Below, piece after piece: positions 1 through 42,562 of a DNA stretch of 42,562 nucleotides (positions are counted from its first letter, which is position 1; the number at the start of each line of letters is the position of its first letter). Below the pieces are notes generated by a model that made no database searches, was not told the DNA's origin, and was given only the letters and a program-made list of their open reading frames with translations. The stretch comes from Chrysophaeum taylorii. Its lineage: Eukaryota; Sar; Pelagophyceae; Pelagomonadales; Pelagomonadaceae. The position numbers and the translations under genes are program-made. The stretch is taken from the NCBI GenBank assembly GCA_029834535.1, contig JAQMWT010000422.1, positions 1 to 42,562 of the forward strand, written 5' to 3'.

Positions 1-127
1 CGTGAGGGTACCTAACCGGATTCCTACGGTATTGATTATTTGGAAGCTCTCCCCGCCTTTATTTCGAAAAAACCACCTTCACCTAAGCGCACCCTCAGAG
101 GAAAGGCTCACATTCTCTTGTGATTAA
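1..127. other. Leader of copia-1, no gene seen
   Basis: There is no ORF or recognisable LTR here. The stretch immediately precedes the copia-1 polyprotein frame, which is closed by a TAA at 125-127. If copia-1 has a 5' LTR, it lies before the window or has been lost. I found no copy of the putative 3' LTR sequence (near 8474) in this stretch. Confidence 0.4.
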
Positions 128-2257
128 TTGAGATCAGCCTCCCTGCCCAACATGAATTTACTAAAACAGCAAAAGTCAGAAGACTTTACACAGCCTGCTG
201 GACGATTCTCTCTTTTCGACAGCATGCGTCTGTCATCAAGCTACTCCAGCCCTTGGTACTACTGGCTGGAGATGACGCCTCCGCATAAGTACTGTCATCA
301 AGACCACATCACAGTGGCCAACCTTATCTATACTACCCTTGATTACTGTGTCGATGTTGTTGATAGGTTCCCGACCTACCTATGTGGCGACTACCAATCT
401 AGAGAAAGGTGGATATGCATCGCACGCAGATATTCTACTGGACCAATTAAACTATCATCGTGGCCCATCCTCCATTCACGCCCCTTCCACAAGATCGTGG
501 ATGATCTACAAGCTATTCCCAAGCGCCTTTGGCTACCTAACCACATATCCAAAAACTGGATCCGGGTGTTCCCCGATCCTCCATATATACCCGTTCCTAA
601 AACGTTTGCACCTTACTCTCGCACAGGTGCACCTTACTCTCGCACAGGTTCTGTTCAGCTTACTATGGCTGACCTTGAATCCCTCAATATGTTACTGCTT
701 CGCCTTCACTCACAACAGGCTCACGAGCAACGTACTCACTCTGTTCAATCCGAGTGTACTTATCATCAGTTGTGCTTTAAACGCTCCTCTATGGAGCCAT
801 TACCCAATGCAACACATCCTATACACGTCAAGATTTTTACAATCCTCTATAACGTGTTTGCAAGCTTACATACTAACTCACCCACTCCTGTGTCCTATTA
901 CATAACCGTTTTCGAAACTAACCAACCGTCACACAGGTTATTACTTACAACCTCATCAACATCACACAACTCCTACTTCTTAACTGGTGGCCACCATTCC
1001 GACGGCGACCTCACAATAGATAATGCCACCACAAAAAACTCCACTCCCATCAACGCCTTTGGGAGCACGTATACGTTCACTGCTTCCGACATCCCCCGCG
1101 ACCGGGACAGGTCCATATATTTGGAGCCGTTTATGGGTTACTTGTGGATAGTCCAAGCCCTTCCCCAAGTTGGCTCCGCTACCACCTATGGCACCGCCAT
1201 ACAAAACCTCGTGTCCAGATGCGCTCTCGTGATGCCTGCCTGCCTTACCTACAAGGCCACCGACAACTCTTTCGATTACAAGGATTCACTTTTTGCTCTG
1301 GAAGATCATCACCTATCTCATAGTCGCTATATAGGGTATCTTCGTGGAAGTGACCGCAAACTCGGCTCTAAAATCCACTCAATGCTTGCTCCATTGCCAA
1401 CCGTCCGAGGGTATGCCAATATTATTTTACTCGACCCTCGCAACGGGAAATTACGCTACCCCACTCGACCGGAGTTGATTCGTGCTAACAACCACACCAA
1501 ACAACAGGAATCTTTCCTCTTGTCTCTACGCCATGACCTTTGCTGTGACATGCTCAGCAATGCTCTGCCTGCCGGTACGTACAGCACTCTGTACAAGCAC
1601 CTTTCGCTCATCGTCGCCGACATTAAATCCCTTATGTTGGACCCTACCTTCCAACATACTGCTGCCGTGACGAAGAAATCCTATGTATCCAATTTCATGA
1701 CCGTTGACCAAGCCTCCACCACGTGCACCACAGATACCTTGTCTTTGGCACAATCTTTTATGATGTCTATTTCCAGCAACTGCTTGACCGAAATGTCGTT
1801 AAACTATATATCGTCGTCCTACGAAGATACTCTCGCTACTCGTGATAATGAGGACGCACCTCCAAGTGACCCTGCTGTGCACCAGGATGACGACGCACCG
1901 CCTTCCCCTGCCTTAGACACCGAACTCAAGTTCGATGTTCGGCGCAAACGGCACATTCCCGCTCATCCAATTCCTCGTAAGTCCCTCGCACACGGATCCA
2001 CCGAATATCTCAATGCCAAAGAACGTGCTAATCGCTTTCACCGGTGCATCACTGCCCCGACAACGTCGCTGCCAAGGCCCCCAACGTACTTGCTCGCCCT
2101 GGATTCTCTGCTTCTGACATACCATATCGCGACTTATGCACCGACTGCATCGCACACAACAAGCGCCACCCGCACAAGCATTTCAATGCGACCAAGCCCT
2201 CTTTTGAGCAAACCCACAAAGCTGGTGAAGTCTGGGCGTGCGACGGCGGCTATGTGA
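128..2257 (+). CDS. copia-1 polyprotein part 1: N-terminal domain plus degenerate DNMT
   Basis: The ORF has 709 codons and opens with TTG after a TAA, so its true start is unknown. Residues 1 to about 240 are homologous to the ORF at 5949-8321: both share a G-x-SLF[DE]S[ML]R segment, a Cys plus RERW/F segment, and an L-E-x-LN segment. Residues about 240-495 resemble a C5-cytosine DNA methyltransferase. A motif I/II-like FASLH...VFETN (near 848-925) is followed by a motif VIII-like YGTAIQNLVSR (near 1187-1219), a target-domain end PLPTVRG, motif IX RYPTRPELIR (1454-1483) and motif X MLSNALPAGTYSTLYKHL (from 1550). The same order and spacing occur in copia-2. The catalytic PPC is not recognisable. 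Next comes an LTEMSLNY motif (1784-1807), an acidic stretch and the start of the integrase zinc finger. The frame then passes to the next ORF near 2040. No aspartic protease motif was seen. Confidence 0.7.
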   Translation: MRSASLPNMNLLKQQKSEDFTQPAGRFSLFDSMRLSSSYSSPWYYWLEMTPPHKYCHQDHITVANLIYTTLDYCVDVVDRFPTYLCGDYQSRERWICIARRYSTGPIKLSSWPILHSRPFHKIVDDLQAIPKRLWLPNHISKNWIRVFPDPPYIPVPKTFAPYSRTGAPYSRTGSVQLTMADLESLNMLLLRLHSQQAHEQRTHSVQSECTYHQLCFKRSSMEPLPNATHPIHVKIFTILYNVFASLHTNSPTPVSYYITVFETNQPSHRLLLTTSSTSHNSYFLTGGHHSDGDLTIDNATTKNSTPINAFGSTYTFTASDIPRDRDRSIYLEPFMGYLWIVQALPQVGSATTYGTAIQNLVSRCALVMPACLTYKATDNSFDYKDSLFALEDHHLSHSRYIGYLRGSDRKLGSKIHSMLAPLPTVRGYANIILLDPRNGKLRYPTRPELIRANNHTKQQESFLLSLRHDLCCDMLSNALPAGTYSTLYKHLSLIVADIKSLMLDPTFQHTAAVTKKSYVSNFMTVDQASTTCTTDTLSLAQSFMMSISSNCLTEMSLNYISSSYEDTLATRDNEDAPPSDPAVHQDDDAPPSPALDTELKFDVRRKRHIPAHPIPRKSLAHGSTEYLNAKERANRFHRCITAPTTSLPRPPTYLLALDSLLLTYHIATYAPTASHTTSATRTSISMRPSPLLSKPTKLVKSGRATAAM

Positions 2258-3522
2258 CCATCCCATCCGAATGGGGAGGCTTCACACATATCATCGTCTT
2301 CAAGGAACTCATTTCGAATTTTCTCTTGGTGTACTTTACACGCACCACCAACGCCACGGAGTTCACTCAAGCTCTGGATTTTGTGTATGACTTCTGTCGT
2401 ACACAACTCAATGTGCACATGCGCACCCTCTACTCCGATGCATTCAAGCCTTACTTTAGCCAGCACATTACCTCCCCGTACCGCGTCGATAAGGGCATTC
2501 AACTCATTGCCTTCCCGCCGTACATGCACCACTTTAACTTTGAAGTTGAGTCTGCCATCGGTTTCATCGCCTCCGCCTCCTCAACTCGCCTTCGTTCTCT
2601 CCTTAATGCTCACTATCGTGGCGCCAAGATCGTGGAACCCGCTATCATGTTCCCATGGGCGGTGATACACACCGTTCAAAGCTATAACCTTCTCCCGAAC
2701 GCCACGCTCGAGCGCATTCATCATGCTATTCTGAGTCCGCAACAGCTACTCTACAACCAACTCAGCACTCCCCAACACGATATGCTCAAGATTTTTGGCG
2801 CTGAATGTTACCTCCTATTGGAGCCCCATGAACACCACAAGTGGGAACCGTGCCGCCGCAAATATCTGTATCTCTGTTGCGCCAACGCACAAAACCCGCT
2901 CGTCTCCCCACGCGTCGACCATCTCGCTGACGTCGTCCTCAACCCTGAAAACGGACAAATTCGTGTTTCGTCCAAGCTGCAATTCCTCTACATGTTGCAG
3001 CATCCTACTCCTGATCCTGAACTAGCTCCTCCGCCACACGCTCCGTCCGCGCCTTTCTCGCTCACACCCCACACCACTATACAAGACCATGTCATTCAGA
3101 GGGGGACAAGGACTCCTCATCCTCAGAGGGGGCACTCCCCACCTCCTTCAGCTCCTCCTTCTTCGTCCCCTACTCCGGCCTCTTCTCCCTCTTCTGACGC
3201 TATCGCCGACGAATCTGGCTCTATGTCACCGCCGCCCTTGCTTCCTTCTTACAAAGACCTTTTTGCACAAGATGACCTCATTCTTGTTCCAGGTTCCAAA
3301 CAGCCCAACACTCGCAAGGCCACTTCTATGAAAACTATCCGAGCCCGGTTACAAGCGTCTACTATTGGTGCTTACAAAGCCGCTGGTGGCAAGCTCGCCG
3401 ATTTCCGCTGGGATCTTCGCCACCACTTTCTTACGTTCAAGTCTCCCGCCCTCTCCGCCCTTCATCTCCGTGGTGGTATCCTCTGGTCTGCTATCTGCTC
3501 AGAGGGGAACATGCGTTGTTAG
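2044..3522 (+). CDS. copia-1 integrase
   Basis: This frame carries the integrase of the Ty1/copia polyprotein, which joins element cDNA to chromosomal DNA. The HHCC zinc finger begins at the frame junction with HHC (2047-2055) and ends with CTDC. The catalytic core shows Asp in ACDGG (near 2238), Asp in YSDAF (near 2433) and Glu in NFEVE (near 2536), matching the usual NGVAE. The C-terminal half is Pro/Ser-rich and ends with TAG at 3520-3522. It is entered from the preceding ORF by a -1 (or +2) change near 2035-2050 and left by another -1 change near 3470-3516. No canonical slippery heptamer is visible at either point, so mutation is likelier than programmed frameshifting. Confidence 0.85.
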   Translation: MHHCPDNVAAKAPNVLARPGFSASDIPYRDLCTDCIAHNKRHPHKHFNATKPSFEQTHKAGEVWACDGGYVTIPSEWGGFTHIIVFKELISNFLLVYFTRTTNATEFTQALDFVYDFCRTQLNVHMRTLYSDAFKPYFSQHITSPYRVDKGIQLIAFPPYMHHFNFEVESAIGFIASASSTRLRSLLNAHYRGAKIVEPAIMFPWAVIHTVQSYNLLPNATLERIHHAILSPQQLLYNQLSTPQHDMLKIFGAECYLLLEPHEHHKWEPCRRKYLYLCCANAQNPLVSPRVDHLADVVLNPENGQIRVSSKLQFLYMLQHPTPDPELAPPPHAPSAPFSLTPHTTIQDHVIQRGTRTPHPQRGHSPPPSAPPSSSPTPASSPSSDAIADESGSMSPPPLLPSYKDLFAQDDLILVPGSKQPNTRKATSMKTIRARLQASTIGAYKAAGGKLADFRWDLRHHFLTFKSPALSALHLRGGILWSAICSEGNMRC

Positions 3523-5843
3523 CTCGTCTTCTTCTCCCGTTGCGCACTGACTTACTTGCCCGCTACCCGCACGTCGATGGTTACTTCGCCCACGCCAAGT
3601 GCGCATCCAGCATCCCAGCTGCAACCTTTTTAACTGCTGATGGTTCACCTACGTGCCCTATTCCTCAGCCCCTTTTATCTGCGTTCACTGAACACGCTGC
3701 TGCCTTCGGCACTTCTTCCTTACAATATGCACTTACGTACCTGGCGCCGACCAGCTTTATTGATCACAACTCATCCGAGTTTGGCGCTACTTCTGCATCT
3801 CTGGCTGACTTGGAGGAATACCTTCTGGTCTCTACAGAGTTTATCACCCAGGTCTTACGTACCGACCCTACTATCCATATCCAACTGGAATCTGCCCCTA
3901 CTACTCCTACTGACGCTGTTTCCGCTTATCCCGAAGTTGCGCACACTGCCTCGACCGCAACGTCGCTAAACTATAATTCACCAGCCACTGTTGGTCCTGA
4001 CGAATATAAGGTCCAAGAAGCGGACGTTTCCATTGACGAATATAAACTTAAGTGCCTCCACGGTTTGTCGCCTGAAAACAGGCACGCCTACCTCAAGGCC
4101 ATCGCCAAGGAACTCCACGACATTATCCGCTTTGGCTGCTTCAAACTTTCCTTACCCGACGGTGTCTCTCGTCCTATTGACAGCAAGATGGTGCTGAAGA
4201 TTAAAACAGACTCTGCAGGCAAATACGTTAAGCACAAGGCTCGCCTCGTACTACGTGGCTTCCTAGCATCTCTTGGCGCCGATTTCTTTGGTACCTTCAG
4301 CCCCATGGCCACTATGACCGCAATCCGGGTACTACTAGCTATTGCAGCATACAAGCAATTGCCTGTCTACCATGCAGACGTCCCGAACGCCTTCGTTCAG
4401 TCTGACATCGATGCCAATGTCTATGTTCAGTTACCAGACGGCATCAAGCTTATCGACCCCGATGACGCTAAGTACAAGGGCCGACGTCTACCGAAACTGC
4501 TGAAGTCACTTTATGGACTTCGGCAATCACCATCCCTTTGGAACAAAGAGATAGACGGCTTCTTCCGTAGCCTTGGTTACAAACGCCTGCATTCGGACTC
4601 TTGCCTATATGCTCGAGTATCCGCACATGCTAAGTTCGTCGTATGCAGTCTGTCTGTAGACGACATTGTTATTGTGTCCAATGACGACCCTCTTCGTACT
4701 GAATTACAGGATGCCCTCCACAAACGGTATGCTGTAGAGCACTTTGAACCTGTCCATACCCTCCTAGGCATGCGTGTGTGTCGCACATCTGGCGGCTCCA
4801 TTTCTCTGGATGTGCAAACCAAGCTGGATGAACTCTTCGCTGATCACCCAGTCTTGCAGCAACTGACCCCGCTTAAATATCCTATGTCATCGTCCTTCAA
4901 GTATAAAGATGGCACTCCCAACACTGAAACAGAGTTGTACATCAATTCGCACTTTGCCACCCTCCTTGGCAAGCTGGTGTTCATGCAAGTTGCCTGCAGA
5001 CCTGACTTCTCGCAAGCCTTGGGCAGATGTTCGCGTGGTATGCATGCACCCACATATGTTCACGTCCAAATGCTAGAGCATTTACTTCGCTACCTCAAGA
5101 AGCCGGAAAACCGCTCACTTCGCCTCTGGTTTCACCCTAAAGGTAATGCCATTGAAGCTCACCTTCGCACTGTCTCCGCTAGTCGAATTGATCTATCCAC
5201 TGTGGTTGACTACCAACCACACGATGTATCTAGTGGACAGTTTGACCCCTTAGTTGCCATGGTTGACGCTGACAATGCCCCTTCCTTAGCACAGGAAGAT
5301 AGGAAATCTACCATCGGATTTGTCTTCTATCTTTTCAACTGCCTTATTGGTTGGAAAAGCAAACTTCAACCGATTGTCTCCTGCTCAACTCACGAAGCTG
5401 AGTTGAATGCCCTCAGTATTTGTGCTGATGAAGCTGTTTGGCTACGCAAGCTGCTGTTGGAACTCTCCTTTGTCGTCAACCCCACCTTCTACGTCAACAA
5501 TGCTAATGGTGAGAACACCGCTGACCCTGTTGACTTCGATGACAATGACAACGCAATTGCTGAAGATATGCGCTTCATCAGAAGCCTACCTCTTTTGTCT
5601 GACAATGCTGCCGCTGTTCACACCTCTAATAACCCAGATGGGTCCTCTCGATCCAAGGCACTGTCGACCAGATGGTTTAAGATTCGTGAGTACATATCGC
5701 TTCAGAAAATACGAGTCCATCATGTTCCTGGCAAGCTAAACGTGGCGGATGGTTTTACAAAGCCACTTGCTGCTGAGTTCTCCACCTTTCGCTCTCTACT
5801 CGGTATGCATCATGCCTCTGACGACAATCCTTTACAGGATTGA
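3516..5843 (+). CDS. copia-1 reverse transcriptase and RNase H
   Basis: These 775 codons begin at TTG, but the frame is open further upstream and reads well from about 3480, so no true start is implied. The RVT_2-type reverse transcriptase starts near residue 190. It shows HADVPNAF (first catalytic Asp), LYGLRQSP and the SVDDIVIV active site. RNase H follows with VDADNAPSLA, THEAELNAL and LSDNAAAV, and ends with the typical VADGFTKPL close to the C terminus. All catalytic Asp/Glu positions I can recognise are present. A T-A-T-SLNY motif (3954-3974) lies just before the RT domain, where an integrase/RT cleavage site would be. After the stop the same frame encodes a further T-A-T-SLN followed by TAG (5862-5882). 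Confidence 0.93.
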   Translation: MLARLLLPLRTDLLARYPHVDGYFAHAKCASSIPAATFLTADGSPTCPIPQPLLSAFTEHAAAFGTSSLQYALTYLAPTSFIDHNSSEFGATSASLADLEEYLLVSTEFITQVLRTDPTIHIQLESAPTTPTDAVSAYPEVAHTASTATSLNYNSPATVGPDEYKVQEADVSIDEYKLKCLHGLSPENRHAYLKAIAKELHDIIRFGCFKLSLPDGVSRPIDSKMVLKIKTDSAGKYVKHKARLVLRGFLASLGADFFGTFSPMATMTAIRVLLAIAAYKQLPVYHADVPNAFVQSDIDANVYVQLPDGIKLIDPDDAKYKGRRLPKLLKSLYGLRQSPSLWNKEIDGFFRSLGYKRLHSDSCLYARVSAHAKFVVCSLSVDDIVIVSNDDPLRTELQDALHKRYAVEHFEPVHTLLGMRVCRTSGGSISLDVQTKLDELFADHPVLQQLTPLKYPMSSSFKYKDGTPNTETELYINSHFATLLGKLVFMQVACRPDFSQALGRCSRGMHAPTYVHVQMLEHLLRYLKKPENRSLRLWFHPKGNAIEAHLRTVSASRIDLSTVVDYQPHDVSSGQFDPLVAMVDADNAPSLAQEDRKSTIGFVFYLFNCLIGWKSKLQPIVSCSTHEAELNALSICADEAVWLRKLLLELSFVVNPTFYVNNANGENTADPVDFDDNDNAIAEDMRFIRSLPLLSDNAAAVHTSNNPDGSSRSKALSTRWFKIREYISLQKIRVHHVPGKLNVADGFTKPLAAEFSTFRSLLGMHHASDDNPLQD

Positions 5844-6378
5844 AGATGCCTAACCCTAGTGACCGCAACGTCGTTAAACTAGCAAACTAGCCCTGCCCCT
5901 ACCTTGTTTTGCCACATTTTTTTTGTACGTGTCGTGTGAGTGTCACTCATGTCTTTTTCTTGGCACGCCCGTGGCCGTGGCCGTGGCCGTGGCCGTGGCA
6001 TCTCTCCAGTCGTTCGAAGGACAATTCCACGCTCGCTCTCCACGGCCGAGCCTTCTCCCAAGTTGGTCCAAAAGCGACAACCCATAACAACTGTCACTCC
6101 TACTACCTCCCAGGCTGCTACTGTCTCGCCGACACCAGCTGAACCTGTTTTTCTACAATCCCTAACACTCCAGGATGGCCTCAACATGGATTTTGCCCTG
6201 ATTGAACGAGGATTCTCTCTTTTCGAGAGCCTCCGTACTCCTGCTACGCCCTTTCTCTCTTCTGTTATGCGAGCGGAAATCTCTACGGCACTCAACTCGA
6301 TATATGAATATGCTGACTCTTTACTGTTTGTGGAACTTACGACGTTCATATCTATGCGCCTACCCATTACTACATTTT

Positions 6379-6389
6379 GGGAAGCTGCT
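6379..6389. repeat. Target-site duplication, left copy (GGGAAGCTGCT)
   Basis: An identical 11-bp copy lies at 6760-6770 on the other side of SINE-like copy 1. Together they mark the insertion exactly within the host ORF. Confidence 0.85.
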
Positions 6390-6759
6390 TTGTCCCTTAC
6401 CCTGATCGCCGACTGCGGTTGCGATGGAGGACGGTGCCTCATGAATCCTGAGCCTTGCGAGGGCATCCGCCCTCCCGGCGTAGGTTGGCACCTATTCGCC
6501 TCCCGGGCGGGCCGGTTGGCAGCCGGAACGTTCGCAGTGGGACGGGGTATGGCCGGGGGGCGAAGACGGAAGGTTATCGACGAGTTGGTTGTCAGTCACA
6601 TCGCGGTCTCCTCGTCGCATGGCGACAAGCTTGATGGTCACTCTCCGCCGACCGACCTTTCGGCGCTCCTCGTCTACAGGCCCGTGATTCCGGACTGGCT
6701 CCTGTCGGTCCGGCCTGGCTCCCATGCTCGGGAGAGGTCTGAAGTTTGTTAGTTAGTTA
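6390..6759 (+). mobile_element. SINE-like element with TTAG tail, copy 1
   Basis: This insertion is flanked by perfect 11-bp repeats GGGAAGCTGCT at 6379-6389 and 6760-6770, which I read as the target-site duplication. The body contains the family head (GGCGTAGGTTGGCACC, near 6477) and the family core (GAACGTTCGCAGTGGGAC). The 3' end GAGGTCTGAAGTTTG is followed by a short (TTAG)n tail. The conserved 3' end with a simple-repeat tail, variable-length duplications and copies of different 5' extent fit target-primed reverse transcription. No coding capacity is evident. Confidence 0.8.
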
Positions 6760-8321
6760 GGGAAGCTGCTCCTGCTATTACTTCTATTGGCTGCTACAGA
6801 GGCCCCAAACGTGAACGTTTCATCCTGTCATCCTACTGTACGCAATGCCTCAATGATTTGGGGCAGCCTACATTTCTTGCTTCTACCACATATAATTCGA
6901 AGTCACAAGCACCTAGTGAACTCCCCACTGAAGTACTGAGTCACCTCAACACAGATGACCACAAGAAGAATGGTCATATTCCCATCTCAACTATCACCAC
7001 TAACATTTGTTGTGGTTGTCACAACACCGATCAGGCGCCCATACAACCTAACGTATGTGCACGTAATGCTACTTCCTTCCAACCCTCCTGTAATGGGTGC
7101 TCAGCTGGTCATATACGCGCAACCATCATACGCACGTATCATTTGCCAAAGGAGCTACATACTCTCTTAACCAGCAATCTAACGCAACATTCGTCACTTG
7201 CTCATTTAGTCTTATCAGTAACCGATGCAGCCACAGACCCCACTACTCAAGTACCATTGGCACTGGATCTTCGGCTTATTACTCAGATGCACCTGGAGCA
7301 TCTTAACTTTCTTGTAACGCTCGAGCGAACACAAGCTCGTAAAACTCAGGCTATGTTCAAGCCCACCAAATACCACCATGTGATTCATACTGTTATCCAA
7401 TCGTGGGTACAACACCTTGACGACTATGTATCATCCTCAGACGATACAAAGCCGCCATCACTCTTGGATGTGATGTTCGGTCCCACCTATACTTCGGCCG
7501 AACGTCAAGACTTTCTGCACTTCCTAAACACGAAATACCCCCTACTTGCACAGCATGTGTTGACCGAAATGTCATTTAACTACTCACTTCCCTCATCAGA
7601 ATCTACTCTGGAAATGTCTTCGCCATCGACACACCCTGCTCCTTCTGCATCGCCTGATGATGTCGATGCATTGCGTCAACAAGTCGAACAACTCCAGGAA
7701 ACTCTTCGCCTATATATTCGCAAGGTCAACACACTTAGCGCTGAGAATCTATCTCTGCACACCGATCTACAGGCAGCCATTGCTTCAATTGCCTCCCTGG
7801 AAAACCGGCTCTTTCCTCCTACAGCCAATGCACACGTGTTGCTTGTAACACTGTTCAAGATCACAGAGCTACTGTCTCGCTTAACGCCAACAGCTCATGA
7901 CCAATATGCCGCCAACCATTCCTCCACGGACGATCACCTCCATCGTCTGCGTGATAATTCGCTTTCGTGTATCCAAAGCATCCCCTTCGCATGTGAATCG
8001 GAAGACCCTTCTATCCTCTCGGATCCGTTCGCTGAGTCCAACTTTTTGAAAAACCAACTGGACACCCTACAACTTGACTCACTAGTGCCATCCCTACTGA
8101 ATGCTTTACTTGCACTCACGTTTCGTATGGCACCACACCATTCTACTATTGGCGTTCACCGCCTGACAGCAGAAGCTGACGAAGACGATACCGATACTCT
8201 CGAACCAGTAACGTCCACCACCTCCGATAGTTTTAACACACTGTCTGTCGTACCTGTGTTTCGTAATGCTCTGTTCAAAAGCGTCAAGTCGACTCTCAGC
8301 TCCACCAAATCCAAGCCCTAG

Positions 8322-8905
8322 GACTCCCTGTTACACTCTTGATGCCTCTTATGTGACCTCTGCGACCATCAAGACTGTATTCTCATTCCTTTCCTTTTTT
8401 TTTCTTCTTCATCATCATCTTTCTCAAGAGATGCTCTACAGTCGCACCTTGCGCTTAAGACATCTCGAGGGGGTGCAGAGAAATCTGCTGCCTCTTACCC
8501 TTATCCGTCCGTTGAGAGCGTGATCTCTTCCTTACCCCTTCTTCTTCCTTTCTACACAGTCTAATAGTCCTCTGGTTTGTGCCTACGCTCATCATCATGG
8601 TCTAGCGCGTCCCGAGGTATGTAGCACTATACACCTAACCTTTCTCGTGTAGTTCTAGATGCCGCCTGTCGTGTTCTGAGGATATAGGGAACATAACCTT
8701 TCATTCCCCGAATTAACCTTCCAGACGTTCACGATGAGACGGGATGGTTTCCCAGGTGACTTACCACGGCTTGCTAAATGCTCTGCAACTTCTCAGAACT
8801 TCTCAAAACTTCTCAATACTTCTCTTATTTTCAACGGCCAAAATGTCAACCTATTAAGTAGATCCCTAAATCAAATTTTCTATCTCGAAGGGCCTTCTGA
8901 GCCGC
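8322..8905 (+). other. 3' non-coding region and putative LTR start of copia-1
   Basis: No gene is seen. A pyrimidine-rich stretch (about 8385-8430) is followed by a purine-rich run, CTCGAGGGGG (8464-8473), and then TGCAGAGAAATCTGC. This arrangement suggests a polypurine tract and the start of a 3' LTR at TG 8474. The matching 5' LTR is not in the window, so the LTR end cannot be set. A short AACTTCTCA-type repeat lies at 8788-8825. Confidence 0.35.
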
Positions 8906-8913
8906 TCCTTGTG

Positions 8914-9353
8914 AAGGAATCGGTCCTCCCGGCGTAGGTTGGCACCTGTTCGACTCCCTTGCGAGGGCACCGGTCCTCCCGGCGTATGTTGGCACCTGTT
9001 TGCCTCCCGAACGGGCCGGTTGGCAGCCGAAACGTTCGCAGCGGGACCTCGAGGGATGGCCGGGGGGGGGCAGAAGGAAGTTGACGACGAAGCTGACAGT
9101 GAGCGCGAATGTCCGCGGTCTCAAAAACGAGGCGAAGACAGTTCACGTACGGCCGGGGTCTCATCAGGGCACACCGAAAGTTTCACATACAAACGAAGAT
9201 ATGGTACTCCCTCGCTCACGACCGTGGCAACTGGCGACAGACCATCTACTTGCCCTCCGAACGCCCGGTGACTCTGATTGCACGCGCCTCGGCGCTAGGA
9301 GTAAATAGCCTATGCCCCATGCACTGGGCTGGCCTTTAGTTTATTAGTTAGTT
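8914..9353 (+). mobile_element. SINE-like element, copy 2 (long subfamily)
   Basis: It shares the head (CGGTCCTCCCGGCGTAGGTTGG) in two 50-bp steps at 8921 and 8971, and the core GGGCCGGTTGGCAGCC, with copies 1 and 3. It continues with an extra 3' part (ATGCACTGGGCTGGCC) also found near 17600, and ends in TTAGTTTATTAGTTAGTT. No clear target-site duplication was found. Confidence 0.65.
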
Positions 9354-9400
9354 GCGACAGCTGCCAAATACACGACGAGCGCGCGAGGAGCGAGAAGTGA

Positions 9401-9941
9401 AAGAACGCCCGCGAGAAGATCACGGAATGGCTCGTCAAAAAGTTCGAGAGTTGGCTGAACAGCGGTGAGCAGCTGCGGCCTCCGGTCAACAAGGTCGAGA
9501 TCGGCTGGAAGAACCTCGACGCCTTCCTCGACCAGTTCGAATCAAAGTACGGCAGAGTCAAGTGGCACAAGCCCTCGGGCGCCGAAGCCTTCGGCGGGAG
9601 AACGGTTAACTGCGAGGGAGGCCGCCCGAAATGCCCAACGTAATGCCCTTGCGACCCTGCGCGAGGAGCTGCCACCGAAGTCGATCGAGACGGCAAAGAG
9701 GATGGACCTCGTGCAAAAGGCCAAGCTGAAGGATGAACTACGAGTCCCTAGGACGGACGGCAAGCCCGGCACGCGCCAGATGAAAGTCGCCGAGCTCCGC
9801 AAGGCTTTCCTTGAGACACTCCACCCCTCGGCAAAAGCCGCCGCGCACGCGCTGTTCGCTCCCGCGCCCGCGCCCGCCGCACCGTTCCCGCCCACCGCCG
9901 CGTCTTCTGCCGCTCCCGACGTCGAGATGGCCACGTCTTAA
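9401..9941 (+). pseudogene. Frameshifted gene fragment, unknown protein
   Basis: Two frames read as ordinary protein in sequence. From 9401 to about 9600, frame 2 reads ITEWLVKKFESWLN and later GWKNLDAFLDQFESKYG. From about 9590 to TAA 9939-9941, frame 0 reads ALATLREELPPKSIE and later MKVAELRKAFLETLHPSA, ending in an Ala/Pro-rich tail. The switch lies near 9590-9605. A TGA at 9398-9400 closes the first frame upstream. The fragment sits directly after the TTAG-tailed SINE copy and before a Helitron remnant, so it may be a captured host fragment. I do not recognise the family. Confidence 0.45.
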
Positions 9942-10027
9942 GCGCAACACCTCTGCGGGCGCTTGACAGCCCGAGGGTACCTGGAGGCCTTGGTTACGAA
10001 TCGTCCTTACTACTAATCGACAGATCC

Positions 10028-10045
10028 TTACTACTAATCGGCAGA

Positions 10046-10126
<81 letters not shown>

Positions 10127-11042
10127 TTAAATGTCGACAAGTGCAGGCCAGTAAGTTCACCTAGTCCCAATCTCTAACCCCAGTAAGTTCGGCGTAAACC
10201 CACTCGTGCTCACACCCACTCCTTCGAGCTCGTCGCTGTCGCCTCCGCCAATCTAAGCTGCTTCGATCCGCACACGCCGCTAACCTTTGAGTTTACTCTA
10301 AAACCCCCAGTAAGCTCACCTGGTCCCAGTAAGTTCACCTGGTTACTATATTCACCTAGTCTCAATCTCAAACCCCAGTAAATTCACCTGGTCCCAGTAA
10401 GCTCACCTATAGTGCGCGTGTAGACGCCGGGAGGGGGCTTATCGGTATTGCGCAGCACGTGTGGGGTAGGGTGGAGTCGTCGACCCAGATGAGTATATCC
10501 TAGGGGTTGCCGATCGACAGGGAGCCACGTAGAGCTGGACGTGGCAGAAGACGGGCTTGGGCAAGAGGACGCCGACCTCCCGGGGCGTCTGGCCCTGGCT
10601 CTTGTTGATCGTTTGGCGTCGGCGGGCCTTAAGGGATACAGGTTGGAGAAGCCTCGGTGACACGACACGATCGATCATGTATCTGGTACCGTTGCAGTGG
10701 CCGTGCGACGGGTCGAGGTTGCGAAGACCTTAAGCTCGCGCTCAAAGTCAGCATGCCGTTGGTTGTCAGGGAGTCGAAAACTCGACTGTAAAGAGCGAGG
10801 CGTCGTCTTCCGACCCAACCTAGTCGGCCTAAAAGAACTCCGACACCTCGTCTCCGGGAAAAAAAGGCCGCGGTCATGCGCGCGTTGTCAGCATCGACAA
10901 CATCGTTTCGACGGGGCGTGAGAATGGCGCGCTGAAAGAGCCGCCACGGGTCGTGGAAATAGTCTGCGAGGTCGCCGTAGACGGCTTCGAGGATCAATGC
11001 CTGGCTCGCGGGCCTACCTGATCCTTACCCTGAATCGGGGGA
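10028..11042 (-). mobile_element. Helitron helicase remnant A
   Basis: The minus strand carries the C-terminal part of a PIF1-like Helitron helicase in broken frames: ILTPRRNDVVDADNARM (near 10900), [12 protein letters not shown] (near 10690) and [20 protein letters not shown] followed by QLYVA (near 10520-10610). The last resembles helicase motifs V and VI of Helitron proteins. The following 10150-10420 is non-coding and holds repeated CCAGTAAGTTCACCTGG units. The outer border has ACTACTAATCGGCAGATG and the TCTG block. No Rep (HUH) domain or full ORF is present. Confidence 0.75.
10047..10122. repeat. (TCTG)n microsatellite
   Basis: About 18 tandem TCTG units lie inside the border block of Helitron remnant A. 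The same block with variable TCTG or TTTGTCTG number borders the other Helitron remnants. Any reading through it (QTDRQTDR) is a repeat artefact. Confidence 0.9.
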
Positions 11043-11575
11043 CAAACAAACTCGCCGCATCTACCGTGAGTGGGGGATCGCCAACGCATTAGGCCGGGCT
11101 CGCTGTGCCCTCACCGCCCTCACCCATGTCGCCGCCTCGGGGAACCCCACCCAGGCCGCCCGATCCCAGCAGGACGTCACCCTTCGTCGCACATACGTCC
11201 GGCGGCAGCATGCGTACGACCTACGGGCGGGGCCCGTCCTCTCTTCGCCTGCCCCACGACTCGGCGATGACCCCGACTAGGTCCCGCGTACTTATCTCCG
11301 CCCGTCAGGCACATCCCTCCTACCCCACAAACCCACCCACTTCATTCATGCTCCCCCCACACACACCCCTCTTAGCAGTCGACATTTAAAGACAAACAAA
11401 CAAACCCCACAAACCCACCCACATTCTTCATGCCCCCCACACACACCCCCCTCTTAGCAGTCCTTACTACTAATCGACAGATGTTTGTCTGTTTGTCTGT
11501 TTGTCTGTTTGTCTTTAGATGTCGACTGCTAAGAGGGGGGTGTGTGTGGGGAGCATGAAGGATGTAGGTGTCCCC
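11043..11575. other. Spacer between two inverted Helitron remnants
   Basis: No gene is seen. The stretch holds both orientations of a GC-skewed border repeat (CTGCTAAGAGGGGGG and its complement), a GTCCCGCGTACTTATCTCC segment also found near 12720 and 32415, and another ACTACTAATCGACAGATG border with TTTGTCTG units (11466-11515). Confidence 0.6.
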
Positions 11576-12540
11576 CGATTCAGGGTAAGGATCAGGTAGG
11601 CCCGCGAGCCAGGCATTGATCCTCGAAGCCGTCTACGGCGACCTCGCAGACTATTTCCACGACCCGCGGCGGCTCTTTCAGCGCGCCATTCTCACGCCCC
11701 GTCGAAACGATGTTGTCGATGCTGACAACGCGCGCATGACCGCGGCCTTTTTTTCCGGAGACGAGGCGTCGAAGTTCTTTTCGGCCGACTAGGTTGGGTC
11801 GGAAGACGACGCCTCGCTCTTTACAGTCGAGTTTTCGACTCCCTGACAACCAACGGCATGCTGACTTTGATCGCGAGCTTAAAGTCTTCGCAACCTCGAC
11901 CGGTCGCACGGCCACTGCAACGGTACCAGATACATGATCGATCGTGTCGTGTCACCGAGGCTCCTCCAACCTGTATCCCTTAAGGCCCGCCGACGCCAAA
12001 CGATCAACAAGAGCCAGGGCCAGACGCCCCGCGAGGTCGGCGTCCTCTTGCCCAAGCCCGTCTTCTGTCACGTCCAGCTCTACGTGGCTCTCTGTCGATC
12101 GGCAACCCCGAGGATATACTCTTCTGAGTCGACGACTCCACCCTACCCCACACGTGCTACGCAACACCTATAAGCCCCCTCCCGGAGTCTACACGCGCAC
12201 TGTAATTGAGCTTACTGGGACCAGGTGAACTTACTGGGGTTTGAGATTGAGACTAGGTGAATATAGTAACCAGGTGAACTTACTGGGACCAGGTGAGCTT
12301 ACTGGGGGTTTTAGAGTAAACTCAAAGGTTAGCGGGGTGTGCGGATCAAAGCAGCTTAGATTGGCGGAGGCGAGAGCGACGAGCTCGAAGGAGTGGGTGT
12401 GAGCACGAGTGGGTTTACGCCGAACTTACTGGGGTTAGAGATTTGGACTAGGTGAACTTACTGACCAGGTGAACATACTGGGACCAGGTGAACTTACTGG
12501 GGTTAGAGACTGGGACTAGGTGAACTTACTGGCCTGCACT
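11576..12540 (+). mobile_element. Helitron helicase remnant B
   Basis: This is a near-identical inverted copy of remnant A. It contains YGDLADYFHDPRRLFQRA, ILTPRRNDVVDADNARM, a GDEAS...FFSAD segment ended by [15 protein letters not shown] and [19 protein letters not shown] followed by QLYVAL, spread over all three forward frames. The 3' non-coding tail (12215-12540) contains many CAGGTGAACTTACTGG units. It is a pseudogene of the helicase C terminus. Confidence 0.75.
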
Positions 12541-12544
12541 TGTC

Positions 12545-13658
12545 GACATTTAAAGACAAACAAACAAACAAACAAACAGACAAACAGACAAACAGACAAA
12601 CAGACAAACAGACAAACATCTGTCGATTAGTAGTATGGACTGCTAAGAGGGGGGTGTGTGTGGGGGGCATGAAGGATGTGGGTGGGTTTGTGGGGTAGGC
12701 GGGATGTGCCTGACGGGCGGAGATAAGTACGCGGGACCTAGTCCCCTGATTCAGGGTAAGGATAAATCAGGTAGGCGCGCGAGCCAGACATTGAGCCTCC
12801 AAGCCGTCTACGGCGACCTCGCAGACTGTTTCCACGACCCGCGGCGGCTCTTTCGGCGCGCCATTCTCACGCCCCGTCGAAACGATGTTGTCGATGCTGA
12901 CAACGCGCGCATGGCCGCGGCCTTTTTTTCACGGAGACGAGGCGTCGAAGTTCTTTTCGGCCGACTAGGTTGGGTCGGAAGACGACGCCTCGCTCTTTAC
13001 AGCCGAGTTTTCGACTCCCTGACAACCAACGGCATGCTGACTTTGAGCGCGAGCTTAAAGTCGTCGCAACCTCGACCCGTCGCACGGCTACTGCAACGGT
13101 ACCAGATACATGATCGATCGTGACGTTGTCACCGAGGCTCCTCCAACCTGTATCCCTTAAGCCCCGCCGACGCCAAACGATCAACAAGAGCCAGGGCCAG
13201 ACGCCCCGCGAGGTCGGCGTCCTCTTGCCCAAGCCCGTCTTCTGCCACGTCCACCTCTACGTGGCTCCCTGTCGATCGGCAACCCCGAGGATATACTCAT
13301 CTGGGTCGACGACTCCACCCTACCCCACACGTGCTGCGCAATACCGATCAGCCCCCTCCCGGCGTCTACACGCGCACTGTAGGTGAACTATAACTGGGAC
13401 CAGGTGAGCTTATTTGGACCAGGTGAACTTACTGGAGTAAGAGATTGGGACTAGGTGAACTTACTGGGGCCAGGTGAACTTACTGGGGGTTTTAGCGTAA
13501 ACTAAAAGGTTAGCGGCGTGTGCGGATCAAAGCAGCTTAGATTGGCGGAGGTGAGAGCGACGAGCTCGAAGGAGTGGGTGTGAGCACGAGTGGGTTTACG
13601 CCGAACTTACTGGGGTTAGAGATTTGGACTAGGTGAACTTACTGGCCTGCACTCGTCA
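12545..13658 (+). mobile_element. Helitron helicase remnant C
   Basis: This is a third copy, in tandem with B. It begins with the border block inverted relative to B and D (GTCGACATTTAAAGACAAAC, then CAGA-type units, then CATCTGTCGATTAGTAGT). It carries the same helicase segments over 12800-13330 and the same GTGAACTTACTGG tail (13380-13655). Frames are broken as in the other copies. Confidence 0.72.
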
Positions 13659-13825
13659 GTCCTTTCTTCCCTCTTTTTTTGAAATTTTGAGTGTGCATAT
13701 CTGTGTCCGTCTAGATGTATGTGTTTTGTACTATTGTAGTATGTAGCTTCCGTTGGTTCCGTTGAAGAGAGAGAGAGAGAGATTATCTACATTGTAAGAA
13801 GAACGTGTGCGATTACGCAAGCACT
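13659..13825. other. AT-richer spacer with (GA)n
   Basis: No gene is seen. It holds a pyrimidine-rich run and GAGAGAGAGAGAGA near 13768-13782. Confidence 0.5.
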
Positions 13826-14203
13826 TCAACAAAAATGGCTCGCACAATCCGCCGCAACCTTCACAGGGCGATGCGCGCCGTGCGGCGTCCTACGGTGGCA
13901 AGGCCGCTGCCGAGGATCCCTGTGAGACGGCGCATGACGGTGGCTGAACGGCGCAGGTGGTGCTTGTGGCCTTGGTGAACTCCGCGCACAAGTCCCCCCA
14001 CATCTCGTCCTCTCCTTCCTCGCGTTGAACGGGTCGAAGGCCACCCAGTTGCGGACGAAGGTCTCCTTGATCTTCGGGTCCGCCAGGTGGTTGCCGCTGA
14101 ACGACACCTTGGACGCGACGGACATCTCAAACCGTATCGCGACGCCCGCCGTAGCTAACCCCGCTTTTGTTGAAGTTATCGAAAACGTAGACATTGAAAG
14201 CAA
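13826..14203 (-). pseudogene. Possible gene fragment on the minus strand
   Basis: The N-terminal half reads like protein (ASKVSFSGNHLADPKIKETF, then VRNWVAFDPFN). The rest switches frame into a reading with GEDEMWGDLCAEFTKA, suggesting a frameshift near 14010. On the other strand an arginine-rich 47-codon ORF starts at ATG 13835 (MARTIRRNLHRAM) and ends at 13978, preceded by an AT-rich leader. Only one of the two is likely to be real, and I do not recognise either. Confidence 0.25.
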
Positions 14204-14319
14204 ATTTTCTGTGCTGACCTTTTCAATAAAATTGTAGAGCCGTTATATAGCCGTTTTAGAGTCGTTGAATGACAGTTCGTTTTTGTTTTTCAGTGCTGCG
14301 GAACCTCACTATTGATGTT

Positions 14320-14420
14320 GGTAGATTCCTTTTCCGGCACCTTCGGATTCTGTGCCCGGCACCATCTGCCTGTACCGGGACAATCCTTTACTCACCCCTT
14401 GCCATGTTTTACCAACATGG
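14320..14420 (+). repeat. Dispersed repeat, copy 1 (GGTAGATTCC type)
   Basis: The sequence from GGTAGATTCC through CCATCTGCCTGTACCGG to a GCCATG-type end is repeated at 15908-15970 and resumes at 16261, where SINE-like copy 3 splits it. An upstream piece, ATTGAAAGCAAATTTTCTGT (near 14192), matches near 16291. Confidence 0.65.
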
Positions 14421-14888
14421 TAAGCAGCTGTTCGTTCGGCACCTGACTCGTGCTGAGTGTTAGCGAGGTCTACGGGTGTCACTTTGTGTTTACGCCCTTC
14501 ACGAACGTGGTGTACGTGACCACGAGCGCATCGGTTCGGTGATTTTACTCGCCTGCGTCGGCGAACGGATCGTCGGACAGTTGAAGAATACTTGAAGAAT
14601 GAAGTTTGTCATTGAGTTTGACACCGCCGCCGCTACGACATCACTTTACTTCGGATGCCCTGACCTCTTCTTCTACTACACCCCGTCGTTCATGAGCTTC
14701 TTTCGGTGTTTGCCGCTTTTGAGAAAATCATGATACTCGGCGTCAGCTTGTTTACCGCCGATTGACGCAAGAACATCTACAGCATCATCTTGAGTGATTG
14801 GGATCCGATGCAGTTGCATAGAAGTACCTCGTGTGCATTGTCAGCTATGCGTTGATCCACTCCTCGTCGTGCTTCTCGAATTTAATGA
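14421..14888. other. No feature recognised
   Basis: I see no convincing ORF, repeat or RNA here. Short ORFs in this stretch have no protein-like composition. Confidence 0.5.
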
Positions 14889-15434
14889 AAGCAAGGACGT
14901 TCATTTTCGCGTGGCGGACGCAGTCGTGTACGTGGCAGCCGCGCGCCCCAGCGCCACAACGATACCCAAAACAAACTCTCGAATCCCCCGACTCACCATG
15001 ATCACCAGCCACACCAGCAAAACCCGAATCCCCAGAATCCGCCATCCTATCGTCCAACGTCAAGTACACCGCCGACAGGTATACCAGTGCATGTCCCTTC
15101 ATCTGCAGATCCTACTGTCTCTCGTGAACAGCAGCAACCACAATCCTTTATGTTGGTTCCTTCTCGCGAACAATTTCGTGAACAGCAGCAACATCAATCC
15201 TTTATGTTGGTCCCTTCTCGCGAACAATTTCGTGAACAGCAGCAACATCAATCCTTTATGTTGGTTCCTTCTCGCGGACCATCGCATTGGGGCAATACTT
15301 CCAACCTTGCTGGCACCGATCCGTCCTTTATTCAACGGTTGCAATTTCAACGAACCCAAATTCATTCTCAACGGGTCTTTGAATCTGAACATCCTACATT
15401 TGAGCAGTTGATTCAACTTCGCCGCCAACCCTAG
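14889..15434 (+). CDS. Q/P/R-rich protein with 18-residue repeats, unknown
   Basis: The frame is open after a TGA at 14886-14888. It reads an Arg/Gly-rich start, then a His/Asn/Gln/Pro-rich linker, then almost three copies of an 18-residue repeat (SREQFREQQQHQSFMLVP) and a C terminus that ends at TAG 15432-15434. No ATG begins the frame, so a 5' exon or truncation is likely. The composition suggests a low-complexity RNA-binding or Gag-like protein. A competing frame over the same DNA (from 14794) is Leu/Asn-rich and less plausible. No family is recognised. Confidence 0.4.
   Translation, partial: KQGRSFSRGGRSRVRGSRAPQRHNDTQNKLSNPPTHHDHQPHQQNPNPQNPPSYRPTSSTPPTGIPVHVPSSADPTVSREQQQPQSFMLVPSREQFREQQQHQSFMLVPSREQFREQQQHQSFMLVPSRGPSHWGNTSNLAGTDPSFIQRLQFQRTQIHSQRVFESEHPTFEQLIQLRRQP
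15122..15283 (+). repeat. 54-bp tandem repeat, 3 units
   Basis: Units start at 15122, 15176 and 15230, exactly 54 bp apart, and are nearly identical. They encode the 18-residue repeats of the Q-rich ORF, and 54 is a multiple of three, so the frame is kept. Confidence 0.9.
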
Positions 15435-15539
15435 CTGATTCGTGCTTCAAACTTACCCCTGTAATGGCACTGAAACCCTAGGTTTGATTCCTGCTTAGCG
15501 CTCACTGGTATGTGCTACGGCTACTTCGTTAAATGATTC

Positions 15540-15690
15540 ACGAGTCGGATTGGACTCAATACATTTACGAGTCGGCATGGACTCGTTGATACTGAGTCGG
15601 AATGGACTCATTGATACTGAGCCGGAATGGATTCATTGATACTGAGTCGGAATGGACCCATTGATACTGAGACGGATTGGACTCATTGAT
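15540..15690 (+). repeat. 25-bp tandem repeat (GAGTCGGAATGGACTCATTG)
   Basis: Four TGATACTGAG starts at 15587, 15612, 15637 and 15662 are spaced exactly 25 bp. Two more divergent units lie upstream from 15541. The units contain the near-palindrome GAGTC...GACTC. The repeat is non-coding. Confidence 0.88.
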
Positions 15691-15970
15691 TATACTGATT
15701 AGGCGCTATATTGATTTTATTGAGAGCTTTGTTTCTACCTTTATTTTACTCTACTTTACTTTATTCAGGTCACGAACGCAGTGCCCAGTCGCGCTATTCT
15801 CTGCTCTTGACGAATGTTGACTCCTGTTTCTGCTGCTCCCTGCGCCTTTCAAGCCAGCGTTTCAACTCCTGCGCTGCTCTCTGCCCCTTTCAAGAATTTA
15901 CGGGATTGGTAGATTCCTGTTCCGGTACCTTCGGACTCTGTGTGCGGTACCATCTGCTTGTACCGGAACA

Positions 15971-16252
15971 CTAACTAACTAACTAACTAACTAACTAATT
16001 AACCAACTAACTTCAGACCTCTCCCGAGCATGGGAGCCAGGCCGGACCGACAGGAGCCAGTCCGGAATCACGGGCCTGTAGACGAGGGGCGCCGAAAGGT
16101 GGGTCGGCGGAGAGTGATCATCAAGCTTGTCGCCATGCGACGAGGAGACCGCGATGTGACTGACAACCAACTCGTCGATAACCTTCCGTCTGCGCCCCCC
16201 GGCCATACCCCGTCCCACTGCGAACGTTCCGGCTGCCAACCGGCCCGCCCGG
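15971..16252 (-). mobile_element. SINE-like element with TTAG tail, copy 3
   Basis: The element lies on the minus strand. Its tail is the (CTAA)n run at 15971-16010 and its body runs to 16252. Perfect 8-bp repeats CCGGAACA at 15963-15970 and 16253-16260 flank it. It is almost identical to copy 1 but stops within the CCGGGCGGGCC segment, so it is 5' truncated. It is inserted into the dispersed repeat shared with 14320-14420. Confidence 0.82.
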
Positions 16253-16414
16253 CCGGAACAAGCCATTACTTACCCCATGTTCTATCAACAATTGAAAGCA
16301 AATTTTCTGTGCTTACCACAAGGGGCAGCAAAAAAAAGCAATCCCCAACACCACGTAGGTAGGTAAGTGCCCCCGCTAGGGCCGGATTCAAGTTTTTATA
16401 TTCAAATAGTTTTA

Positions 16415-16735
16415 TAAGTTCACCTAGTCCCAATCTCTACACCCCTTACACCCCCCCACCCCACTCTCATGTCACCTCGACGCTCTCACCCCCGCCAATC
16501 TAAGCTGCTTTGATCAGCGCACGTTCGCTAGCCTTTGAGTTTGCTCCTATAACCCCAGTAAGTTCACCTGCTCCCGTCAAGTTCACCTGGTCAGTATGTT
16601 CACCTTGTCCCAATCTCTAACCCCAGTAAGTTCGGCGCAAACCCACACCCACTCACCCCACTCTCCTTTGAGCTCGTCGCTCTCACCCCCGCCAATCTGA
16701 GCTGCTTTGATCCGCACACGCCGCTAACATTTATA
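16415..16735 (-). repeat. Helitron 3'-tail fragments, two units
   Basis: Two tandem pieces contain CCAATCTAAGCTGCTTTGATC, the CCAGTAAGTTCACCTG units and GAGCTCGTCGCTCTCAC. These match the non-coding tail of Helitron remnants A-E. No helicase sequence is present. Confidence 0.65.
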
Positions 16736-16756
16736 TATGGGGTCGTCACAATTAGA

Positions 16757-17014
16757 GCAACGACATTGACTTAAATGGGGTCATTTTAGCTTAATTTGAT
16801 TCATATTGGCTTAATTCCGAAACTTAGTTAGATGTGACTTAAGTATAGCAACTTTTTGTCTTAGATAGAGCAATAATGACTTAGTTACATCGATTTTTGT
16901 GCTTAGTTAGAACCATTTAGTTGGTGCATGATACTAACCCTTAAGTTGATTCTAACTTAGTTTTGTGATGCATCAAATTAAGCTAAATAGGTCACACTTA
17001 AGTCGTTGTTGTCA
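16757..17014. mobile_element. AT-rich MITE-like element with inverted termini
   Basis: The left end (CAACGAC, then GACTTAA, then TTTAGCTTAATTTGAT near 16788-16803) is the inverse of the right end (ATCAAATTAAGCTAAATAGG, then ACTTAAGTCGTTG, 16973-17013). The element is about 255 bp with imperfect terminal repeats of about 40 bp. It is far AT-richer than its flanks and has no ORF. Confidence 0.65.
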
Positions 17015-17077
17015 GCGCGGGGTAGTTGGCTCCCTTGCCCTGGTGGCTATCTGCATGGTTGCTGTGGTGGACGCACG

Positions 17078-17361
17078 CCTTGCGCAGGCATCTGTCCCCT
17101 CGGCGTAGGTTGTCACCTGTTCGCCTCCCGGGCGAAGGTGCACCTACGCCTTGAGCTGGCATCGGTCCCCCCGGCGTAGGTTGGTACCTGTTCGCCTCTC
17201 GGGAGATGGTGAACCTACACCTTGCGCAGGTACCAGTCCACCCGGCGTAGGTTGGAACCCGCTCGTCTATCGGGTGATAGTGGACGTACACCTTGCGCAG
17301 GTACCAGTCCTTCCGGCGCACATTGGCACCTGTTCGCCTCCTGAGCGGGCCGGTTGGAAGC
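17078..17361 (+). repeat. 71-bp tandem array, 4 units
   Basis: CCTTG-type unit starts at 17078, 17149, 17220 and 17291 are exactly 71 bp apart. Each unit carries GGCGTAGGTTGG and ACCTGTTCGCCTC, the head of the SINE-like family, and the last unit runs into the family core (GGGCCGGTTGGAAGCC). Confidence 0.88.
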
Positions 17362-17640
17362 CGGAACGTTTGCAATGGGACGGGTTATGGCCGGGGGACG
17401 CCTAAGGAAAAGTTATCGACGCGATGGTTGTCAGCCAAATCGTGGTCCCCGTGTCGCATGGCGACAGGCGCCAACTCTCCCCCGAAGCTCCTTTCAGCGC
17501 CTCTCGTCTGAAAAAAATCCCTGGCGATTCTGATCCCGCGCGCTTCGGCGTTGGGATTATTCTACGCCTCATGCACAGAGCTAGCCTATCGTTAAATCTA
17601 TTCTATGCCGCATGCACTGCGCTGGCCTCTCGTTAAATCG
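17078..17640 (+). mobile_element. SINE-like element, copy 4 (long subfamily, expanded head)
   Basis: The 71-bp head array is followed by the family core and by the long-subfamily 3' part. ATGCACTGCGCTGGCC (near 17610) matches copy 2, with an extra partial duplication of that end (TCATGCACAGAGCTAGCC). It ends in CGTTAAATCG rather than a TTAG run. No target duplication is visible. Confidence 0.6.
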
Positions 17641-17760
17641 TTTGTCGGGGGTCCACAAGGCGACCAGGGAAAGCGGGCGCGAGAACCTAGGGTCTAGGCG
17701 TCGACGGCCGGCATAGGCGGCAGGGGCAGCCGCCAGTAATGGCCATAGAGGTCGTTGACA

Positions 17761-20700
17761 TTACGACGCGCCGGTACGCGGCGAGCTCGTCGTAGTCGGG
17801 AGCGCGACGACCTGCCATTGGATGGTTTCACTGGGACGGATGTGGTTTAACTCTGCCCAGCTGCCTACCCGCCAGCGAAGCTCCATGCCGTAGCGGGATT
17901 CACCGTGATGTTGTTGTCTGGGTCGCCCGCCGTTCTTGGTCGCTAACGGGCCGTCGGCGGGCAGAAGTCGGTGGATGGAGTCGGACGGGCAGCCCCAGTG
18001 CAAGTCCCAGTAATTCAAAGGAAGAGCGTCCTTGCGAGGGGCTTGGGGGTCTAGTTCTCGAAGTAGCAGGTCTACAGGAGGAGGCTCGGCGTAGTCGAGC
18101 AATTTGCATCGGGCTTTTCGCGGCGAAGGCTGCGGCGAGAAGTCGAAGGGGCCACCGCCGGCGGCTGTGGCATGAGCACGGATTTGCCGAAGGGGTAGTG
18201 GACCTGCAGAAGTCAGTTAGTGAGCATCGGCTGACGGTCAATCGTCATCCTGGGCTTACCTTGTCTACCGGCGCTTCCTAGAAGGACTGGCAGACGGTTT
18301 GGCAGACGGCTTGGCAGACAGCCAAGTTGCACGCGATTTCTCGGCGGCGGCGCGAAGCGAGCGTGTGCGTCCGGCGGCCTAGTGAGCTGCGAGGTTGTGG
18401 AGAATTCGATGACAGTCCACTCACGGATCCAATAGCCGTCGGCTGGTCCTGCAAAAGGGTTTTACCCAAACGACATATTGCCGGAGACGCACATTGGCTG
18501 GTAGGTAGTAGCCCATGGCAATCTCGCTGGTGATGCAACGGTCGCCTCCCCATTCGTGGGAGTCGGCAGTGGAGCCGTCGTCATACTCGACGACGACGTA
18601 CGTATTTGACTGGCGGTGCTCGACCTTCGCAGTACCTGCGACATAGTCGCTTCGGGACTTGTGCTCCATGAAGCTCTTATCGGTGGCCACGACTCGGACG
18701 GAATCGCGCTGCTCGTTGATGAGTTCGTCGATCAAATTCTGCAGTTTGGCTTGGGCTGAGTGCCTGGCAGAAGTGGTCGTGGGAAACCAAGAAGAAGCAG
18801 CGCTGGCTTCTTGAGACACCGCAGGACCCTGCGCGTCTCCAACAACGTGGGGCATCGAAGCGGGCTGGTCACCATATTTGCGGAGTTGTCCAGTGTCCGG
18901 CTTCTTCCGAAAGCGCAAGCTGGACCAGGGAGGGTCTGCAGCCGGACGCTTGCCTGCGCGCGCGCGTGCCTTGTTGTTTGAAGCGCCATCGTCGATCACG
19001 TCGGCATCGCCGATATTCAGAGTCGGGATCACACGGACGGAGTTGGCGGCGAGCTCGGCCTCCATGTCCTCCTGGACGGAGTTGGCGCTGAGCTCGGCCT
19101 CCATGTTCTCCTTCTCATGATCCAGTTGATCCTGCGCTAGCGCCGCTGCTGCTTCCTCATCCTCATCCGCTTTCTCTACCTCGTCCTCCTCGTCTTCCAC
19201 GCCTGTGGAAACAGTAAGAGATGTTCCAGACTGAGCTCTGCACCTGAGCCTTTCTGCTGCGGCGGGACACCAGCAAGTCCGCTGATTATGCCCTTCCTTG
19301 CCTTCTGCGTTTTGCGCTGCAACTTTTTAGAGTCCTGGCCTCGTCCACGCTTGGTCTTGACAATCTGCGCTCGAGTAGGGTCCTCGAAACGCTGATGCTT
19401 CTTAGGCCGCCCTGATTGCTTCGGCTTGATACAGGGTGGCAAGACAGAGTCCTGCAAGTCGCCACTTTGGAGTCGCCCCTGATATGCGGCTTCGACGTCA
19501 TCTTTGTCCAGAATTCGAAGTGGCTCCAGGCCTTCGTACTGCAAACTATGGTAGTTGTTGGTGCACCACCTCGGATAGAGGCTGGCGGGATCCTCAGCTC
19601 GCGATTCCTGGGCGATGATCATGCACCCACATGGCAGTCCCGTAGTTGAGCAGCGGCCGCAAGCGCGGCTGAAATTCACAGATGCCTGGCATCCATAGTC
19701 AGCTTCGCTAATGAAGTCTCGGGGGCCAATGATGACCGAGTAAATCTTCTCGCGAGCATTGTCGGCCAAGGGCCATTTAATAGCAAAATGACCTTCGTCT
19801 TCGCTGACCATACGCACAGTGGCACGCGACGCGGCTGCGCGCTGTGTCACCAGATCCTCGTAGGCTGCCGTCCTGCGAAGTTCCACGCGGAGGTGTCACG
19901 TGGCTAAGTCCAGTCACAACAAAAGTGTTTGTTCGATCAAAATAAGCTCAGATAGATGTCCTGGCTGCGACTTTTTTGATTCAAATGTAACTTTGTTTGA
20001 TTCATATGCAATTTTGTTTGATACAAAACAAATTACTTTGATACAATAAGACTTAGTTTGATACAGTTACACTTCATAGCACTTACGTCAGACGCATCGA
20101 GCTTTTCTTCGCCTCGGCCGCGGCAACGAGAGGTTGGTTGAATCGCTGGCTTGTTTCCTTGATGGCGACGAACAGCGAGCTCGGCATGTTGGTCAGCCGG
20201 GCATTTATGTTCATGTTGTTGTGCGACTCGGCCATGTTTGTCGTCGTCTTGCCCATGAGGTTCTTTCCCGCGTTTAGAGCGCTGAAGGTGATATTGGCTC
20301 GGTGCTTCGAGGCGGTGTCGTTGGCGGTTTTCAGGCGGTGTGCGAGCTGTAGAAGCGGAGTGAGCAGCACTTTGATTGACACTTACCCATTCCTTTGCCA
20401 GTCTTGACATCTGGTCACGAGCCCGATCCTTTTCGTGGATTGTCGTTGCCGTCGCCCACTCGCGGTAGTTCTCGCCGTCACCCGGCTTGCCTGACTTGGA
20501 GCAGTTCTTTCCGCCGTGGTTTCCTGCACAAGAGCACTGTCAGATGGTGTCGCCTTTCGGTCTAGGGCATACTGCAGCCAAGAAGCTCTGCTGCCGGCAT
20601 GACCTACGGCGCGCGCGAAGCTGAGGATGCTGAAGGTTGTATTCCATCGTACCTTTACATGCGCAGTGATGCCGCCCTTTGCAGCATCGGCGACGGAGAT

Positions 20701-22014
20701 GTGGCGACGGCTCTTGAGCTCGGGCATGACGCTTGCGCAGAACTTGTTGAACATAGTCGCCGTCGTGGCATTTTCAGTGTCGTTGAACAGTGCCATTCCA
20801 AGCGTGACGATACGACCATTGGCGTCGGCGGTGACCCGGGAAAAGAGCGTGTCGTCTACCAGGGTGTGCGCCGCGTCGACTTCCGTCCGCAGGCTCCAAA
20901 GGCCTGCTTTGGTGAATCGATCCGCGTGCGGCACAGTTATTAGCCAGCCTGACACAAACTTGACATCTTCGAACTCGGGGTCAATGAGCTGCTCGGGAAA
21001 GTCCACTTGCTTTTCGTCGAAGTTCGAACCCTGGGTTTCCGCCTTCGCGAAGTCCTTCTTGCACCGATTAATGAAGCGGGCCTTGAGTTCCTGCTGAGTC
21101 GAGAGGAGGATCTTGACGCGGAAACCTTGATTCTCGGCGAGATCCTTGCAGACGAAGATCCGATCCTGCGCAAACACCGCGTATACATGCATGAATGGTA
21201 CAGCATGGCGATGTTTTCAACATAATATTCGATAGGTCGAAATTGACGTAGTTTGACGGCTGAAACCGGCTAAACATGGCTGAAAAGAATGAACATTGGA
21301 TTGTTGCGGCTCAGTACTCCGCATCCCCGACCCAGTTCTTGTACACTAATTCTTCGATGTTCTGAGCGAGCTTCGGACATACTTCGCAGTACAAATGTGG
21401 CTTGAGAATCGCGGCGAGCACCTTGTTCGTGACGTCGATCTCGGTCTTTTTCTCGTGGTTGCCGCCTTGCTGGCCGTCGATGGATGCTAGGATGCTAGGA
21501 CGGCGTCCTTGAGAATATTTTCAAGGTGCCTGGCCGAATAGTTGGACTTGGCCTGGGTGGCCATTGGCTTGAAATCCCCATAAATGCAGGTGTGAGGTAC
21601 GGCGGCCGTGCACGTACCGGCAGGGCCGTCACACCCGCGTGGCAACTGGAAGACGCGTAAGAACTCGCAGCCTTTGGCCTTGCAGACAATGTCCATCCGC
21701 CGCATTGTGGACCTGGAATTCCCGAGAAGGTGGCCGTCTTTCTCGGCTTCCTCCAGGACGTGTAACCGAAAGTCCCACTTTGATTTGAAGCCATTCCCCG
21801 CGGTCACCTCGTGGTCGATCTCCCTCAGATGAGCCAATTTCCGCTGCTCGCGGCCTTCGTAAGTTTCGGTGCAGTCGCGAGACTTGCCTGTCCTTCTAAC
21901 GGGCCTTTTCCTTCGGTCTTCATCCACAGCCTTCTCGAATGCTAACTGAATGTCATCTTCGTCGCTGTCCCCGAACGCCATAGTACACCCGAGGGACTCC
22001 CGCCGTGCCTCCAT
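17761..22014 (-). CDS. Mutator-like (MULE) transposase, multi-exon, frameshifted
   Basis: The start is ATG 22014 or ATG near 21984 (MAFGDSDEDD). The first exon has Cys/His pairs (CKAKGCEF and HTC) resembling a MuDR/FAR1 zinc finger. The transposase core shows Asp in VDAAH (near 20878), Asp in SVADAAKGG (near 20690) and Glu in NMAESHNNMN (near 20225). A SWIM-type CGRC...LPCGC and GRPKK follow (19400-19670). An acidic region and a C terminus with DYAEPPPVDLLLRELD end at TAA 17761-17763. GT-AG introns that keep the frame are 20347-20386 (40 nt), 19873-20086, 19203-19243 (41 nt), 18379-18424 (46 nt) and 18204-18259 (56 nt, CTAAC branch site). Introns at 20537-20607 and 21166-21382 are less certain. 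An 8-bp tandem duplication at 21482-21497 breaks exon 1. The transposase would cut and move the element. Confidence 0.75.
19975..20079 (+). repeat. 20-21 bp degenerate tandem repeat inside a MULE intron
   Basis: TTTGAT[AT]CA units start at 19975, 19996, 20017, 20037 and 20057, spaced 21, 21, 20 and 20 bp. They fill the 3' half (in plus coordinates) of the putative 214-nt intron 19873-20086. Confidence 0.75.
21482..21497. repeat. 8-bp tandem duplication that breaks the MULE frame
   Basis: GGATGCTA occurs twice in a row. On the minus strand the first exon frame hits a stop in the second unit. With one unit removed, the frame continues for about 55 protein-like codons (KKTEIDVTNKVLAAILKPHL and beyond) to TGA 21311-21313 or into an intron. 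Confidence 0.75.
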
Positions 22015-22274
22015 GGAGCTCACACACCTCCCTGACCTGTCAGCCTCGCGAACAGGCTACCGTTGTCGTGCACAATCCAGGGTTAATGCGCGGTGCCGCT
22101 CATCGTCGCGTCCGAAGACTATGCGAAGAACACGACATTCTCGTCGTATCCCGCATGAATCGCGAGTCCATCGAACAAGCCCGCGCGCAGTACGGACATC
22201 TCCTGCGAGGGCGCCTCGAGAAAACGTCGGAGAACCCCTCGGAACCGAACGGAGAGCCACCCGAAGACCTATAA
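22005..22274 (+). CDS. Small ORF, hypothetical
   Basis: The ORF reads VVVHNPGLMRGAAHRRVRRL, then EEHDILVVSRMNRESIEQAR, to TAA. The composition is protein-like, with alternating charged and hydrophobic residues. The first codons are doubtful, and an acceptor-like CCTGACCTGTCAG precedes the plausible part, so it could be an exon. It overlaps the first codons of the opposite-strand MULE gene. No family is recognised. Confidence 0.3.
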   Translation: MPPWSSHTSLTCQPREQATVVVHNPGLMRGAAHRRVRRLCEEHDILVVSRMNRESIEQARAQYGHLLRGRLEKTSENPSEPNGEPPEDL

Positions 22275-22596
22275 CAAGTGCGCGTGGGCGGCCTAGCGAT
22301 TTTAGTACACAACTTCTGTGACCGCGCCATGCAGCTTTCGGGGCGGCACGGTTTCACCATGCCGTGCGGATGTGACGGGTGGCACGGCACGGAAACTGGC
22401 GTGCGGGTTATTTTGGTGCACGTCCCAACGCTCCAGCTTAGTTTGAACCACTTGGGCTTAGTTTGATGTCATTTGAATCAAACTAAGCCATCGACGTTGC
22501 CCCAACTAAGTCATGATGAAGCTCTAATTAAACCACAGAATAGTTGGATCTAACTAATCCGCCCTTGCCCTAATTGCGATTTCCCCTTTATCTAAA
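22275..22596. other. Spacer before copia-2 with CTTAGTTTGAT repeats
   Basis: No gene is seen. CTTAGTTTGA occurs at 22437, 22457 and (inverted) 22479. The middle pair makes a perfect 13-bp stem GGCTTAGTTTGAT / ATCAAACTAAGCC (22455-22467 and 22477-22489) with a 9-nt loop. Similar words occur in the MITE at 16.8-17.0 kb, in the MULE intron and at 33475. Confidence 0.55.
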
Positions 22597-22835
22597 AGAT
22601 AGAAAATCAGAATTAGGGTTAGTACCCCATATTATAGGGTTATTTTCATTAACTTTACCGCCTTTTGATATTTTTCATATTCTAGGGTTAGTTTCCTTAA
22701 CTTTACCACCTTTCGATTTAAGAAAAGGCCGTGTTATTCACACCGGCTGTTCTCGTTGTAGAGACAAAAACGAGAACAGACTGCCACTGCTCTCGACTCT
22801 GCTGAAGGGTAACACAGTTCAAATTACTGTTCTCT
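22597..22835 (+). repeat. Putative 5' LTR (partial) of copia-2
   Basis: The sequence from AGATAGAAAATC to GTTCAAATTACTGTTCTCT matches 33524-33714. This copy is longer because a TTAGGGTTAG...AACTTTACC segment is duplicated inside it (CTTTACCGCCTTTTGAT and CTTTACCACCTTTCGAT). The true LTR end may lie slightly further on, near GGGCACCA (22844). Confidence 0.7.
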
Positions 22836-22855
22836 CGGTATTGGGCACCAGTCCC

Positions 22856-22868
22856 GGTATCAGCAGAG
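22856..22868 (+). promoter_or_regulatory. Possible primer-binding site of copia-2
   Basis: GGTATCAGCAGAG resembles the GGTATCAGAGC primer site, complementary to the initiator tRNA-Met 3' end, that many copia elements use. It lies just after the putative 5' LTR and before the Gag ATG. The match is partial. Confidence 0.3.
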
Positions 22869-22921
22869 TATCAGGATTTCCAGAAGAGTATCGCTCCCTG
22901 ACGTTCCTGAACCAAGGCATA

Positions 22922-23743
22922 ATGCCAACCAACCAAGAACTCCAAAAAGAGTTGGCCACTCAGAAGACCGAATATGCTCAAGCCATGAAAGACCAAGAAG
23001 CTCGCATAGAGGCAAAGCATCAAAGGGAGATGCTAGCGCAAAAACAAGACAACGATGCTCGCTTCCAAGCTCTCCAAGCACAACTCAACGCCATACTGCC
23101 ACCACCTACCGTCGCTGCTGCGGCTCCGCCTCCCACTCCGGCTCAACAAGATCCCAAGACTAAGGTTAACACCTTTAGTGACCCACCTAGCGCCGTCCGC
23201 AGGTCAATGGACAACGCGCAAGTCACACCCCAAATGCTTTCGTTTCGCGTCATGCAGTTGTTCGTCAAACATCTGATGCCTGAAACAGGCATAACTCAAT
23301 ACTTTCTACAGGGCTTCTACACGTGGGACTCCGTCCAGCGCGGATCTGATCTTGCTGACGCTCTCCTAAGCCACTGTACCGACGAATACGACAAGGACCC
23401 CGACCACAACGCTACATCAGGGAACACACTCGATTTCCAAGGCCGTTACGTCTACCACAAGGGTGTCTACTGCAAGTTCGGCAAGCACTTCCTGGAGAAC
23501 GTCTACGAGCCCAAGCTCCAAGAACTTAAAGACAAAGACAAGGACCTGACCGATACGGCACAAGGAAAGATGTCCGATCACCCAACCTCACCTCCAAGGA
23601 AAAGAAGCCGACTTCATCGTGTACCTCCGCGAGACCGTGCACCCCCTGCACCCCCTTTCGCCGTTTCCTGCATGCCGGTAGCGATTCCGTCAAGCGCCCA
23701 GCGTACGACGAAATTGACGCACTCGGATCTTCCCATCCGATAG
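22922..23743 (+). CDS. copia-2 Gag, N-terminal part
   Basis: The start is chosen at ATG 22922 because the frame upstream runs through the putative LTR. Residues 1-60 (NQELQKELATQKTEYAQAMK and on) form a strong charged coiled coil, followed by an Ala/Pro linker. A compact domain comes next with TPQMLSFRVMQLFVKH and FLQGFYTWDSVQRG, which is capsid-like in composition. The reading leaves the Gag frame near 23570 through one or more frameshifts, and the remaining codons to 23743 are probably out of frame. No zinc knuckle is seen. Confidence 0.65.
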   Translation: MPTNQELQKELATQKTEYAQAMKDQEARIEAKHQREMLAQKQDNDARFQALQAQLNAILPPPTVAAAAPPPTPAQQDPKTKVNTFSDPPSAVRRSMDNAQVTPQMLSFRVMQLFVKHLMPETGITQYFLQGFYTWDSVQRGSDLADALLSHCTDEYDKDPDHNATSGNTLDFQGRYVYHKGVYCKFGKHFLENVYEPKLQELKDKDKDLTDTAQGKMSDHPTSPPRKRSRLHRVPPRDRAPPAPPFAVSCMPVAIPSSAQRTTKLTHSDLPIR

Positions 23744-23754
23744 GACTCGAATTT

Positions 23755-24759
23755 GTGCTCCAAGTTCGCCTAGCACTTGACAAGCACACGGGCCAGAACA
23801 ACATCCACCATGCGCATTGTGTATATAGGGCCTTTCTGGACACGCCGTTCAACCCGGAGATACATGAGCCTGCTCACTGCATTGACCACATGCGTCATGT
23901 ACAGCAGCAACTGCGCCAGATCACTAGCGACTCCTCTCTCCAACTCTCCGATGATAAGATCCTCAAAGAAATACACCAAATCCTCCGGTTCAAGTACCCC
24001 CCAAGTTTACTCGACTCCCGCGACCCATCGCACGTCAAGGGCTTCACGCGTCTTGCCAATTGCCTGCGCACCCAAAACGACTCCTTGCTACTCGACGAAG
24101 ACAAGGAAGCGATAAACCATCTTCCCAAGGTCATCGCCCGGATTACCGTCATCTCCACCTTCGAGCGCAACTTTTGGGCTCACCTCAAGCCTCACCCAAC
24201 TCCAAATTTCAAGCCGTTGCGATTCGTCACTGACTTTGGTCGTCTGCCGACTAAGGACAAAGACATCCTCCGTTTTCGCTCACGCCGTCATGGTCTCCAC
24301 CTCACCGAAGACGATGATGACACCTCTCCCTCTGAAGATGACACCCCTCCGGATCCCAATGAAGACACCGACCCCGTCGCTGTTTTTCTCACGGAGGCCA
24401 ACCTTGATCAAGATGAAGACAATGACCTCATCCACCAACTCCACGCCTACCGCAAAAAGCTAATTTCGCGGCACCCCAAGAAACCCCCCCCTAACAAAAA
24501 AAGCCTCCCAATTCTCGCTCCCCGTCTTACTACGACATCAATGACAGTCCTAAGCCCAAGGCCACCCCTGTCACCCCAACGAAGAACAAGCAACATCCCC
24601 GTGCTACTCCTGTCACCCCTGACAAACGCGAGCACCCGCACCTTCGCAAGGTCACCTTTCCCACTCAACCGCATCCACCCAAACCATCTACTCCTGACCA
24701 ACGCTCCAAGGTCCCTCTTCGTGAAGTTCGCCGCAAGCTCCAAACCATGCGCAATCTAA
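23755..24759 (+). CDS. copia-2 Gag, continuation
   Basis: The frame reads as protein from about 23650 (upstream of the first listed codon) to about 24480: LDKHTGQNNIHHAHCVYRAF, DKILKEIHQILRFKYPPSLL, then an Asp/Glu-rich stretch (HLTEDDDDTSPSEDD). After about 24480 it becomes Pro/Thr-rich and less convincing, and the acidic protein continues in the next ORF. It is the structural protein of the particle, broken by frameshifts. Confidence 0.55.
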   Translation: MLQVRLALDKHTGQNNIHHAHCVYRAFLDTPFNPEIHEPAHCIDHMRHVQQQLRQITSDSSLQLSDDKILKEIHQILRFKYPPSLLDSRDPSHVKGFTRLANCLRTQNDSLLLDEDKEAINHLPKVIARITVISTFERNFWAHLKPHPTPNFKPLRFVTDFGRLPTKDKDILRFRSRRHGLHLTEDDDDTSPSEDDTPPDPNEDTDPVAVFLTEANLDQDEDNDLIHQLHAYRKKLISRHPKKPPPNKKSLPILAPRLTTTSMTVLSPRPPLSPQRRTSNIPVLLLSPLTNASTRTFARSPFPLNRIHPNHLLLTNAPRSLFVKFAASSKPCAI

Positions 24760-25103
24760 GCCAAGCCGGTCGCCCGCACACGTCAAGATCCGAACGCATG
24801 ACCAAGCTCATCAACCTCATCACCTCCATCTCCGATGAGATACTTCTCTCTGAAGCTGATTCTGAAGCCGCCGAATTTCTCCAGATGTTGTCGTCCGATC
24901 CCCAGGACGATCCACCTGGTGAGGGCGAAGCCGATAAACAAGGTGAAAGAGGACACCTCGGTTTCTATGACGACCACGGTCGGCTATACCTCTACGACGA
25001 CACCATTCCCGAAATCAATGATGAAGATGACTCCGCCGATGATTACGCACAACGTCACAGTGACTACATGCGTGCTCTCCATGAGAGTCAGCTTTTTCGC
25101 TGA
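24747..25103 (+). CDS. copia-2 Gag/protease linker
   Basis: The frame reads MTKLINLITSISDEILLSEA, then an acidic region with GHLGFYDDHGRLYLYDD, ending at TGA 25101-25103 immediately before the protease frame. I see no named domain. It continues the acidic Gag tail in another frame. Confidence 0.45.
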   Translation: MRNLSQAGRPHTSRSERMTKLINLITSISDEILLSEADSEAAEFLQMLSSDPQDDPPGEGEADKQGERGHLGFYDDHGRLYLYDDTIPEINDEDDSADDYAQRHSDYMRALHESQLFR

Positions 25104-25552
25104 TGGTTGCCGACGACGCCTGTGCCGCCAACCACATCTTACTCAACCAGGTACCAAGCCTCACGATGACGAATTTCCCGACATCATCAACCATCTCACC
25201 CAGAGTCGCAGATTTTCTTTGTGCAACTTACACTCCAGGAAAGACCTCAAAGAAGACTAACCCGCTGCATGGGTGCAATGGACCCGGAACTGAAACTTCA
25301 TTGATTGACGGTTGCGCATCCTTTTGCTTTACGCGCACAATTCGACACTTTGTTCCCGAGTCCACACGCCGGATTCCCGAACACACCATTCATATGGGAC
25401 GAGGCACCCTTACCAGCCACTTCATCCGTGTTAAACCGTTGTATTTGCAGGCTGTAGGTCTCCCTCAAAGGATACAAAAGACTCAACCGGTTACGCTTTA
25501 TATCTCGTCTTTATGGTCGTCCCGCAATTCAGGAAAGGTCTCCAAGTTCTAG
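25103..25552 (+). CDS. copia-2 aspartic protease
   Basis: The motif SLIDGCASFCFT (near 25300-25335) stands where copia proteases have the catalytic DSGAS. The following FVPESTRRIPEHTIHMGRGT fits the usual pattern up to the G-x-G strand. Asp is kept, but Ser-Gly is changed to Gly-Cys, so activity is doubtful. The protease would process the polyprotein into Gag, DNMT, integrase and RT-RNase H. The N-terminal 60 codons are linker. Confidence 0.6.
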   Translation: MVADDACAANHILLNQVPSLTMTNFPTSSTISPRVADFLCATYTPGKTSKKTNPLHGCNGPGTETSLIDGCASFCFTRTIRHFVPESTRRIPEHTIHMGRGTLTSHFIRVKPLYLQAVGLPQRIQKTQPVTLYISSLWSSRNSGKVSKF

Positions 25553-25985
25553 CGACATCTCAGCTCAAAGCTCAGCATGTACAAGCCACCGATCCGCCAC
25601 TGCCCCACGAGCCCTGTCTGTGCGAACTTATGAAATCCTCAACCGCCGATCCGCACGACTACAAGACTCTTCTAGGAAAAAACGCCGTGGTGCTCGCCAC
25701 TCGCAAACCTAACGGCCTGTTGTCCCTGCCGTCCCATCCAAAGCAAAGATTTACAACTGTGCTTAGTTTCCACACAAGAACACGCATGTCACTCAAGGAT
25801 GAGATTGCACACATCACACAGCATGTCGCCAAGACACGCTCTACATCGCACACGCTTGATTTCGCCAAGCTACAAAATCATTCCCTGTTTTCAACTGAAC
25901 TGCTCAACCTCCCACATACTGTCGTCCAATACGTGTTCACTGGCTCCGCGGACCTCTCTGTGCAAGCACAACCCCCTCCGCTCAG

Positions 25986-27560
25986 AACAGCCATTATGCA
26001 GGTGGACTTCACCAAGAAGGTTTCGACACTTTTCGCAATCGATTCGACAAACGCCTTACTGTCGTGGTCACCAGCGAAATCAACCATATTATGCGCACCC
26101 GTGCGCAACAACTCTTTCCGCACGCTCATCACTATGCGGACCTAAGAAAGGTAAATGCCGCACTCCAAACCGGCAAAATACGACTACCTCCATTAGACTT
26201 GGCAGTTTTCACATTGCCCCGTCAACATCTAATTGTAATGCAAGAATACGACGGCTACGCCACTCCGGTCACCGCCGACCTTTTTGTCCAAGAACAAATC
26301 CGCTTTGTTCGTTGCACGCTCCCGACCTACGCCATTGTCGAGAACGTACCTCCCAACCCCCGAACTCATCACGAGTATGCTCAACTCGCAAAAGGCTATC
26401 CGCGCTTAGGCTACTTCCGACACTCCGGTGTTTACAATGCCTCTGCTTTTGGTGACGTCATCAGCACGACACGCTATCTCGCTGTGTATGCCCGACACCC
26501 GCTCACCTGCTACAACCTCGAGAAAACCGCTTCTCCTTGGTTAACCTCGCCTCCGAGCATGGTTCCTCTCCTGGACCCCAGTCACACCATCCCTGACGAT
26601 CTCTGGATCGCCAACCCCGCCATTCGTGGTACAGTGCCCCGCTCCAACTTGGACTACTACCAGCACAAGGCCACCTACTCCTACAAGCCCGCCAACGCCT
26701 CGAAACTCTCGATTCCCGAAAACGCACGCATCTGCCAAGTGCTTGCCCGCTTCACCAAGCCCTTCGCGGATCTAGGTCTCGACGCCAACGGCACTCCCTA
26801 CGCCGCCATGACCCATATCTCCCATCTTCTGGTTTTCACATTACTGCACAATCACTTGTCGCAACACCTCACTCTCGCCGCTTGGAACACTATCCGCTGT
26901 TTTCATACCTCAGAGTCCCAATGTGCTTACCATTTGGATGGAGCCATCACCGGCACCGCCGCTACTGCCGTCGCATGTGGCTACTTCCCGCGCGCCTCCC
27001 TCGCCCTCCATTCCAGCCCCCCTCAGATATTGGACTGTTCCCATCAACCCGCAGTCTTCTCCCAACCTACGCTTTTTCCCTGGATGTTCCCAAGGGCACC
27101 GCCTTTCTGGTTGTCGCCTACACCACCTCATTGGCCGCCACTCACAGCTGCACGCGCCCCTCCACGTGGGTTCACTACATGAATCGGCTTTGCTGCGATC
27201 GCCTCACGAGGGCGAATTACTCTCGATGACCCCACTGGACTCATAATGTCCAAAGCCCGCCCCACCTATGCGGACTATGTCGGCCACATCGGCAACACGC
27301 TTCAGCAAAGCACCAAGTGCTACTCGGTCACTGGCTCGTACCCAACAAATACAAGTTACTCCAACGCCTTGCTGCTGATCTCCCCATACCAAATCCGCTA
27401 TGCGACCCTGAACGAAATCGCAAAATTTGGACACCACTCGGACCCGGAATTGCTTCGGCTCTTCCAACAGCACCCGCCGTACTTCGCGTTCAAGGCACTG
27501 GCCAGCGCCATCCCGCACCACATACTGCAGGCAAAGTACAGCGCTGTCCTCGCACTCCAC
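25986..27560 (+). CDS. copia-2 C5-cytosine DNA methyltransferase domain
   Basis: One frame runs through here with a single in-frame TGA (27180-27182). A motif I-like YAGGLHQEGF (near 25995) is followed by motif II VVVTSEINH (26061-26087) and motif III LFPHAHHYADL. Motif IV is DLAVFTLPRQ, where canonical enzymes have PPCQ, so the catalytic Cys is replaced by Arg (CGT, 26220-26222). Motif VI IVENVP is intact (ENV 26340-26348). Motif VIII is YNASAFGDVISTTRYLAV (26436 on). After a long target-recognition region come motif IX IRYATLNEIAKF (near 27391) and motif X ALASAIPHHILQAKYSAVL (from 27496). The same segments occur in copia-1. The domain lies between protease and integrase. It would methylate cytosine C5 from S-adenosylmethionine, but this copy looks catalytically dead. 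Confidence 0.82.
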
Positions 27561-29331
27561 GAATCACACCATCACGTGAACCTTCACATCGAATGGGCAA
27601 CGATGCGCCATGGCATCCCCAGCCCCGGAGACATCAACCAGGTTGCAGAATTCTTCTTGAACATCCCCAGCCGTCTCTTAGCAGAGGAGGACCTCAACCT
27701 CACCTCCCTCTTCAATGCTGCTGCAGATGCTCACCATGATGCGATCCGCAAGCCACGCAAATCGAAAAACCTCGAGACACTTCTTGCCGAGGCAACCCTT
27801 GCCAAAGTCCGAGTTGACAAGCGACCCAGCCCCCCTAGCGCGTCGACCGCCGCACTGCCCCCCTTGCACAAGCCCGGCACCAGTCAGCACGCTAAAAAAG
27901 TGCTTTTGGTCACTCGCTGGCACCGCATCCATCATCAGCAACCCGAGATTCTTCGCCGCACGAATGCCGCTAATGTAACGAATCTCCGCCCAGGTGATGA
28001 TCGGTAACTGCAAGACTGCAGCGAATGCAATCGCTGTCAATCGCATGTCAGCTTCCGTCACAAGAGCACTTCCTGGTCACAGGATGAACTAGCCTATGCT
28101 TCTGGCCAACATCTCCATATGGATGTCTCATACCCGAGCATCAACAAATGCTATGGTGGCTTTCGTTACATCATGCATTTTGTGTGTGTTATCTCGGCAC
28201 ACAAATGGGTATGCTTCCTGAGGAAACTAGACGCGCAGGACGTTCTGGCTGGCATCCTCTACGTGGTCAATGTGATTAAGGTCGAATTCGATGTAAGTGT
28301 GAAAATCATCTCATCTGATGCCTTTTCCACTTTCCGCTCCGAAGCTTTTCATCCGCTCAAGGTGCAACTCGGTATCCAGTTTCAAATCATTGGTCGCCAC
28401 CTCCACCAGCGGAACTTCGCGGACAACATCATGAAGGAAAACACCCGAGGCACTGTACTTCGCCTCCTCAACCCTCGCAGTGTACGCATCGAAGGAAAGT
28501 CTATTGCCGCCGAGTATTATCACCCATTTGCTCTAACTAACTAACGTCAGACCTCTCCCGAGCATGGGAGCCAGGCCGGACCGGCAGGAGCCGGTACGGA
28601 ATCGCAGAGGAAAACCACGCAGTTGGGGCAGGGCGACGGACGAGGACAGACATGTTGATGGTGGACCGCCACTGCGCGCGGTCTTGTGCGAGGTCGTGCA
28701 AAAGCGTCGCTGGCCGCGGACGTGTTGGTCCACGAACAATCGACCTGTCCGTCGCGTTCTGCCCAACCGAGCGAACCCCATCCCAGCGCGGACTTTCCGG
28801 GTGCTAACCGGCCAGCCCGGGAGGCGAGCAGGCACCGTCTCACTCCGGGACGGCCGGGGCCGCCGCAGGGAGCAAGCGTGTTAGGCGCCGTCCTCCGTCG
28901 CAACCAACGGTTAGCGGTCGTTTGCTCTACTGCATAAGATCCAAGCCGACAACCAGCGCTCTCATGGAGTGCCCTCGCGCACAAACATGGCATGCACCGT
29001 TCCCCGGCGCATCATGTCACCCATAGTACCGCTCTTGAAGCTCCTTCCCTTTGGTGAACCTGTCACTTTTGTCTACCCTCAATGTCACAAGCTGGAACCC
29101 TCCAGCGTTACCGCCTCTTACTTTCATAGTAACAACTATCTCCCGAACCTCCCCGGCACGGACCGATTTATCCGTGATGTTCACAGCTCTATCCTGCTTG
29201 TACATCAGGGGCGATATGGAAAAATCGTCTCCTCTAACGACTTTCACGTTGACGCAGACATGCCAGTCAACCGCAACAGGGAGATCGAACGGATCAGAGC
29301 ACTTGCACAGATCCCAACAGAGGCATGGTAA
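27561..29331 (+). pseudogene. copia-2 integrase, split by a SINE-like insertion
   Basis: After a Pro-rich linker the HHCC finger reads RWHRIHH and, past an in-frame TAA (28005-28007), CSECNRC. The core has Asp in HMDVSYPS (near 28117) and Asp in SSDAF (near 28315). The third position reads NFADN where copia-1 has NFEVE, so the catalytic Glu appears replaced by Asn. The frame is interrupted at EYYHPFAL by the insertion at 28536-28920. The insertion plus one duplication is 394 bp, which exactly accounts for the frame change on the other side, where the C-terminal part resumes at 28930 and runs to TAA 29329-29331. Confidence 0.82.
28536..28920 (-). mobile_element. SINE-like element with TTAG tail, copy 5
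   Basis: It lies on the minus strand with tail CTAACTAACGTCAGACC at the left, then the family 3' end (CTCCCGAGCATGGGAGCC), a divergent middle, and the core and head (CTAACCGGCC, GGGAGGCGAGCAGG) at the right. Perfect 9-bp repeats TTTGCTCTA at 28527-28535 and 28921-28929 flank it. Confidence 0.82.
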
Positions 29332-29364
29332 GAGGACCCGCTACCAGCTATAATCGAACAGCAG

Positions 29365-30090
29365 ATGCCTGAAGTTAGACAGGAATCGCAAAATGAGGGC
29401 GAGACTCACGATGACGAGCAGAATGATAAACCTAACGATGACGACGAACACAAAGAACCGGATCCAACTCCCGCTGCTGATGCAAGTCCCGTCAGCGACG
29501 AGACACCTGAACAGGATTTTCCGTTCGTCAACCGGCCACCCCCGCCGGATGGTAGCATTCCGATGCCCAAACGAAACGATCGTCTAGAGGTTGTTCTCGA
29601 TGATTCAGGTTTTACTCCAGTTCTCGTGCATCGCAACCAAAGCGACAAATTCAAAGCAGATCTCAAGGACGAGCGCGGATTTCGCATCCCTAAGGATTAG
29701 CTCTATAGTGTGAAACGTGTCGACCATGGAAAACTCTTCACCAGACGCATTATCGCCTCAGAGTATGGTCGCAACTGGAAATACCAGCAGGAACAATCCA
29801 CGGCTCACGCCACAGCCAACATGTTCAGCACATGGATGTTCCTCATCAGTGTCAGCGCTCTGCACCAGGGCCACGCCGCCAGCATCGCATCTGATCTCAA
29901 CATTCGAAGAGATGCTAAGCCGCCAAATGAAGTCCAGAAAGGATGTCTCCTAGCAAGTACCACACAAGACTATGGTATCATGGGCGGCACCGCACTGGAT
30001 TTGCAGAGAGAACCCGACGCATAACTCTTGTACGTTGACTTCCCAAGGAAGCCGTATCACTCATCTGTATTGGTTGACCACCTCGACAAC
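29365..30090 (+). CDS. copia-2 acidic linker and pre-RT region
   Basis: The frame is the same as that of the integrase C terminus and is crossed by in-frame TAG (29698-29700) and TAA (30022-30024). The first part is very acidic (DDEQNDKPNDDDEHKEPDPT). The second is basic to neutral (KRVDHGKLFTRRIIASEYGR) and leads to the RT. In copia-1 the integrase-RT joint also carries a low-complexity linker. A change to the RT frame follows near 30095. Confidence 0.55.
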
Positions 30091-30110
30091 GACAATCGCT
30101 CGAGAACTAT

Positions 30111-31184
30111 GTGTGCCACGACGAACTGTCACCGGCAGAGTATTATGCGCGCCAATGGAACCAAGAATTCTGTTGTATGGGTTCCTCTCTTTTGTGGGAC
30201 ATCTCAGCGCATCAGCACTGCCACTTAGCTTCTCGTCACAGGCATGGCTTAATGCATGATTCTGGCGAACTCGGACACCTCTTTCTAAGTCAGAGTGATC
30301 CGAATCAAGATATTCTCCGAGAAGTCATGGACTATGACTTGCAGCACATCGATCACGTCGTGTTACAACTCGTGACTGCTGAAGCTATTGTCTATGAGCC
30401 TGAGAAGATTGTCGAACTCAAAGGACTCAGCGACGAAGATAAGTTGAAGCATATCGCTTCGATTCGCAAAGAAATCGAAGGCTTATGCTCCAACGGTGTC
30501 TTTAAGCTTGAACCTTTACCGTCAGACCGTTCGTCTATCTCGACGAAACTCGTGCTGAAGATCAAGTATTTTGCTGACGGCACTCCAGACCGCTATAAAG
30601 CTCGTATAGTCGCCCGTGGTTTCTTGGCACGTGTTGGCATTGACTTTTGTGCCACATCATCCCCTACCGCAATGCTCGCCACCAACCGGCTACTGCTCGC
30701 CATCGCCGTGAAGCACAAGCTCCCGGTCGCGCACGCGGACATTCCTCGGGCATTCATCCAATCGGCACTCGATCGCCCAGTATGGATCGACTTCCCTCGT
30801 GGAATACGTGTCTCGCAAAATCTTATTCATCAGATACAGAAGAACCATCCAGAGTCGAAGCTCGCTCTCCGACTCGTCAAGGCTCTCTATGGCCTCAAAC
30901 AGTCAGCTTTGTTGTGGAACATCAAACTCTACTCGTTTCGACAACATGAGTTCGAACGCTCACAAGTCGACACTTGCCTCTATATCAATTGGGGTCGATC
31001 TATCAACAAATGGGCTATACTATCCGTTTCAGTCGATGACCTATTGATCACTGGTACCAACACTGCCGAAATTACATCTATTCGCACTGCTCTGGAGATG
31101 GCAAAGGTACGTGGCATGACAACATCCGATCCTTCCTTGGTATCGATGTCCACTACAATGTCTCCGCTGGTCATCTCACTATGA
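30111..31184 (+). CDS. copia-2 reverse transcriptase
   Basis: This is an RVT_2-type polymerase. The leading segment (DKLKHIASIRKEIEGLCSNG) is followed by LVLKIKYFADG...YKARIVARGF, HADIPRAFIQS (first catalytic Asp), ALYGLKQSALLW and SVSVDDLLITG (the catalytic pair). The frame is left near 31105 by a one-base change, since the next frame continues SFLGIDVHYNV. The last roughly 25 codons here are out of frame. Confidence 0.92.
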   Translation: MCHDELSPAEYYARQWNQEFCCMGSSLLWDISAHQHCHLASRHRHGLMHDSGELGHLFLSQSDPNQDILREVMDYDLQHIDHVVLQLVTAEAIVYEPEKIVELKGLSDEDKLKHIASIRKEIEGLCSNGVFKLEPLPSDRSSISTKLVLKIKYFADGTPDRYKARIVARGFLARVGIDFCATSSPTAMLATNRLLLAIAVKHKLPVAHADIPRAFIQSALDRPVWIDFPRGIRVSQNLIHQIQKNHPESKLALRLVKALYGLKQSALLWNIKLYSFRQHEFERSQVDTCLYINWGRSINKWAILSVSVDDLLITGTNTAEITSIRTALEMAKVRGMTTSDPSLVSMSTTMSPLVISL

Positions 31185-32182
31185 ATGTAGCAGCGAAGAT
31201 CACCAAGATGCTTGCTGAGCATAAGCTCGACGTACATAGTATGGACGTCCCCTATTCGGACATCCTCATTCAAAAACCTTCTGCTAAACTTCTCTCAGAC
31301 TTGGCTCCTACCTTAGACGTATTACGCCAAAATTTCCCTCACTACTGTGGCACTAGTACTTACCTGTCTGTCACATGTCGGCCTGATATCACCACTTTGT
31401 GCAACAAATGCCGCAAGGGCATGCACAACCCTGATCAGACCCACCATCTGCACTTATATGTTTTACTTCGCTACTTAAAGGGTATTCCTAATGATTCACT
31501 CGACTATTCATCCGACAGCCCCTCTATTACCCCCATTATTCAGCATCTGATCAGCCGTTATTCTGAGCTGCATCACCTTCGTTCACCCATTATTTGTTTT
31601 ACTGATGTAAGTTTCGCTGACCGTTCTGACCCTCGCTTGCGATCCAACTCTGGTGCATGTATCTTCGTCTTTGGCAATCACGTATTTTGGTCTAGCAAAC
31701 GCCAAACTCTTACTGCCAAAAGCACCATGGTAGCTGAACTCGTCGCCGCCAGCGCAGCCGACGATGAATGTCAATGGTTCTACAAGCTTTTCTCCTCTCA
31801 CCCTTATCTGTTTTCGTTTGATCAAGCTCACGCTATTCCGCTGCTTATTGACAACGCTAGCGCATTACATGTCGCTAATCATCCTAAAGTCAGTGCTCCT
31901 TCTCGTCATATCAATTTACGGGAATTTCGCATTCGCGACTACCAAGCCAATTCGATCATTAGACCTCTCTGGTGTCCTACTCACTACCAGGTCGCTGATC
32001 ATTTTTCGAAGCTCCTACCACGCAATTTATTTCACAAGTTCAAAAACGCCTACGGTGTTCACTCAACCTCCTCTTCACCGCCATCTCATCAAGTTACTCT
32101 TTCAGCTACGCTTCCACCGTACGACTCTGTCCAGGACACTCACTGTGCTCTTGTCGATGGCAAGACGCTGCCTTACTACTAA
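31181..32182 (+). CDS. copia-2 RT C terminus and RNase H
   Basis: The frame reads back to about 31105 before the first ATG. It contains the RT thumb region (YLSVTCRPDITTLCNKCRKG), then RNase H with CFTDVSFADRSD, a Glu in TMVAELVAAS, and an Asp in LLIDNASALHVA. HVADHF-type residues (QVADHFSKLL) mark the C terminus. The ORF ends within the start of the Helitron border (ACTACTAATCGACAG at 32176), so the last two or three codons belong to the insertion. Confidence 0.9.
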   Translation: MNVAAKITKMLAEHKLDVHSMDVPYSDILIQKPSAKLLSDLAPTLDVLRQNFPHYCGTSTYLSVTCRPDITTLCNKCRKGMHNPDQTHHLHLYVLLRYLKGIPNDSLDYSSDSPSITPIIQHLISRYSELHHLRSPIICFTDVSFADRSDPRLRSNSGACIFVFGNHVFWSSKRQTLTAKSTMVAELVAASAADDECQWFYKLFSSHPYLFSFDQAHAIPLLIDNASALHVANHPKVSAPSRHINLREFRIRDYQANSIIRPLWCPTHYQVADHFSKLLPRNLFHKFKNAYGVHSTSSSPPSHQVTLSATLPPYDSVQDTHCALVDGKTLPYY

Positions 32183-33470
32183 TCGACAGATGTTTGTCTG
32201 TTTGTCTGTTTGTTTGTTTGTCTTTAGATGTCGACTGCTAAGAGGGGGGTGTGTGTGGGGAGCATGGAGGATGTGGGTGGGTTTGTGGGGTAGGAGGGAT
32301 GTGCCGGACGTTTGTTTGTCTTTAAATGTCGACTGCTAAGAGGGGGGTGTGTGTGGGGAGCATGAAGGATGTGGGTGGGTTTGTGGGGTAGGAGGGATGT
32401 GCCTGACGGGCGGAGATAAGTACGCGGGACCGTTTGTTTGTCTTTAAATGTCGACTGCTAAGAGGGGGGTGTGTGTGGGGAGCGCCGTTTGTTTGTCCCC
32501 CGATTCAGGGTAAGGATCAGGTAGGCCCGCGAGCCAGGCATTGATCCTCCAAGCCGTCTACGGCGACCTCGCAGACTATTTCCACGACCCGCGGCGACTC
32601 TTTCAGCGCGCCATTCTCACGCCCCGTCGAAACGATGTTGTCGATGCTGAAAACGCGCGCATGACCGCGGCCTTTTTTTCTCGGAGACGAGGCGTCGGAG
32701 TTCTTTTCGGCAGACTAGCTTGGGTCGGAAGACGACGCCTCGCTCTTTACAGTCGAATTTTCGACTCCATGACAACCAACGGCATGCTGACTTTGATCGC
32801 GAGCTTAAAGTCTTCGCAACCTCGACCCGTCGCACGGCCACTGCAACGGTACCAGATACATGATCGATCATGTCGTGTAACCGAGGCTCCTCCAACCTGT
32901 ATCCCTTAAGGCCCGCCGACGCCAAACGATCAACAAGAGCCAGGGCCAGACGCCCCGCGAGGTCGGCGTCCTCTTGCCCAAGCCCGTCTTCTGTCACGTC
33001 CAGCTCTACGTGGCTCTCTGTCGATCGGCAACCCCGAGGATATGCTCTTCTGAGTCGACGACTCCACCCTACCCCACACGTGCTGCGCAATACCGACAAG
33101 CCCCCTCCCGGCGTCTACACGCGCACTGTAAGTGAGCTTACTGGGACCAGGTGAACTTACTGGGGTTTGAGATTGGGACTAGGTGAACTGAGTGGCCAGG
33201 TGAGCTTACTGGGACCAGACGAACTTACGGAGGGTTTTAGAGCAAACTCGAAGGTCAGCGGCGTGTGCGGATCAAGGCAGCTTAGATTGGCGGAGGCGAG
33301 AGCGACGAGCTCGAAGGAGTGGGTGTGAGCACGAGTGGGTTTACGCCGAACTTACTGGGGTTAGAGATTTGGACTAGGTGAACTTACTGACCAGGTGAAC
33401 TTACTGGGACCAGGGGAACTTACTGGGGTTAGAGATTGGGACTAGGTGAACTTACTGGCCTGCACTTGTC
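32175..33470 (+). mobile_element. Helitron helicase remnant D
   Basis: It starts with the ACTACTAATCGACAGATG border and TTTGTCTG units. Three direct copies of a GTTTGTTTGTCTTTA...CTGCTAAGAGGGGGG block follow (32211, 32310, 32432). Then come the helicase C-terminal segments (ILTPRRNDVVDAENARM near 32615, [31 protein letters not shown]) and the GTGAACTTACTGG tail. It lies between the copia-2 RNase H end and the 3' LTR-like repeat, so it probably inserted into copia-2. Confidence 0.75.
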
Positions 33471-33523
33471 CTGCTTAGTTTGATCCAGATTTCGCTCGCC
33501 GAGGTCAATCTGTGAGGGCGTAG

Positions 33524-33714
33524 AGATAGAAAATCTGAATTAGGGTTAGTACCCCCTACTCTAGGGTTAGTTTCCTTAACTTTACCACCTTTTGATTTCA
33601 GAAAACACTGTGTTATTCACACCGGCTGTTCTCGTTGTAGAGACAGAAACGAGAGCAGACTGCCACTGCTCTCGACTCTGCTGAAGGGTAACACAGTTCA
33701 AATTGCAGTTCTCT
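33524..33714 (+). repeat. Putative 3' LTR (partial) of copia-2
   Basis: It matches 22597-22835 from AGATAGAAAATC to GTTCTCT, without the internal duplication of that copy. A purine-rich GAGGGCGTAGAGATAGAAAA precedes it and could be the polypurine tract. It is cut off at 33714, where the tail of Helitron remnant E begins. Confidence 0.7.
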
Positions 33715-33721
33715 AACATCT

Positions 33722-34745
<1,024 letters not shown>

Positions 34746-34887
34746 GAGTGGTACTGACGGCGCGCGTACGCTTGGTCGCGCGATGGCGCGGCGCCCAGAG
34801 TACTAAGAGGGCCGCTCGCGTGTCGATGTGACCATGGTCTCCGTGCCGAACGCGTGGCGCCAGGGCGCAACCCGTGCTACGGAAATT

Positions 34888-35935
34888 CTACTTGCCGCCG
34901 ACGCTGGGGAGTCGCCATTGTAACGCAGTCGATGTCGACTTCGACCAAATGGCTGCGGCCGGCGTGGACACGTTCAGGCCGCTCGGTGAGTTTGTGGGAT
35001 TGAGTGGAGTTGACGCGGGACCGCTGACGATGAAGAAGACCAATTGTGTCGGGGCGCTGGTGACTTCGTGGACTTGGTGGACGATCCCGTACGCGACATC
35101 GAGGCATCGTTCGAAGAAAGTGGCAGCATCGTCCGCAAGCAGCGGACCGTCGTGGACGCTAACAACCAGGCAGTTCGTATGTGTTAATGAAGGGAAGCGG
35201 ACCCGGCCAGGGGAGGCCGGCGCACAGAGTCAGCGGGGCTGGGAGCTCCCCTTGGACTTCCGCGAACGAGGTCTCGGTCCCGCCGTTGTTGTCGAGTCTT
35301 CTGGTAGTATCGAAGCAGAGCCGGACGCGGCGGGCAACAGCAAGAGCGACACAATCTTGAGGAGGATGGCTTGCAGTCGAACCCGCCTCCCCGGACGACA
35401 ATGCGTCGTCGTCGCCGCAGAGGTCGACGACGACGTCGGCGACGACGACGACGACGTCGTCGTCGTCGTCGTCACTGCAGAGGTCGACGACGACGTTGTC
35501 GTCGTTCACTTTTTTATCACTCATGAGGTCCTTGTCCTCGTCGTCGAATTCGTGGGACTCAGCCAGGGCCGGGGCCTCGCCCGACAAGGAAGCGATTGGT
35601 TGCCGCTCTAGCGTGAGAACGTCTTCGGCGTCTTCGTCGTCGTCGTACCCGACATCCTTCATCTCCGCATCATCACGAGCGCCACCAAATGGAACCGTGG
35701 CCGGTTCGTTCACTGCGGTCGATAAGTTCACCTTAGGGCGCTTTGGTTGCGGCTGGAAGAAACTTGTGATCGAGCGCGCCTTAGTCGTCTTCTTCGCCGG
35801 CGATTGTCTTGACTTAATATATTCGTCGCAGTGGAACTGAGACGCCGTCGTGCTGGCGCTGTCCGCGGCGTTCGACTCGCCGAAATCACTGGACGTGCAC
35901 CCGGACTCGCAGCATCGGACCCCACGGCTCGTCAC
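34888..35935 (-). CDS. Possible host gene: acidic protein with PIP-like box and SIM-like motifs
   Basis: Exon 1 (35935 to 35226) is open after a TAA but has only GTG near its start, so a 5' exon may be missing. A GTGCGC...GTTAG intron (35159-35225, 67 nt) joins it in frame to exon 2 (35158-34888), which reads VHDGPLLADDAATFFERCLD to TAG. Exon 1 contains KARSITSFFQPQPKRPK (near 35740-35790), resembling a PCNA-interacting box followed by a basic patch, without the leading Gln. It also carries two VVVDLC[SG]DDD repeats (near 35405-35515), typical of SUMO-interacting motifs. DNA-repair scaffolds that bind PCNA and SUMO have this make-up, but no family domain is seen. It lies between mobile elements and is part of none that I can tell. 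Confidence 0.5.
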
Positions 35936-36441
35936 TTCGAAAGTTGCGGTTTAGCTATGCACACAAGCCTTTTCCCAGTCCGACTTCGTCGCCTTCACAC
36001 AAAACTTTGAACCCGCGGCCTCCGGCGGCCACGTCGCCTGCTTCTTTCCCTTCTCATAACCCTAACAAGGCAGCTGTAGTGGTTTTCTCAGACACCCGCC
36101 CCTCTTGGCCGGGCCAGAGGCCTCAACAACCCTTTCTCCCAACCCGAACCGCGGGTGAAACCACCACACACCCGATCTCAGCGTAACACTCACGCCATCT
36201 CACAATCGGACAATCAAAAATGAGGGTAATAGCAAGACGACAGCAAGAAAGCAACACAAATGCCTGGTATATTGGGATCGGTGGAAGCGCAGGCGAGGGT
36301 GTCAAGATGACACCCTCCCCCATAATTGCAAGGTCAGTACAAGGGCAACAATCAGGGTAAGTCAGGCGGCAGGCAGGCAAGTGGGGGAATGGGCGTTACT
36401 GCCACAGGAGCCCCCTACTTGAGATGAAGTCGTCCTCGACT
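35936..36441 (-). other. Putative 3' LTR region of the gypsy element
   Basis: No gene is seen. On the minus strand a purine run GGGGGAGGG is directly followed by TGTCATCTTGACACCC, a plausible polypurine tract and LTR start at 36312. An alternative is GTAGGGGGCTCC followed by TGTGGCAG near 36404. The LTR end and the matching 5' LTR are not identified. Confidence 0.4.
36295..36317. repeat. Perfect 10-bp hairpin at the putative LTR start
   Basis: GAGGGTGTCA (36295-36304) and TGACACCCTC (36308-36317) form a perfect stem with a 3-nt loop. It overlaps the putative LTR start of the gypsy element. Confidence 0.8.
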
Positions 36442-36805
36442 TCAAGGGTGACGAAGGTCACGCTCACGAATGGTACGATAAGCTCGGTCAGCTACATCAG
36501 CCGGAACTTTGTTGCTGTGGAGGCCGAAGTTACTGACGAGGACGTCGATTTCATCCGGGCGAACATCAGTCACACAGGGTTCACAGCCCTCCATGTTTGG
36601 TCGTAGGCGTGTGAAGTTACATCCGTCGGGGTCCTTGTATTCTGGTCTAAAGCATCGCTCGGCCAGGGGCTTAGTAGGATCAAAAACACGAGGATCATCG
36701 CGCGGTCCCAAATCGGTATAGTAGTGAAGCGCAACGATATCATTGTCGTGGTCATATTCTTCGTTGACTTCGGCAACGTAGATACGCTTCTTCCACGCGT
36801 TGGAT
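36442..36805 (-). CDS. gypsy Pol C-terminal domain
   Basis: After the integrase stop at 36812 another frame reads SNAWKKRIYVAEVNEEYDHD, then DIVALHYYTDLGPRDDPRVF and a charged tail with RPDEIDVLV, ending at TGA 36442-36444. It looks like a folded domain attached to integrase. Many gypsy elements have a chromodomain here, and the YVAEV...VALHYY pattern could be a chromo- or Tudor-like fold, but I cannot assign it. A frameshift near 36805 separates it from integrase. Confidence 0.45.
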
Positions 36806-36811
36806 CGTCCT

Positions 36812-37636
36812 TTAACCCTGAATCACGAACTTGCCATGTTTGGAACGATCGCGGTCTGAAGGTAAATGCAGAGGGGCTGAAGAAGTGTCGATGGTTGGCA
36901 CTTTCAAAGGCACAATCTGTTGTACAGATACTACAACCGACTCAGCATCATCGTCGTTGACGTCCTGAATTTCGCAAACGACGGGAGAGATCTTTCTGTT
37001 AAATATGTAAGGCCCACGCCAAATGGGCCGTAGCCTCTGGCGCGTCATAGGCACGAAACGCCGACCATAATCACCAGGGGGAAACTGGATGTCAATTTGG
37101 TGGGCATCATAGTTGAGTTTTTGGCTCTCCTGTGCTTTTTGGCGAGCTCGTGTAACGAGTCGACTATAAAGTTCAAACTTGTTCTTAAAGTCCACCAAAA
37201 TCTGATGACGTGATTGCGGTAGATCACGCTGTTCACTCAAAAGATTGCAATCGGGTGGTAACAGGGGTTGCTTGCCAGTACGCATCATGAAAGGTGAAAT
37301 CTTCGTTCCCGGAATGTTCATCCTATTGTACATGAATGCCACATATGGGAGGAAATTCGACCAATCTGGCTGACGCTGTTCATCGATCGCAGCTCGCAAG
37401 AAGGCTTTGATGAATCGGTTGACACGCTCAGTATGATTACTCCGAGGGTGATACGGAAGGGTAGTACGATAACGTACGTTGAATTGACGAACAAACGTGC
37501 GAAATAACCTGTTCGCGAACTCATTTCCATTATCCGTGACTATGCACCGTGGGAGACATCCCTCAAGTAAAATCTTGTCCACAAACGCGTTCAAAATTGA
37601 ATAATCATGCTTGGTGTTGATCAGAGCCAACGTCAA
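36812..37636 (-). CDS. gypsy integrase, catalytic core and C terminus
   Basis: The core continues from the upstream ORF across a single TAG. It has CIVTDNGNEF (second Asp) and YHPRSNHTERVNRFIKAFLR (the catalytic Glu). The first Asp (DMIGPL) is in the preceding ORF. The C-terminal part with RRFVPMTRQRLRPIWRGPYI is the GPY/F-type module (GPYIF). All three catalytic residues are kept. Confidence 0.92.
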   Translation of the reverse strand: MTLALINTKHDYSILNAFVDKILLEGCLPRCIVTDNGNEFANRLFRTFVRQFNVRYRTTLPYHPRSNHTERVNRFIKAFLRAAIDEQRQPDWSNFLPYVAFMYNRMNIPGTKISPFMMRTGKQPLLPPDCNLLSEQRDLPQSRHQILVDFKNKFELYSRLVTRARQKAQESQKLNYDAHQIDIQFPPGDYGRRFVPMTRQRLRPIWRGPYIFNRKISPVVCEIQDVNDDDAESVVVSVQQIVPLKVPTIDTSSAPLHLPSDRDRSKHGKFVIQG

Positions 37637-37654
37637 GAAACGGGACGCTGCATC

Positions 37655-38284
37655 CTACATCGCGAGTATGGACGTGTACAGGTCAGCACCTCGCAGAGGT
37701 CCAATCATATCCATACCTAGGACATTGCAATCTCCGACGCGATTCGGTCGACAGAGCAAGCCATGACGCTTGGGCATGGTGGATCGAATCTTCTGGCAAA
37801 TAATGCGAGCATTGATGAACTCATTAACTGACGATGAGACGTTTGGCCACCAATGCCGCTCTAAGATTTGATTCGCTGTGGAGTCTCGTCCTACATGGCC
37901 TCCGAACAATCCTCGGTGATGCATGGCGATTACACGCTTTCGCATAGACGGAGGGACCACAATAAGACGTTGAGAATCCGAGTCATCGACCTTATACAAC
38001 ACGTTGTTATCAACTTCATACGGTACGGATGACTGCTCGTCTTGATCTTTCTGTTCAGAATCGAGATTTCGTCTGATTCGCTTGCATGTGTCATCTTCAG
38101 CTTGTTCTTTCGCTATCTCATCGAGAGTGATCTCATCCTCCGCTTGATCCGCAAAAGGAAGACGTTCGACGGAGTCAACTGGCTCAGACTCGTACGAGAA
38201 TTGAGGTGGTAGTATGTTCTGTCGCGTACTAGCTGCTGCCACAGCTGCGGTGGGTCCGCTGCCCGTCGGTATAGGCATCGTCAC
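37655..38284 (-). CDS. gypsy integrase zinc finger and start of core
   Basis: The H2C2 region reads HHRGLFGGHVGRDSTANQIL, then WWP, then NARIICQK. The first Cys of the usual C-x2-C pair appears to be Arg. The core begins with GDCNVLGMDMIGPLRGADLY (first catalytic Asp). The frame is the same as the next ORF, from which one TAG (37655-37657) separates it. The N-terminal third is a linker after RNase H. Confidence 0.88.
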   Translation of the reverse strand: MTMPIPTGSGPTAAVAAASTRQNILPPQFSYESEPVDSVERLPFADQAEDEITLDEIAKEQAEDDTCKRIRRNLDSEQKDQDEQSSVPYEVDNNVLYKVDDSDSQRLIVVPPSMRKRVIAMHHRGLFGGHVGRDSTANQILERHWWPNVSSSVNEFINARIICQKIRSTMPKRHGLLCRPNRVGDCNVLGMDMIGPLRGADLYTSILAM

Positions 38285-38329
38285 CGAAGAGAAGGTAAAA
38301 CAGGCTGTGTCAGGTACATCGGTGGGGAT

Positions 38330-38800
38330 TTATTGGAAGATCAAATAAACTTCATTGATCGGATCCCAGTCTTCGTCTTTCTCGATCAACTGTTCGATAG
38401 GGTTGCGCGACAGACAATCCGGGATGCGCATGCCAGGGGAATTTCCAGGCTTGTATCCGAGCTCCCGGTCGAACGCAGCAAGCCGCATAGGCCATCGCGC
38501 TAATTGTCCAGACGTATGGTTTGAATCCCGAAGAAATGTCAAATTACGATGATCCGGCTCTAGTTTCGTCTGATGTCCTTCGATGTAAAATCGGAAATTC
38601 TCAAGAACGGAGAGTACTGCGAGGAGTTCCAAGCGCCGAGGATCATACTTCCTCATCGACTTAGGCACGGTTCGACTCCAGTACTCAATAACTCTCTCTT
38701 CTATTCTTTCTCTTCCATCGTCGTCAACGACTGGTACTTTTTGAAATAGGTAAGCACCCAACCCATGCGCGGAAGCATCAGTTCGAATGTAGAAAGGCAA
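38330..38800 (-). CDS. gypsy RNase H
   Basis: The reading is in phase with the RT ORF before it and the integrase ORF after it. It shows YIRTDASAHGLGAYLFQ (Asp), DPRRLELLAVLSVLENFRFY (Glu) and LEPDHRNLTFL, and ends with the tether CLSRNP. It degrades the RNA strand of the RNA-DNA hybrid during cDNA synthesis. A TAA at 38330-38332 separates it from integrase. Confidence 0.9.
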   Translation of the reverse strand: MPFYIRTDASAHGLGAYLFQKVPVVDDDGRERIEERVIEYWSRTVPKSMRKYDPRRLELLAVLSVLENFRFYIEGHQTKLEPDHRNLTFLRDSNHTSGQLARWPMRLAAFDRELGYKPGNSPGMRIPDCLSRNPIEQLIEKDEDWDPINEVYLIFQ

Positions 38801-38869
38801 CGAGTAGTCAGGATGGTAGACACCCCTCGAAGTGGCAATAGCCTCGATGATGGCATCCCAAGCTTCCTG

Positions 38870-39421
38870 TCACTCTTTCGTCCATTCGAATTTTACGTCC
38901 GGCAACGTCAGTTGTCTTAATGGCTCTGCAACCTTCGCAAAATTCCTTACATAACGCCGGCAAAAACTCCCCATTCCAAGGAAAGACCGCATTTGCTTCT
39001 TAGGGTCAGCATCCGACAAAGTGCCAGGAATTGGCATGTGTCTGATGGCATATAAAGACCTCGGTGATGGAAGCAGTCCGTTCGGGGTGGACAAATTACC
39101 CAAAAACTAAATGACTCCTTGCATGAAGTGGAACTTCTTGATCTTGGCGCTGTATCCTTTCAAGGCGAGATGGGGAATAACTTGCACAAGGCACTGCAAG
39201 TGATTCTTTGTATCCGCGTAACCGGCGAGAATATCGTCGATGTATGCCACGAGATCGCGATATAGCCATTTCGACAAGTCAGTGTTTAACTGCTTACAAA
39301 ACAAACTTCCGGCTGGTTTGACTCCCAAAGGTAGACGCATGTAGCTGTACGCACCCAGAGGACTAGTGAAGGTTACCACATCTTGTGCATCTAGCGACAA
39401 TCGTAATTGTGATAGCCCCAA
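38870..39421 (-). CDS. gypsy reverse transcriptase, palm and thumb
   Basis: Two ORFs in the same frame (39421-39107 and 39103-38870) are separated by one TAG at 39107-39109. The first holds the fingers/palm part with FTSPLGAYSYMRLPLGVKPA and the catalytic AYIDDILAGY. The second holds the connection with MRSFLGMGSFCRRYVRNFAK and ends before RNase H at a TGA. RT copies the element RNA into DNA. Confidence 0.92.
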
Positions 39422-40236
39422 CGAATATCCAAGCTGGAACGACCTAACTTGTCGATGAGAGACATCAACGCGTCCGCCATACTCACACTCGGCCAGCTAT
39501 CATCCTTGAGCAATGCATCGAGGCGCCGCAGGTCGACAGCTGCCCTGTAAGCATTGGAAGTGCCAGGCTCAGCACCTTTCTTAGGCAACATCAAAATAGG
39601 GAAACCCCATGGAGAATTCGCGGGACGAATAACTCCGTCTCGGGTCCATTCTTCAATCTGCATCCGCAAGCATTCGATCTTTTCCTTCGACAACCGATAT
39701 GGCGAGAGTTTGATGGGAGTCGGGTTCTCTTCTTTGAACCGGAGCGTCACTTCAGGCGAAACAACAGGTCTCATCACATCATCGAAAAATGCCCACGAAT
39801 GCGAGATTAGATGTTTCATTGTCAGCTTCTCGTCATCATCTAAAGCAGGATGCTCTGTAATACCCAATTCAGCCATCACCTCTTCGACCTGCGCGACGGT
39901 CGGAGGGATGACCGGCATGCTCTCCTGATCCGCCAAATGAGGAGGCATCACCGGCAAAGGCTGACCATGCTCGTCGCGAGGCTCGTCCGCCCACGGAACA
40001 TCGTACTTATTGAAATACGCCGGTCGCTCCTTCGCGGTGCCTTCTTCTTCGGCGGTTGCGGAGGGTTGGTTGTTAGTTGGGTTGCTCTGCATAGTCGCAG
40101 TGGCGACGGTGCCCCCTGCAAAAGATTGAGCCGTCCCAGCCGATGTAACCAAAGATGGTGGCGGGGTGGTCGCGGCAGCAGCGGATGGTGCAGGACTCGC
40201 AGGAGAGTAGGGTTCATCGGGCGAAATCCATGACAC
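39391..40236 (-). CDS. gypsy Pol N terminus: linker and start of RT
   Basis: The first 90 codons are a Ser/Pro/Ala-rich linker. The following part contains SPYRLSKEKIECLRMQIEEW, SPWGFPILMLPKKGA, YRAAVDLRRLDALLKDDSWP and the first catalytic Asp in LDIRWGYH. There the frame passes to the next ORF near 39400 by a small indel. The ORF is in phase with the upstream Gag-DNMT frame, with a TGA and a TAA between (40240-40365). No protease motif is visible. Confidence 0.9.
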   Translation of the reverse strand: MSWISPDEPYSPASPAPSAAAATTPPPSLVTSAGTAQSFAGGTVATATMQSNPTNNQPSATAEEEGTAKERPAYFNKYDVPWADEPRDEHGQPLPVMPPHLADQESMPVIPPTVAQVEEVMAELGITEHPALDDDEKLTMKHLISHSWAFFDDVMRPVVSPEVTLRFKEENPTPIKLSPYRLSKEKIECLRMQIEEWTRDGVIRPANSPWGFPILMLPKKGAEPGTSNAYRAAVDLRRLDALLKDDSWPSVSMADALMSLIDKLGRSSLDIRWGYHNYDCR

Positions 40237-40362
40237 ACTTCGAGTGGCAGGGTCGAGCGTTGGAATGCGCGACTCGACAGCCGAGGGTGAAAATGGTGAT
40301 CGGGTTGTGCTATCGTTGTCGTCGCAATATTCCGCAACTTACCCAAATTTCGAAGTGAAGGA

Positions 40363-40599
40363 TCAAACGAATTGTGCACTGCTAGCGCGATCCGCGTCAT
40401 ATTCGCGGGTGGCACCATACCATTGCCACGTAGCTGGAATGGTCATAATTTCCTGGTGCATCTGCGACGTAAGTGGGCGGGTGTGCAAGAAATGATTTCC
40501 CATTTGTAGTTTGTTGCGCGTCACTGTGAAGGCAGGGCCGATAGCCGGGCGCGTAGATGAGAAACTGTTCACTATAATGAGCGGGTGACCACCCGCAAA
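40363..40599 (-). CDS. gypsy DNMT, end of target domain and motif IX
   Basis: This continues the Gag-DNMT frame directly after its TGA at 40600-40602. It reads PAFTVTRNKLQMGN, a typical end of a target-recognition domain, and then RPLTSQMHQEIMTIPATW, which matches motif IX. In another frame the same DNA next encodes GNGMVPPANMTRIA (near 40391-40432), an excellent motif X. A small frameshift or deletion near 40432 therefore separates IX and X. Confidence 0.78.
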   Translation of the reverse strand, partial: FAGGHPLIIVNSFSSTRPAIGPAFTVTRNKLQMGNHFLHTRPLTSQMHQEIMTIPATWQWYGATREYDADRASSAQFV

Positions 40600-42417
40600 T
40601 CACAACGCTAGCCCAAAACGGTCCCGTAAATTCGGTGGTACACGCGACAATAACGGCAGTTCAATGCGAGCATTGCAAGCAAATAGGCGCGTGCGCGAGC
40701 ACAGTAGTTCTGGTGTAATACTATTAAAATCGACAATGCGCGGCACATCAAATTTGTGATGCACAAAAGGGATCACTGATGGTTGCTGCTCGAGCGTCCA
40801 TCGTCCAATTACATAAGGTGCATTGCGGAAATGCCGTAGGACCCAGGAAGTACTAGTAGCGCCCTTGCGTGCGTCCCTGTAGTGCAAATTGGCAGTCGAC
40901 CCATAGATACACGGCGGACTTGCGTGAAAATAAGAATGCTTCCAAAAATCTGAATGTAAATACGACAACACCAAGTCGTATGTACGACGATGAGATTCCC
41001 CGGACTCGTGCAAAACATAGGGGATCTTCGGAAAATTGAGCACAAAGGTGGCTCGGGCTTGGGGACAAGCATCCAAAGCCATGACAGTGCGAAATGAACT
41101 GCCATATAGTTCATTGCATCGCCGGATACCCAACGTTGATCCTCCAGCGCCAGCAAAATAGACGACGACAAAGGTGTAGGTGATGGGTATCCAAACCAAT
41201 GAGGCGTGCTTGGATAGCAGCTCCTTAGCAGTCGCTCCCATCTCCATTTCTGGTGTTTTTTTTTTTACTTCTTCATTTGGAGGTGGCTCGGGTGGAGGTC
41301 TGTCGCGCAAGACATCCTCCTCGACTTCATTCTCGTCAACAGCAGCCATGAGAGTCGCATGACAAACGTCCTCAGTGGCTTCTAGCTGCATGTTGACACA
41401 TCCTTCATGCGGCATGATCTCGCATTCCACCTTACGCTGCAACTGGACAAACCACGCGTTAGCCTCATCCTGGGTCTTGGTGATTTGCCCGGCGATAGGC
41501 GAAGACGTGATACGAGTCATACCAGCAATCCCCTTCTCGGTATTAAGTACCCCTTCTTCGTTGCGAGGACGCGCTGAACCGGGGTCCGTATGATGCTGCG
41601 GGGTAGGCTTCGGTCGACTTCGCGGTGGCCGATCATCGGTCAGTGCCGATACAGCGTCATCCTCTTCGGGCGTAACACGCGTGGCAACCGGAGAGGCTGG
41701 CCGTGCCTCTCGAGCATTCGTCCGCGTGGATTCCTCCACCATTCGTCGAAGTCGATCGTTGTCGATCCGCTGCCGCTCCACTTCTGAGCGTTGTTGCCGC
41801 GCGTCGCGGCGGGCGTGCTCCATCTCACGTATGACTTGCTCGATCTGCGACTGGTACATCTCGAATCGTTCGGCGATGGTCTGCAGAACCTCGGGGTCGA
41901 TACCCACGCGAAAATCTGTCGCTCTCGTATTCGCGGATGGTGGTCTAGGAGGTGCACTCTCCTCTGGTCCACGCATCGCTGTAGTAAAGCCGGGGTCCGC
42001 TCGAGATGACTCCGTAGCATTCATCGCACGTTCGTAGGGTCGTGCGTACGGGAACGTCGGCTCACCCGGTCTTGAGGTTGCGTCTGGTGCAACCGTAGCT
42101 CCCCCTTCGCCGGCGCGTGGATCCGGAAGGATGACCACGCTTGGGGGGCTGTCGAGGCTATCAGATGATCTTTCCTCTCTTCTGATGCCGCTTTTTCCTC
42201 GGCTTCCGGCCGTTGAAAGGGCGTGCTGAACGGTGTTCTTCCAATGGACGTAAGTGGAGATGCCATACTGAATCGTTGCAGACGCTCCTGTGCGTCGCGA
42301 GACCATTGCGGTCGTTCTGTCATTTGCCTTTCTGCCATGACCGCGCTTTGCCCGGATAATAGGATTAATCCGAACGCTCACAACTCGCTTGTTGCAATCT
42401 TTTTCGTCAAACGACAA
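40600..42417 (-). CDS. gypsy Gag fused to C5-cytosine DNA methyltransferase
   Basis: The ORF has 605 codons and starts at TTG. Another frame from ATG 42338 (MAERQMTERPQWSRDAQERL) is a better Gag start and shifts into this one near 42170. Residues about 175-235 form a charged coiled coil. The DNMT occupies about residue 420 to the end: motif I VYFAGAGGSTLGIRR (near 41120-41165), motif II ALDACPQARATFVLNFP, motif IV ASPPCIYGSTAN with the catalytic Cys codon at 40909-40911, motif VI TLEQQP (usual LENVP; Glu codon 40789-40791) and motif VIII SRTRLF. Target domain, motif IX and motif X follow after the TGA. The enzyme class transfers a methyl group from S-adenosylmethionine to C5 of cytosine. All key catalytic residues I can place are present apart from Asn-Val of ENV. 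Confidence 0.88.
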   Translation of the reverse strand: MSFDEKDCNKRVVSVRINPIIRAKRGHGRKANDRTTAMVSRRTGASATIQYGISTYVHWKNTVQHALSTAGSRGKSGIRREERSSDSLDSPPSVVILPDPRAGEGGATVAPDATSRPGEPTFPYARPYERAMNATESSRADPGFTTAMRGPEESAPPRPPSANTRATDFRVGIDPEVLQTIAERFEMYQSQIEQVIREMEHARRDARQQRSEVERQRIDNDRLRRMVEESTRTNAREARPASPVATRVTPEEDDAVSALTDDRPPRSRPKPTPQHHTDPGSARPRNEEGVLNTEKGIAGMTRITSSPIAGQITKTQDEANAWFVQLQRKVECEIMPHEGCVNMQLEATEDVCHATLMAAVDENEVEEDVLRDRPPPEPPPNEEVKKKTPEMEMGATAKELLSKHASLVWIPITYTFVVVYFAGAGGSTLGIRRCNELYGSSFRTVMALDACPQARATFVLNFPKIPYVLHESGESHRRTYDLVLSYLHSDFWKHSYFHASPPCIYGSTANLHYRDARKGATSTSWVLRHFRNAPYVIGRWTLEQQPSVIPFVHHKFDVPRIVDFNSITPELLCSRTRLFACNARIELPLLSRVPPNLRDRFGLAL

Positions 42418-42562
42418 ATTGCCGGCAGCCGTCTGACTGCGCGCTGTACCGGTGCGCTGGACTTACGGTAGTTTTTGCCTTGCGTGTGAAGACTATGGAC
42501 GGCCTTCCCGTGCTGTCGCTCGCCGTCAGGGAGGTGGTCTGCCCTCGCGAGCTAGGTTAGGT
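42418..42562. other. 5' flank of the gypsy Gag, no feature recognised
   Basis: No LTR or primer-binding site is visible on the minus strand. The 5' LTR of the gypsy element, if it exists, lies beyond the window. Confidence 0.4.

Follow-up and report, generated by a model that had tools for sequence, protein, structure and literature searches.

In the pelagophyte Chrysophaeum taylorii, a Ty3/gypsy retrotransposon family carries a predicted cytosine-C5 DNA methyltransferase (DNMT) domain just before its reverse transcriptase (RT), as homology among its genomic copies confirms. The DNA analysed (the window) is an entire contig of 42,562 bases, and positions 36074-42562 of its minus strand hold the broken remains of a Ty3/gypsy element in which C5-methyltransferase motifs can be read. 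We consider it somewhat more probable than not that this is a decayed copy, shortened by an internal deletion, from a family whose DNMT would be made in Gag-Pol, packaged, and used to methylate the element's cDNA or insertion. The features of the element are as follows.

36074-36402, minus strand: putative 3' LTR of about 330 bp, 89.6% identical to the stretch preceding the Gag-Pol frame of a relative on contig C421
36812-37654, minus strand: integrase core (PF00665, E 8.3e-7, 29.6 bits against a cut-off of 32.6)
37655-38329, minus strand: integrase zinc-binding part, H2C2 (PF17921, E 1.4e-13)
38330-38869, minus strand: RNase H of Ty3/gypsy type (PF17917, E 4.4e-24)
39107-39496, minus strand: second part of RT with YIDD (PF00078, E 5.8e-7, 29.9 bits; cut-off 29.6)
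39391-40338, minus strand: linker plus the beginning of RT, in a frame of its own, without Pfam match, corresponding to the last part of the Gag-Pol frame of L043
40376-40427 (approximate bounds), minus strand: DNMT motif X (GNGMVPPANMTRIALAV) in a different frame, ORF 40442-39948
40363-40599, minus strand: part with DNMT motif IX (RPLTSQMHQEIMTIPATW), by frame reading in the frame of the 620-aa ORF beyond an in-frame TGA
40603-41289, minus strand: DNMT motifs I, II, IV, VI and VIII by motif reading (PF00145, E 0.013)
41417-41431, minus strand: internal-deletion junction, from blastn (about 2.6 kb, L043 1495-4094, absent) and the break-point sequences
41432-42462, minus strand: remnant of the Gag N terminus (coiled coil judged by eye only), matching residues 1-320 of the L043 frame in two pieces

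The minus strand has a 620-aa frame (42462-40603), after which RT, RNase H and integrase come in separate frames. The Pfam matches run RT (39496-39107), RNase H (38869-38330) and integrase (38329-36812), which is the Ty3/gypsy order, and the first-pass annotation was right in naming the element so. The integrase core is slightly below the Pfam cut-off in the window and above it, at 34 bits, in L043, a relative on contig C421. Is this copy still a working element? It has an internal deletion, an in-frame stop and several frame breaks; it is not autonomous, and the copy itself is dead. Its 5' leader and 5' LTR are missing because the contig ends at 42562.

Within the 620-aa frame the motifs FAGAGG (I), LDACPQAR (II), SPPC (IV), LEQQP (VI) and SRTRL (VIII) follow each other in order, labelled by what we take to be the motif names and expected residues of C5-methyltransferases. 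The putative catalytic Cys and the motif VI Glu are in place, as the motif reading had claimed (window: SPPC and LEQQP; relatives: SPPC and LEQEP). It had also put motifs I, II, IV, VI, VIII and IX into one frame and X into a neighbouring one. This is correct for I, II, IV, VI and VIII, and for X, which comes after a few bases near 40420 that L043 has and the window copy has lost; motif IX is in the frame of the others too, past the in-frame TGA at 40600-40602. Against PF00145, the 620-aa frame scores 14.6 bits (E 0.022) and a 229-aa DNMT piece reaches E 0.013, both below the curated 22-bit cut-off. The window gypsy DNMT is not among the at least 57 PF00145 matches found genome-wide (123 of 474 candidates scored), and it has no PDB match at E <= 10. 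Since Pfam sees the window copy weakly, the DNMT claim rests on its relatives in the same genome, such as L043, to which the window is 90% identical over DNMT residues 2-290. In the gypsy relatives the motif set stands unbroken in one frame, as had been expected of intact genomic copies, and PF00145 scores are above the curated cut-off, each with two matched stretches: 34.6 bits (E 1.8e-8) for L041, 34.1 bits (E 2.6e-8) for L020, and, for the DNMT domain alone, 38.6 bits (E 1.1e-9) for L043 and 38.4 bits (E 1.3e-9) for L045. The proposed PF00145 search thus leaves the window copy under the cut-off and places relatives clearly above it (38 bits, E about 1e-9), and a C5-methyltransferase domain upstream of RT is supported by window motifs and relatives together. 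The stop-cut copies L011 and L017 stay below the cut-off when scored piecewise. There is also a TIGR00675 (NCBIfam) match at 6e-5, under its curated cut-off and in the same superfamily.

Where does the domain sit in a fuller element? L043 has a single 1815-aa frame with Gag, a protease-like part, DNMT and the start of RT, then a frame break, and after it RT, RNase H and integrase. Its Gag matches Retrotrans_gag (PF03732) at E 0.085, below the cut-off; its Cys/His knuckle and protease-like stretch are assigned by eye, and the protease-like part matches no Pfam family. Contigs C345, C225 and C311 each have the PR-linker segment, the DNMT and RT in one frame, of 1812, 2129 and 2115 aa respectively. 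The PR-linker part of L043 has at least 102 genome matches (94 of 755 candidates scored), many ending directly at the DNMT; the window contig is absent among those listed. As predicted from these frames, the fuller gypsy copies read Gag-PR(like)-DNMT-RT-RH-IN, with the DNMT in Pol.

In the window copy the Gag core, the knuckle and the protease-like part are gone with the 2.6 kb; the deletion runs between two short stretches that resemble each other. The frame passes from the Gag remnant directly into the DNMT, and the first-pass annotation read this as a DNMT fused to Gag. Could the two natively be one protein? The same junction is found in 12 of 12 loci (L009-L020, window included), while L041 has a different deletion of its own. 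Further, short and long forms interleave in a DNMT-segment tree of 16 element copies (L019 was dropped for having fewer than 600 bases, and L041 was labelled long despite its own deletion), therefore the deletion recurred or spread by recombination. However, all 12 loci were fetched with the short protein as query, the short form has no Gag core, and the many PR-linker matches ending at the DNMT count against such a protein. We rejected the native fusion, which is almost certainly wrong: fuller copies have the PR-linker segment between Gag and DNMT, and the junction is an internal deletion.

The domain is also found beyond this family. A 242-aa RT query gave at least 150 matches (150 of 980 candidates scored). 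Of these, 102 are 77-100% identical to the query and the other 48 are 62-64% identical; homology identifies the latter group as a sister gypsy lineage with a homologous DNMT segment before RT. Its DNMT piece, taken from the start of L039, is 34% identical to the L043 DNMT over 168 aa (E 2e-31) and as a query gave at least 150 matches itself (150 of 816 candidates scored). Copies lacking the segment had been named in the first-pass annotation as evidence against the claim; the segment was found upstream, on the same strand, for at least 26 of the 48 sister RT matches listed, when these were compared with the 29 of 150 piece matches on the same contigs. The spacing between piece and RT is 742-759 bases in 25 of the 26 and 898 in one. 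Pfam run on the sister piece alone gave no recognition even at E 10, and the domain call for it rests on homology because the piece begins inside the domain, with motif I out of view. Compared with L043 it keeps the Cys of SPPC, the Glu of EQE and RxRL. On contig C5, uninterrupted sister frames of 3067 and 3063 aa run across DNMT piece and RT (523191-525176 and 547252-549234, minus strand).

In the searched genome of 70.8 Mb and 697 contigs, the 317-aa gypsy DNMT has at least 133 matches (125 of 914 candidates scored). At least 58 span 300 or more of the 317 aa, 31 of them without a stop; 66 of the 133 matches were tallied for length, and the remaining 67 are all shorter than 300 aa by eye. 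We calculated dN/dS for 12 gypsy copies (66 pairs), five of which (L010, L011, L012, L017 and L047) carry a stop. The ratio is 0.06-0.09 between nine C421-type copies and those of C225 and C311, where dS (1.36-1.71) approaches saturation. C421-type copies compared with one another give 0.13-0.40, apart from two pairs that differ at very few sites and give 0.64 and 0.75. The internally frameshifted L047 gave 0.20-0.58 and was left out of the selection reading. These ratios indicate purifying selection on the gypsy DNMT domain. The copies of C225 and C311 are separated by two substitutions in 921 bases, one silent and the other a replacement, and therefore moved recently.

What would an element do with such an enzyme? 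The DNMT would be made within Gag-Pol and enter the particle alongside RT and integrase. It may methylate cytosines in newly made cDNA of the element or in its fresh insertion, so that the methylated copy would resemble host DNA or gain a like protection, and host DNMT5 could then maintain the mark. Domain, place, conservation by selection and a large number of copies are seen across the predicted frames of the family, and we infer that the gypsy DNMT methylates the element's cDNA. Action on cDNA is favoured because the DNMT lies beside RT in Gag-Pol, is under selection, and has published counterparts in DIRS elements active in yeast. Do the copies bear traces of methylation? Element stretches have a CpG observed/expected ratio of 1.01-1.14, and two GC-richer host stretches reach 1.32 and 1.50. 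When 13 copies were set against L043, CpG transitions (rates 0.035-0.077) showed no excess over GpC transitions (0.037-0.072). TG+CA values of elements (1.09-1.29) exceed those of the two host stretches (0.59-0.91), a difference inseparable from the elements' lower GC. Since CpG observed/expected is about 1 and CpG and GpC transition rates are alike, the element copies give no clear indication of 5mC kept over a long time; young age or repair could explain this.

Two other readings bear on the activity of the domain. One is that it is catalytically dead, and retained in the polyprotein as a nucleic-acid- or SAM-binding spacer. Motif VI reads EQE or EQQ for ENV and motif IV is without the usual Gln, PCI replacing PCQ, both of which speak against activity; the Pfam match is modest (33-39 bits), and the copies are without a footprint. 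But the SPPC Cys and the motif VI Glu are invariant in five aligned gypsy copies and kept in the 34%-identical sister piece, and with strong purifying selection in addition we hold a dead domain to be quite improbable. The other reading is that the domain methylates RNA, either element RNA or the tRNA primer. Such a target is proposed for SymbioLINE DNMTs in the discussion of PMC5890265, and would agree with the missing CpG decay. By hhalign against 30 DNMT2-like proteins, a family of tRNA methyltransferases, motifs I-IV of the gypsy DNMT are in register (probability 88%, P 2.9e-6). The alignment is limited to motifs I-IV, however, which are common to all C5-methyltransferases; DNMT2-like proteins were the sole family so compared, with no DNA-acting family alongside; and phage DNA methyltransferase families matched too. 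An RNA target is therefore unlikely, though it deserves some weight, and methylation of the element's cDNA remains our preferred reading.

The similarity to phage enzymes raises the question of origin. The best PHROGs match of the gypsy DNMT is phrog_116, 'DNA methyltransferase' (2.8e-11 and 1.4e-11), a family of phage C5 methyltransferases that, unlike the domain here, are not retroelement-borne. Phage records gave one match, a C5-methyltransferase at 32% identity over 94 aa (E 0.05), and viral contigs gave 81 and 147 pattern matches, of which none was confirmed. This phage similarity is too weak to fix the origin of the gypsy DNMT. Protein searches found nothing at E <= 0.001 among 7997 candidates scored for the gypsy region and 4478 for the copia region described below. 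A PDB profile search with the gypsy DNMT gave no C5-methyltransferase and one unrelated chain (E 0.83), and that with the copia DNMT gave two C5-methyltransferases (E 0.067 and 0.079).

A second kind of element in this genome also carries a DNMT, one very different from that of the gypsy family. In L028 and L030, PF00145 and RVT_2 match within one frame, which marks them as Ty1/copia. Their DNMT has the motifs TLPCQ, ENV and KTRY and sits after an IDGGA-containing stretch without Pfam match. Because that stretch is called protease-like by eye, without Pfam support, the similar slot after the protease in gypsy and copia elements is suggestive only. In the genome search, the 55 PF00145 matches besides those on contigs C634 and C621 cover only profile positions 12-175, and a copia DNMT match was present in 18 of the 18 loci examined among them. 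Nine long stop-free domains from these loci (36 pairs) gave a median dN/dS of 0.20, with a range of 0.10-0.67. No common origin of gypsy and copia DNMTs was detected by hhalign (probability 0.1%, both profiles being very shallow), and the copia DNMT reached a probability of 11% against the DNMT2 profile. The two were probably captured separately; this is likely, not proven, because of the shallow profiles. In the window, a broken Ty1/copia element (23400-31282, plus strand) has a different DNMT of its own at 25786-27187, with Arg at the catalytic Cys position (PRQ for PCQ). Another copia element (2032-5840, plus strand) has integrase and RVT_2 matches, is 26-35% identical to the DNMT-bearing one, and gave no DNMT match.

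Which DNMTs does the host itself have? Among the PF00145 matches listed, where intron-split genes could be missed, DNMT2 and DNMT5 alone were recognised as host enzymes. DNMT2 is encoded on contig C634 as a stand-alone protein (PDB 1g55, E 3.9e-39). On contig C621, a DNMT with SNF2 matches PDB 7r76 at E 5.2e-131, a record named Rad8 and presumably the Cryptococcus Dnmt5. With so few host enzymes recognised and so many element copies, element DNMTs might mainly serve the host, through de novo methylation maintained by DNMT5 or through damping of the elements. But the element's own benefit explains selection within a mobile family, the copies are without a footprint, and intron-containing host genes could be missed with 123 of 474 PF00145 candidates scored; we find a host service very doubtful. 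A broader scenario is that gypsy and copia elements captured their DNMTs separately into the same slot after the protease, and that these hundreds of copies would be the cell's only de novo DNMTs, with DNMT5 as maintainer. As a whole this appears improbable, and we keep to an enzyme acting on the element's own cDNA.

The rare retroelements with DNMTs are on record in dinoflagellates and a charophyte (PMC5890265), as the first-pass annotation had stated. According to that paper, two DIRS-borne DNMT domains of SymbioDIRS-Dnmt3 methylated CG in yeast, while the charophyte gypsy DNMT was inactive there, a result its authors term inconclusive. The closest system is KnitGypsy-Dnmt3 of Klebsormidium nitens (same paper), which like the family here is an LTR gypsy element with a C5-methyltransferase in the Pol frame, many intronless copies and purifying selection. 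The Klebsormidium DNMT groups with DNMT3, and its host is a charophyte, not a stramenopile. The Symbiodinium elements SymbioDIRS-Dnmt3 and SymbioLINE-Dnmt (PMC5890265) also bring DNMTs in very many copies per genome, but they are DIRS (tyrosine recombinase) and LINE elements with other DNMT groups, whereas here LTR gypsy and copia elements are involved. A copia-borne DNMT3 would resemble the second C. taylorii family; PMC12344493 mentions it in a single sentence, for streptophytes and dinoflagellates, and attributes it to a 2018 paper, PMC5890265, which describes gypsy, DIRS and LINE elements. DAM- and DCM-encoding Ty3/Gypsy and DIRS elements are reported from groups including Stramenopiles in a passage of PMC6338049; the two enzymes are not distinguished in it, and an earlier stramenopile case is therefore possible. 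In the published C. taylorii paper no word starts with 'transpos', and no report of pelagophyte elements with DNMTs was found in the open-licence literature. The suggested novelty thus stands, within the literature found, for a pelagophyte gypsy lineage with a DNMT before RT. If true, a stramenopile alga joins the two groups with described retroelement DNMTs, and gypsy and copia elements of one 71-Mb genome both carry DNMTs at an apparently similar place in Pol. Since no host DNMTs other than DNMT2 and DNMT5 were recognised and the alga can be grown in culture, a role on element cDNA could be tested against one in the host methylome.

The window further contains repeat copies of about 0.8-1.0 kb at 10136-13657 and 32432-34479, 89-97% identical and in both orientations. 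A long simple repeat at about 34575-34757, reading RQTDRQTD in one frame, adjoins this repeat cluster.
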